From Hanleya hanleyi (taxonomy: Eukaryota; Mollusca; Polyplacophora; Lepidopleurida; Hanleyidae), in contig JAVTVY010017181.1 in NCBI GenBank assembly GCA_036873755.1, positions 248,001 to 312,000 of the forward strand: DNA of 64,000 bases. The letters are read 5' to 3'. The position numbers and the translations under genes were made by a program. Shown piece by piece: positions 1 to 64,000 of this stretch (positions within the stretch are counted from its first letter, which is position 1; every line of letters starts with the position of its first letter). The notes below the pieces were generated by a model. That model was not told where the DNA came from. It did no database searches and saw only the letters and a program-made list of their open reading frames with translations.

Positions 1-1090
1 CTAGAAAGAGTCTATTACTGACTGCGGAGATTCCGGCAAAGATGAGAATAAATGGTTTAATTTAGGGAACAACAATGATTCCAAAATAACCGCCCTTACC
101 ATGGGCGAGATATTTCTCTTTGACCATAATTTCATTAACATTTCTATGGACTTTAATTTATCTTTATAATTTTCCTCGACCATTTCTCCTAGATTTAACG
201 TGAACTCTAGACCTAGCAAACGGAAGAAGCTCTGTGGCCAATCAAGCTGCCATTTCAATTCGTATTTTTTATCGCTGTTCTTATAAACTTTATTTTTAGA
301 CCTGAAAACTTGACGAAAAATCGAGAATTTCCAAGCAGGACCATTGTATTTCTTATAAAAAAAAGATATTTCCACCAATTTTCGAATAGAATTCCCAAAA
401 ATATTTGTATAAAGTTCCAGTCAACCGAATCGAAGGCTTTCTCGAAGCCAATCAAAAGAATCATTCCCGGCATCTGATTTGTCTCGGTATGTTACATTAT
501 GTCATAACTTAATCTAGTTGCTTCTCCATTAAATCCCCCGGTCATAAAACCGATCTGATCTTCACTGATAATATCTGGCAAACAGTTTTTAATACGTTGT
601 GCAATATATAGCAGCAGACCCAATCTTATATGATACATTCAACAATGTTAAATAATCTCCATTTTTTTAATAAGTGTGTTGAGTTATTGAACCGTGTTTT
701 TATGTCACTGAAAGTTCGCCTGAGTTATAGTAATAATTTAACGAATTTATCAAATATTCCCCGATGTCTCTCCGCAAACATTTGTAAACTTCGGCAGTAT
801 AACGGACTCTTTTCATTTTTAAAGATTTTAAAGCCGCTAAAATATCTTCGGACTTCAGGTTTCCTTCTAACTTGTTTGCTTTTTGCTGCGATAATTTTGG
901 TACATTCATGCCTTCAAAAAGTTGTTCCGGATATATTGGGCTGATATCTTCTTGTTTCTTGAATCTTCTCGACCAGCATTTTCAACACATCAAAAACTAA
1001 TTGATCTGAAATGCTGAAGTCTGGTACGTCTTGTGTGTCTCGATTTTCTAACTTCTTTATAGTTTCTTTCACTATGATAACGTAATCTTT
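1..1090 (-). pseudogene. LINE ORF2 reverse transcriptase fragment (broken)
   Basis: Minus-strand reading gives an RT N-terminal segment at 909-700 (with LKSEDILAALKSLKMKR), a stretch with GEATRLSYDIM, palm motif A as GFEKAFDSVDW near 430-460, and a thumb-like segment at 378-1 with FRLLGLEFTLNLGEM and PKLNHLFSSLP. The pieces lie in different frames with in-frame stops, so no functional enzyme is encoded. The palm motif C region is not preserved between the motif A and thumb pieces, where a deletion is likely. The intact RT would copy LINE RNA at a nicked target. The order matches the copy at 60-61.6 kb. Confidence 0.85.
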
Positions 1091-1109
1091 ATCTCGAAGT
1101 AATGACTTA

Positions 1110-1400
1110 TTAAACTTTCATGTCCCTTTCTCGTTTTTGTAAATTCTGTAAATTGCAACACCAGGTTGACCATGTGATGATCAGATCTGTAACTGGGTAG
1201 AATATCTGTTTTACTAATTGTATGTATAGAATTTCTGAAGACAAAAGTCCAAATGTGCCCGTTTCATCGGGTTTGACTGTCGCCAGGTGTATCTCTGAAT
1301 GTCGAGGTGATGCTCTATCCAAAGGCCGACTAAATCCAAGTATTCAATCAGTTGATTGCTCCATTCTATTAAATTTTGAACAGCGGAGACAATATCTGAT
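1110..1400 (-). pseudogene. LINE AP-endonuclease, C-terminal half (broken)
   Basis: Minus-strand translation reads YLDLVGLWIEHHLDIQRYTW and then RQSNPMKRAHLDFCL, the usual C-terminal APE block of L1/Tx1-type LINEs. It is followed in another frame by PSYRSDHHMVNL, which carries the catalytic SDH triad end. A stop after FCLQKFYTYN and a frame change separate the two parts. The region abuts the 40-bp minisatellite at 1,401, and the two sides of the array join as one endonuclease reading. Confidence 0.8.
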
Positions 1401-3734
1401 TATCTGTGTTGGGTGCATACAATGGAGGTATTGTGAGAGCTATCTGTGTTGGGTGCATACAATGGAGGTATTGTGAGAGTTATCTGTGTTGGGTGCATAC
1501 AATGGAGGTATTGTGAGAGTTATCTGTGTTGGGTGCATACAATGGAGGTATTGTGAGAGTTATCTGTGTTGGGTGCATACAATGGAGGTATTGTGAGAGT
1601 TATCTGTGTTGGGTGCATACAATGGAGGTATTGTGAGAGTTATCTGTGTTGGGTGCATACAATGGAGGTATTGTGAGAGTTATCTGTGTTGGGTGCATAC
1701 AATGGAGGTATTGTGAGAGTTATCTGTGTTGGGTGCATACAATGGAGGTATTGTGAGAGTTATCTGTGTTGGGTGCATACAATGGAGGTATTGTGAGAGT
1801 TATCTGTGTTGGGTGCATACAATGGAGGTATTGTGAGAGTTATCTGTGTTGGGTGCATACAATGGAGGTATTGTGAGAGTTATCTGTGTTGGGTGCATAC
1901 AATGGAGGTATTGTGAGAGTTATCTGTGTTGGGTGCATACAATGGAGGTATTGTGAGAGTTATCTGTGTTGGGTGCATACAATGGAGGTATTGTGAGAGT
2001 TATCTGTGTTGGGTGCATACAATGGAGGTATTGTGAGAGTTATCTGTGTTGGGTGCATACAATGGAGGTATTGTGAGAGTTATCTGTGTTGGGTGCATAC
2101 AATGGAGGTATTGTGAGAGTTATCTGTGTTGGGTGCATACAATGGAGGTATTGTGAGAGTTATCTGTGTTGGGTGCATACAATGGAGGTATTGTGAGAGT
2201 TATCTGTGTTGGGTGCATACAATGGAGGTATTGTGAGAGTTATCTGTGTTGGGTGCATACAATGGAGGTATTGTGAGAGTTATCTGTGTTGGGTGCATAC
2301 AATGGAGGTATTGTGAGAGTTATCTGTGTTGGGTGCATACAATGGAGGTATTGTGAGAGTTATCTGTGTTGGTATTGTGAGAGTTATCTGTGTTGGGTGC
2401 ATACAATGGAGGTATTATCTGTGTTGGGTGCATACAATGGAGGTATTGTGAGAGTTATCTGTGTTGGGTGCATAATGGAGGTATTGTGAGAGTTATCTGT
2501 GTTGGGTGCATACAATGGAGGTATTGTGAGAGTTATCTGTGTTGGGTGCGTACAATGGAGGTATTGTGAGAGTTATCTGTGTTGGATGCATACAATGGAG
2601 GTATTGTGAGAGTTATCTGTGTTGGGTGCATACAATGGAGGTATTGTGAGAGTTATCTGTGTTGGGTGCATACAATGGAGGTATTGTGAGAGTTATCTGT
2701 GTTGGGTGCATACAATGGAGGTATTGTGAGAGTTATCTGTGTTGGGTGCATACAATGGAGGTATTGTGAGAGTTATCTGTGTTGGGTGCATACAATGGAG
2801 GTATTGTGAGAGTTATCTGTGTTGGGTGCATACAATGGAGGTATTGTGAGAGTTATCTGTGTTGGGTGCATACAATGGAGGTATTGTGAGAGTTATCTGT
2901 GTTGGGTGCATACAATGGAGGTATTGTGAGAGTTATCTGTGTTGGGTGCATACAATGGAGGTATTGTGAGAGTTATCTGTGTTGGGTGCATACAATGGAG
3001 GTATTGTGAGAGTTATCTGTGTTGGGTGCATACAATGGAGGTATTGTGAGAGTTATCTGTGTTGGGTGCATACAATGCAGGTATTGTGAGAGTTATCTGT
3101 GTTGGGTGCATACAATGGAGGTATTGTGAGAGTTATCTGTGTTGGGTGCATACAATGGAGGTATTGTGAGAGTTATCTGAGTTGGGTGCATACAATGGAG
3201 GTATTGTGAGAGTTATCTGTGTTGGGTGCATACAATGGAGGTATTGTGAGAGTTATCTGTGTTGGGTGCATACAATGGAGGTATTGTGAGAGTTATCTGT
3301 GTTGGGTGCGTACAATGGAGGTATTGTGAGAGTTATCTGTGTTGGGTGCATACAATGGAGGTATTGTGAGAGTTATCTGTGTTGGGTGCATACAATGGAG
3401 GTATTGTGAGAGTTATCTGTGTTGGGTGCATACAATGGAGGTATTGTGAGAGTTATCTGTGTTGGGTGCATACAATGGAGGTATTGTGAGAGTTATCTGT
3501 GTTGGGTGCATACAATGGAGGTATTGTGAGAGTTATCTGTGTTGGGTGCATACAATGGAGGTATTGTGAGAGTTATCTGTGTTGGGTGCACACAATGGAG
3601 GTATTGTGAGAGTTATCTGTGTTGGGTGCACACAATGGAGGTATTGTGAGAGTTATCTGTGTTGGGTGCATACAATGGAGGTATTGTGAGAGTTATCTGT
3701 GTTGGGTGCATACAATGGAGGTATTGTGAGAGTT
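1401..3734. repeat. 40-bp minisatellite, about 59 units, grown inside the LINE endonuclease
   Basis: Head-to-tail units of 40 bp, starting tatctgtgttgggtgcatac and ending in ttgtgagagt. Most units are identical. Three consecutive short units (24, 31 and 38 bp) lie at about 2,361-2,480, and single-base variants occur near 2,550, 2,585, 3,077, 3,180, 3,310, 3,591 and 3,631. On the minus strand one unit reads TIPPLYAPNTDN, the conserved endonuclease block that would be expected between the flanking LINE segments. The array therefore appears to be an in-place expansion of LINE coding DNA. Forty is not divisible by three, so the open frames across it are not genes. Confidence 0.97.
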
Positions 3735-3735
3735 A

Positions 3736-3930
3736 AATCAGCAAGATAATTTCCTTCTTTGTTCTTAAAATTTCAAATTCGAACTTATTATTCAAAAGAA
3801 TGGCGACTCCTCTAGCGTTACTTGTTCTGACTTAATCTGTTTCTCCATACGCTTAGTATATCGGACGCCCTGAAGACAGTATATTGGCAATTGTTTGGCT
3901 GCCAAATGCTGAAAACATGTATTCGCTTTT
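3736..3930 (-). pseudogene. LINE AP-endonuclease, N-terminal part (broken)
   Basis: Minus strand: HLAAKQLPIYCLQGVRYTKR at about 3,855-3,910, then in another frame RTSNARGVAILLNNKFEFEI at about 3,770-3,830, then NKEGNYLADLTL running straight into the minisatellite. These are the first blocks of an APE domain. The catalytic glutamate expected after LQ is glycine (LQG), and frameshifts separate the blocks, so it is inactive. Confidence 0.75.
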
Positions 3931-3960
3931 GTCTGTTATGCAAGCCCTGAAAGTTGACTT

Positions 3961-4761
3961 GTGATAGTGTTATATTTTCAACTTCCATATCCACACCAAC
4001 CTGAAAGAGACAGCATTGGTTCGGTTTTCGTGAAAAAAGTACAATGAATATACAGCTGTAAAGTGCAGAAGTACAGGATACGTACTAGTATTAATGTAGT
4101 TTAGTAAGCAGTAAGAAGTGAGCAGTATGTGTACTGATAACGTAAGAGTGTACATGAGAGAAACCAAAAGTGCATAAATAAGAAATGCCGTTAACAGCAT
4201 ACTGTTGTGCTGGTGGGTACGGTGGCTTGTTAGGGCCATGCATTGATGTAAGGCTATATACACGTAAAGTTGCCTTGCAGTCGAACATGTTAAAACCCAT
4301 TTTTATATACTAATTGGACACTGGAGACATACATATTTACAATATAATGGAGTAGTCAAAATGTAAAACAGCCTGTTATAATCCGACAATGATATATACT
4401 AAAGAACAAAACAAAACTTTAGATCACATGTCCGTTGAGGCTGTATTGCCTGACCAGTCCAGACTTGACAAATACATGGTTGGTTTTTACCGACAGTTGT
4501 CTGACATCTCCCTTTTCAGTCGAAGCATGCATGAAAGAAATAATTAATTGTTTCAATTCTACAGTTGATATATCAATAAAGGTATTATTAACAGTTTAAT
4601 TCAAATTTGAATTTCCGAATGAAGTACTGTTCCTATGTCTGTCGCCTGACCGTATCATTGGATTTCATTTTATAAAACGGAAACATATTGAATTTTGTTT
4701 CAAGCTCACTAGCACATTCGGCAATATGTTTGCTAACATTAAGATGCCTTAATGAAGGTAT
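3961..4761. other. No gene seen; flank of LINE and LTR element
   Basis: AT-rich sequence with only short shadow frames. It ends in GTAT at 4,758-4,761, the left target duplication of the LTR element. It may include the 5' untranslated part of the LINE. Confidence 0.6.
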
Positions 4762-5392
4762 TGTCATGGTATTATTATTAGACAGGATGCTTCTAGAATA
4801 TATGACGCAAGCTTCTTTACGTGGGTTAATCACTTTCGATCTTTATAGAAGATTATCTAGGCCAGATGATGTAATGCATATTCGAGAGGCTTCTTGATTT
4901 GGTAGAATGTACTGGAATGCCACGTAGAGTATAAATAGCCTAGCGTTCAGTGATCGAGGAGAGAATTCATACGGCTCTTCTGTGGGTGCATTATCCTGTC
5001 TTGCCTTTGTCTGAAATTACGGACTGCTGGATTTGTATATTCCTGTGAATTGACTCTTGGCGCTGTGTTATCTACGTGATTGAACTGTCGGAAACTGGAC
5101 AACAGGGAGTTGGACTATCAAAATACAGAACAGCGATTTGTGCGGCACGGACTGTATAGAGATAGCGATTTGTGCGGCACGGACTGTATAGGGATTTGCA
5201 CGTCAGTACGGACTGTGAAATATACACCGGCATAGCATTGAACAGTAAGGCTATATTTCTCATTTATTTGTTGTATTGACCTAACTTAATTTGTATATTA
5301 TTTTAGTATTGTAAATAAATATTTGATTGTTAATCCTTGACTTCACAAAAGTTTTCTGTTACGTTTTTTCTATTATCGTTTATGACGTAACA
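4762..5392 (+). repeat. 5' LTR (631 bp)
   Basis: Begins TGTCATGG and ends GTAACA. TATAAATAG at 4,930-4,938 is the likely TATA box and AATAAA at 5,314-5,319 the polyA signal. It contains two tandem copies of a 32-bp unit starting gcgatttgtgcggcacggac (about 5,132-5,195). It is about 96% identical to the 3' LTR. Confidence 0.95.
4930..4938 (+). promoter_or_regulatory. LTR TATA box
   Basis: TATAAATAG, conserved in the 3' LTR at 10,303-10,310, about 380 bp before the polyA signal. This fits a U3-R-U5 layout. Confidence 0.7.
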
Positions 5393-5397
5393 GAAAT

Positions 5398-5410
5398 TGG
5401 GGGCCATGCA
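5398..5410 (+). other. Candidate primer-binding site
   Basis: TGGGGGCCATGCA begins five bases after the 5' LTR end, where a tRNA primer site starting TGG is expected. The priming tRNA is not identified. Confidence 0.5.
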
Positions 5411-5511
5411 TTGTTTACATTACAGCTTGCCAGCTGATCTGTTTTTGCAACATAGTTTTAAATTGATACATTGTCTGAATTTGTGAAGTCAGGGACAAGT
5501 ATATTATCAGC

Positions 5512-6870
5512 ATGTCATTTGACCCAGCACAGTTTGCTTCAAAGCCTAGTCAGGAGGTATATAACGAACTACGCAAAGAGGATTTGTTCGCGCTGTGTAA
5601 ATTCCTACAAATTAAAGTTAAAACATATTTGAGAAAGCAAGAAATTAAGAAACTCATTATTAAACATTTTGTTAGCAAACAACTTTGGGATGAAAGTGAT
5701 TTTGATTTAACTGAGGAAACAGCTGATGATTTGGAAATAAAGAAATTAGAATGGCAAAATCAGCTGGAGTTAAAGAAATTAGAATTAGAAAAAGAGGAAA
5801 GAGAGAAAGAGAAAGAAAGACAGTTTCAGTTAGAATTGAAGTCCTCCTACACATGCACCTGTACAATCACAATCAAAATTTGATGCGGCTCGTCAAATAC
5901 GTCTCGTCCCACCATTTCAGGAAAAAGATGCAAATGCAAAATGCAAATATTTTCTGCATTTTGAGAAAATTGCTGAAAATTTAAACTGGCCAAAGGAAAA
6001 TAGGAGTTTACTTCTTCAAAGTGTTTTGATCGGAAAGGTAAGGGACATTTACACTCAATTAACGGTAGAGCAAGCACCAAATTATGATATAGGAAAGAAT
6101 TTAATTCTTAAAGGTTAAGAATTGGTTCCTGAAGCCTATAGGCAAAAGTTTCGTAGTTGTGAAAAAGAAACTCTCAGACTCATGCAGAATTTGCTCGTTC
6201 AAATGAACAGTTATTTGATAGGTGGTGTGCCTCGGTTAAAATTGACAACAACTTTGAAAACCTTAGACAGCTTATGCTGGTAGAGGAATTTAAAAGGTGT
6301 ATCCATGGTGATATTAGAACATGTCTTGATGAAAAGAATGCCAACACTTTAGACCAAGCAGCACGATTTGCTGATGAATACGCTCTGACATACAAATTAT
6401 CATTTGTCAATGCTGTAAAGCCAAGTTCATACCAGTCTAATCTCTCAGGTAACAAATCCAGTTCTTTCTCAGGGCCTAAAATTTTTAACCCCAGTTACAA
6501 AGGTCAAAGGTCAAACACAAAGTCTCAGTCGCCCACTTTTAACACTCAAAATAAGTCTTCCGTTTGTAGCTATTGTAAGAAGAAAGGCCATTTAATGGCT
6601 CATTGTTTTAAATGGAAAAGAAAACAACAAGATCAAGCCTTTCAAAAGCCCAGTGGTTTCCTCACTTCAAGATCTTTACCCAAGCAGGTTAGTGACGTTC
6701 ATAGTGTATATGACGTTAAGATGGCCAGAGACACTGTTCCTGTTAGTTCTATCAAGTATAAGGTTGACAGTTTTTCAAATCCTGCTATGGAGATTTTTGA
6801 AACATTTATCCACAATAGTTTTGTGTCACTTTCAAGTGATTTTTCTAATGCTACTCCTGTGAAGATTTTG
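5512..6870 (+). pseudogene. gag: gag of the Gmr1-like element (frameshifted)
   Basis: Starts at the ATG at 5,512 (MSFDPAQFASKPSQEV). A charged helical stretch of E, K and R follows at codons 75-110. The frame shifts near 5,850, continues with RLVPPFQEKDANAKCKYFLH, hits a stop near 6,116, and shifts again near 6,180 into NEQLFDRWC. The next segment, FRRCIHGDIRT-like (6,280-6,390), is the gag region from which vertebrate SCAN domains are thought to derive. A CCHC zinc knuckle, CSYCKKKGHLMAHC, lies at about 6,567-6,608 and would bind RNA during particle assembly. Three breaks make it non-functional. Confidence 0.88.
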
Positions 6871-7260
6871 CGAGACACGGGTGCGTCCCAGTCTCTTTTG
6901 TTGGCAGATATTTTGCCGTTTTCTGATTCTTCATCTGTCTTCCGACTTGATTTCTGGGCCTGTTACGGTGGGTATTAAAGGTAGTTTACCATTTGAGGGT
7001 GTTCAATTACTTCTTGGCAATGATCTTGCGGGAGATAAGGTCGGGGTTAACCCGATTGTAACTGACAAGCCTTGTTTGGATAAGATTCATGATCCAGTTG
7101 AAGACGAAATTCAAAGTTTGTATCCTGCTTGTGGAGTTGCTAGAGCCATGAGTAAATTGGCTGAGGAGTCTGAAAAGTCTCTTAAAGATGATGTCATCGA
7201 TGACGTTTGTTTGGCTGACACTTTCGTGTGTTTAAATGATGAGGCTGATAACCACATTTT
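6855..7260 (+). pseudogene. Aspartic protease region of pol (frameshifted)
   Basis: ILRDTGASQSLLLADILPF carries the DTGA catalytic motif at about 6,868-6,924, fused in frame behind gag. A frameshift near 6,945 moves the reading to SGPVTVGIKGSLPFEGVQLL and LLGNDLAG, the flap and C-terminal part of a retroviral-type protease. A spacer to integrase follows. The intact enzyme would cut the Gag-Pol polyprotein. Confidence 0.8.
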
Positions 7261-7269
7261 GATAGCAGA

Positions 7270-8600
7270 TTGGAATGTTCTAATGACAAAATTTCAAGGT
7301 CGCAGCTGGTTAATGAACAGCATAGTGACAAGGACATTTCCAAGTTGTTTGACAGGGCAGTAGATGAGTGTGATGTAACTCAAGAGCCTGTGTGTTACTT
7401 TTGTAAGATTGGTGTTCTTATGCGCAAATGGCGACCGCCAGATGTGTCACCTGATGATGAGTGGGCAGTTAAGTATCAGATTGTGGTACCAAAGTCATAT
7501 CGTTCAGATATCCTCAGACTAGCCCATGAGATGCCTCTTTCGGGTCATTTGGGTGTTGATCAAACCTATTACAAAGTTTAAATCGTTTCTGTTGGCCAAA
7601 TTTAAAGAAAGATGTTGCGGAACTTTGTAGGTCATGTCATACATGTCAAATGGTAGGAGAACCAAACCAAACCATACCAGGGGCCCCTCTGCAGCCAATC
7701 CCTGCATTTAAGGAAGCATTTAGAAGGGTGATTATAGATTGTGTTGGTCCATTGCCAAAAACAAAGTCAGGCAATCAATACATGTTAACAATCATGTGTG
7801 CTTCAACCAGGTTCCCTGACGCCATTCCTTTACGGAATATTAAGGCAAAAATTATTGTTAAGGCCTTAGTTAAGTTTTTCACATTTGTCGGCCTACACCA
7901 GTCTGTTCAGTCTGATCAGGGATCTAATTTCATGTCAGGAATTTTTCAACAAGTCATGCATGAATTGGGAATAAAGCAGTATAAATCATCTGCATACCAC
8001 CCAGAAAGCCAAGCCGCATTAGAAAGATTCCACCAGACATTAAATAACATGATTAGGACTTATCGTTTTGACACCGAGAAAGACTGGGATGAAGGCATAC
8101 ATTTGTTATTGTTTGCTGTTAGAGAGTCTGTTCAAGAGTCTTTAGGCTTCAGTCCATTTGAATTAGTCTTTAGTCTTTAGTTAGAGGACCACTTAAATTG
8201 CTGAAGGAAAAGTTCCTAGACAGTGATCTTGACTCATGTAGTCTCTTACAATATGTGTCGGATTTTCGCACCAGGTTGACTAAAGCACGTGATTTGGCCA
8301 TGTCAAATTTAATGTCAGCACAAAAAGGTATGAAAATAACCTATGATAAACATGCCCTTGGGCGAAGTTTCAAACCTGGTGAGAAGGTACTGGGTTTTCT
8401 GTCTATTCCTGGTAATCCACTTAAGGCTAGATACTATGGTCCTTATGTCATTGAAAAGAAATTAAGTGACCTTAATTATGTAATTCAGACAGGCGTAAAC
8501 AACAACAGTTATAAATGTCATGTAGATATGTTAAAGTTATACATAGACAGAGATAGCACTAACAGCACTGTACAGCCTGTAAGTGTAGTTAGTTCTGACC
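7270..8600 (+). pseudogene. Integrase of the Gmr1-like element (frameshifted)
   Basis: HHCC zinc domain: HEMPLSGH at about 7,530, then CRSCHTC at 7,630-7,650 after a frameshift near 7,578. Catalytic core: VIIDCVGPLP (first D), QSDQGSNFMSG (second D), HPESQAALERFHQTL (E), about 7,720-8,045. A stop near 8,180 is followed in another frame by the C-terminal domain with YYGPYVI, the GPY/F module, at about 8,430. Integrase lies upstream of RT here, which is diagnostic. The intact enzyme joins element cDNA to the host chromosome. At least two frame breaks inactivate it. Confidence 0.93.
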
Positions 8601-8639
8601 CTGAAAATAATGAAAGTCGTGATGAGCCCATGACAGCGA

Positions 8640-9527
8640 CGAAGTTACAGAACTCTGACATTCTACTTAATTTGGATTCCAAGTTGTGTCATCTTGAACC
8701 AGCGCGTCAGGAAGAACTTCGAACTCTGCTCAGTCAATATGAACACTTGTTTTCCGATATCCCCACTCGGACTGATACAATTTCACATGAAGTCAATGTC
8801 GGAGATTCTAATCCAATGAAGCAGCGCCCATATCGTTTGAATCCCATTAAACAAAACTACCTGAAAAAAGAGATTCAGTATTTATTGAACCAAGTAATAG
8901 TAACTGGAGTTCACCTTGTATCCTCGTTCCAAAGCCAGATGGCAATTACAGGATGTGTACTTACTACAGAAAGGTGAACACATTGACCAAAACAGACATA
9001 TTCCCTATTCCACGCATAGACGATTGCATTGATAAAGTGGGAAGTGCCAAGTTCGTGTCAAAGTTTGATCTTCTGAAAGGATTTTGGCAAGTTCCACTGA
9101 CAGATCGTGCGAAGGAGATATCAGCATTCGTCATTCCGGAGTGCCATTTGGAATGAAAAATTCTCCAGCCACGTTCCAGCGTCTCATCAACCGTGTTACT
9201 TCTGGTTTGGAAGGATGTGAGACTTAAATTGATGACGTCATTGTCTACAGCGATACATTGGAAGATCATCTACAGAGAATTCGCGCACTGTTCAATCGGC
9301 TGAGTGACGCCAAGCTGACAGTCAACCTTGGAAAAAGTGAATTTGGACATGCACGTGTGACATTCTTGGGTCATGTTGTAGGTCAGGGTCAGGTAAAACC
9401 CGTAGATGCTAAGGTTAGTGCTATCTCGCTATTTCCAAGATCAACATGTAAGAGACAACTGATGCGTTTCTTAGGTATGGCTGGTTACTACAGGAAATTT
9501 TGTCCAAATTTTTCAGATATTACTTAA
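8640..9527 (+). pseudogene. Reverse transcriptase of the Gmr1-like element (nonsense at YIDD)
   Basis: The RT begins with the connector around LRTLLSQYEHLFSDIPTRTD, then RPYRLNPIKQNYLKKEI. A frameshift near 8,895 leads to MCTYYRKVNTLTKTD and motif A as KFDLLKGFWQVPL at about 9,062-9,100. Another frameshift near 9,145 leads to the PFGMKNSPATFQRLIN block. The tyrosine codon of the YIDD active site is TAA at 9,225-9,227, with IDDVIVYS following in frame. FLGHVVGQGQVKP and FLGMAGYYRKFCPNFS (thumb/connection) follow, and a further stop falls at 9,525-9,527. Confidence 0.93.
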
Positions 9528-9529
9528 CC

Positions 9530-10019
9530 TTTAACTCCACTCTTAAGAAAGAGGGTAACTTTTGTTTGGACCGATGAATGTGAATCAGCATTTGAAAACC
9601 TGAAAGCCATACTCAAGAGCGCGCCAGTTCTTTCGGCACCAGATTTTGATTCACCTTTTAAACTGGCTGTAGATGCTAGTGATGTTGCTGCTGGTGCCGT
9701 TTTGTTACAAGAAGGTATAGATCACCCAATATGTTATTTTTCACGTAAATTTGTCAAACACCAGAGAAATTATTCTACAATTGAGAAAGAAAGTTTGGCA
9801 ATGATATTGGCTTTACAACATTTTGATGTTTATGTTACTTCTTCATCGTTACCAGTTACTGTATTCAGTGATCACAATCCACATGTTTTCATAAGTAAGA
9901 TGAAAAACAAAAATCAAAGATTGTTGGGATGGAGTTTGGCGTTACAAGAATACAATATTGAAATCAGACATATTAAGGGCAAGGACAATTTGATTGCTGA
10001 TTGTTTGTCTCGCATATAA
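9530..10019 (+). pseudogene. RNase H domain at the pol C-terminus
   Basis: Reading continues after the 9,527 stop: FKLAVDASDVAAGAVLLQ (first Asp), STIEKESLAMILALQHF (Glu), VFSDHNPHVFI (Asp), KGKDNLIADCLSRI then TAA at 10,017-10,019 (last Asp). All four catalytic acidic residues of gypsy RNase H are present and this segment is open. It sits at the very end of pol, just before the polypurine tract. It would remove RNA from RNA-DNA hybrids. Confidence 0.92.
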
Positions 10020-10123
10020 TGTACATATGTTTGTCAACATTTTTGCTGTTGTAATATATATTTTGTTTTGCGATAATGTTTTGAACTGTCAAGAAAGTTC
10101 CAAGTTTGAAACTTTCTTTTTTT

Positions 10124-10134
10124 AATAGGGGGAG
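10124..10134 (+). other. Polypurine tract
   Basis: AATAGGGGGAG directly abuts the 3' LTR, the expected plus-strand primer site. Confidence 0.85.
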
Positions 10135-10796
10135 TGCCATGATATTATTATTAGACAGAATGCTTCTAGAATATATGAAGCCAGCTTATTTACGTGGGTT
10201 AATCACTTTCGATCTTTCTAAAAGATTATCTACGCCAGATGATGTAATGCATAATCGAGAGGCTTCTTGATTTGGTAGAATGTACTGGAATGCCACGTAG
10301 AGTATAAATAGCCTAGCGTTCAGTGATCGAGGAGGGATTTCAAACGGCTTTTTTGTGGGTGCATTATACTGTCTCGCCTTTGTCTGAAATTACGGACTGC
10401 TGGATTGTATATTCCTGTGAATTGACTCTTGGCGCTGTGTTATCTACGTGATTGAACTGTCGGAAACTGGGCAACAGGGTGTTGGACTATCAAAATACAG
10501 AACTGCGATTTGTGCGGCACGGACTGTATAGAGATAGCGATTTGTGCGGCACGGACTGTATAGAGATAGCGATTTGTGCGGCACGGACTGTATAGAGATT
10601 TGCACGTCAGTACGGACTGTGAAATATACACCGGTATAGCATTGAACAGTAAGACTATATTTCTCATTTATTTGTTGTATTGACCTAACTTAATTTGTAT
10701 ATGATTTTAGTATTGTAAATAAATATTTGATTGTTAATCCTTGACTTCACAAAAGTTTTCTGTTACGTTTTTTCTATTATCGTTTATGATGTAACA
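10135..10796 (+). repeat. 3' LTR (662 bp)
   Basis: Begins TGCCATGA and ends GTAACA. It has three rather than two copies of the 32-bp internal unit (about 10,503-10,600). TATA box at 10,303-10,310 and AATAAA at 10,718-10,723. It is followed by GTAT, the right target duplication. Confidence 0.95.
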
Positions 10797-10800
10797 GTAT

Positions 10801-11432
10801 ATACTGGTGAAAACGGTGGGAAATTTGAAATATAAGAACGAAATACAATGATTTGTTTTGCAGTACAGTAAGGCATGCACTATGATGAGAATGGTTTTCT
10901 CTTAAAAAAGATATACTCTAAATTCACAATAAAGAGATACAGTGAACATTTTACCAAAGATCGATAACGTATATGATGATATGGCTTGTAAGAAATTAGA
11001 TCAAACTTAGGCTGTAAGGACACCACATGAAATAACAACGAATGGTAGAGTGTTATTTTCTTTTTCCGGTAATCTTCACTACTCATGCTGTCAGATTCAT
11101 GTGTGGATGAGTAAACATTTGTCGAGTGTGTCTTGTCATTTCATACGTTCAAAGATAAAATGTACTCGGAAAAGACTAATCAATTAAGTTCGAATGTTCT
11201 GGTGGTAATACAATTTCATCTATTTCTTGTAGACTGAGAGTTACACCACATACCTCAGACTAAGACAGCGTTCAGATGATTACATTATCGTACAGACCCA
11301 TGACGAGGGGCTGGGCTTGCACTCTGGTACTTCTGCTGCTTACCTGATGAATGAAGAATCCAATCTGCCTTAGGTCCCTCTCGCGTTTCAAGTAATAGTC
11401 CTGTGAGTGGTTCCCTAATCCTGCTGTGACAT
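10801..11432. other. No gene seen
   Basis: AT-rich flank of the LTR element with short meaningless frames. No repeat was recognised. Confidence 0.5.
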
Positions 11433-11972
11433 TTAACCCTATCTGGCCTGGGCTTTTTGGGACCTGTCCAGGCCGGGGGCGAAATGCCCCCCCGCCCTAA
11501 TTATTTTTCTTACCCCTTGAGCTAGGGGGCTGAAAATGTTACAAAATCCAACATGGCCGCTTTGATGACGTCACAGTGACGTCATTTTCAAAACGACATT
11601 TTTTGGTCGATTTTTCGGCCAGATTTTCCGATTTTTTTATTTTTGCAATTTCTCCACAAAAACTGCATGAGAAATTAGCAAATATTAATGTGATATGAAA
11701 TAAAATAGTTTTTGCTCACTTTTCATTGCGGAAAAGCAGAAATTTTGAAGAAATTTGACAAAAACATCACTTTTCTGGTACCCCACGTGGCCGCCATCTT
11801 GAATTTACCCATGATCCTCTGCTCGGGGGGTTATGCAAATATCCTCAAAATGACCCCAATAAGATAATCTATAAAGTTACGGAGTTTCAGCACTTCATTT
11901 TTTGCCGTCCGGAGATAGTGCAGAATGTTTGGTAGGAGGCCATCATGGGGTCCCCAGGCCAGGTAGGGTTAA
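11433..11972 (+). mobile_element. piggyBac-like MITE, complete copy (540 bp)
   Basis: Starts TTAACCCTATCTGGCCTGG and ends CCAGGCCAGGTAGGGTTAA, perfect inverted ends apart from one base. TTAA at each outer end is the piggyBac-type target duplication, and CCCT is a usual start for that superfamily. It has no coding capacity. Related copies or fragments in the window share interior blocks, for example ctggtaccccacgtggccgc. Confidence 0.85.
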
Positions 11973-13445
11973 GGCCTATGTGCGGGCATCGATTTACGCA
12001 CTCAAAATATAAACAAGATATAAGCTCGAGATCCCATGTGCACAGCAATATTGAATAATATTTGCAAAAATAATGCTTCGCCCATGTCGAAGAGATATAA
12101 GAAACACTTTTTTTTTATATATTACCTAATCAAACTATTTAACATTTACACTATGATGTAAAATATTTGAAAATGTACTGTTGAATTCTCCAAAAGTATT
12201 TTCGGGTTGAATATTCATTATACATGTCAGATAGGCATTTATACCAAAGTCATTGCATCAAGCCAGTGACTGCAGTCCACTTGGGAAATAAATGTCTTTG
12301 AAATGTAAATGAGCGGCAGGTTGCCTCTGACAATCTTGACTGGTAGAAACTTTTGTTTGTGGCTTTGGGTATTTGCATAAAAATTGAGATCTGAATTCTA
12401 CAGGTGACTTGCATTTACAATCCCAGTGTATTGATTCCTCCAGTGTTTCCCAGTTCTTTCAATTTCAATTTTGGAAGAATATTTGGATATGAACTTGGGT
12501 GTATGCTTAAGCCTGCAAGACTTTGCATCCCTGTCTGTGACTGAACATTGGGACTTTCTCCACCATGAGAACCATGATCACAAAGGCTGGGCAATTATGT
12601 GTTGTAATTCTATAAGAAACAGTTTAGGTGTTTTTACTATCAAGAGTGCAAAATGCTGTTATATTTGTAGTAGTAGGCCGGCCAAGGATACGAAATGTAA
12701 CTTTTGGTGGCATTGTTTGTTGTAAATGGGTGCCCCCGCTAAATTAGTTTTTTGTGTGTTAGGGTTCAAGGTGAGAGGGGATACCATCCGGATTTTGGAC
12801 ATTAAAGGTCATTTCGGGTTCACTTTTCGGGTTAAATAAGGTCAAAATTGGTAAAAGACGTTCCTAACTAAATGAGATCAAACATGACGGAAAATTCTGT
12901 TTTATTTCATATATTTTGTACTGTTTGTTATTTACTTTCGTATGCAGTATAGTTCGAGGTAGGGTGGATACTAAGAAAACTTTGGCAATTTGAGGTTATT
13001 GTTAGGTCATTTCGAGCTCAAATAACATCCAAAGATGGTCAAAAGATGGACCTTAAAACAATTTAAAACATTTTTCTGTGAAATTCCTTGTAAAAGAAAT
13101 GAGTATCAAATCTGAAGTAGTTCTACGGGGTGAATTTTAAGATATTAGTGTAGGGTAATTAAGTATTTTTTGTTTGTGAATTTTGGCAACATACATTTTC
13201 TTGTAGACCGGACCTTCCCGATCAAGATAATAGTTGGTCCGAAGTTTTCTTTTTTTCCGAGTTTGAAGCAGTATGAGTGAACCGTTTCTCGCCTGGGTGA
13301 TAGAAGGTTCGGAAATTTAGTGTCCGTTTGAACATTCGCAGTATCACCAGTATGATTAAAAATCGAGAGCAAAGACTTTCAATAGTTTTGGAATATTATA
13401 TTTGGCTAATTTTGAGCCTATTTCTGTAATTCTTGTGATTAACCA
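11973..13445. other. No gene seen
   Basis: AT-rich. A plus-strand frame at 12,471-12,725 (84 codons) has no recognisable motif and I do not call it. No convincing repeat was seen. Confidence 0.5.
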
Positions 13446-13449
13446 TCGT

Positions 13450-15200
13450 GCATTAATTCAAAATGGCGCTCATGTGGATTAATCCATAAATCGCCCTTTT
13501 CAGGTTATTCATACATGTATAATAGGCATTATTCATACCCATTGTGCAAACAGTTAGCACAAAAGAATCTCCCGTCATAGCCTAGCATCATTCGCCTATT
13601 TTCAATCTGTTTTCTTAATTCTCAGCTTAAAATATGTTTTAAATCAAAATGGCGGAAAGGTGGTGTAATCTGGAAATCACATGTAGTTCAGGGCATTATT
13701 CCTACCTCACTGCGCAAATTTATCAAATTCAAAATGGCGGCCATGTGGAGTCATCAGAAAATCACACTTTTGGCCGTTGCCCGTAGAGTTCAAGGCATAT
13801 TAGTTCATTATGCTAATTTGTCAAAACCGAGGGATCTCTATTCTCATTTTGAATCTATTTACATATCCCAAGATCAAGATTTGATGGTCAAATTCAAAAT
13901 GGCGGCCCTATGGGGTCATCTGAAAATCATATTTTTTCATGTTTACTTCAAGGCAATATTCTTACCTCACTGAGCAAATTTATCAAAACCGAGGGATCTC
14001 TATGCATAGCCTAACATCTTATTCCCATTTGGAATCTATTTTCATATCCCCAAAATCAAGATTTAAAGGTCAACTTCAAAATAGCGGCCATATGGGGTCA
14101 TATGAAAATGACACTTTTGGTTGTTGCTCGTGTAGTTCAAGGCATTAATCTTAGCTCATTATGCAAATTTAGCAAAACCGAGGGATCTCTAAGCATAGCC
14201 CAACATCCTATGCCCATTTTGAATCTATATACATATCCCACAGGTCCAGATTTGATGGTCAAATTCAAAATGGCGTCCATATGGGGTGATCTGAAAATCA
14301 CAATTTTTCCTGTTGCTCGTGGAGTTCAAGGCATTATTCTTACCTCACCGAGCAACTTTATAAAACTGAGTGATCTATATGCATAACCTAACATTCTTTT
14401 CCCATTTTGAATCCATTGACATATCTCTAGATGACCAAATTCAAAATGGCGGCAATATGGGGTGATCTGAAAATCATGCAAATTTATCAAAACTGTGGAA
14501 TCTCCAGGCATAGCCCAACAACCTATGTTCTTTTTGAATTGAATTACGTATCCCTAAGATCAAGATGTGATAGTCAAATTCAAAATGGTGGCCATATGGG
14601 ATCATCTGAAAATCATATTTTTCATGTTACTCGTTTACTTCAAGGCAATATTCTTCGCTCACTGTGCAAATTTATCAAAACAGAGGGATCTCTTAGCATA
14701 GCCTAACAACCCACGCCCATTTTGAATCCATCTGCATATCCCCAAGATCAAAATACGATGTTCAATTTCAATATGGCAGCTGTGTGGGGTTATCTGAAAC
14801 TCCTGCTTTTCCACGTTGCCCGTGTATATCAAGGCATTTTCCTTAGCTGATTGCGCATATTTATCACTACCGAAGGGTCTCATATCATAGCCAGATACCG
14901 TTTGCCAATTTTGAATCTATTTGCTTAGTCGTCAGATTAAAAATGATAGTCAAATTCAAAGTGACGACCATAAGGAGTCATGCGGAAATTCTTCTTTCCC
15001 CATGTTACCATTCGAATATTTCTATTCTGGGTGCAAACTTGTTTAAACTGAGCAGAATAACACCATAGCTTATTACATTATGCCCATTTTCTTTCTGTTG
15101 GCATATTATTCAGCTGAGAACACAATAATTAAATTCAAAAATGGTGACCATATGGGTTCATATGAGACTCATATTCCTATTTTGCTCTTATAATTCAAGG
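13450..15200 (+). repeat. Degenerate tandem array, about 165-190-bp units, about 10-11 copies
   Basis: Each unit carries versions of attcaaaatggcggccatat, then ggtcatctgaaaatca, a gttcaaggcatt block, aaatttatcaaaaccgaggg and cccattttgaatctatt. The first marker recurs near 13,460, 13,641, 13,731, 13,895, 14,078, 14,267, 14,441, 14,580, 14,768, 14,957 and 15,136. Units are well diverged, so the array is old. The overlapping small open frames are by-products. Confidence 0.9.
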
Positions 15201-15359
15201 TATTGTGATTACATGGAGGTGAAAGTAGCAATTTCTCAAAGCCAAGCCCCTTCACAAAACAGATCGATCTGACTATTTATGGGACTAGCTTGGCTCTACT
15301 CGAACAATCATCAGCTAGAAATATAATCATCCACAGATAATATAATGGTTACATACTGG

Positions 15360-16135
15360 TTATTATGCCTACCTTAAACCCTACACAACATACAACTAAT
15401 TCCGTCTGTCTACCCATTCGTAACAATTAGTATTGTGGATAATAATTTATAACCGATTTGTACCCATTTGTGATATCATTTGACTCAAAGGTGACCCTAA
15501 AATGACCTTAATTCTAATAATTAACGTGGTATCGATAACTACATCCAACCTTACACTACATTCAACTAAATCAACTTGAGTACCCAATCGTGACAATTGG
15601 AACCCATTTTCTTCTCTATGACTAATTTAAACCTTACACTACATACTACTAATTCACTTTGGATACTCATTCGTAAAAAATAGTACCGTGAATATTAATT
15701 TATAACCGATTTTCACCAATTTTGACTTCATTTGACCCAAAAGTGACCCTAAAATGACCTTAATTCTAATAATTAACGTGATATCGATGACTGCATCCAA
15801 TCCTATACTATATTCAACTAAATCAACTTGAATATCCAGTCGTTACAATTAGTACTGTGCAGATTAATTTATAACCGATTTTCACAATTTTTTTATCTCA
15901 TTTGACCCAAAAGTGACCCTGAAATGACCTTAATTCTAATAATAGACGTGTTATCTATGATTACCTTACACTACTCACAACTACTTCAGATTACTCATTG
16001 GTAACAACCATACGGTGGATGTTAATTTATAACCGAATTTTACCCATTTTTGACCTTATTTGACACAAGAGTGACCCAAAATGATCTTAATTGACCAAAA
16101 TCAGGGTGGTACCTACCTTGATCCCTACCACACAA
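15360..16135 (+). repeat. Second degenerate tandem array, about 4 irregular units
   Basis: Recurring blocks are aatttataaccgat, tttgacccaaaagtgaccct, aaatgaccttaattctaat and accttacactac, at spacings of roughly 160-250 bp. Unit boundaries are uneven, which suggests repeated partial duplication. Confidence 0.8.
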
Positions 16136-16523
16136 AGAGCCAATTTAGCATGGGTACCCATTTGTAACAAAAAATGCCATTGAAAGTTTTTAAAGGCGTT
16201 TTTTAGGTCCTTGGCCGGCCGACTATTTTAATGACTATGGAGAATTGAAGAAAATAGATTTTCTAAATTTTGAGAATTATCCATCATATCTTTGGTGTTT
16301 GGCTGTTTTGCAAGGTTTTAGTTATAGTTGACTCTTGTCATATTATACAACTTCGACATGAGCAAGACATTTTGTGCAAATATATTTTAGTATTACTGCT
16401 GTAATTGGAAAGAAATGCTTGTCAAGGTGAGGTTGCAAAGATGGATGCCAGAACAAAGGCCTTAAGTGTCATGTCGTAACTCGTAAGCTTTCGAAGACAA
16501 CATCGATAGCCATCGATCAACAT

Positions 16524-16625
16524 TGACGGCAAGTCGGTTCTCACAGTTTGACGTCAAGTCGGTTCTCACAGTTTGACGTCAAGTCGGTTCTCACAGTTCG
16601 ACGTCAAGTCGGTTCTCACAGTTGT
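16524..16625 (+). repeat. 25-bp tandem repeat, four copies
   Basis: Units of the form gacgtcaagtcggttctcac plus agttt, with one or two differences between copies. Confidence 0.9.
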
Positions 16626-17293
16626 ACGGCTTCTTTTCAAGTTCTTAGCAGAGTCCAGTATCAGCTCCGTGTCTTTTATCATGGCTAGAGTAACTATGAT
16701 CGCTGGGGTGGACCGTCCAATTGTGAGCTAAGAACTAATGGATAACGGGGCGGGAGTTGGCAATCAGCAAACATCATTCGGTCAACCGCATTTGAGTCAA
16801 TTTCATGAATGCTCTGAAGTGATCGCCTTGGTGTCTTCACGCACCGATTCTACTGTAACACCATAAATGCGCATTGTACAGTAGGTTTTCTTCAAGAACC
16901 CGAATATTATCCTGATGTTCCTCACGTCTTTCGGTTATCGATTCATTTTTTAGTTTTTCAAAATCGCCAATTTGAGAATCAAGAGCGCGGGATTGTTCCT
17001 TTATTTGTGATTGTCATGATAGAACATCTTCCGACCTGCCCGAATTCACGTGACTGGAACTATTTCATAATGTATGCTCACCTCACCTCTCCTTCAAACT
17101 CACTTCTACGTAGTTTATATACTACTAACCAAGTGCGCATCACTTCATCGCATTACTCACAAACATCCCTGAATATGTTCAGACCAGTACCAAAGTCACT
17201 GGGCCGGAATTCTCGCACTTGCGCCTTCTCACGCCAACCCAAATCCACACTGTATATTATTGGCGGCCAATTGAAATTGCCCTTATATGGAAT
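16626..17293. other. No gene seen
   Basis: Flank between the 25-bp repeat and the palindromic element. The last six bases before 17,294 are TGGAAT, the candidate left target duplication. Confidence 0.5.
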
Positions 17294-17459
17294 AGTAGTA
17301 TATAAAGGGCCAATTGGGTCCCATTGACCTACTTTTGTGGAGGTCATCGGTGACGTCACAAAGGTCAAAGGTCAAATCCGGGTCAAAGGTCACTTCCGGT
17401 CCCTTGACCTTTGTATTCTTCCGCGGTCATGCGGTCGCTTCCGGCGGTGCTGCGGTCGC

Positions 17460-18310
17460 TTCCGATTCTGCGCATGCGCAGTGGAGAAGGGTATGGAAAT
17501 AGACGTTTTGGGGTCTAGGTGGACCACTAGTGGTCCGATGGATTCGAGTGAGGTATCAATGTAAAGCATGCATGGAGGAGCATGCGCCTGGACTAGTGCG
17601 TTGTTTGTTTTCAACATTTCGCGCATGCGCAGACAGGGAATTGTGGAAAAATGGTATGGAAATAGACGTTTTGGGGTCTAGGCGGGCCACTAGTGGTCCG
17701 ATTGCATCAAGTGAGGTATCATTGTAAAGCATACGCGAGGGAGCATCCGAAGTAAGGGGGGTGACGTGGAACAGACGTCATGCTGCGCATGCGCAGTAGA
17801 CAAAGTATATGGAAATAGACGTTTTGGGATCTAGGCGGGCCACTAGTGATCCGATGGAGTGGAGTGAGGTATTATTGTAAAGCATACGCGAGGGAGCATC
17901 CGACGGGATGGGTGTGACGTCATTCTGCGCATGCGCAGTAGAGAAAGTGTATGGACATAGACGTTTAGAGAACGAGAGGGGCCACTGGTGGTTCGATTGA
18001 GTCGTGAGAGGTATCATCTTGTAGCCCTCGGGGTGTAGACCACGATGTTAGGGATGTCCACGTCATTTGTGACGTCATTGATGACGTCATTAGTGGGAGT
18101 AGTTCTGGGGGTGTGAAAGGAGTTGTTTGGGGTGGAGAGGGACCATCAGTGGTCCGAAAGGGTCGTGGGAGGTGTCAAAGTGAAGCCCTCGTGGAGGTAC
18201 ATCCGACTGGACTAACATCTTGTTCGGTTTCATCATTCTGCGCATGCGCAGTCTGGCCGTAGTATAGAAAGCAGGCATTTTGGGGGTTCTTTTGGGGTAG
18301 AGAGGGATCA
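17460..18310 (+). repeat. Left-arm subterminal array, about 155-bp units
   Basis: Units contain ctgcgcatgcgcag (17,468; 17,783; 17,925; 18,238; a variant at 17,620), then a block with atagacgttttggggtctag, ccactagtggtcc, a gtgaggtatcattgtaaag block and often TGACGTCA. TGCGCATGCGCA fits the NRF1 recognition pattern and TGACGTCA a CRE/ATF site. Whether they act as enhancers is inference. Confidence 0.85.
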
Positions 18311-18425
18311 ATGGAGCTCCGGAGCTCTTGGAGCTCGGAGCTCGGAGCTCTGGAGCTCTTGGAGCTCCGGACGTTGACGGGCGTCAACGCCCGCAGCTTC
18401 GAACTTCAAGAGCTCCGGAGCTCCG
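18311..18425. repeat. GAGCTC-rich palindromic patch, left arm only
   Basis: A cluster of ggagctccggagctcttgg-type sequence with an inner gacgttgacgggcgtcaacg hairpin. The right arm has only tggagccggagccac at the corresponding place, so this is an arm-specific insertion or expansion. Confidence 0.8.
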
Positions 18426-18692
18426 TGGACCGAACCACTGCTCGGTAACCCGTGAGTGAATTAACCACGGTCGCATGCTGTAAAATGCGAGTCGCATAGG
18501 GATGGGTCCCCGTCATGGCTCTGCAACCATAGGAATGGGGGTGTGGGGTCCAGAGGGACGTGTTAGACCATGTTACACATGCGCGTCTACACGTAGCTCT
18601 ACGTGTGTAGTCCGTGATAAGTACTATTCTGATTGGTTAGTCCAAAAAGAGAGCAACAACAACAACAACAACACAGATTACAGGTCAATCCT

Positions 18693-18698
18693 TTTATT
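18693..18698 (-). terminator. PolyA signal of the left zinc-finger gene
   Basis: AATAAA on the minus strand, about 140 bp past the stop codon, matching the right-arm signal at 20,861-20,866. A (CAA)n tract follows. Confidence 0.75.
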
Positions 18699-18834
18699 AG
18701 CCCCTCCATCACAGCACATCCACGCTGGGGGAATCGCTATGGGTGTGTTTACAATTCACTTATGCTATTGTCCGCGTATTCGGATGTTCATTGTGCTGAT
18801 CTCAGACCTCTCTTGTCCAATCAGAAGCCGATCC

Positions 18835-19362
18835 TCAGAAGAAGTATAAGTCATGTTGACGGCTGGAACACAAACTGTGGACGTCTTTCGGATTGATGGG
18901 GATCAACTGACTGTGGAGTCTGAAGACTCGACTGCAATGCTGGCATTCATGGCTGGGTGCCTTATGTACCGACCGTTGATGTCGCCGTAAATTATCCTTA
19001 CGATTAAAGGACTTCCTGCAGACCGAACACGTATACTCGCCAACAGCACCTTGAAAAGTAGACTCATGGATGGGGTCAAACATCCCGGGTTCCTCAACCC
19101 TCAAGCGTGCATGTCCATGGATTACACGTTGGTGAGATCTCAATTGGCTGTGTAGTCTGAAGCGGTGTCCACAATCCCCACATTGATGCCTGGATGTCTC
19201 ATGGAGACACCGTTCATGGCGGTGTAAACTATCCAGGCGATTAAATGTATCCCCACAGGTCTCGCAGGTGTACTGGGCAGTAGCGTCGTGGATGCTAGAC
19301 TCATAGCGTTGTAAGTCGTGCAAGCGTGTAAAGGACTTGGAGCAAGTGGTACACGTGAACAT
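18835..19362 (-). CDS. C2H2 zinc-finger protein, left-arm copy, 175 aa
   Basis: A compact single-exon gene, ATG at 19,362. Four zinc fingers of pattern C-X2-C-X12-H-X4-H lie at residues 4-25, 33-54, 61-82 and 112-133, and a fifth (C140, C143) lacks the first histidine. In this copy finger 1 has Tyr at residue 20 where the right copy has the zinc-binding His, so finger 1 is probably lost. A 29-residue linker separates fingers 3 and 4. A TATA box lies about 55 bp upstream and a polyA signal about 140 bp downstream. It is 94% identical to the right-arm protein (10 differences) and divergently oriented. The role is unknown; DNA binding to the repeated sites in the arms is a guess. Confidence 0.88.
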   Translation of the reverse strand: MFTCTTCSKSFTRLHDLQRYESSIHDATAQYTCETCGDTFNRLDSLHRHERCLHETSRHQCGDCGHRFRLHSQLRSHQRVIHGHARLRVEEPGMFDPIHESTFQGAVGEYTCSVCRKSFNRKDNLRRHQRSVHKAPSHECQHCSRVFRLHSQLIPINPKDVHSLCSSRQHDLYFF

Positions 19363-19413
19363 CGTGGCGTGAGTGGTTGAACGATTGTCTGCTGAAAGTG
19401 TCAGGCCGCTTCC

Positions 19414-19421
19414 CTTTTATA
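19414..19421 (-). promoter_or_regulatory. TATA box of the left zinc-finger gene
   Basis: TATAAAAG on the minus strand, in the context GCTATAAAAGGGAAGCGG, identical to the right arm. Confidence 0.8.
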
Positions 19422-19512
19422 GCAAGCTAGCTGTTGATCTATTTTTAGAACACTCAGTTCAACTACCCCCAAGTCGAGGACCGAGATGTACTGGTGTACG
19501 ACTGAGTCGCAT

Positions 19513-19700
19513 TGCGCGCGCGCGCGCGCGTGTGTGTGTGTATGCATGTGTGCGTCTGTGTGTATGCATCTGTGTGTATGCGTGTACGTGTGTGTGTGTG
19601 TGCGTGTGTGTGTGTGTGTGTGTATGTGTGTGTGTGTATATGTCTGTGTGCATGTATGTGTGTGTGTGTGTGTGCGTGTGTGTGAATGCATGTGTGTGTG
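19513..19700. repeat. (GT)n tract with (CG)n start, left of core
   Basis: Alternating purine-pyrimidine sequence: a gcgcgcgcgcgc run, then GT repeats with CG and CA interruptions. Together with the right-hand tract it forms a Z-DNA-prone bidirectional core between the two promoters. Confidence 0.95.
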
Positions 19701-19900
19701 TTAACTATCCAGGCGATAGCCCGTAGGGCATAGGGTACACCAGGGTGCGGATGCACCAGGTATGTATGTGTGTGCGTGTGTGTGCGCCTGCGTACGATGA
19801 CGTCACTACCGAGTAGCGCGGGGTCAAAGGTCACTTCCGGACTATAGGAGCACTTGTGAACGTGTTGATTTTTTTCTCGCATCTGTCTTTATCATGGCAC
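19701..19900. other. Single-copy spacer at the palindrome centre
   Basis: About 200 bp not shared between arms. It contains taactatccaggcgat, close to part of the zinc-finger coding sequence near 19,226, and ggtcaaaggtcacttccgg, as in the outer arm ends. It looks assembled from element pieces. Confidence 0.6.
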
Positions 19901-19904
19901 ACGA

Positions 19905-20046
19905 CGACACACACACACACACATGCACACAGACGTATACACACATACGCATACACACACCCACGCGTACACACACCACACATACACAGATGCATACACA
20001 CAGACGCACACATGCATACACACATACACGCGCGCGCACGCGCGCA
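19905..20046. repeat. (CA)n tract with (CG)n end, right of core
   Basis: Mirror of the left tract: ACACAC-type repeats ending in a CG-rich run before aatgcggctcagtcgtacac. Confidence 0.95.
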
Positions 20047-20137
20047 ATGCGGCTCAGTCGTACACCAGTACATCTCGGTCCTCGACTTGGGGGTAGTTGA
20101 ACTGAGTGTTCTAAAAATAGATCAACAGCTAGCTTGC

Positions 20138-20145
20138 TATAAAAG
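20138..20145 (+). promoter_or_regulatory. TATA box of the right zinc-finger gene
   Basis: TATAAAAG, 59 bp upstream of the ATG. Transcription would start near 20,168. Confidence 0.8.
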
Positions 20146-20196
20146 GGAAGCGGTCTGACACTATCAGCAGACATTCGTTCAACCACTTACGCCACG

Positions 20197-20724
20197 ATGT
20201 TCACGTGTACCACTTGCTCCAAGTCCTTTACACGCTTGCACGACTTACAACGCCATGAGTCTAGCATCCACGACGCTACTGTCCAGTACATCTGCGAGAC
20301 CTGTGAGGATACATTTAATCGCCTGGATAGTTTACACCGCCATGAACGGTGTCTCCATGAGACATCCAGGCATCAATGTGGGGATTGTGGACACCGCTTC
20401 AGACTACACAGGCAATTGAGATCTCACCATCGTGTAATCCATGGACATGCACGCTTGAGGGTTGAGGAACCCGTGATGTTTGACCCCATCCATGAGTTTA
20501 CTTTTCAAGGTGCTGTTGGCGAGTATACGTGTTCGGTCTGCAGGAAGTCCTTTAATCGTAAGGATAATTTACGGCGACATCAACGGTCGGTACATAAGGC
20601 ACCCAGCCATGAATGCCAGCATTGCAGTCGAGTCTTCAGACTCCACAGTCAGTTGATCCCCATCAATCCGAAAGACGTCCACAGTTTGTGTTCCAGACGT
20701 CAACATGACTTATACTTATTCTGA
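20197..20724 (+). CDS. C2H2 zinc-finger protein, right-arm copy, 175 aa
   Basis: Single-exon gene, ATG at 20,197. Fingers at residues 4-25, 33-54, 61-82 and 112-133 all keep both cysteines and both histidines with H-X4-H spacing; the fifth (140-162) lacks its first His. Finger 1 is intact here (His20). It differs from the left copy at 10 of 175 residues, including 29, 32, 37, 72, 78, 93 and 101. It has its own TATA box and an AATAAA at 20,861. Both frames have stayed open at 94% identity, which argues that they were functional until recently. No BTB, KRAB or other domain is seen, so the fingers are the whole protein. Confidence 0.9.
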   Translation: MFTCTTCSKSFTRLHDLQRHESSIHDATVQYICETCEDTFNRLDSLHRHERCLHETSRHQCGDCGHRFRLHRQLRSHHRVIHGHARLRVEEPVMFDPIHEFTFQGAVGEYTCSVCRKSFNRKDNLRRHQRSVHKAPSHECQHCSRVFRLHSQLIPINPKDVHSLCSRRQHDLYLF

Positions 20725-20860
20725 TGGTCGGCTTCTGATTGGACAAGAGCAGTCTGAGATCAGCACAATGAACATCCGAATACAAGGACAATAGCATAAG
20801 TGAATTGTAAACACACCCATAGCGATTCCCCCAGCGTGGATGTGCTGTGATGGAGGGGCT

Positions 20861-20866
20861 AATAAA
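20861..20866 (+). terminator. PolyA signal of the right zinc-finger gene
   Basis: AATAAA in gctaataaaagg, about 137 bp past the stop codon, before a (GTT)n tract. Confidence 0.75.
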
Positions 20867-21029
20867 AGGATTGACCTGTAATCTGTGTTGTTGTTGTTGT
20901 TGTTGTTGTTGCTCTCTTTTTGGACTAACCAATCAGAATAGTACTGCAGCCACAAAGCCATGTGGTACGCATGGCATGATCTGCTCACTCTGAACCCCAC
21001 ACCCCATTCCTCGGTTGCAGTGGCTCCGG

Positions 21030-22060
21030 CTCCAATGGTCCCTCTCTACCCCAAAAGAACCCCCAAAATGCCTGCTTTCTATATTACGGCCAGACTGCGC
21101 ATAATGATGAAACCGAACATGTTTGTTCAGTCGGATGTACCTCTACGAGGGCTTCACTTTGACACCTCCCACCAGTGATGGTCCCTCTCTACCCCAAACA
21201 CTTCCTTTCACACCCCCAGAACTACTCCTACTGATGACGTCACCAATTACGTCACAGATGACGTAGACATCCCTGAAATCGTGGTCTACACCCCGAGGGC
21301 TACAAGATGATACCTCTCACGACTCAATCGAACCACCAGTGGCCCCTCTCGTCCCCTAAACGTCTATGTCCATACACTTTCTCTACTGCGCATGCGCAGA
21401 ATTACGTCAGTTCTACGTCAAACCCATCCCGCCGGATGCTCCCTCGCGTATGCTTTACAATAATCCCTCACTCGACTCCATCGGACCACTAGTGGCCCGC
21501 CTAGATCCCAAAACGTCTATTTCCATATACTTTGTCTACTGAGCATGCGCAGAATGACGTCAGTTCTACGTTTCAGCCATACAGTCGGATGCTCCCTCGC
21601 GTATGCTTTACAATGATATCTCACTCGACCCAATCGGCCCAATAGTGGTCGCTTTCGGCCCCAAAACGTCTATTTCCATACACTTTCTCTACTGCGCATG
21701 AGCAGAAGAGAAGTCAGTTCCACGTCACACCCCTTACTTCGGATGCTCCCTCGAATATGCTTTACAATGATACCTCACTTGGTGCAATCGGACCACTAGT
21801 GGCCCGCCTAGACCCCAAAACGTCTATTTCCATACCATTTTTCCACAATTCCCTGTCTGCGCATGTGCGGAATGTTGAAAACAAACAACACACTAGTCCA
21901 GGCGCATGCTCCTCCATGAATGCTTTACATTGATACCTCACTCGACTCCATCGGACCACTAGTGGTCCACCTAGACCCCAAAACGTCTATTTCCATACCC
22001 TTTCTCCTCTGCGCATGCGCAGAACCGGAAGCGACCGCAGCACCGCCGGAAGCGACCGCA
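21030..22060 (-). repeat. Right-arm subterminal array, about 155-bp units
   Basis: Reverse complement of the left array, with ctgcgcatgcgcag motifs (for example 22,009-22,022), ccactagtgg, gacgtctattt-type blocks and TGACGTCA. Some units carry single-base changes in the palindromic motif, such as gagcatgcgcag near 21,541. Confidence 0.85.
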
Positions 22061-22202
22061 TGACCGCGGAAGAATACAAAGGTCACGCGACCGGAAGTGA
22101 CCTTTGACCCAGATTTGACCTTTGACCTCTGTGACGTCATCGATGACCTCCCCAAAAGTAGGTCAATAGGACTGAATTTGCCCTTTATATACTACTTGGG
22201 AT

Positions 22203-22714
22203 TTTATCCCACCAAATGTCATGTGGTTGTATGAAATGATTTTTTGATCATCTATTCAGTATTTTAGGTCAAAAAAGTCTTATACATAAACTTTGAGCAG
22301 AGATACGACATTTAATAAGTTCTTCGCGGTCAATTTGAATTTTGCTCTCTAGCAGAAATTCCCCAGATTTGTTAGAGGATGCCCAAGCCGTTTTTTAGCA
22401 CATATTTCTGATATAGAAACAATCATTACAATATTTCCTGGGAAAATGGTCAAGGAATCCTGCTGATTTTCCTCTACAAAGTATTGTTCTTTAGATATAA
22501 TCAATTATTTTAATTATTCGAGTGTGCCCCTGTATAAATTGCAGTGAGATAAAACAACATATTTCCTTGTCACATGTGTGTATTGATGACGTGTATGTAT
22601 ATTGCTGGCTGAAAATGCATATTCCATACAGGGGGGTGTTTTTTGGCGATACTAAGACATATGGTTTCAGTAAAACGCATAGAACCGCGTTAAATCAACA
22701 TGCTGATTTTTTGC
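22203..22714. other. No gene seen
   Basis: AT-rich flank right of the palindrome. A 67-codon frame at 22,522-22,725 has no motif. Confidence 0.5.
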
Positions 22715-23487
22715 GTAATTTTTAAAGAAATATGACGAAAACATCACTTTTCTGGTACCCCCACATGGCCACCATTTTGAATTTACCGTCTGACTTAAAA
22801 TCATGTTTATCTCAGTCACTTTTCAAATTTCGAATGAAAATTTACTTGTTTTCTGAATAGTCTATCCATTTAAATTTCGAAGGCGTATTCATATTATATT
22901 TTCACATTTTGCCACCTTTGCACACACTGACATCATTTTCTTGGCCATCAATCGCTCCAATACTGACCTTGAGACACACTTATTTTATGTAAAACACGTG
23001 TACCTTATCAATTTCACAAAGCCCTATCTTATATATTTAGTTTAGTTCAAATGTAGTTAGTTAACAACTATAGAGCTGGGTGCATCACCATTGTTAATTC
23101 ACATATTTATATTTGAGAGTATCTTCAGCTCCTATTGTCTTATTTTCGAGCTGGTATAATCACTAACAATTATTATTTTATGGGATATAACAAGCCCTCT
23201 GGGGTTTTATTCCCGCCATATTTTTATTTATTCACATACCATATCTCTGTCTTTATTTATATATGGTGAATAAACAATCAATCAATCAATCAAATCAAAT
23301 CCTCTGCTCGGGGGGTCATGCAAATAGGCTCAAAATGACTCCAATATGATAATCTAATAAGTCACGGAGTTTCAGTTCTCAATTTTTTGTCGTTCCGGAG
23401 ATAGGAGCGAAAAACCAACAGGGAGGGGGGGTGGGGGTGGCGGAAAGTGCCCCCCCCGCCCCTCCCACCCGGGCCAAGTACGGTTAA
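22715..23487 (+). mobile_element. piggyBac-like MITE, 5'-truncated and interrupted copy
   Basis: Matches the 11.4-kb copy from about aaagaaatatgacgaaaaca to gaatttacc at 22,787, then resumes at cctctgctcggggggtcatg near 23,301 and ends with gccaagtacggttaa at 23,487. The 510 bp between ends in an (ATCA)n tail. Confidence 0.8.
22788..23300 (+). mobile_element. Insertion with (ATCA)n 3' tail inside the MITE
   Basis: It splits the MITE at a clear joint. It finishes ggtgaataaacaatcaatca and more ATCA units, a tail typical of non-LTR elements. No coding sequence is recognisable. Confidence 0.6.
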
Positions 23488-23509
23488 GAAGTAGAGAAGA
23501 CTGGAGCGG

Positions 23510-24360
23510 TGGACCGTTGATATTGATACGCGCATGCACACTGGGCAGTGGAAAAAGGGGCGTGTTCCCAGGAGATCAGACGCACGGTGTGGATTGTATG
23601 GACTTTTGTGCAAAGTGTATACAGTGTAGAGTCATTCCACATCAAGCAGTCAGAATGGACGCATCACTGTGATGGTACAGGTCACGTGACTAGGACATCA
23701 TAGTAGCAGAAAATTGGTTGCTCGGTTGTGCACTTGGGATTAGATGCCTACCTATATCTTCATACGCTATAGCCCTATGGATGGGCATGTGGGAGTGAAT
23801 GAGCTATCGTTGTTCACAGGATCCTGGCTAGCATGAGGCGGGTGGTATGCGCACGCGCACTGGGGGAGTAGTAGAGCAAGGGCATGTTTGGGTGCGCAGG
23901 GGACTGTCTGGATAGATGTGGGTCATTGATTGGCAATGTGGCATATATGGTGTCGTAATGGCGCTCTCGTTGAGTAGAAGCAGTTGAGTCTCGCTTAATA
24001 CGCGCATTAGTACTTGGGAAACAAAGGAAGATGCGCATGCGCACGCGGGTCGTAGTAGAGAAAGGGCATTTTCCCTAACAAAACGCTGGTTATTATGGCC
24101 AAATTATCCATATATAGTGGTACAGATGTACAATGGTTTTACAACACATCCCACACCGCAATCCCACTCTCGTGTTATTGGGTCGACTCATGCATGATAT
24201 TGAAGGGTGTGAACGCCCCTTGGCACCCCTCTATCTGAGAGAGAGAGGCAAAGAGAAAATCATCAACAACAAGCATATTGCGTTTTCCACATTTTATTTC
24301 CCCTTGTATTACAGCACACCGAAGCTGGGAGCCGCCTATGGTGTTTTCAAATAACAAGAT
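23510..24360 (+). mobile_element. Remnant of an element related to the palindrome
   Basis: Three diverged subterminal units carry gcgcatgcacac (23,533), tgcgcacgcgcac (23,848) and tgcgcatgcgcac (24,032), each followed by gtagtagagaaaggg-like sequence as in the palindrome arms. At 24,265-24,355 a caacaacaa run, ttttatttcccc and a cagcacaccgaagctgggag block align with the polyA/3' block at 18,655-18,755. No zinc-finger gene follows. Confidence 0.65.
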
Positions 24361-24863
24361 GAGATAGTTGCATTGTTCGACTATCAGACGGATCGTCGAC
24401 CATGTGCAGTTTGTCTAATGCAACGTGACTATAAGTGACGTCTTCACCGGAAGTCGCGCGTCCGGAAGTTGCATAAGAGAAACTAGAAGAAAAGGTAAAC
24501 TGAGCATGAGAAACCGGATGTGGGAAACCTGAAATCGGCACATACCGCAAGTCTCCAATGCGCATGTTCAATATACCTTTTCTCCCGTTTCTGTACTACT
24601 GATGTTATTTGTTGTTAATTTCACATTTATTCTCGCAATAGATATGGGATATAAAACACATTCAATCCTCTTGGATTCATCTCTGATCCATATCATTAAT
24701 AAAGGTTTCTCTTGCACTGTATTTCTTCTTGCTTATATATATTTTGTCTACTCATACCGCAATACTGACTCATTTTCTCAGAGACCCGACACAATATGTT
24801 CTGCATATAGCAATGTTGTTTTGCTGTCGTGTTTACACTTCAGTATAACACGATATTAGTGAA

Positions 24864-25157
24864 GTGGCTGGCATGACGCGCAACATTCAGCATGACCTCC
24901 ACTTGACCTCTGTGCGCGTAGAGATTGACCAGGCCACTGGTGTTGTACGGATCACTCACGCAAATCATGACAGTACAAAGGCATATGCGTTTGATAGATC
25001 GAACATGTTACTGTGGCGATTATCAACTGATGTGATGCTTTCGAAACTTCTCCACTGTCGAGTCATGTCAGAGGCAATGGATGGTTCTCGATTTTTCTAT
25101 CCGGAACGATTTTCTTTCGGGAATATTTTGTATATGAACGCATGTACATTTCGTTGA
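24864..25157 (+). CDS. Unknown 97-aa open frame
   Basis: ATG at 24,864. The peptide has a balanced, protein-like composition, with VRVEIDQATGVVRITHANH and MLLWRLSTDVMLSKLLHC. I do not recognise it. It lies just inside the 23.5-24.4 kb element remnant and may be its cargo, but its strand is opposite to that expected from the other members. It may be chance. Confidence 0.25.
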   Translation: MAGMTRNIQHDLHLTSVRVEIDQATGVVRITHANHDSTKAYAFDRSNMLLWRLSTDVMLSKLLHCRVMSEAMDGSRFFYPERFSFGNILYMNACTFR

Positions 25158-25338
25158 GACGGTTATTCGGCCAGTTATTTCTATGTTATTGGTAGGCTTT
25201 GTGCGTGTGGATTGAGAAAGTTATGTGACTTCATGTCTTCATGTCTGGATCTAGCTAACTTTGTTTTAGACAATTGCTTGCATCTGTTTCTTGTTCTGAT
25301 GCAGTGCAGTTGGACTTGGACTCTTTGAGACTTCACAT

Positions 25339-25866
25339 GGTTGCTGTTAATGACTAGAGGCCTACTGGCCAGCGCATAATTTTTATGGATACAGCATTAT
25401 GGACGCTTACTGTTAATGATTAGAGGCCTACTGGCCAGCGCATAATTTCTATGGATACAGCATTATGGACGGTTACTGTTAATGGCTAGAGGCCTACTGG
25501 CCAGCGCATAATTTCTATGGATACAGCATTATGGACGGTTACTGTTAATGGCTAGAGGCCTACTGGCCAGCGCATAATTTCTATGGATACAGCATTATGG
25601 ACGCTTACTGTTAATGATTAGAGGCCTACTGGCCAGCGCATAATTTCTATGGATACAGCATTATGGACGGTTACTGTTAATGGCTAGAGGCCTACTGGCC
25701 AGCGCATAATTTCTATGGATACAGCATTATGGACGGTTGCTGTTAATGGCTAGAGGCCTACTGGCCAGCGCATAATTTCTATGGATACAGCATTATGGAC
25801 GGTTACTGTTAATGACTAGAGGCCTACTGGCCAGCGCATAATTTCTATGGATACAGCATTATGGAC
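25339..25866 (+). repeat. 66-bp satellite, eight near-identical copies
   Basis: The anchor aggcctactggccagcgcat recurs every 66 bp from 25,358 to 25,820. Only the base after aatg (gactag, gattag, ggctag) and ttgc/ttac/cttac positions vary, in a pattern suggesting recent amplification of unit blocks. Confidence 0.97.
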
Positions 25867-26059
25867 AAACAGTTAATTTGAACCCAAAGACAGGGAATGA
25901 AAAGTCCCCAAAAATTAATACCAACAGTTAGTTGAAAGACAAGCTAAAACGCTAAAAATACAAATATCAATGAATGACATACATTTGAACTTTCACAATT
26001 GTTTCTCTTCTGGTCCAGACTATGCTGCACTCAAACTTGGTTTCACAATAGTGTTTAAA

Positions 26060-26965
26060 GACTACTACTGTCTACTACTGAGTTATTGAAGAAAAGATGT
26101 TTAGTACAAGATGACATATACATGTATGGTAGGTGTGAACAATATGTTTGTGGCACATGTCATTCATATTTTAAACAAGGGAAGTTGAGAATGCACTCAA
26201 ATTTCCTCACAAAACATAGGAACCAGAACTTTCTTTAAATTTTGAATATAACGAACCTTTTGATGAAAAATGTAAATTGTTGCAATCTAAATTTTCTAAG
26301 TTTAAATGTTTGTGGTTTGAAAAGTAAAATACATGTACCAGAATTTTTGAATGTTATAAAAGACTATGATATATTAGCATTTACAGAGTCTAGGCTTGAT
26401 GATCCAGATGACGTAACTATTTATGGCTTCAGTAAACCTTTTGTAAAGAACAGAAAGTGTCTTCGCTCTGGTAAATCAGGAGGTATCGCAGTGTTTGCAA
26501 AAAATCAAATTTCGAAGTACATATCCGAAATTGAATCGCAGTATGATTACTCACTTTGGATAAAAATATCCAATAATCTCTGTAATATAGATGATGATAT
26601 AATAGTGGCAGTCGGTTCAAATTACCTGAACGAAGACAACATTGTGACTTTAGAAAACACTATTAATGACATGTGTATATCTCACAAGATAGTCTATCTG
26701 ATGGGTGATTTTAATGCTAGGACCGATCAACTGGATGATTTTACAGATGCTGATGAATTTATTTTAGAAAGTCTAGATATTGATATGGGTAGTAGAAGCC
26801 TGCTTACTTCATCCATTACTCTCGATGAACTTGGATTGCAAGCAAAAAGAGCCAGTCAAGACATTTGGCGTACCAATACAAATGGAAAACGGTTAATAGA
26901 ACTGTGCAAAAATAACAATATATTCATCGTCAACAGTAGAGTCGGTAGTGACATGGGTATAGGTA
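26060..26965 (+). mobile_element. LINE A, 5' part (ORF1-like tail and endonuclease)
   Basis: A cysteine-rich frame (CLVQDDIYMYGRC, then YVCGTCHSYFKQGK) ends at about 26,239 and resembles a small zinc-binding ORF1. The endonuclease opens at 26,242: FLSLNVCGLKSKI, ILAFTESRLDDPDDV (catalytic E), SGKSGGIAVFAK, VYLMGDFNARTDQL (GDFN), and about 240 codons without a stop. It breaks off in the middle of the domain at the LINE B insertion, and the rest resumes at 30,522. Confidence 0.85.
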
Positions 26966-26970
26966 GGTAG
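26242..26970 (+). pseudogene. LINE A AP-endonuclease (split by insertion)
   Basis: About 240 codons of APE domain with N-terminal LNVCGLKSK, TESRLDD, GDFNARTD. The last residues before the break (VNSRVGSDMGIG) continue at 30,522 as KCTSKDNSLIDYVLAN, with target duplication GTATAGGTA on both sides. The enzyme would nick target DNA to prime reverse transcription. It is non-functional because of the insertion. Confidence 0.87.
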
Positions 26971-26987
26971 GTAGGTTTTTTATTTAC

Positions 26988-27431
26988 TTAAGGATGTCCG
27001 CTGGTGGTAAATCAAAGTAATTAACTTTTTGAACAATGTGTGTTGTTGCATTCATAATTGTGTAATATGAGGAAAAACAAAGAAAAAAATATAGGTTGGT
27101 GTGCATTTTTTAGCTGTAGGCAACGTTAAGTGGACTGACCCATGCTCAATTTGATAACCCAGAAAGCATAGGGAATAGCCCTAGTTTTGAAGCATATTCA
27201 TGAAAAATTCATACAAATAGTATTTAACTTTTTCTTATGTTCTAACTGTTTGCAGATAATCACAATGTCTATCAAAATTTAGCAAATTGGATGGATGTTG
27301 GTGTGCAAAATTCTCGGCTAGAAGGCTTTTAAAGAAAACCCCCATCTCTTAACCTAGGGAAGGGAGGTAACCCAATAGAAAAACAGGCAAAATGGCTGCC
27401 AAAGTCAAAAACCATCAGCGGACATCCTTAA
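26988..27431. mobile_element. MITE with TTAA ends, inside LINE B (444 bp)
   Basis: Ends TTAAGGATGTCCGCTGGTGG and CCATCAGCGGACATCCTTAA are inverted, with TTAA at both outer edges. Outside it, catgtatttgcttaagtaaa would read continuously on the minus strand as the LINE B 3' end. It is a different family from the CCCTATCTGG MITE. Confidence 0.85.
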
Positions 27432-27635
27432 GCAAATACATGCTTCTCGTAACAACTTCAGTGGGTAAGGTAACAATGCATATAACATTCTAACAAATAT
27501 TTACACACCGGTGCTGACTTTCGGTTTAGCAGCTTCATAGATCATAATGAACATCATAATATAATATTCACACTAGTTATAGTTATACATACATGTAGTT
27601 ATAAGTAGTGATCAGAATGAAAGTGCGAGAATGGT

Positions 27636-29494
27636 TTATCTGTTTTGGTGGCGACTAGAAAATGCATCGTGAATATAATGGGCTACTTTTCTGATAATCT
27701 TTGCAGAAGAACTAGATAGTAGTTTCACTAATTTATAGACACTAGGTTTTGACCAGTAATATCGGGGAATATACTGTCTTCGCAATTCAAGGTAACGTGG
27801 ACACATTAAAACGAAATGGTACTCATCCTCTATAACATTTTGATCACAATATTCACACAATTTGTCTATCCTGTCTAATCTATTACTGCCATGTCGGCCA
27901 GTTTCCACCCTTAATACATGCGATGAAGTACGTAATCTAGATAAAGCAGCCCTATGCTTACAATTATAAACATCGTCTAAATAGGTTTCAAAGGAAATTG
28001 AGGTCTTAAGGTGCTTGTACTAAAACATTTTTGGTGATTCTAAACCGGTAATCCACTTCTGTAAATAACAATCTTTTACTCTTTGACGAAATATCTTCAA
28101 AAACACTTTCGAATTTACACTCTCCGGAAAAAGCCACACCTCGCCAAAGCCATATTCCGTTAGCATGGTCTTCAACAATGAACTCCAATTTGGGATTCCC
28201 TTATTTGTCAAACCTAAAAGAATACTGTAGACATTTCTGATCAGAATAGTTTTGCCCTCTAGTATCCTTAACCAATATTTCATAATACTGACCAACCGAA
28301 AATCTCTGAGAGGTCTTCTGCCTAACTGCCCATACATCGCAACATTCGCATTTAATGTTTACAAAATTTGGTGTGCACACGTTCTATTAATTACCCTATA
28401 TGGAACCCCCATACTTCCGCTGCATACCTTAATTCTAACAGAATCCCAGATAGGTATCAAATAATTGACATGATATACGTGGTTTTAGCGAACATCTACA
28501 GATATTTGACATCAAACTGATTAGGGTTTTTACACCTTTATCAGCAAGCTTTTCTAGTACTCTAGAAAATTTACAATTGCTTGTAAAATCTAAACCTAAA
28601 TAAGTAAAAGATTCCACATTTTCCAAAATATTATTATTGTAATACCATTTTTCGGTCTGTTTAACTGCACTCCCTCTTTTAAATACCATTGTTTTTGTTT
28701 TCTCGCTATTGACATATATATTTCTAAATCTTCCATAAACAGAGAAAACAATATAGGAGATAAAACTTCTCCTTGTCTTAAACCCTGCTTATATTCAAAA
28801 GCGTCGGTTTTAACACCCATATGCGATATACAGGACTTGACATTTAAATAAATCGATTTCAACAGGTTTAGCATTTTTCCAGTAATTCCATACTTCATCA
28901 GCTTATACCATAATGCATTTCTGTCTATACAATCAAATGCTTTTTGCATATCGACGAATGAGCAATAAATACGCTTCCCAGTTGCTAAGTAAGATGACTA
29001 TGTAGTACAAAAATTGCGTCGGTAGTGCCGACCCCTTGCCTGAAGCCAAATTGAGCATCAGATATTTTCCCCCATTTACTTGACCATTTAATTAATCTAG
29101 CATTTAATACGCTTGTGAATAATTTTGAAAAACAACTTGTTAACGTGATGCCCCTATAATTGCTAGGGTCGCCATATTCACATTTTTTATACAAAAGCAA
29201 TATAATTGCCTCTGTCCACATTTCCGGAAAACAATTAGTGTCAAAAATTGCATTGAATAATTTGGTAATTATTGGTGCAAGTGTATCCACATTAAATTTG
29301 AAACATTCATTCAAAATAAAATCAGCCCCATGGGCCTTGTCAGATTTTAATGTTTTGATGGCCTCAATTACTTCATTAATTAATGTTTCTCTATCCAATT
29401 CTTCATAAATTGTCTCATCGGTATCATCTAATGATAGTGCTTCACTACTTGAATTTGCACTCAAATTAATTTGCATCGTTTTAAAATATTCCAA
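27636..29494 (-). pseudogene. LINE B reverse transcriptase and C-terminal region (broken)
   Basis: From the N-terminal side: IKTLKSDKAHGADFILNE, CEYGDPSNYRGITLTSC, QFGFRQGVGTTDA (29,494-28,985), motif A FVDMQKAFDC and motif B GLRQGEVLSPILFSLFMEDL (28,949-28,730), ESFTYLGLDFTSN, YGQLGRRPLRDFR, and a C-terminal CEYCDQNVIEDEYHFVLMC (27,636-27,908) that looks like a CCHC zinc-binding end. The motif C (YxDD) stretch is missing: reading jumps from EDLEIYM to the segment KTKTMVFKRG near 28,705. Frameshifts join the blocks. It is inactive. Confidence 0.88.
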
Positions 29495-29764
29495 AAATTA
29501 ATCAGGTTTTATACTTTGACTAGATCTATTTCTTGATTTATTATTAAAATATTTCCAAAATTCTTGTGGTTTCTTATTTTTTAACTTTTCCAATTCTTTA
29601 CTCTTGGTTTTCATATATAAGCTTTTAGCTCTTTTACATGTTCGCTTACACACATGTTTACACTGATACAATATCAAACGGTCAGCATCACAATGTGACT
29701 TATTATATACACACAGTGCCTGTAAATATTTCTTTTTTCTATCATAACACTCTGTATTGAACCG

Positions 29765-30496
29765 TTAATTTTTTCTGCCATGATCTACAAAACGAACATG
29801 CGATTGAAAATTTTTACTTGTTTTTGCAAAAAAGGGTGTTGCTATTTCACACAGAGTTTCAGTAAAGCCCTTTACCGCACAGTCAATTGATTTTGTGCCA
29901 CTTCGTACACCTTGAATACTATCCCACAAGTAATTCTCCCTTGTTATAACTAAGTCTTTAAACTGATCGACAAACTCAGTGTTCCATCTCATAAACTCAC
30001 AGTTAATAGTTTTTCGCTCTATACTGGAACTGATCCGTTGATATGCTAATAAAGTTACAGACACTGGAGCATGCGGTGAAAATTCGGTCAATTCATTCAC
30101 ACGGAAAGCGCGTGTACGCGAGAAGAACTCCTCTCTGGCCAACATGTAATCGATAACACTTCGCCCTGTTGGTCCCACAAAGGTAAACTGACCCAAGTCT
30201 TTGTCATCATGCAAACGTCCATTTAAAATTCTCATGTCGGTAGACTTACATAATTCAAGCAGACTAATACCAAAACCATTTGCAGTACTATCGTTTGACT
30301 GTCGTGGAAGTGGGTTATCCGGTAAATAATTGACTTCATCTTCAAAATATAACGCACTGTCATTTACAGTGTAGTCTGGCCTATTTCCAGTGCTAGCATT
30401 CAGATCACCAACTAACATTACATCACCCATTTCACCGTATTCGTAAACTTCATGTTGGAGGTCATCAAAAACATTACCCATGTAAATATTATACAT
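29765..30496 (-). pseudogene. LINE B endonuclease, truncated
   Basis: Open for 243 codons. It starts within the APE domain: VMLVGDLNASTGNRPDY (GDLN), FTFVGPTGRSVIDYMLA, ELTEFSPHAPVSVTLL. The N-terminal catalytic part is absent because the insertion is 5'-truncated. It shows no sign of a separate function. Confidence 0.85.
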
Positions 30497-30512
30497 ATAT
30501 ACATATATATAC

Positions 30513-33500
30513 GTATAGGTAAATGTACCTCCAAGGACAATTCCCTTATAGATTATGTTCTAGCCAACCCAGACGCATTAAGTAAAATATCAGATTTTAA
30601 TGTCCATGATTTTGATCCGATGCTCTCCGATGTCCATTGTGCTATTAGTTTTAGAACAGTATTTCAAAAATACGAAACTGAAAAAAACAATGTAAACTTG
30701 TCTGGTGAATCTAAAGTTTATTCGAAGAAATGATCAAAACAATGTGGAGATCACATCATTAAATTTATTGACAGAGATCGAATATTGGCCATGCAAGCAA
30801 CAATGAATGAAGCTTTACGCTAGTGAAAACATTGGTCAGCAACTATTAGACGAATGTTGTGAAACACTTGAACATTTATTTAAGGATAGTCTGGATAAAT
30901 GTAATAACAATATCAACACTAATAACGCTGATAAACCTAGTCACAAACATGAGAATATACATAAGCCATTCTTTAATAAAGAATGTAAGACAGCAAGAAG
31001 AAAATACCATTTAGCTCGAGAACTCTTCAGCAACAATAAGAATCAACAAAATAAAGAAGCGATGATAAGTCAAAGTAGACAATATAAAAAGATATTAAAC
31101 AAACAGATGAAGTTATACAAGAAACAATTCCAGACTAAATTACGTAATTTGAGCAAACGCGATCCGAAAACGTACTGGAAAATTCTGAATGCTGATAAGA
31201 GCAGTAAAGACAACAATAATATTCCTATGGATATACTCTTAGATTTCTTTAAAGATCTCAATGCTGGAGATGTAAATAATGAAGAGGATGACAATATCCT
31301 TCCTAACTCAAACAACATCGAAAGTAATGACATGTTAAATAGAGAAATTAGTGAACTTGAAATTAGTGAAGCGGTTAGGTCCCTGAAAAATAATAAAGCG
31401 ACTGGTTACGATGATATTCCAAATGAATTCAGTTATTGCCAATAGATAAAATTATGTTCAATTGTGTATTATCAAGTGGAAATGTTCCACACAAATGACT
31501 GCTAGGAATCATCAAACCTATATATAAAGGAAAGGGTGATAAGGATGACCCAAATAACTACAGGCCTATCACACTGCTGAGCTGCTTGGGAAAAAAGTTT
31601 ACATCTATTATTAATAGCAGACTAAATGAATTTATAGAATCCAATGGTATACTTAATGAAAATCAAACAGGGTTTCGAAAAGAGTATTCGACCTCCGATA
31701 ATATTTTGTTGTATATGCCCTTGGAGAACTACGAAAAGCAAGAAAGAGGAAACTGTTCTGCACGTTTATCGATTTTGGGAAAGCATTTGATACAGTGTGG
31801 CGACATGGTCTTTGGCAAAAATTACTGAAATATAATATTTCAGGAAAAATTTTCACTGTGATTTTCAATATGTATTCTAGCATTAAATCATGCGTATTAC
31901 ATAACGAACAAATATCAGAATTCTTTCCCTGTAATATTGGAGTTCGACAAGGAGAAAATTTGTTGCCAATACTTTTTTCTTCATTTATAAATGATATTGA
32001 AGATTTTCTTTTGGAAAACCACTGTTCTGGTGTCGACATGAGCGAGTTAAATGACACTCTGTTTTCGTACGTTAAAATATTAGTTCTGTTGTACACCGAC
32101 GATACTATCATTATTGCCAACAACGAGAAAGATCTCCAAAATAGCCTAAATATTTTCAATTGTGAAAGTGGAAGTTGCGTATTAACACCGCTAAAACTAA
32201 AATAGTGATATTTGGAGCCAGACTGATTGGAAAATTAAGATTTTCCATTGGAAATGATAATATAGAAATAGTTGATCAATGTAAATACCTTGGATTTGTA
32301 TTTTCCCAAAGCAGAAGTATTATGTACTCAATGAAATCTGTTATTGACAGTGCTGGTAGAGCTCTGCTCTTACTCTACAGCAAAATAAGAAAATATAATA
32401 TACCGATAGATCTTCAGCTTCTTTTATTCGATAAAATGATTGTTCCAATCTTGTTGTATGGGTGCGAGGTTTGGGGGGTAGCAAATACGAATTTAGTAGA
32501 GAAATTTCATCTGAAATTTTTGCGAAAAATATTGTGTGTCAAAAGTAGTACTCCACTATACATGGTTTATGGTGAACTTGGGCGATACCCTATGATTATT
32601 TTAATCAAGAAAAGAATGATTAGTTTTTGAGGCAGAATTGTTCTCGGTGCCGAAAGGCCAAAGTTGTCAAATATTCTGTATACTTATGTTGTCAGATGTT
32701 GATCATAATGTATACCAACATAAGTGGATTATTTCTATTAGAAATATATTTGGGGAAACGGGTATGAATGATATCTGGTTAAAGCAGAACACACGTAGAC
32801 TGAAACCCACCAAAACTAAAATAGAGCAAAGATTAAAGGATCAGTATTTTCAGTTTTGGCTCGCCAGCTCTTCAAATTCATCAAAAGGTTCGTTATATTC
32901 AAAATTTAAAGAAAGTATTTATTTAGAGAATTATCTTTTAATTTTGGACGAAAAGATAAGAATAGCCTTTACTAAATTCAGAACCACTAATCATAGATTT
33001 CCCGTTGAGATTGGACGTTGGAGTAATACACCAAAGGGAGAGAGACTATGTGAACCCTGTGACCTTAATGCGATTGCGACGAGTGCCACTATTTACTTGT
33101 TTGTCCTTTTCTTGAAGACACGAGGAAAAAATACATTAATGAGTATTATACTAGGTACCCTAATCCACAAAAACTAAGTTACCTTTGTAAAACTAAATAT
33201 GTACCTAAATTAGTCAAAGTTGTAAAATTCATATGGCATATTATCAGGGTATTTAATGAAAGATCACGTTAATCATTACTGTGGGTATTATAACCATAGA
33301 CTAAGTTACAGTTACTCAGTGCTCATTGATATTCACTTTTAATGCTGATTATATATTCCTTCGGGCTGTTTTTCTCGTCGCCTTCCAGTTTTCTCCCTCT
33401 TCATAACATTTTTTTTATTGACCAAGGTGGGTAATCAATTTCAGTTGTCTTCCACTGTCCATTGAATATTCCTTGATTGTTATTATGAGGTATATTGAAT

Positions 33501-33935
33501 AGAAATATCCACGGACATTCGAAACTAATATCAATACTATCAGTAGACGTATGTAACTACTTTTTCACTTGGAATATCTATCTAATTGTTAAAATGGATG
33601 CAAATACTATTATGAAATAAGTTACTCAATGAATCATTACAGTTCTACTCTCTAAACGAATTATTACAGGCCATCATTTTCATATACAAAGTTTCCGCTG
33701 TATCTGTTATAAACTTTTCATACCAGTACTTAAGAAAAGCAGATGTACTATTATCTCCGTACTGTATTGATGTAATGGACGACTCTCCTATGCTAATTGT
33801 AAGGATATACTGCAAAATACCTGTATCTGATGTATAGTTGTTTGACTATTTTTGGCAAGCTGTGTCTGCCAAATATTCATGTTGTTTTCCCCATATACCA
33901 CAGAAAATGGTCTGGGTGTAAATAAATGAATTGAA
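30513..33935 (+). mobile_element. LINE A, 3' part (endonuclease end, RT, 3' UTR)
   Basis: Endonuclease resumes with KDNSLIDYVLANPDALSK and ends SDVHCAISF. RT follows with SLKNNKATGYDDIPNEF, LLSCLGKKFTSIINSRLNEF, motif A DFGKAFDTVW, the RQGENLLPILFSSF block, and YTDDT at 32,092-32,103. A C-terminal LYGCEVWG and VYGELGRYPM block runs to about 32,630. The 3' end is near 33,935 at aataaatgaattgaattgat. Many frameshifts break the RT. Confidence 0.87.
30807..33177 (+). pseudogene. LINE A reverse transcriptase region (frameshifted)
   Basis: The pieces are open in different frames: a lysine- and asparagine-rich linker (30,807-31,300), RT fingers (31,300-31,440 and 31,586-31,700), palm (31,770-32,170) with YTDDT, and thumb and C-terminus (32,175-32,630, 32,638-33,177) ending in a cysteine pair CEPCDL. 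The active-site aspartates are retained but the frame is lost at least five times. Confidence 0.85.
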
Positions 33936-34020
33936 TTGATACTAGGACTTGCAAAAAAAAACGGCGGCGAAGAATGGAATATATCTCGCTTTGTTGAAAT
34001 ACAATGAAGTAACACAAGGC

Positions 34021-34118
34021 TATTCTATGGATAACAACTTCTTTATTGCTTTCAAGCTGACGTTTCGTTGGAAATACTTCATCTCCACAGCAATAAAGAA
34101 GTTGTTATCCGTAGAATA
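34021..34118. repeat. Inverted repeat, 30-bp arms, 38-bp loop
   Basis: Left arm tattctatggataacaactt plus ctttattgct and its complement at 34,089-34,118 differ by one base. It could form a strong hairpin. Confidence 0.9.
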
Positions 34119-37100
34119 AACTTGTGTTATATACGCCGAATTCTAAATACCTATCAAAGAAATGATACAATGAAGTGGTTTTACCACCGTTCCGCTATCA
34201 AATGAAGTAAGTCGAGAATTGAGTAAGCCAACCACTCGATTCTGTAGAGATATTCAAACATACATGTACTTACAAAAGTATTAAACAGCAACGAAATTGT
34301 TTAATTAGGTTAATAAGTTAACTTCGTGAGAACTCCAAACGATGAAACACGGAATATTATACAACATTCAGTCGTTGAATAATTGTGTTATAACTCAAAC
34401 AGCGAGGTCGTCGACATAACATTAAGTTGCCTACTCAGCTCGTGGAAAAGTAACATATTCCTACGAAGTAGGCTACAGATTGCAAATTGTCCGGTAATGA
34501 GTGATTCAGTGAGTCAGTCCATCCGAATCCTTTCGTCGGCAAAATAAGGAGAACCGTTGACATTAGAACCTTGATTTTGGGCATGAAGGTGCATTAGGGG
34601 ACTGTTACCAACAAGTTCTGAGCTGACCTACTTTTGATGAAAAATTTCTGGTGATTTTTGATGAAAATCACTGGTGATTCTTACTTGGGCAGTGCCCATC
34701 TTAATATAGGCAGGATTTCAACTGGGGGTGAGGATTTCCAAGAGTTCAGTTCGCGTCGGAGTCCTAATGCCTATCCTACTTCGTAGGTCCTGCGACGTTA
34801 GTCACACTGCTCATGTAATCGAAATGTTTGTGAAAATAATCAATCAGGAAATTGTTTAACCATTGACAACAATGTTATTGTTTTCAATAAAAAAACTTAC
34901 AAAGTACACACTTCGTCATTCTATTTGGTAACGTTATATTCGAATTTGTCATTTATCACTGACTTGAAATGGTGCGAGAGATTGAATTCCTAGTTTCTAT
35001 ATTATTTAATTCCATTATATTTGATATTGGGTAAAAAATGCTCAGCGTCAATAGTTAAAATCACAGAACATGATGTATTTGCTGATGCATTGGATATTAG
35101 CAGAAATACAGGATGCTAGGACAAATACGGAATCTCGTAATACAATAATTATGTGATTATGCCAGGCTCTACCGCCTTCCAAAAGAAGCTGGAAATTCAA
35201 CAATGTATTTCCCATCAATCTATCCGAAACAGTTTCAAGATTCCTAGAGATAAGATTGTTGATATCTTAACGAGGCTATTGCTCAATTAACATGAACAAG
35301 TCGACTTGTTCGACTCAATTAAGAAAGCTTATTTTCCGTACAAAGAACTATTTTCTCATCATTCGTAATTCGCCAACTGAATTTTAGGAGCCTTCTAGGG
35401 ATGTTGAACCCTTACCATACATTAAGAAGAGAATCAGCGTATTTGTAAGGACAGTAGTAGTGTTTAAACACCTTGGATTGTTGTTAATAAGCCGATATTT
35501 AAGATAACTTTCTCTCAATCAATCAATACGACAGACTACCAATGCAAGGTATGAGGAATAAATGTTCTATATTGTAATTTTGTGTCATTTGATAATTATT
35601 GACGGATGTTGTTGTAATGTGCAGACTTGTTGTTCTTCAGACTAATCAATGCAGCGATAGGGACAACTAATCCAGGTCATGAATAATGCCCACTTCGTGC
35701 CGTTTCTTGTCTTCGAGAGAAAAGTTCTTCCCAAGGTGAATCACGTCATCATCTGAAATATGTGGGATTCCAACACAAATATGTTATCATCAGTGTGTCT
35801 TCTTGATACAGTTAAACTGATCTCTGTGGAACAGAATAGTTATACTCAACAGAATCACTGTATTCAACAGAATCGCTATGCACAATAGAATCACTATTAC
35901 AATAAATGTACCTTTTTGCTCGGTGTATATCCAATAGAATTACTATACCGAACACATTCACCGTTAGAATAACTATACCCAATAGAATTAACCGTCAAAT
36001 CTGACATGCAAAACAGGAGACCATCGTTCATGAACAACACCCGTGCCAACATTGCGCATTGAAAAAGCCAATCGTTTATTATGGCCGCCCGTACTTTTTC
36101 CATGTCTAGAAATTCAATAAAAATACTCAAGTGGCGCTAGATAGTTCAACTAGGGTCTGTTGAGTATTATTTTGAATTTGTAGAGCCCGAATGAGTTCTT
36201 GGGAATATAGATTGGGAATGAACCAAAAATAGATCAGAAATTCCAGTTGGAGGACATTGCGAACGATACTGTAATAAAATATGAAGTCAATATTGACAAT
36301 CAGATTGTAGATGAACACTTTAGAAGATATGCCATTTACAATAGCTTCAAAAGAGAAGCAGCTGGGAATTGTCTCTCTTAAAAGAGAGAAAACAATGGGA
36401 TACGTGATTGGGAAACATAGCGGAAATGCTGATTTCAATGATGTTTATCAGATAGTGCAAAAGGGATACTAGGAATCTTGGGCGGAGAGACAAGGAGTAC
36501 GTTTAGAACTACTGGTGTACAGTGGATGTGTGATTATGGGAAATAGGAGAAAGGCTGGCTGATTTGACTGATGTTAAGGTTATGGTATGGATGGTATGGG
36601 AAAACTGATGCACGGCATACTCTGTATGACCAGTACCCGTTGTACAAGGATGGAGTGCCCAGGTAAAACCAAACCTAAACATATTAAATATCTCTGTCAG
36701 ATATTTGGTCTGGGGAAATTATGTGCTTCAAGTAACAAAATGTATCTAGTGCAATCCCAGACAATTTTAGTCCTATAACACTATCAAGTAAATTATTTAC
36801 CAGTGTTATTTTTAACCGTATCTTGGATATAAAAAATTAAATTCACTCCATTTCGGTTACAATCTAGGTAAACCAAGATGGTAAATCGGGAGAATACCAT
36901 CTAGACGTAACGCTATGAAAACTTCGTGACAAATGTTCGCAGATATTCTGCGAGATCCCATAATCAGCCAATCACGACAATTTCTGACTTTTCTCTCTGA
37001 TAACGATTGACGTTTACTTCACGGAGATTAACATCTTCGCGCGGCACAATCTTTTGACATTTTCTACCCCCTAACAAAGCCAGACTTTTCGGCGGGAGTA

Positions 37101-37330
37101 AACTCTTTGATCTTAAGTGTTTACCATGCACACTGTCTGGAAATGATGCCATATTTGGATACTGTTTCCCGATAATGTTTATATATTAGTCCACATGCTA
37201 CCGTGTGGAATTAATGTGGGCGTGATTTCAACAAGCTAGCCACCTGATTGGCTAACAAATGTAGTTTCACATTCGCATGGGATTTATATAGGGCTGAATT
37301 CAGATATAATTTACTGAGATTGTTTTGGTT
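34119..37330. other. No gene seen; AT-rich
   Basis: About 3.2 kb without a convincing coding region. A loose run of aatagaatcactat-type units lies at about 35,835-36,000. Small frames such as 36,127-36,438 (minus) have no recognisable motif. Confidence 0.5.
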
Positions 37331-37339
37331 AATGATTCG

Positions 37340-37470
37340 ACGATATCATCACATGATTTGCTGATATCTGTAAATATTTGCTGATATCATCAAATGATTT
37401 TCTATCATTAAATATTTGATGATATCATAAAATATTTAATGATATCAGTAAATCATTTGATGATAGCATA
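37340..37470. repeat. TGATATCA / CAAATATTTG palindrome cluster 1
   Basis: Units of about 19-20 bp alternate two short palindromes, gatatc and aaatattt or caaatnatttg. Similar clusters lie at 40,918-41,170 and 43,618-43,808. Confidence 0.85.
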
Positions 37471-37618
37471 CGAGAACAATGGTTATCGATTATGTGAGAC
37501 AACGGCACGAATACCAGGATTTTCTAAATCTTATTTCATATTTCCGTGCATGTAATTTTCGCGTATATTCCCACATGCGGAATACGCGAAAGTTAGATAC
37601 ATGCGAAAATTACATTAC

Positions 37619-38272
37619 TAAAGTCTGTCCATTTTAATTAGTCATCTACGTTGAAGCTTGTCAAAAATCAGTAGTTAACTCTGCATAAATTTTCCTTTTT
37701 GCAGCATGTAGAATAAACTGAACTTCACAAAATGACTATCATTTCTACGTAATATCGATAATATATCACGCTTGAAATAACTTTGCAATTCTCCCCATAT
37801 AAAACGGTACTGTTGTTTCATGTACCCGGCCTGAATTACATATAGGGAGACGTCATAATGTATTCCTGATCACTGGCACAAAGATCACTGATTCCGTATT
37901 AAGTAATAACTGGCGGTCCGTGGGAGTATCGCTCATATCAATATGCCCAGTGAAATTGACGAATGATAAACCACACACACTTCTATGACCGTACACGACA
38001 TTGTTGACCTTTGTGCTAGTAAATCGAATATATTATGACGTCTCCCTATGTAATTGAGGCCCAGTACATGAAACAACGGTCCTGGAATTTCATATGGAGA
38101 TAATTACAAAGTTATTTCAAGCGTGATATATTAACAATGTCAAGAAGTAATGGTAGTCCTTTTGTAAGTTCAGTTTGTTCTACACCATACAAAAAAGAAC
38201 TTTTTGCAGAGTTAACAACTGGCTTTTGACAAGCTCCAAAGTAGACGACAAATTAAAATGAACAGACTATAG
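37619..38272. mobile_element. TIR element with arms of about 240 bp
   Basis: The left arm starts agtctgtccattttaatta near 37,622 and is matched inverted at the right by aattaaaatgaacagact near 38,270. Inner markers such as catatagggagacgtcataa pair with ttatgacgtctccctatg. The centre is about 170 bp. No coding sequence. The target duplication is not clear. Confidence 0.8.
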
Positions 38273-38333
38273 TATTTATTTTCAGTTTGAGTTCCAGCTG
38301 TCAGACGTAGGTGCGAGAAAACTATAGTTTGTG

Positions 38334-38882
38334 TCAACCTCCAAACAGGGTTATCTCCCCTTCTGCCAGTCGATCGACCCTGCCCTCAGTCAATTTACAT
38401 ACAGCAATGTACCAAAACATCGTTTCACAAAACCTGAATTTTTCCAGCCAAAAACAGTCCTTATCCACATATTAAATACAAGGATATATAATTTTGCAAT
38501 GTGAATGTGCGGGACCATTTGATTCCGACAAAACAAGCATCGCTGATTTGTTTTCAAACAAACGACCGTTAGTCTTGATGTAGGCCTAATGTTGTTGTTG
38601 TTGTAAAGAGATGAACAGTTATTTAATTACCCGTAGTCACCGATTGTTTTGTCTGCCAAATCCCCCAGATGTACTGCTGTTGATTAATTCTGGTTAATTT
38701 AAGTTGTTGCGATACAGAGAAATTCGGATAATCTCGCACTTTTAATCTCCGTCATAGGCTACATGGCTTGGTGAAGACCCACTGTGCGGAGACTGCCAGG
38801 GCGTTTTTTCGCCTTGTAAAAATCGACTGAGGGCAGGGTCGATCGACTGGCAGAAGGGGAGATAACCCTGTTTGGAGGTTGA
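38334..38882. mobile_element. MITE with TIRs of about 60 bp (family 2, copy 1)
   Basis: Left end tcaacctccaaacagggtta, with ccagtcgatcgaccctgccc inside; the right end is the inverse, finishing ggtttggaggttga-like at 38,882. A diverged second copy lies at 58.5-59.4 kb. No open frame of note. Confidence 0.85.
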
Positions 38883-39021
38883 GTTTGTGTGTCATTTTTC
38901 ATTAGAAATCGCATATTGAAAAGGGTTAATTGTGCAACATTGTAACGATCGTAAAAAGCAATAAAACCTTGTGGAGGAATCGTTACAATGTTGCACAATG
39001 GAAACTTAAGAAGATAGTCTT

Positions 39022-39455
39022 TTAACCCTACCAGGCCGGTGGGGGGGGGGGGGAAATGGCTTCCCTACCAAACTTTCTGCGATATCTCCAGAACGACAAA
39101 AAATGAGAGCTGACACTCCGTGACTTTATAATTTATCATATTGGGGTTATTCCCCTATTTGCATACCCCCCCCCCATGATCATGGGTACATTCAAGATGG
39201 CGGCCACGTCGGATACCAGAAAAATGATGTTTTCGTCATTTTTCTTCAAAGTTTTTCCGCGATGGAAAGTGGGCAAAAATTATTTTATTTCACATCACAT
39301 TAATATTTACTGATTTAACACGCAGTTTTTGTGGAGAAATTGCATAAATGAAAAATTCAAAAAATCTTGGACCCAAAGGTGTAGTGTGGTAAGTTTCAGC
39401 CCTCTAGCACAAGGAGTAAGACAAGTCCCAAAAAGCCCAGGCCAGATAGGGTTAA
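39022..39455 (-). mobile_element. piggyBac-like MITE, complete copy, inverted (434 bp)
   Basis: Ends TTAACCCTACCAGGCC and GGCCAGATAGGGTTAA, with TTAA at each edge. The interior matches the reverse complement of the 11.4-kb copy (aaaaagcccaggcc, cggccacgt, atgatcatgggta). It contains C-runs near 39,165. Confidence 0.85.
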
Positions 39456-40885
39456 AGAAACAAACAGTGCTCATGTACCTTCAGTGGCATTCGGATTGTC
39501 CTGATACTCCATCTCTTGGGCATCAGACGGGGCCGTCCTCATCTTGGTCATCCCGTCATGTCCCAACAGCCAGTATGTGTGCAAATGACCTTTGAGGGCC
39601 ACATTTAGGGAAACATCTCGCTGCAGGCGAAATGCAATATTGGCATTGAATTTAATACGACAGACAATTTTAAGAGAGGTCTGTTAATGCCGCGAAATTT
39701 CCCACAAAATTTCGAAAATTGGCATTCGCAAAATATCAATCAATACATTTAATTTGATCCTAACCCCACCAACATGATTTGTTCACAGAAATCCTGTACT
39801 TTACATGTATAACCTTACAGCAGTAACACCACAGGAATGAAAGATATATACACTGTAAGATTAATTATATTAACACCCTGTTTTCGCAGATGCAAAGTAG
39901 GAAAGGAATCCGTACTTTATTATCCGTAGTGCGTGCAGTAAGTATCGAGCAAAATAAATTATGTTAAAGATACCAAATCCACCTTTTGCTAATTGTTGAG
40001 AGAACAAAGAAGAGCCTGTCTGAGCAGTGACCCGAGACTTCAGCTGACCAGCTACTTGTTCCTATAATTTCGCTTTGCCCTATCTTTTATCACAGGAGAA
40101 AATTTTGAACTGGTGATAGCTGGTATGTTTTCATGTAACATTTGCCAATTATACATTATTCTAGGCATACAGCACGTTCTTTGAATACCGAGAAAATAAT
40201 ATATGTAAAAATGTATAAAAATCTATCAAATTATATCGGTTATCACCCGTTTAAAATATTCTCCTGGCTTAAAAGACAGGGCAAAGTGGAATTATACGAA
40301 CCAGTAGCTAAGCAGCTGAAGTTACGGTTCACTGCAAAGAGAGATTCTCCTTTGTTCTCGCAATAATATGCAAAATTCGGATTCCCGTTAATTCGGCGAG
40401 TGACCATGGCAATATATAGCAAGACTGGTTTATATTATAATAATAACTAACACGTGACTGAAATAGTTGATATAACTTGAAGCTTTTTGGTACAAGTTTC
40501 GAGAGACGCCTTCAAGTGCGATTACACATGTGTAGGATTACGAGAGAAAAACGCCTCTCGAACTAATGCGCATCGTTCGAGAAGCTTGCTGCTATTTCAA
40601 TATAACCTTGGTTCTCCGCGTCATTCGTACATTCACTCTTGAACGTCTCTCGTGAGTACTTACATGTACCCCACCAATATTAAATATAGAGTCAGTTTTT
40701 TGCTCAATATTTCAAATGTTGCCTCATAGATTTCAAAGGTTAGAGGGATTGATAACTCCGTCATATCCTATCCCAGATTATCTCATGTATGTCTGGCTTG
40801 CCGAACGAAATGAGGCATCTTCAACATAATGGCTTTCACCCCCCCAGTCCGTAAGGGCTGCGGGATATTAATTAGGCCCGTCCAT
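39456..40885. other. No gene seen
   Basis: AT-rich single-copy sequence. A 74-codon frame at 40,142-40,366 has no motif. Confidence 0.5.
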
Positions 40886-40917
40886 AGGGCAAGCCGTTTT
40901 ACTTTTTATTCAGTATT

Positions 40918-41170
40918 TGGTGATATCATCAAATATTTGCTGATATCATGAAATGATTTACTGATATCATCAAATATTTGCTGATATCCACCAATATTTG
41001 CTGATATCAGCAAATATTTGCTGATATCATCAAATATTTGCTGATATCACCAAATCATTTGATGATATCAGCAAATACGCTTTATTTGTTGATATCAGCA
41101 ATTGATTTGCTGATATCAGCAAATGATTTGATGATATCAGCAAACACTTTACATTTGATGATATTATTAA
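40918..41170. repeat. TGATATCA / CAAATATTTG palindrome cluster 2
   Basis: About 12 units of about 20 bp, such as tgatatcatcaaatatttgc. Confidence 0.9.
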
Positions 41171-41330
41171 ATATGGTGAAAGGTCAAAGTATGAACCATA
41201 ATATGGAAGGCTCCCTGTTCAGAATGACAATAAACTTCCTCACAGCGTATATTCCGTTTCACAGGCTCGCTCCACTATTTCTGCCCACAATAGCGGAGGT
41301 TGACCTATAGGTCCTGACCATTAACAAACT

Positions 41331-41377
41331 GAAACAAACTTGAGTGTGACATTAAGCCAAATTCCCTCCCTCCCCAT
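41331..41377 (+). mobile_element. 3' fragment of the tRNA-derived SINE
   Basis: Contains acttgagtgtgacattaagc and the (CCCT)n tail, matching 53,142-53,188 almost exactly. The tRNA head is absent. Confidence 0.75.
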
Positions 41378-41620
41378 TAACCACTGTGGTGGGCCTATCT
41401 CGCTCACGAGTTTCTGTGTACATCCGACCGGACCCCCTCCCCCCGCAAGGTCAACACATAGATATAACACAGAATTGATCGGTATATTCAACAAATGGCG
41501 CTTGCGAGCATACTGAATTTACAGTGGACATGCTCAGATAAATAACGTCACACAACTGTTTCACTCTGTATCGGCTTTAGTACTATTTGATTACACAAGT
41601 ACCCACATGATATAAAGATA

Positions 41621-41735
41621 AAAATCGACCATAGAGGTCCATGTCCCCCGCTAGCAGCACCAGTTATGGTGGATTACATCCACCATAACTGGCGCTGCAG
41701 CTGCGGGGGCCATGGACCTCTATGGTCGATTTTTT
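41621..41735. mobile_element. Foldback element, near-perfect 115-bp palindrome
   Basis: The left arm begins aaaaatcgaccatagaggtc and the right arm ends gacctctatggtcgattttt, with ttaca at the centre between ggtgga and tccacc. Small mismatches lie around the ctagcagc/gctgcagc segment. Confidence 0.92.
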
Positions 41736-41749
41736 TTGGTCGATGATAT

Positions 41750-42940
41750 CTCTTATCATTGATGAAGAGTATGATTTGAAAATGGAGATATCACTGATGA
41801 GCTTAACATAATGTAATACAGTGGATGGCACCCATATTGGATTATGCACATACATAAAACATAATACCAACTGTCCTCTCATCAATGTCTATGCACTCCC
41901 CAAGTTTAAAGTAGATTGGTTGAATCGTTCTAGAGTTATTGTCCAGACAAGATCTAAATGCTGAAAATCTAAGATGACTGATGGTTGCCATCTTGGATTA
42001 CACAGGTAACTGTAAAGCAATGACAACTGTCCTCTCACCGATGTGAAGCCAAACTGCAAGTTTGAAGTCGATCAGTTGAATTATTCTAGAGTTGTTGTCC
42101 AGACAAGATGCAACTGCTTATAATGCAACATAATCCAATATCGCTGGTAGATGGCAGCCAAATTGGATTATGCTCGTTCATGAAACACAATCCTAACCGG
42201 GATCTCACCAAGGTCAAGGGACTTCCCAAGTTTGAAGTAGATCAGTTGAATCGTACTCCAGCTATTGTCCGGACAAGATCAAACTGCTTAAAATCCAATG
42301 AAATCCAGTATGGCGATGGTGGCCATATTGGATTAAGCACGTCCTTGAAAAACAATCCTAATCCTCCTCTCAACAATGTCAAGGCACTCCCCAGGTATGA
42401 AGTAGATCAGTTGAATTGTTCTCGAGTTATTATCCGGACAAGATCCAACTGCTTATAATCCAATACGGCTGACGGCGGCCATATTAGATTACGCACATTG
42501 CTGAAAAACAATCCCAACCGTCCTCTCACCAATGTCAAGGCACACCCCAAGTTTGAAGTTGATCGGTTATATCGTTCACGAGTTATTGTACGGACAAGAA
42601 AATCTAAGATCCAACTGCTTATAATCCAATATGGCTGACGGCGGTCATATTAGATTACGCACATTGCTGAAAAACAATCCCAACCGTCCTCTCACCAATG
42701 TCAAGGCACACCCCAAGTTTGAAGTTGATCGGTTAAATCGTTCACGAGTTATTGTCCGGACAAGAAAATCTAAGATCCAACTGCTTATAATCCAAAATGG
42801 CTGATGGCGGCCATATTGGATTACGCACATTGCTGAAAAACAATCCCAACCGTCCTCTCGCCAATGTCAAGGCACACCCAAGTTTGAAGTTGATCGGTTA
42901 AATCGTTCACGAGTTATTGTCCGGACAAGAAAATCTTACG
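41750..42940 (+). repeat. Tandem array, about 156-170-bp units, seven copies
   Basis: The aagtttgaagt marker recurs at about 41,902, 42,059, 42,229, 42,393 (variant), 42,549, 42,714 and 42,882. Units carry tattgtccggacaagat, taatccaatatggctgac and caatcccaaccgtcctctc. The three downstream units are the most alike, so growth was from that side. Confidence 0.9.
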
Positions 42941-43617
42941 GAATTACGGAATAACGGAATTACGGACACCGGTGTTTCTAAGTCCCCCCCTACTAAGTAG
43001 CGGGGGACAAAAAGAAGCCATATTACTTGAAGCTTGGTCAGTTCTATTTTTATCGTAAGAGCTTTGTCTCCTGTTACGGATCAGTAAAGGGTCATAGAGA
43101 TTAATTTATTGTTGTATGTGCGGCTATGCCTTTTCTCCTGCCCTAAAAGCTGACCAGTGATGAAACACAGCAATCGGTTCTGCTTAATATACCATGCTCC
43201 ATGCTGACCGGATTTCCCGAAATCATTACAACTCCCCTTTCGCCTCACTCCCTAACTCAAATGCTGATCTCAGGAATTTGTGTCTTCAAGTCAATAACTC
43301 GCTATGGAAAAGTTTATCTTTCCTACTGTATATTTATTCAAATGCCCTTATATTCATGATTCTATTTGTCATTTATTAGTATAGTTTGGCGTATGATATA
43401 TGTCAGAGGTTTGATAGCGGCGGCTATTAAATATATTCCCAACCTCACCCAAATCACTGTAGTTGCGTTTTATTGTTATTGTCTGGTTCTTTAAGTCATA
43501 AATATTGCATGTGATTTGTCAGTAGATAGCTTTACCAGAAGGTATAAATTATAAAAACAACAGGATGAGAAGGGAACATGCATTAACATTTGGGATTATT
43601 TTCAAGTTGCGCCATAT

Positions 43618-43808
43618 TTAACGATATCATCAAATGATTTGCTGATATCATTAAACCATTTGGTGATATCATCAAATCATTTGGTGATATCGGCAAATCG
43701 ACTGATTTGGTGATATCAGCAAATCATTTGATGATATCAGCAAAACATTTGATGATATCATCAAATTATTTGAAGATATCAGAAAATATTTAATGATATC
43801 AGCAAATG
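43618..43808. repeat. TGATATCA / CAAATATTTG palindrome cluster 3
   Basis: About nine units, for example ttggtgatatcatcaaatca, followed by the flank shared with cluster 2 in inverted orientation. Confidence 0.9.
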
Positions 43809-44370
43809 CCGAATAAAAAATAAAACGGCTTGCCATACGTCCATCCGTTCGTCCGGCTGGCCTCCTTTTGACCTGTCCAGTAAATATCTCAAAATCTATA
43901 GCACTGAACCTCATCTTTCTGTGCAAGCTTTCTTATGACCTCGGAAGAAATTAAGTTTTGGGCTTGATTCAGTTTTTCTGTCATGTTTTCCTCAATTTTC
44001 CTCATTATTAGATGACAGAATAGCAAATTTCTCATTTACTTATAGTACCTTCATGCCTAGAGAATATTGCAAGATGTATTTCATCAAATGACAGCAAAAT
44101 ATTATGGAAGCTTTGGTATCTGAAGATTTGACAAAATTTTCAATTTTTGCCTATTTTTCTCTGTATTGTTACCTCATTGCATATTAATTTAATTGCAATC
44201 ATTGACAGTAGTATTTGAACATGTATTTAGGTCAGTGATGTCATTGCTCATTTACATAATTCTTCTTAATGTCGATTGGTAGGGCCTACAGCTTCCAATG
44301 GTTCACTGACCTCTGTGCATTTGCATATCTAATGTCCTTCTGTACAATTATAATCTTACCATGTAATCAT

Positions 44371-44720
44371 TTAACCCTACTTGCCTGGGCTTTTTGGGGC
44401 TTGACAATGCCTTGGTGGGGTGGGGGGGGGCAATTTCGCTAACCATCATATTACCATTTTTTACCACTCAAGCTGAAACATACAATATACCCTTGAATCA
44501 GGCTCTACCAGAAAATATAAAAATCACAGTTAAGCTATTTTCGAAAAGACAATTTTAGGTCGATTTTTTTATTTGTGTAATTTCTTCGCAAAAACTACAT
44601 GATGAATTAGTATGGCAAATAATAATCTGATGGGAAATAAAAATATTTTTCGAATTTTGAAGGAAAACATCACTTTCCTTATACCCCATGGTCGCCTTTT
44701 TGAATGTGCTCATGATCCTC
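44371..44720 (+). mobile_element. piggyBac-like MITE fragment
   Basis: Starts TTAACCCTACTTGCCTGGGC and keeps interior blocks up to tgaatgtgctcatgatcctc. The 3' end is missing. Confidence 0.75.
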
Positions 44721-45139
44721 TGGTATCTTCATAAGGAGCCGCGGAGCACATTTGAAAGTGGGGGCGCTGAACTCTATACCGGCCATGTTAAATGTTGGAC
44801 TGGTGCTATCTAAGATAGGACTTATAACATTGCGGTCCCAAAAATTGTGGGGGGGGACTTTGTGGAATTTTCCCCGAAAGCTTCTTAGTTCTTCTTCTCA
44901 GAAACTTGCTCGCTACTGACTTAATACTCAAGGCGAAAATAGTCACTGCAGCAGAATTTTGATCTCCCCCCCCCCCCCACCCAAATTGAACTGGGTGCAG
45001 AATTCAAAGTCAAAATTTGAGTTAGGTGCAGCATTGGCTTTTTTAGATACTTTTCAAATTTCCTATGCTTTATCATGGTGCTAAATAGCATACTTGGCAA
45101 TATTGTGCAGATAGTTTTGCTAAACTCCGTAGTAGGCAG

Positions 45140-46095
45140 AAATGTGAGTTACTTTGGTAGCATCCATATTCAATATTGAGCACTTTTATAATCTAGTCTA
45201 ATTAGAATATATTCGCAATAAAATATATGTAACAACGTGTCGGAGAAAGGACAATATATTCATTATTTAGCACCTTTATAATATTATCTAATTAGAATAG
45301 ATTCGCACATAAATATGTAGCTGTCGTCTGAGAACAGACAATATATTGAATATTTAGCACTTTGATAATATAAACTAATTAGAAGAGATTCGCAGTTAAA
45401 TATCTAGCTGGCATCCGAGAAAGACAATATATTCAATATTTAGCACCTTTATAATATCATCTAATTAGGAAAGATTCGCACTTACATATGTAGCTGGCGT
45501 CTGGGAAAAGACAATATATTCAATATTTAGCACTTTTATAATCTATACTAAATAGAAGAGATTCGCAGTTAAATTCCCACAAGAGCCTTTTCGGAGAAAA
45601 GACAATATATTCAATATTTAGCACTTTTATAATCTACTCTAATTAGAAGAGATTCGCATTAAAATATCTGTAACACCGTGTCGGAGAAAGGACAATATAT
45701 TCAATATTAGGCACCTTTATAATATCATCTAATTAGAATATATTCGCATATAAATATGTAGGTGACGTTTGAGAATAGACAATATATTGAATATTTAGCA
45801 CTTTGATAATATCATCTAATCAGAAGAGATTCGCAGTTAAATATCTATATGGCGTCTGGGAAACGACAATATATTCAATAATTAGCACCTTTATAATATC
45901 ATATAATTAGAAAAGATTCGCACTTAAATATGTAGCTGGCGTCTGGGATAAGACAATATATTCAATATTTAGCACCTTTATAATCTATGCTAAATAGAAG
46001 AGATTCGCAGTTAAATATCCACAAGAGTCTTTTCGGAGAGAAGACAATTTATTCAATATTTAGCACCTTTATATTATCATCTAATTAGAATATAA
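45140..46095 (+). repeat. 88-bp satellite with a five-unit higher-order repeat (441 bp)
   Basis: attcgc recurs at 45,211, 45,301, 45,388, 45,474, 45,561, 45,652, 45,742, 45,829, 45,916 and 46,003. Units 1-5 are individually distinct and match units 6-10 in the same order, so the true period is 441 bp, present twice. Shared text is acaatatattcaatatttag and tctaattagaa. Confidence 0.95.
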
Positions 46096-46300
46096 TTTGA
46101 TTGTTGCAATCAAGGACCAAAAGAAGATGTTGTTTTTGGCGTTTTGTTTCTTTCAAAATTACATTGTCTCCGAAACACCTTCGGTCATCGTTGAATGATT
46201 GGTTTGTTGTGCCAGTAAGTCTGAATACATGTCAGCTGTCTGCATCAGTGAGGTTGCCTTTATATTGCCCGTTCTGTAGGCACCAATTCAAGCTTTACCC

Positions 46301-46575
46301 GGGACTGTCTTAAACAGCCTATATACCAGAACATGCGCGTTGTTTAACCAGCAAGAACGATAGAATAATCTGTTATTGTCTAAGGGGAGTTGCACAGACC
46401 ACAAATGAAAATGTACTTGCGACTGTCTTAAAAATCCTTATATACCAGCGCATGCGCGTTGTTTAACCAGGAAGAACGATAGAATAATCCCTGTTATTGT
46501 CAGAGGAGTTGCACAAACCAACAAAGAATGTGTACTTGGGACTGCCTTAAACCTCCTTATTCACCAACCCATGCA
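46301..46575 (+). repeat. 118-bp tandem repeat, about 2.3 copies
   Basis: gggactgtcttaaacagcct at 46,301, a variant at 46,419, and a third partial at 46,538. Units include catgcgcgttgtttaaccag. Confidence 0.85.
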
Positions 46576-46604
46576 AGTTTGAAAATATGTAGCATTTGTG
46601 CTAA

Positions 46605-47205
46605 TTATACAATATATTTTCTTTAAGGAGGGGCAATCGGTCATTTTGGAGCTGCGATTTAGAAGAAATATTTAATATTTATCATGCTGCAATTTAGAAG
46701 AAATATTCAATATTTAGCATTTGTGCTAATTATACAATATATTTTCTTTCGGGAGAGGCAGTCCGACAATTTGCGTTTGCGAGTTATCATAAATATTGAA
46801 TATTTCTTCTGGCTGCAATTTAGAAAACATATTCAATATTTAGCATTTGTGCTAATTATACAATATATTTCCTTTGGAAACAGGCAAGTCCAAGTGCTAA
46901 CATTATACAATATATTTTCTTTAAGGAGAGGCAGGCGGACATTTTGGAGCTGCGATTTAGAAGAAATATTCAATATTTATCATGGCTGCAATTCAGAAGA
47001 AATATTCAATATCTAGCATTTGTGCTAATTATACAATATATTTTCTTTCGGGAGAGGCAGTCCGACAATTTGCGTTTGCGAGTTATCATAAATATTGAAT
47101 ATTTCTTCTGGCTGCAATTTAGAGAACATATTCAATATTTAACATTTGTGCTAATTATACAATATATTTCCTTTGGGAACAGGCAAGTTCAAGTGCTAAC
47201 TATAG
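46605..47205 (+). repeat. 297-bp direct duplication made of shorter repeats
   Basis: tttggagctgcgatttagaa occurs at about 46,645 and 46,942, and the following 260 bp repeat almost exactly. Inside each copy, attatacaatatattt and aacatattcaatatttagca recur, so this too has two levels. Confidence 0.9.
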
Positions 47206-47729
47206 CAGTAATCCTAGAAATTATCTTCAAAGTAGCACACCCCTTTCTAAATATCACTGATTTTAGAAATTATTTTGTGAAGAAGCAGATCTGTTAAATA
47301 GCATGCGAGACAATAATAACCATTCCTGCACCTTAATGGAGTTCAAAATTTCCCAGCAATATACTCTAAAGTTTGCATGCCTCATTACCAGGTATCATTT
47401 TTGAATCGGGCAAAATCCCCGGCCGCCATCTTGGATTTTCACCCGAAATATTACGTAGCTTGTTGACTGAACGCTTCAATATTTGGAATGTATTATACAA
47501 ACCGAGGAGAAGAAAGTGACTATAGTATAATCTTGATATTTATGCAAATTATCGACCTTCACCGACCAATGAAAATTGTCTGGTTTTAATTAACGGATCT
47601 AGATGGAAAAGTGGCTATATAAATATATTTTATTCTACGTTGCGAAACAGACCGCATGGGTCCTGAAGTCTGCTTGCTAAAAAAGCCCCCAAAAGGGTGA
47701 ATTGGGTGCAAAATTCAAAGTTAACTAAT

Positions 47730-48139
47730 CTCTTCAAAATTTCACAGGAATATGTTCCAAGAAATGTAGGTCTCATTCAAAGATGGTCGCTATGATGATG
47801 TCACAGTGACGTCACTTTGGATAGATTTTCGTTTCTCTCAGAATTATTAACGGCGCAAACTGTACGATAAGTTACCTGATGTGAAATAAAATAGTTTTGC
47901 CCAGTTTTCCTCGCAGAAAAGCAGGAATTTTGAATAGAATGACGAGAACATCTTGTACCTGATGGGCACCATTTGAATTTACTCTCGGGGGTTTATACAA
48001 ACAGATTCAAAATGACCTTCAATACGATAAACTTCAAAGTCACAGAGAGTGAACAATCATTTGTTTGCCATACCGGAGATAGAGTGGAAAGTTTGGTAGG
48101 GGTCATATGATAATGCTCCCCTAGGCCTGGTAGGGTTAA
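47730..48139 (+). mobile_element. piggyBac-like MITE, 5'-eroded copy
   Basis: Matches the family from gatgatgtcacagtgacgtc on and ends aggcctggtagggttaa at 48,139. Confidence 0.75.
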
Positions 48140-48184
48140 AACTGATTTTGTATCCAGCTCCGGGATTGCTAATAATATTTCACA

Positions 48185-48235
48185 TCAGACATTGCTACCA
48201 GTCAGTTCGACCCACCAAAATGGTGAGCAATTTTC
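48185..48235 (-). CDS. Guanylate cyclase, candidate last exon
   Basis: An AG acceptor in CGACAATAG gives phase 0 and 16 codons, [16 protein letters not shown], then TGA. The aromatic core resembles the TYWL end of cyclases. The call rests only on position, phase and this weak likeness. Confidence 0.35.
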   Translation of the reverse strand, partial: ENCSPFWWVELTGSNV

Positions 48236-51200
48236 CTATTGTCGGCGATATTAAATTAGCCAGAGACCTGAAAACCCCTGAGCCTGAGGGTGTATGCACC
48301 ATCTATAGGTGCCTCTTCCTCATGTTTGTTTTCGATTCTGAATGCACGTTCTGCGGAGATAATTGCGCCTCTATACAGCTTGGGTTAGTGTTATCGACAA
48401 ATTGTATTCTTAGACAAGCCAACTTGCTCCTTGTTAATCCGGAAATTGGAAATGAAATAGTGTTACATTTTCATTCATCTAAATTTCATTTAAAGAAAAT
48501 AATTCTATTCACCTTGACCGTATCGTCCCGCCTGATCTCCATGGTGAATCTTCCAAGTTCTTGGAGAACGTCATGCGTCCTTTCGCTGATATGGATGTTG
48601 TCCGCTGAAATTCATTCCGTAGTGTATAAATATATATATATTCGATAATACATAACGTATATATATTTCATAATTCATTATATTCAAACTCATATTAATG
48701 TGCCATAGTGTGCCATTCGACGATACTGCTAACTCAGCATCCGTATAAATCTGGCCATCTGGCCTGATCGACGCCCGGATCCGTTGATTGTCTATTACCT
48801 GTAGGCCTACGGTGTCCGTCATCAAGTACAACCAAATCTTAATAAACTAATATCTTATTAACGCTCCCATGGTTACACGTGACTTGTAGGCGTCATCTTA
48901 TATTGGACTTCAAGCGTCTACTACGTCATTCAATATTCAGCCATCCCAAAATGATTTACCTTCTAGAGCCCTCGCCAACAGGCTCGAAAGAAGCCTGGGA
49001 GTGCAGGCTAGAACCAGCTATGAATCTAGCTTTGTATGGTGATTTATGCATCTTGGGAGTCCAGTACACGTTTGATATATCGTTATGAGTGGTTGGAAGA
49101 CAAATATCTCTTTCCTTGAAAACGTGTTTGTTAAATAATTCTTCCAGAGTATGCTGTTTGGGAGTAAGTAGACGTATTAGAGCATGGCGTGCTCATACTC
49201 AAATCTTTAACCAGAACCTGATAATATTAACATTTACGTATGAATATTATATTATTTGGAGCTTTGACTGCTGAGATCATGACGAATTTACTCTGGAGGT
49301 TTGCTAGAACTTCTTGTGAATTGAGTTTTCTCAGTACTTGCTTTGCTTAAAGAAGGGTACTTCTGACAATATGGTGGATTGATTCAACGACCTTGCTATT
49401 GGTGATGTGTTGCCAATCAGCGAGAAATGTAGGTTCAACTTTTCTCGCTTTGGCCACTCAATAACATACTGTTCCAATGCCTTCAGGGCTATCTTCTGGT
49501 CGGCCTACAGATTTATTCTTCTCGGCTCTCTTTATTTAGGTCCCTTCATTAGAAGTGTTTTTAGGTCTTCCTCACTCACTATATCGAGGTTACCAGTCAG
49601 AGTATGTTTATGAGAACGTAGATTCATATAGTAAGATTCCAATTCAGCCATGTATGCCCACGGCTATTTTCCCCGTGACCATGCCGATCGAAAGAGACGA
49701 TTTAAATCAGAGAGTGAGAAATGCGCATCTACATGTAGCTCACTAGAAATTAACTTTCAACAAACGACATTAGTGTCAAAACAAAATTCTCGATACTCGA
49801 ATATTGACATCTAAGATCTTATTACCTCCAGAAAAAAAGAGGATACCGCTCAACGTCCTCCAGGCAAGCCACACGCATATCGGTATTTGATTTGACTGAG
49901 TGTGTGCAGATGCGATATGAGGACCGTCTTGGTTGGGCTCTGACCTCTCACAATTGATTGCAAGTCGTGCGTGCCGTGGATATACATTATCCGGAAGTAG
50001 ACCCTACTTCAAATATCCCCACCAAACTAATTTTATTTATCTTTGTTTTTCGCGGTGAAAAGTCCTAAATGAGGAAAATATAAGGGACATACGTTTTCCA
50101 AGAGACTCCATGCGAGCGGCGATGTTGACAGCGTCCCCAAACAGACAGTAACGAGGCATCTTGAATCCAACAACTCCGGCGATCACCGAACCTGGAACAA
50201 AAAATCAAGATATTCAGAGAAGGAGGCGTCTCTCTCATTAAGATAAAGGTTTCCGACAGACACTTGGGGATCACTCTTATCTGTCGACGCGAGATTAACC
50301 CGATGTAGAATCCCCGATGGTCCTTCACCTGTCAGTTCTGTTTTAGCGCGGACAGGAGGTCTAAAATCGGAAAAGCATATACATGTAGTTGTTACCTAGC
50401 AGATTCGATTCGGATTTAAGTAAGGCGTAACAAATTGAGACGTATATCCGAATAAATATAGATGAAATAAGCTATGAGCACGTAGTATACATGCCAAAAG
50501 TACTTTACGATATATTCGTAACTGCGATGCACGTAACCCAAGTCAATCTTAATTGAATCAACGTGGAAAATGTATGACTTACCGGTGTGGGTATATACTT
50601 ACCGGTGTGGATGTAAGACTTACCGGTGTGGATGTATGACTTACCAGTGTGGGTGTATACCGGTATGGATGTATGACTTACCGGTTTGGGTGTATGACTT
50701 ACCGGTGTGGATGCATGACTCACCGGTGTGGATGTATGACTCACCGGTGTGGATGCCAATGCGGAGCGTGAATCGAGTCCCGGGCAGATGGGGAATGTCC
50801 AATTCAGAAATATGATCTATCAAGTCGAGTGCCATTGTGCTGATCTCCGCGGCATGGCGCTTCCCGTTCCTCTCGGGCAATGCAAGAAATTTAAACAGAC
50901 AAGAGTGCCTAAACTATAATATCATATACAACACGGGTGTTTGTGTGTGAAAGCGAAGATGCAATGTGGCGTACATACTTGCCAAACCTTACAGTTCAAT
51001 TTTATATTAACATATTTACTAGAAGAGTAGATCATGTGGACAACATGGGTCACCAACAATTCTACTTCAAACTTTGGTTTCCATGTGCAGTTGGTAGTTT
51101 GATGTACTGGAAAATATGCATGAGTGGTTGCGATACACCCAAAATCGAAAGGTCAAATCGGCTTGATATTAGATCTAAACAGTACACAGTTCTCACTTTA

Positions 51201-54200
51201 ATGCGCATGTGCGAGGTGCTCTGCATATTTAATACGCATGTGGATTCATTTGATGGATTGAAGTAGTACGTGAATATGGCGAAGATTCTTTAACGAAATT
51301 CAGGTAACCTGCTCATACTTTTGTGATACATAACTTCCGGTCATTACATTACTTCCGGTGATGACACTACTTTTGCTGATTACGTCAATTCCATTAATAA
51401 CGTCACTTCGGGTGAACCTTATCCTGATGATCGTCTGGCGTCCAAAAGTGTCCGGCTCCTATCTTCTAACCCATGCAGATAGGGCAGTTTTCTCCACATT
51501 TGCAACTAAGGACGGAGAATTAGCCCCAAACAAAAACACACTAATTCCCAGGTGATCCTTCGCTATCACGCCTATACTATGACTGAAAAAATGCTGAATG
51601 CGACGTTAAAATCCGTTTCCCCACTCCTATACCATGTTAGCCTGCACGTTAAGGTACACGCTTAAAACTAAAGTGTTGAAACTTACTCGTAAAGTGTTGA
51701 AATAACCTTTTAAGTCTGTCCATAGGGACTGCTCTTTAAGTGTGTCCCTGTGGAGGGTTATTTCCACACTTTACGAGTAAGTCTCAACACTTTAGTTTTA
51801 AGCGTGTACTAGTTACTTACCTGATGCCACCATATAGGCGTCTCCGATCGTTTCCACCTTGTAGACATCGTATTGCATTATACGGCCATCAAACATACTG
51901 TATAGGCTGTTTAACATGTTGATCACTTGGACCGGGGAACATTGCGCCGAAATTTTAGTGAAACCCACAATATCAGAGAAAAAAATGGTCACTTCTGGGT
52001 AAGTCTCGGCGTTCACTTCCTCGTTTCGTTTCAGTTGCTCGGCGACGCTTCTCGGCAACATCTGGTACAATAAGAGATCGGTCCTCTTCTTTTCAGTCTT
52101 CAGGGCCTTCGTACTGAAACGAAGATTCGCATATGTCAGTCAGTTGAGTCAATTGTAAGTTTGAGTTTCCCATTCTGGGCGAACGTCATATAAGTTGACC
52201 AGAAATCGGAAACACGAAAAGGAATTCATACCAAAATACAATGTACTCGACTTGTATTGATACATTCCCATGGTGAGTCAAATTATCTAAAAGCATATTT
52301 CCAACAGTTCCTATAGAGATTGAGGTTTGAAAGGTAGTAGCACCCTTAGTTCAGAACTTTCGCATTTTCTCCATAGCCCATAGCGGCTCAGAGCCAAATT
52401 GTACCTGGGCAGGCCTACAAATAGAGAAAACGAGAAATTCCCAATTCAGTAGCACTCTTCAAAACCTGATCGTTGTCTTGTACATGAGTTACGTATGCCC
52501 GATAGTATTACAGAATATAGAAGGCTATATACCGAGACAACAAAATAGGTTCTTAAGTAACCCTTTCTCTCTGAGAGTGTAGTAAGATATTACCGGGCGG
52601 AGAGCGTGATGGAATAACCCTGCATCTCAGTAGTTAATGAGTAGACGCCGTGGATGATCACCGGACACATAAGTAATACACCCGAGAAGACGACGGCAAT
52701 GACGATCATCTTATACAAGTCTTCTTGGTCACGCTCGTCCAGTTCAACAAAGATAGAAGATACGACGGCATCCTGTGTATTCATCAACACCTGAAGGTAG
52801 CTTGTCACCGTTGCCATCCAGTACTCCGCCTTATGGACAAGAAATATTTTCATATTTACGATCCTATTAACACGATATTAAGAAAAAGGCAATACAAGGC
52901 TAAATCATACTGCGATATTTAGAGTATCTATCTCAAGTCGGTCGGTGGGGCCCTCGGTGGCCGAGTGGTCTAAGGCGCTTCGCTGGTGACCGCTAGCCTC
53001 ACACCGCTGAACCGGCACGGGTTCGAGCCCAGCTGGTCCATGTGTGAAAGTTTGTCAGTTACTTGCCGAAGGGCGGTGGTTCTCTCCGGTTACTCCGTCT
53101 TTCTCCACCAACCAAACTGACTGTCACCATATGAGTGAAACAAACTTGAGTGTGACATTAAGCCAAATTCCCTCCCTCCTCCCTCCCTCCCTCAAGTCGG
53201 TCTTAAAACATAGCCTTATTGTCATTCGAGCGTGCCACCATTTTGGCTGGTACGAAAGTACGTCATGCATTTGTGTATTTCACTGTATGATTAACGCAAG
53301 CGTCATCATAATATCGCTTCAAGCTCTTCAACTTCAGGAATAAAAATGACTTAATTCTCCATCCCTCTCCGATGACAAATGGATTACTCCAAGGAATTGC
53401 GCGTTATGTAGCTACTAAATGTTCAAGGGATGAGGTCACTGAGTGGAATTAGGTTGACTGGCTTATTTCTATTCTTGTAAAGAATAGAGATAAAGATAAA
53501 GAGAAAAAAAACAAAACAATTATTCGACAATCACTGGGTAGTTTTCACTTTCTTTTGCCGTATAGTTTTTCCAAGTTTTGTCATTCCTACTTAGAATAAA
53601 TATAGTTATAAGTGGGGTCACGCCTATAATATGTGGCCGCCATTAGCGCTCGACACAACGCTCCAGCGGTTTGAATTTACCTCATCTTTACCGTTCAACT
53701 CTAAAGTTATACCTCTGCCAATTTATTGTCTCGTGCGCTTATGGCGACCGCTTATTTTAGTCATGACCTGACTTGAATAACGTACCAGTAGTATAAAAGT
53801 TGGCTTTGTCTGTTATATGGTTAATTCATCTAGATCAGTATCACCTATCACGGGGCTAATATATACTTAGTTTTACTTTCAAATTCAGTTGCGATGAAAT
53901 TACCTTATCAAAGGACCCTCGTCGATTGGACTGCTCATTCACACGGATGTCTCTCCGCATGTCCTCCAAGATGCCCACGATGGTGTCGTTCTTGGCCACA
54001 AGGTCGTCATAGATTGCTGACGCTACGTCAGAGAAGCGTCGAGCCGACCAGAAAGACGCGTTGGCGATGTCCTGACTCTCGGAGAACCACAAATAATCTT
54101 CAATGGAAGGGAATTTGCCTTTGGTGTAATAAATCGCACCCAAAGCTCTTTCGATTCCAAAAGACTTCTTGGATTCTGTGATTTCGAGAAAGGCGACCAG

Positions 54201-56387
54201 ACTTCTCCAAACAGTTCCCGACCTCGCTTCGGTTATCGAGGCGTACAACCAGTCGAGAATAACGTCTATACCTTTGGTATAAAACAATAGCTCTTCGGTC
54301 ACGGTCTGGTTGAGCGTGTCTAATTCGTAACGATGACGATTCAGATGAATTTGGTATTTCTCCTGGCTGTGGTACTCGGGGGCGTCTTTGTCTTGGATAG
54401 ACGGCCAGTAGGTCAGCTTTTCCAGAACATTATCAGTGTCGATATACCCGGCGAGCAATCCCTCTTTAGTTTCGGCCAGATCGGAGCTCAAATAGAGGGC
54501 GCTCGCGTCTCTCTCCTTCTGTAAGTTGTGAATGAGGTCACCAAGTTCCGTACTAAACCGAAGGACCTTCCGAATACTGGAAGCATTAAGGTACCCCTGT
54601 ATGGTAACCCCAAACGTGTTGGCAGTCATCCCGATAAGAATCATCAGCGGTACGGCCACCACGGAGATGATTCTACAAAGCTGCTCCCTCTGACCTTTCG
54701 ACGTGATAGGATTCCCTGTGAACATGAGAAAAAGCGACTGTGCCAAGTTATATAAGCAAATATTTGACTTCACTCGATTATTCAATCAGAGATGTAGATT
54801 TGTGCACAATAGCTACCAAATTAACTCATAATCAAGGAATAGATGAAAATTGGTGGGATAACCCCACCACAGCTATATTACAGCTAAAGGTAGATTGAAG
54901 TTTACATTATTACCCACAGGTACATAAAGGACAGGGAAAATGAAACATGGAATTTTCAGAAGGAGTAGTACAGTAAAATTTCAGTTTTATTCTGTGAACG
55001 CTAACAGTTAAGACTGACGTAAAATACCATCAACGGGCGTTTGAAATGGGCTTTCGTCGGTCATGTATTTTTAACCCTATCTGGTCTGGGCTTTTTGAGT
55101 CCTGTCCAGGCCTGTGGAGGGGGCCATTTCGGGTCCCCTAATTATTTTGCTTATCCATTGAATTAGGGAGCTGAAACTTACAACACTATACGCTTGAGTC
55201 AATCTGTACCAGAAAATGTAACAAATAATCCAAAATCACCGCTTTGATGACGTCACAGGGACGTCATTTTCAAAAACGACATTTTTTGGTCGATTTTTCG
55301 GTCAATTCTTTCGAATATTTCATTTATGCAATTTCTTTGCAAAAAATTCCTTAGTAAATATTAATGTGATGTGATATAAAATAGATTTTGCCCACTCTTT
55401 ATTGCGGAAAAGCAAAACTTTCGAAGAAAAATTACAAAAACATAATTTTTCTGGTACCCCACGTGGCCGCCATCTTGAATTTACCCATGATTCTCTACTC
55501 GGGGGTTATGCCAATAGGCCCAAAATGACCCCAATATGATAAACTATAAAGTCACGGCGCGTCAGCTTTCAATTTTATGTCGTTCCGGATATAGGGTAGG
55601 ATGGGGTTAGTATAGTGAAATATGACAACTTAAACCAAAATGATATTTCGATGTAATCCTGGTAATGTCACTGTAGATATGGTGACATTGAAGCCATAAT
55701 AGTTTTTATTCAAGGTGTCATATGTGTGATATATTAACAAGTACATTCTAAGACGTATAAGACAAAGACAAAAACATACGAAAGTCCCATGTCAAACGTC
55801 CTTCGACGCTGGTTTACGTCAATTGTAACCGCGAGCGGCCACCACCATTCCTGACGATGACATGGATAAGTATATGTCGAAATATTGATCTACAAAATGC
55901 TTTTCGCTAATATTTTCGGAGTCACCTTCCTCTTGTATTATAAGCGTTTATGGTATACCACTTTTTTCTGTAATTACTGATTCGTGCAGAATTAAAGAAA
56001 TATGTTTTATTAGCTTTACAAGGTAACCGATAAGGGATTTTTCCTATGTTAATTTCTGGCCAGCATTTGTTCTACATTTTTTGTCTCAGAAGTCATAAGC
56101 CAGCACAAAACATCCAACTGGCGGATGAATACAAGGAGAATATCCCATGGCAGATAACGGCATACCTTTACAAAACGTCTCCACCATCTGTTCGCCTTTC
56201 TCCACGTTCATAATCTTCATTATATGCGAGGAGGATATACTTCCCATGGACGAACCGACAGAGCACACCTCAATGGACCGGCCATTTGTTGTCGATTCGT
56301 GCACTTTGTTTTTGCGGTCCTTCAGCCAAGGCATTCTGGCCAGCCAATGAATACTTATGTAGGGGTGACTGAGAACGTAGGAAGATA
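48185..56387 (-). CDS. NIT-domain receptor guanylate cyclase (whole gene, 7-8 exons)
   Basis: Exons (minus order): 56,387-56,166; 54,715-53,904; 52,829-52,594; 52,113-51,821; 50,882-50,745; 50,191-50,093; 48,604-48,513; probably 48,235-48,185. Splice phases agree across all junctions. The protein of about 645 aa has a cytoplasmic N-terminus, TM1, an extracellular NIT domain, TM2, a short signalling helix and a class III cyclase domain. The cyclase keeps both metal aspartates (SDIVGFT, IGDAYM), the guanine-specifying Glu and Cys (KVETIGD, RYCLFGD) and catalytic Asn and Arg ([11 protein letters not shown]), so it should make cGMP at the membrane. In bacteria NIT domains sense nitrate or nitrite. 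In marine animals such cyclases have been tied to nitric-oxide signalling. The ligand here is unknown. Confidence 0.9.
48513..48604 (-). CDS. Guanylate cyclase exon 7 (cyclase C-terminus)
   Basis: Acceptor GAATTTCAG, donor GTCAAG followed by GTGAAT. It encodes [20 protein letters not shown] and [11 protein letters not shown], the helix-strand end of the catalytic domain. Phase 1 in, phase 0 out. Confidence 0.88.
50093..50191 (-). CDS. Guanylate cyclase exon 6 (catalytic Cys, Asn, Arg)
   Basis: Acceptor TTTGTTCCAG, donor GGAAAAC followed by GTATGT. It encodes [20 protein letters not shown] and [12 protein letters not shown]. The Cys is the guanine-selecting residue; the Asn and Arg are catalytic. 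Phase 1 to phase 1. Confidence 0.93.
50571..50758 (-). repeat. Minisatellite made of repeated 5' splice donors
   Basis: Directly at the end of exon 5, about nine units of roughly 18-21 bp of the form atccacaccggtaagtcata (minus strand). Eight contain GTAAGT or GTGAGT after ACACCG, AAACCG or ACACTG; one is degraded to GTATAC. The first units are 21 bp, so using a later donor would keep frame and add heptads such as ESYIHTG. Confidence 0.92.
50745..50882 (-). CDS. Guanylate cyclase exon 5
   Basis: It encodes [20 protein letters not shown], then [14 protein letters not shown] and [10 protein letters not shown]. The donor ACACCG followed by GTGAGT is the first unit of the minisatellite. The phase-compatible start is TTCTTG followed by CATTGCCC, which lacks an AG; no AG gives the right frame. 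Either a rare TG acceptor is used or the acceptor is damaged. Phase 1 to phase 1. Confidence 0.85.
51654..51809. mobile_element. Foldback element in intron 4
   Basis: Arms of about 54 bp: gtacacgcttaaaactaaag at the left and ctttagttttaagcgtgtac at the right, with a loop of about 48 bp. It ends 11 bases beyond the exon 4 boundary, just past the donor. Confidence 0.9.
51821..52113 (-). CDS. Guanylate cyclase exon 4 (signalling helix and catalytic start)
   Basis: Acceptor CTTCGTTTCAG, donor GCATCAG followed by GTAAGT. It encodes [20 protein letters not shown] (the dimer helix before the cyclase), then [18 protein letters not shown] (first metal Asp) and [14 protein letters not shown] (guanine Glu and second metal Asp). 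Phase 2 to phase 1. Confidence 0.95.
52594..52829 (-). CDS. Guanylate cyclase exon 3 (end of NIT domain and TM2)
   Basis: Acceptor TCCATAAG, donor GCCCG followed by GTAATA. It begins [17 protein letters not shown] (NIT C-terminal helix) and holds [20 protein letters not shown], a clear membrane span. Phase 0 to phase 2, length 236. Confidence 0.92.
52944..53190 (+). mobile_element. tRNA-derived SINE with 12-bp target duplication
   Basis: The head has the pol III A box TGGCCGAGTGG and B box GGTTCGAGCCC in a Leu/Ser tRNA-like fold, then a body with ctccggttactccgtctttc and a tail acattaagccaaattccctc with CCCT repeats. CTCAAGTCGGTC flanks it at 52,932-52,943 and 53,191-53,202. It lies in intron 2 of the cyclase, antisense to the gene. 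The body may be a MetaSINE-like core, but I have not verified that. Confidence 0.92.
53904..54715 (-). CDS. Guanylate cyclase exon 2 (TM1 and NIT domain)
   Basis: Acceptor CATGTTCACAG, donor GATAAG followed by GTAATT, 812 bp. TM1 is [20 protein letters not shown]. The NIT domain follows, with the signature helix [14 protein letters not shown] and a late [15 protein letters not shown] segment, as in NIT proteins where paired four-helix bundles face outside. Phase 1 to phase 0. Confidence 0.93.
55071..55605 (+). mobile_element. piggyBac-like MITE, 3'-eroded copy in intron 1
   Basis: Starts TTAACCCTATCTGGTCTGGG and runs through ctggtaccccacgtggccgc. The right end (gatatagggtaggatggg) is degraded and the closing TTAA is not intact. 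Confidence 0.8.
56166..56387 (-). CDS. Guanylate cyclase candidate 5' exon
   Basis: Acceptor TTTCTTTATCACAG and donor TGTAAAG followed by GTATGC bound an open stretch with [20 protein letters not shown] and [18 protein letters not shown]. The end phase (1) fits exon 2 exactly, giving KGNPITSKG. It would be the cytoplasmic N-terminus before TM1. Translation may start at the ATG at 56,334 or in a further upstream exon. Confidence 0.65.
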
Positions 56388-56675
56388 CTGTGATAAAGAA
56401 ATGAAGAAATCCACAATTGATGTTATATGAGTAGAGATCATTTGGTCGATACCGTTGATTGACGCCTCTTAGATGTCAGCTCAATTAGCAAAGTGACCGT
56501 GATACAATATTTTGTTTGAAACCTCATATCCTCCTTGTTCCATTGAAGGTGTTCTACCTGTCATTCAAGTATTTACAGTCAGGCCAGCCCGATAACCTGC
56601 CCTATCAATAACCTAACATTTTCAGCGTTTCTTTGATATTTTCCGGTTAAATTGGGCAAAACAACTGCATGTCCG

Positions 56676-57290
56676 TCTATAAAGTACGTAGCCGTAAAAG
56701 GGACATGGTAAAAATAAAAATTTGTTGCCGAAATTTTTTTTTTTTTTCTTTCTTAATAACACGGACCCCGCGTTAATACATGTAACACGGACCCCGTGTT
56801 ATTCAACCAATGAAATATAGCCATTTCAAAATAACACGGACCCAGCGTTATAACACAGACCCCATGTTATTCAGCCAAATAAATATAGCCATTTTCAAAA
56901 TAACACGGACTCCGCGTTAATAACACGGACCCGGCGTTAGTAACAGGGACCCCGCTTTAATCAACCAATGAAATATAGATTGTCGTTCTGAAATATTAAT
57001 CTCGTGTTCCGTTGCAAGCACGAAGACAATATTGCGATACTTCAATCCAACACTGAAGTACTCTTCTATCAAAGTGTCCCGATGGTCACACATTCTCCCT
57101 TTCCAACAGAGCTTTAATGGTGGAAGTTTATAAGGCTATATTTCGTTGGTTGAATAACACGGGGTCCGTGTTACTAACGCGGGGACCGTGTTATTAACGC
57201 GGGGTCCGTGTTATTGAAAAAGAAAAGAAAAAAATTGGAAACAACTTTTTATTTTACCATGCCCCTTTTAAGGCTTCGTAATATAAGGCC
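56676..57290. mobile_element. Inverted-repeat element filled with palindromic 20-bp units
   Basis: The outer left part (gccgtaaaagggacatggta) matches the outer right part inverted (taccatgccccttttaaggc). Inside, units of the form taacacggaccccgcgttaa recur on the left at 56,755-56,960 and inverted at the right at 57,150-57,215. Each unit is close to self-complementary. No coding sequence. Confidence 0.8.
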
Positions 57291-58510
57291 ATGAAATGTC
57301 CACTGTCAATATATATCCTCAACATTTTCCCCATTGTATATGAAATATGACGATGTGGCAAATGGCATTACATACACCATATATAATCCTATGTAACTAT
57401 GGGAATATGAAAATCAGCCTCATCCACTCCCAGGACAAACATGCAATGATATATAGGCCTATATGTATACCGTACATGTAGTTTGCAAAATGTATTAACG
57501 ATACATCAATCAACTGAACACGCATTTCGTAACACACATTTCGAACGTAATACCTCGTTCCCAACGAAAAAGGGAATAAAAAAATAAAACTCCGACCGCC
57601 CGGCTTTCTTGGAGAGCATATGATCATAAACGAATAATTAAGTTTAACGACCCTATAAACAAAATATTAGATGAATCATATTCTGATTGAAAAGTCTGTA
57701 TCCCGATAATGGAGAATATTCCATCAACAAATAGGGCCTACCTACCTTGTTGTTACTGTTGTTACCTACCTTGTTGTTACTGTTTACGCGAGAGATAAAT
57801 CGGCACAGAAGACCACCTACTCTCCCAACCTGTACATCTGTCCAAGACACCATTCCAAATAATACTAAAGTCCAAATTCTGATGATTGACAAACGCTGTC
57901 AGATCTGTCTCATGTCTTCACTGCGCACGCGTAGTCGTTGTTGCTGAGCTGCAATTATGCTGTTAATAAAAAAAATTAATTTTGTGACATTCATGCCTGA
58001 ATTAATATGGCCTCGGCAGCTTTTAAATCATGCAGTTTAGGAATTCCAACTTATTTAATTAACAATTCGAGAACGCTGATCGAATATGGATAGAAGAAGT
58101 ATTGAACATGTTTTGAATTCTCTATTTCTAATAATTTCTGTGGTGACCACGAACTATTTAATTATGTTAGAGCACCTGCTATTGCGTAACTAGCATTAAT
58201 TAATAAAGTAATAAACCTGTCCGCACTAATTGCTTCTGTGATTAGTAAACTATGCGTGCTGTGCATATCGAGGTTTAATTGATGAGATTGATCTGTCAGA
58301 CAACCGCTACATGCAGTTTCTCCAAGCAGAAATATTATTATCGAAGCAATTTTTGGAAATGTGCGTCACACATTTTCTATCCCATAAAACAGGTAGTACA
58401 TGAACAGATAAGAAACAAAGCTAAGCTATGCTCTGACTCATTTCATGGATATATCGGTACCAAATTATGTCCATCAACCTTGTATCCCGCACTTTAGACT
58501 GGTCATAGGC
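57291..58510. other. No gene seen
   Basis: AT-rich. A 24-bp duplication of ttgttactgttgttacctac-type sequence lies at about 57,740-57,785; read on the minus strand it yields two AACAAG/GTAGGT donor-like sites after a hydrophobic frame, but no start codon or acceptor supports an exon. Confidence 0.45.
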
Positions 58511-59395
58511 TGCAACCTCAGAACACGGTTGTCTCCCATTATTCCAGATAAAACCCCTTTGCCATCATACACTTAATATTTAAACAATACACGCATTGCC
58601 GGTCGTCTGAAAATAGCAAAAAGCGCCATATTTCCTTCCCATAATGGAACGCGAACCACGAGTAAACTTTTGCCTCATGCATGATGTAAGTATACGCACG
58701 GACTGAAAATTGCTGAAAAAAGTTATTTCAACGGATTTTTTACATGATTTGTTCAGACTTCTTTCACTCGAGAAAGGTTCAGTGATATTCCAGGTCCCTG
58801 TCAGCTTCTGACACCGTCCATAAACAAAGTTACGATGGTGATTTTCCCGAAGCCCATGTTGAAGACATTGCTGTATCCAAATCCTGCTCCTGAAAAAGAG
58901 GCAATAACTCTTCTTTTTTGCCACTTTTAGACGACCGGCAAGTCGTGTATACGGAAACATCATCCCAAAAACCTACTAGATTTCACCAGCCTGAAAGTCA
59001 TTACCAAGCTACCAAATAAAGTTTTCAGAGGTGTATATGCGCGAACATTTGATTCCGAAAAAATCAGTGTTGATTATATTCAACAAACGGCCGTTATCTT
59101 CGATGTGTTGGTGTTGTTGTTGTTTGTTTTTGTTTTTTTGTTTTTTTGTTGTTGTTGTTGTAAAGTGACCAGTTATTCACCGACTATTTGTTTACTTTTG
59201 TCTGACGAATCCCCCAAATGCGCTGCAGGTTGATTAGTTCTGATTAATTCAAGTTTTGGGGATACAGAACACCGCTGATAATCTCGATCTTTTATTCTCA
59301 GTCAAATTACATTGCTTGGTGAAGACCCGCTGTGCATAGAATGGCAGGGCGTTTTTCGGCCCTGTATAAGTGACTGAAAGCATCTTTCATACAAG
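58511..59395. mobile_element. MITE family 2, copy 2, carrying a nested element
   Basis: The left end gcaacctcagaacacggttg and the right part (tggtgaagacccgctgtgca, gaatggcagggcgtttttcg) align with the copy at 38.3-38.9 kb, as do the ttgattccgaaaa and gttgttgttgtaaag blocks. The extra length is explained by the nested element at 58,589-58,950. Confidence 0.75.
58589..58950. mobile_element. Nested TIR element
   Basis: The left end acgcattgccggtcgtctga and the right end tagacgaccggcaagtcgtg are inverted, with an A/T-rich continuation (aaaatagcaaaaag / cttttttgccactttt). It interrupts the family 2 MITE. No known coding. Confidence 0.8.
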
Positions 59396-59699
59396 GTTAC
59401 TCCCAATCGTGCCTAGCTTGTGACTTTTTCATAGGTCAGCCATCTTGGCCGCGAAAAAATCTTTTTCCATTCTCCCAGCAGGGTTATTATGACATATGAT
59501 GGCGTAGAAAACTGACGAGATTACCTAAAGTGTTTTGCAGATTATACCTGAAATGGGCAGCACTATAGAACCGCATTCATTGCAGCCTTGTCCAAGCATT
59601 TTTTCGCAAATAGCCTAGATGAACCCTAGCTTAGTTATCGAAAAATAGTTGACTTTGTTAATAGCTAAGTGTATAGTTCTTTTGAAAAAAAGTAAACGC

Positions 59700-61590
59700 T
59701 GTTTTTTAAATCAAAATCAAAAGGCCACACATAAAGCTCAGCGATATCGAATAACTGTATATTGATTATACTTGAGGAAGAAGATTGGACTGGTGAATGT
59801 ACGTTCGTGAAATGATGTTTTGGTTCTGGGTTACATAAATATGTGGCATTTTGGCAGTGATGAATAGACAAGTGGAGCGATATGCAAGAGGTGGGAAAAA
59901 TTGACGACGTCTGGTGACTAAAAAGCAACCATATGACTCTACAGGAAAAATAACGGGCAATTTATTACAGATCAGTCAAAGATTCTTGCCGAAGCTAAGA
60001 CTTTTTATAACAATGTATATACAAATAAAGATTTTGAAGAATATAACATACAAGTTGTGAATTACAAAACATGGATTTTGTCAGCCTAACAGACGAGGAA
60101 CAGCTTACATTAGAGGGGGATATTTCAGAGGTAGAAGTGTTAAATAGCTTGAAACGAATGAGAAATAATCGTAGCCCCGGCACGGATGGTTTTACTGCAG
60201 AATTTTTCAGATTTTTCTATAAAGATATAGGCAGCTTCATTACCAGACGTACCTTACCAGATCAGGGAGAATTGTCTGCGACTCAGAAAGAGGGGGTAAT
60301 AATTTGCTTACCAAAGGAAGATAACCCTAAGCAATACTTGCAAAATTGGAGACCGATCACATCATTAAACTACAAGAATAAAGTCTGTATTAAACAAACT
60401 GATATCAGAGAGCCAGTCTGGGTTTATGAGTGGTAGGTATATCGGTGAGAATACACGGTTAATTTATGACATTATGGAATGCACAGAACGCAATAATGTA
60501 CCCGGTCTTCTTCTCCTCATTGACTTCGAGAAAGCGTTTGACTCGGTTTCTTGGTCTTTCATTAATCAGGTATTGGATGTATTCAACTTTGGGAAATCGC
60601 TTAAAACATGGATATCTGTTTTTATACAAAAAAGCCAAGTCCGCGGTGATGCAGAGTGGTTTCCTCTCCAGGTTTTTTAGATATCCAGAGGATGCAGACT
60701 CTGTCACCTTATATCTTTCTGCTATGTGCCGAAATTTTATCAATAATGATGAAGGGCAATGAAAAGATAAAGGGAATATAAATAGGAAACAGCGAATTTA
60801 ATATTTCACAGTACGCCGACGACACAGCATTACTTCTCGACGGTTCTGAAAATCCACTAAAGGAAGCACTGTTAACTTTAGATACATACGCCTTACTTTC
60901 AAGGTTGAAACTGAATATCACAAAACAAGATCTATGTGGATAGGATGCAAAAAATTTGGAGGAGAGATGTTTAATCACAGATATAAGCTTAACTGGGAAC
61001 AGTTTAACTTTACTCATCTCGGAATATAATTTTCTTGTAACTTGGATTCGATGATTTCGCTGAATTATGACAAAAGATTAAAAGAAATACAGTTGGAGCT
61101 AGATCAATGGTCAAAACGAAGGCTGACACCACTATGAAGAATTACAGTATTAAAAACAATGATTATAGCAAACTCAATCACCTATTCATTGCCCTCCCAT
61201 ATCCTCCAAATGATTACGTAAAAAAACTTAATTCTTTATTTTACTCGTTTATTTGGCAATCAAAACAAGACAGAATTAAAAGGGACGTTCTTTGCCAAGA
61301 CCACGAGAATGGGGAGTTAAAAATGACTAATTTGCAACATTTCATAACGGCTCTTAAAACAACCTGCATCCGTAGACTACTGTCACAGGAAAGTCAGTAC
61401 AAGGAGTTGTTTGAAATATCGATATCTACTATTCATGATCTTGTTTATAAAGGAGATGAGTATCTAACCCATATAAGCGATCAATGTACTAACCTATTTT
61501 GGGCTGACGTACTTCGTGCTTGGAGAACTGTTGACGAAAACTTCCGTCCGCTCACGCCCGAATACTATACAAATATTTAGATAGCCAAAT
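59700..61590 (+). mobile_element. L1/Tx1-like LINE, 5'-truncated, same family as 1-3,960
   Basis: Coding remnants start near 59,950 (GQFITDQSKILAEAKTFYNN) and run through RT to a stop at 61,580. Domain order and many residues match the copy at the left end of the window. The 5' endonuclease is absent. The palindrome-family element begins 34 bp after the last codon. Confidence 0.87.
59940..61580 (+). pseudogene. LINE reverse transcriptase (frameshifted)
   Basis: Fingers: LKRMRNNRSPGTDGFTAEFF (about 60,150-60,210) and YLQNWRPITSLNYKNKV. Palm motif A is LIDFEKAFDSVSW (60,521-60,559). Motif C is YADD at 60,812-60,823 in another frame. The thumb reads LTPL then a stop, then RITVLKTM and LNHLFIALPYPPNDYVKKL. 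The C-terminal segment to 61,580 is open (157 codons with SLFYSFIWQSKQDRIKRD). The active site survives but several frameshifts and stops break the chain, so it is inactive. Confidence 0.88.
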
Positions 61591-62015
61591 TTATTAAAGT
61601 GAATGCACAGAGCAGTAGTATATAAAAGACCGCATCCCTCACATTTGGTTCAGTGCGCATGCTCGAGAAAGTTTCTGTCATGGGGAGGTGTGCGCAGGAG
61701 TTGTGCGCAAGTATGACGTCACTTCCGGTTTTGTGGAGGTTTTGTGGAGGTCATGAGGAGGTGTGCGCAGGAGTGTTCTGCGCAGGTATGACGTCACTTC
61801 CGGTCTGCGTGAATCGGGCGTCACCTTGGGGCATGTATTCCTCCGCGGTGATGCGGTCTAGCGGTGATGCGGTCTGCCTCCACGGACAGTCCCAAATACG
61901 TGGGTTTTCGTGAGAATGTTCGGCAATCTTCAGGGGCGAGAGGGGCCCCTAGTGGACTGATTGGGTCGAGTGAGCTGTCAAAGTAAAGCGCTCCTCCAGG
62001 GCCATTCAGTCATGG

Positions 62016-62335
62016 GTGGGTGTATGTAAATTTAGAATTTGTCCCGAAAATATAAAAAACGGAACACGGACTTTACCCCTACAATAGGGGAAAACCCCTA
62101 TCAATCCTATCCCAAAGGGCGAATATCGGTCTCCCGGGCTTATCGGGACCTGCTGAGAGAGGTAGGGTGGGGAGTGGGTGTATGTAAATTGAGGATTTGT
62201 TCCCCGAAAATATAAAAAGCGGAACACGGACTTTACCCCTACAATAGGGGAAAACTCCTATCAACCCTGTCTAGTGGGGGCTAATATCGGTCTCCGGGAT
62301 TATCGGGGCCTGTGCATGGGTGGGTGCATGTAAAA
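62016..62335 (+). repeat. Tandem repeat, about 155-bp unit, two copies plus start of third
   Basis: gggtgggtgtatgtaaattt at 62,016, a near copy at 62,173 and the start of a third at 62,322. Units share ggaacacggactttacccct and acaataggggaaaa. Confidence 0.9.
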
Positions 62336-62913
62336 TTAGGGTACTCATCTTACATCCGGGTTTTTGTAGGTTACTGCGCAGGTCATTGTGGTGGGTCTGC
62401 GCAAGTGTGTGACGTCACTTCCGGTATTGAGAATGACCAGAAGAAAAAAAATACCTCCGAACACAGAATAGTTCCAATTTTTCCTTAGACCTTAGACGTA
62501 TAGTCCGGATTTTCCACCCGGGTTTTCCCAGGCCCGGACCGGCCGCACGCCTGCGCAGGTTATCCGGCCGCACGCGCGCGCGGGTTAAAGGGAAGTTTCG
62601 GAAGTGTGCAAGGGCACTATATCACATCGGGGTATATATTTCATCCAAGTATAGCGGAAAGCGGTTGTCGTGAGTAACAACAAGTTCAGCAATGTTTATA
62701 CAGTTTATGATCCCCAATGTGACATCATACCCAGGCTGGGGGAGCCGCCCTGGGCATGTTTAGTATGTTCACAGCAAAACAAATTGAAATATCAAACACC
62801 ATGTTTTATTATTTAACGCACCGTCACATTAGGTACAAGTGTTTACTGAGCTCAAGTCAACGATCAGCATGTAGACATAGACAGTATATACGGCATGTTA
62901 TGTATGCTATTCA

Positions 62914-63366
62914 TCAGTGCAAGGGTGACGCATTCAGCCGATGGGGGTGGTCGGTCAGCTTGGTAACGAAGAACGTAACATTGGTGACCCTCCCTACGAC
63001 CCATTGTGTGTTGCGGCGTTGACGTTGGGGCCATCTCAAGGGATCCACGGTGTCCAGTTTGTCCAGCATCGTCTATAGCGACGCCCGGTTAATGATGGTG
63101 AACGGTTGGTCAAACACATGGCTGTTATTACTGGCATAATAATACCGTAACTGGTCCGTCTCTTTGTGACGTAAGATGTACCCAAAAGCGACATTCAATT
63201 TGAAGACCGTAGCTTGGTCATTGAAGATGGCTTTCACGTAGCTGCGTAGACGGGCGAGGTCGGTCAGTGGGAAATTGTAGATATCTGGAACAATTTCTGG
63301 AATTGGATCACGGTGGAAACTGTGCCGTATCATGGGGTTAACTAGAAGACTATTCTGTGAAGTCAT
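62914..63366 (-). pseudogene. Unknown element gene, interrupted by TAG and a frame slip
   Basis: ATG at 63,366 opens 97 codons: MTSQNSLLVNPMIRHSFHRD, then LRSYVKAIFNDQATVFKLNV and GYILRHKETDQLRYYYASNN. A TAG at 63,073-63,075 stops it, but clearly coding text continues in frame (TMLDKLDTVDPLRWPQRQRR, then TNVTFFVTKLTDHP at about 62,944-62,985), where one extra C changes the frame; the slipped frame ends at 62,914. From memory it resembles an uncharacterised protein found beside DNA polymerase genes in large eukaryotic DNA elements. That is unverified. Read-through of the TAG is possible but decay is simpler. Confidence 0.55.
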
Positions 63367-63422
63367 GTGACGCAGTCAGTATGTCGGCACCTCTTCCCAC
63401 TTCCCTTATATGTGTTGTAATT
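63336..63422. repeat. 87-bp direct repeat, copy 1
   Basis: From ggttaactagaagactattc to atgtgttgtaatt, identical to 63,845-63,931. It holds the start codon of the minus-strand gene and a ttatatgtg segment that may be its promoter. Confidence 0.95.
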
Positions 63423-63844
63423 TTTTCCTGTATATGGCGAGATTCTGCTGGTGGACGTTTCGTCCCCGAGGCCCGCCCCCTGTACAGACCTTTTGGTCTT
63501 TGATATATGTTGGCATTTGTGGGAAGTTGATGCTGGGTCGACATCGGGCCTTACAGACTAGTCTTTTGTGTTAAATGCCGTCATTTACATCTGACGATGA
63601 TACAGCTCACCAATCTACAATGTATGAGTTGTCACAGCGAAACAGCTCACCAATTACCAGTATACGAGTTGTCAGAGCATTTCCATCATAGCTCTCTAGA
63701 TTTGTATCTAATACCGCTTATGCCGGTGCTAGGGGCCGTGTGGTCATATCATCCAAGTTGCCACATGAACAGGTACAATAAAAGCGTACCTGAGATACAA
63801 CACATATCACGAATCGTTAGATTCTTGGTATGTGCTTTAAAATA

Positions 63845-63931
63845 GGTTAACTAGAAGACTATTCTGTGAAGTCATGTGACGCAGTCAGTATGTCGGCACC
63901 TCTTCCCACTTCCCTTATATGTGTTGTAATT
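63845..63931. repeat. 87-bp direct repeat, copy 2
   Basis: Exact copy of 63,336-63,422 at a distance of 509 bp. The ATG of this copy is followed by a stop after ten further codons. It is next to tggcgccgatagatg. Confidence 0.95.
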
Positions 63932-64000
63932 GGCGCCGATAGATGTCACTCACTGGAAGGGCGTCCTGTAACAGATCGCTAGGAACATCCACTGCATCTT

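Follow-up and report, generated by a model that had tools for sequence, protein, structure and literature searches.

A near-palindromic 4.9-kb element with twin zinc-finger genes, probably a foldback-type transposon, in the chiton Hanleya hanleyi

The stretch of Hanleya hanleyi DNA analysed here (the window, 64,000 nucleotides) contains a 4.9-kb element at positions 17294-22196, a near-palindrome made of two inverted arms of about 2.3-2.4 kb with a zinc-finger gene in each. This element is probably a non-autonomous foldback-type DNA transposon, inserted by an enzyme supplied in trans and with inverted repeats that copy-back synthesis had lengthened over a complete gene. The initial annotation had read the two arms as reverse complements, and the inverted pairs found mechanically bear this out, with ends at 17294 and 22196. 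Among the longest 25 of 79 pairs, the largest one named joins 18654-19580 to 19979-20905 (927 nt at 97%), and further pairs measure 293 nt at 96% and 239 nt at 94%. The pair lying furthest out, bounded by the two ends, measures 198 nt at 93%. Both arms stop at the same 13-mer, AGTAGTATATAAA (17294-17306 on the plus strand and its inverted copy, 22184-22196, on the minus strand), and palindromy goes no further, which argues for the foldback reading. Four exact copies of this terminus and one with a mismatch occur in the window, with 0.16 expected at one mismatch or fewer.

As in foldback elements, very long terminal inverted repeats (TIRs) make up most of the sequence, with a flanking domain and internal tandem repeats in each and a middle domain between them. 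Each arm runs from the flanking domain through tandem repeats of ~155 bp to an inner domain, and the core between the arms is not palindromic. The left flanking domain (17294-17486, from arm alignment and motif scan) contains the motifs AGGTCA, TGACGTCA and ACTTCCGG, and is unlike the right one (22004-22196, from arm alignment) at 12 of 193 positions. Repeat detection placed the left array, partly with NRF1-like and CACTAGTGG motifs, at 17487-18251 (five units detected, starting at 17487, 17650, 17808, 17945 and 18126) and, together with arm alignment, the right array at 21307-22002 (five units detected, from 22002, 21839, 21685, 21527 and 21379). One right-array unit of ~153 bp is extra relative to the left arm in the alignment, the left unit at 18126 had no match in the right arm at E 1e-5, and a GGAGCTCC-rich left-arm stretch of about 200 bp (~18325-18530) has no counterpart in the right arm. 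A GT/CA-rich centre (19530-20029) encloses the core (19701-19900), which contains pieces of the arms. The presence of such pieces supports the foldback reading: core positions 19821-19840 are an exact 20-bp copy of 17380-17399 in the flanking domain (E 6.7e-5). A second patch, a 15-bp copy of gene piece 19227-19241 at 19703-19717, is within chance reach (E 0.035) and was counted against that reading. A bacterial promoter scan at the centre was uninformative.

The initial impression that the layout is unlike any described transposon was too strong, since Tetris and Galileo have the same domain plan. Tetris of Drosophila virilis is reported to have TIRs of up to 1,735 bp with a flanking domain, ~220-bp tandem repeats, and inner and middle domains; the element is non-autonomous, no transposase copy was found, and none of its three structurally complete copies has conserved ORFs, their target-site duplications (TSDs) being 8-9 bp long, or 9-10 bp in rearranged copies (PMC4079207). 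The reported succession of flanking domain, repeats, inner domain and core is the plan found here with ~155-bp repeats, and it favours the foldback reading. Compared by description only, the two are alike in their long TIRs, in their domain plan and in that no transposase was found; unlike Tetris, the present element has an open gene in each arm and a TSD of seemingly 6 bp. The growth of Galileo TIRs points the same way. In D. willistoni, the TIRs of this P-superfamily element are reported to have been lengthened by ~140-bp tandem repeats and by recruited internal ORF sequence, which exceeds 500 bp in the TIRs of one copy, and one 9,021-bp copy consists of TIRs only, of 4,246 and 4,680 bp (PMC4168063). 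Galileo recruited parts of its own transposase ORF and has 7-8-bp TSDs, whereas each arm here holds another gene, complete with its promoter and polyA signal, again on a comparison by description only. Truncated endogenous mavirus-like elements of a flagellate genome likewise derive from long linear elements and are short but still have TIRs; they carry virophage genes and have TSDs of mostly 3-5 bp (PMC8547959), whereas no virophage genes were found in the element here. Given the ORF segments within TIRs and the TIR-only copy of Galileo, and the truncated virophage-like elements with regenerated TIRs, the layout is not a new category. The reading first offered, a DNA element with terminal repeats grown over its gene, fits the anatomy and is partly supported.

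The flanks beyond the ends, compared ungapped as inverted copies, match at 44 of 200 positions and are unrelated save for TGGAAT on the left (17288-17293) and TGGGAT on the right (22197-22202). The agreement of these hexamers at 5 of 6 positions, seen already in the initial annotation, was confirmed as the best among flank lengths 2-12 at this single locus, and makes them a candidate TSD of about 6 bp (TGGRAT). Among 20000 pairs of positions drawn at random from the window, 0.7% had a 5/6 match at length 6, and 1.7% gave a similar TSD-like match of some kind; that the TSD is a 5/6 match at one locus, with this chance of 0.7-1.7%, was counted against the foldback reading. At other lengths the flanks match at 4/7, 3/8, 1/9 and 1/10. 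No transposase family was matched by Pfam in any of the 13 frames of at least 80 aa that overlap the element, and that no transposase has been linked to these ends also weighs against the foldback reading. The element shows neither a match to a P-type or MULE transposase nor matching flanks at the 7-8 bp of Galileo and the P superfamily, or at the Tetris-like 8-10 bp that would fit the Mutator superfamily, suggested for most foldbacks (PMC4079207).

Palindromic sequence is known to give rise to chimeric reads, and an assembly or fold-back sequencing artefact would account for the symmetry. We regard this as very improbable: a folded-back read would invert the flanks too, palindromy here ends at a terminus common to an independent element, and the arms differ by substitutions, indels and one repeat unit. 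The divergence of ~6% invoked initially against read-through does disfavour an artefact, but the non-palindromic flanks are the better argument.

The independent element belongs to a repeat family represented in the window by a second element from 61614 and a degenerate third relative at about 24.25 kb. The second element (61614-64000, plus strand; local score 108, largest of 15 shuffles 39) is present by its left arm only and continues past the window end. It has the exact 13-bp end AGTAGTATATAAA, a related arm whose conserved blocks keep the same order, and an outward-reading gene; the shared end, block order and outward gene support the foldback reading. No second palindromic copy was seen, a point against that reading, the right end of this element lying beyond the window. 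The other copies with the same ends that the initial annotation proposed to look for are thus found inside the window, as this one left end. The outward gene of the second element is broken (62914-63366, minus strand), with open pieces at 63073-63366 and 62914-63069. The third relative consists of the outward gene's conserved 3' block (24250-24355, minus strand; score 68, largest of 15 shuffles 49). Two of the eight region/strand comparisons, with 15 shuffles each, beat all shuffles; compared on the minus strand, the two positive regions did not, nor did the upstream region (30 and 37 vs 36 and 38) or the control region (43 and 30 vs 44 and 37). With 100 shuffles, the left part of the third relative matches the left arm of the element (58 vs 49) and neither its right arm (42; 46) nor the second element (29; 37), and its right part, reverse-complemented, matches neither its own left part (28, against a null mean of 26 and a maximum of 38), nor the left arm of the element (27; 36), nor the second element (23; 40). 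A further copy of the terminus lies near the element, on the opposite strand at 17114, with no arm behind it (26, 27 and 26 vs null maxima of 39, 38 and 40; 100 shuffles each). The initial annotation had mentioned neither this copy nor the second and third family members.

The left zinc-finger gene (18835-19362, minus strand) and the right one (20197-20724, plus strand) both read outward. Each has a TATA box matching TATAAAAGGGAAG exactly (19409-19421, minus strand; 20138-20150, plus strand), a 175-codon C2H2 frame and an AATAAA signal (18693-18698, minus strand; 20861-20866) in a 3' part defined by sequence reading and arm alignment (18654-18834, minus strand; 20725-20905, plus strand); the two 3' parts differ at 6 of 181 positions. 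At curated Pfam cutoffs every match in the twin proteins was a C2H2-type finger and the ten other element frames of at least 80 aa had none, in line with the foldback reading. At E <= 0.1, those ten frames gave two matches, to Cmc1 (E 0.074) and PH_CAYP2 (E 0.062), which lay far below the cutoffs and were taken as chance.

The difference of 10 in 175 residues between the two proteins, as first noted, was confirmed for these frames. All ten coding differences alter the protein and none is synonymous (108 synonymous and 417 non-synonymous sites), so that selection on both genes is not supported; in the left protein, moreover, Tyr at position 20 replaces the first His of finger 1 and a zinc ligand is lost. 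Together these changes disfavour a conserved function of both genes. Both frames are indeed open, as the initial annotation had stressed, but this is weak evidence of function: in simulations of ten random substitutions (20000 runs), the frame stayed open in 69% and ten residues were altered in 5.4%, stops counted. The zinc-finger protein shared words with five candidates in the protein database, none with E <= 0.001. Six stretches of viral contigs were retrieved with it; the one confirmed hit, to a phage contig, was short and was rejected as due to chance. Its predicted structure, from a two-sequence alignment, has helices at 14-28, 43-55 and 122-132 and is too weak to rest on (mean pLDDT 47.2, pTM 0.23). 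The protein may bind the family's subterminal repeats, in an accessory or repressor role.

Divergence between the arms is 1.9% in the ORF, 3.2-3.3% in the 5' and 3' parts of the gene and 3.4-6.2% in three gap-free outer segments; the "about 6%" of the initial annotation is therefore reached in the outer segments and is not uniform. The inner parts are less diverged than the outer arms (21/863 vs 34/663 differences, Fisher p 0.006), so that one event followed by uniform drift is insufficient and later gene conversion or unequal rates are needed, a point that counts against the foldback reading. The unlikeness of the arms in the outer segments, in indels and in repeat number is what would be expected if ectopic exchange or end joining of two inverted family members had brought already-diverged halves head to head. 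Such a recombination product is improbable: the near-matching 6-bp flanks would then be a coincidence (0.7-1.7%), and a simple join does not predict the lower inner divergence.

Long palindromic defective genomes are known from adenoviruses, and these, like element ends starting with AG, count for a virus-like origin. The element would then be a truncated derivative of a linear Polinton/Maverick or adintovirus-like genome, broken and left with little but TIR after protein-primed replication had rebuilt the lost end from the surviving one, and integrated with a 6-bp TSD. We consider this rather unlikely, though with a real chance of being correct. The twin-gene and second-element loci have similar TATA regions (CATATAAGGGAAG / TATAAAAGGGAAG) and a similar 3' block, with different coding sequences in between, as would a compact element with several genes, but taken by itself the promoter resemblance could be due to chance (6 matches at two mismatches, a number attained in 7 of 100 shuffles). 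The characteristic Polinton TSD is given as 6 bp (PMC10045372), or 5-6 bp (PMC8547959), and TIRs and the length of the candidate TSD are shared with Polintons/Mavericks (PMC10045372, PMC6431247, PMC10175614); IS3EU and GingerRoot, however, also have 6-bp TSDs, and Polintons are reported at 10-40 kb, compared with 4.9 kb and no Polinton gene found here. Neither PolB nor integrase, including the retroviral-type integrase of Polintons, nor ATPase, protease or capsid families were matched in the 13 element frames or in either piece of the second element's gene. Those pieces had no Pfam match at E <= 0.1, and the first of them (97 aa) no relative in the protein search, viral contigs or PDB by sequence, which also speaks against a virus-like origin. 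Viral contigs gave no hit for the patterns taken from the two pieces (a degenerate one for FKxNxxFGxI, and WVVxxVTNVTF) or for the 17-base terminus, and none of 15 stretches from prokaryotic genome contigs was a relative; as these collections are viral and prokaryotic, absence there says little about animal transposons. Rfam had no match in the window. A Polinton origin of the element is, on this evidence, at most suggestive.

Under the foldback reading, the parent would have been an element with a compact outward gene (TATA box, coding sequence, 3' block) adjoining its terminal arm, of which the second element would keep a broken version. During gap repair or element replication, synthesis may have proceeded inward through one arm and on across the gene, then changed template within the GT/CA-rich stretch and copied its way back, making the other end an inverted copy. 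The terminal inverted repeat would thereby have taken in the whole gene, the core would be the patched junction, and the product would retain the family's ends and subterminal repeats. An enzyme encoded at another genomic site would have carried out the insertion, with duplication of about 6 bp (TGGRAT).

If other copies exist, terminal-repeat growth in foldbacks can engulf an entire gene with promoter and polyA signal, a single insertion brings two gene copies in a palindrome, and the origin of foldbacks becomes testable as copy-back repair versus replication of broken ends. More speculatively, and doubtfully, the elements might represent an undescribed animal family of virus-like transposons with modular outward-reading genes, in which a similar promoter and 3' block go with different coding parts, beside host-promoter-like subterminal repeats, the present copy being a palindromised genome that has a whole gene within its terminal repeat and two copies inherited per element.

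The arms of the element are rich in motifs resembling host promoter sites, and insertions of this kind would be candidate regulators of host genes. In the window motif scan, NRF1-like sites were absent from the second element and from the other 55.6 kb, and numbered eight in the element, including one in the centre, and two near the third relative. The TGACGTCA motif occurs eight times in the element, three times in the second element and seven times in the rest of the window.

The element, a near-palindrome of ~4.9 kb (positions 17294 to 22196), is real and unusual. Global alignment resolved it into two inverted arms of ~2.3-2.4 kb each with a GT/CA-rich centre between them, and the 25 pairs listed by the repeat finder, out of 79, include arm pairs of 927 nt (97%), 293 nt (96%), 239 nt (94%) and 198 nt (93%). 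The outermost 13 bases, AGTAGTATATAAA, are the same at the left and right ends; outside these ends the flanks, compared as ungapped inverted copies, match at 44 of 200 positions, which is about chance. The sequences TGGAAT and TGGGAT adjoin the ends and are identical at 5 of 6 positions, the top match among lengths 2 to 12. Of random pairs of window positions, 0.7% equalled it at length 6 and 1.7% gave any comparable TSD-like match. The repeat finder, alignment and flank comparison confirmed the inverted arms, common terminus and TGGAAT/TGGGAT pair described in the initial annotation.

Each arm carries a single 175-codon frame directed outward (left, 18835-19362 (-); right, 20197-20724 (+)), with TATAAAAGGGAAG upstream and AATAAA downstream. 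Every Pfam match above the curated cutoffs in the twin proteins is a C2H2-type finger, and 10 of the 175 residues are not shared between the two. Frame, Pfam and motif checks bore out the proposed pair of outward zinc-finger genes with TATA and AATAAA signals. Finger 1 of the left copy has a Tyr (position 20) where a His ligand is expected. All 10 nucleotide differences between the twin frames are non-synonymous. When 10 random substitutions were simulated, the frame stayed open in 69% of cases and ten residues were altered in 5.4%, meaning that the open frames are no proof of function; the differences give no indication that the protein sequence was constrained after the arms separated. Eleven of the 13 frames of at least 80 aa overlapping the element, those other than the zinc-finger frames, gave no Pfam match above cutoff. 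A rival reading of the element is a truncated virus-like element: according to PMC8547959, truncated EMALEs (endogenous mavirus-like elements) regenerate TIRs, and PMC10045372 states that Polintons produce 6-bp TSDs. No Polinton gene was found in the frames scanned, and Polinton membership is therefore not claimed; a literature phrase search for a non-autonomous Polinton or Maverick returned no match.

From the outside, each arm is made of a flanking domain, five detected ~155-bp repeat units and the gene; in the arm alignment one right-hand unit is extra and one left-hand unit has no detected right counterpart. The arms diverge by 1.9% in the ORF (10/528), by 3.2-3.3% in the 5' and 3' parts of the gene (5/154 and 6/181) and, in three segments further out, by 6.2% (12/193), 3.4% (9/262) and 6.2% (13/208). 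These outer segments were picked as gap-free, the counts excluding indels and the left-only stretch ~18325-18530. The ~6% divergence noted initially holds for two outer segments and not for the third, the ORF or the 5' and 3' parts. The inner parts carry fewer differences than the outer segments (21/863 versus 34/663, Fisher p 0.006), and the contrast between the ORF and its own 5' and 3' flanks is not significant (p 0.26).

This domain plan is that of foldbacks, transposons with very long TIRs, and it matches the one given for Tetris in PMC4079207, which also relays the view that foldbacks may stem from different transposon lineages through transposase loss and TIR elongation. Plan and view together lead us to suggest that one arm with its gene would have been copied back over the opposite end, the product then being mobilised by an enzyme from elsewhere; such a foldback-type origin is most likely how the element works. 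No foldback with a complete gene in each arm was found in the literature searched, subscription papers lying beyond its coverage and absence being unproven. Within the core (19701-19900) lie an exact 20-bp match to the flanking domain (E 6.7e-5) and 15 bp that duplicate a piece of the gene (E 0.035), the latter match possibly due to chance. From their sequence, these arm pieces may mark a junction left by repair or by replication.

The element holds 8 NRF1-like sites, one in the centre, compared with a mean of 0.01 in 200 Markov simulations. TGACGTCA and CACTAGTGG gave 8 and 11 position calls (simulated means 0.16 and 0.07), a palindromic motif core being able to score on both strands. The labels used for the element's motifs are NRF1, CRE and ETS.

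The terminus 13-mer occurs exactly at four sites in the 64 kb, 17114 (-), 17294 (+), 22184 (-) and 61614 (+), and a fifth time at one mismatch (expectation at up to one mismatch, 0.16). The opposite-strand copy at 17114-17126 lies 167 bp left of the element and has no recognisable arm behind it. The left flank at 17272-17288 (TGAAATTGCCC-TTATAT) is similar to the element's own right end, with a score of 13 reached by none of 974 other 60-bp windows (maximum 12), and is possibly a remnant of another end. From 61614, where a second element runs to the window end, the arm blocks recur in unchanged order (17333-17567 versus 61740-61989, score 107-108; top of 15 shuffles, 39), and BLAST pieces also link it to the arm. 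Its outward-reading gene, on the minus strand, has a TATA-like CATATAAGGGAAG, such matches being no more numerous than by chance, and a 3' block resembling that of the zinc-finger gene (18651-18759 versus 62672-62772, score 58); the coding part is unlike the zinc-finger gene and broken into two open pieces. Viral-contig and Pfam searches with both pieces, and protein and PDB sequence searches with the 97-aa one, detected no relative. An 87-bp perfect direct repeat of the second element (63336-63422 and 63845-63931) carries this CATATAAGGGAAG. The 3' block recurs in a third, degenerate form at 24250-24355 (score 68; highest of the shuffles, 49). In shuffle comparisons the sequence around it matches the element's left arm (58, against a null maximum of 49) and neither the right arm nor the second element. 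Besides this conserved 3' block, the region 23480-24600, a degenerate relative without clear ends, has two NRF1-like sites. Judged by sequence, the family appears to share a layout in which an outward-reading gene adjoins a repeat-rich arm, seen at two gene loci (the second as its left part only) and one remnant.

The host is probably an animal, judging by a NIT-domain frame and by LTR and LINE fragments in the window. Outside the family members, the window holds a strongly G-skewed array of ~57-58 40-bp tandem units (1400-3735), a retroviral-type integrase core frame (7650-8180; rve, E 1.9e-11) probably left by an LTR retrotransposon, a 66-bp tandem repeat in eight copies (25339-25866, 96% matches), a probably LINE-like reverse transcriptase fragment (31795-32205; RVT_1, E 5.8e-10) and a NIT-domain protein frame (53856-54785; Pfam NIT, E 4.1e-23).
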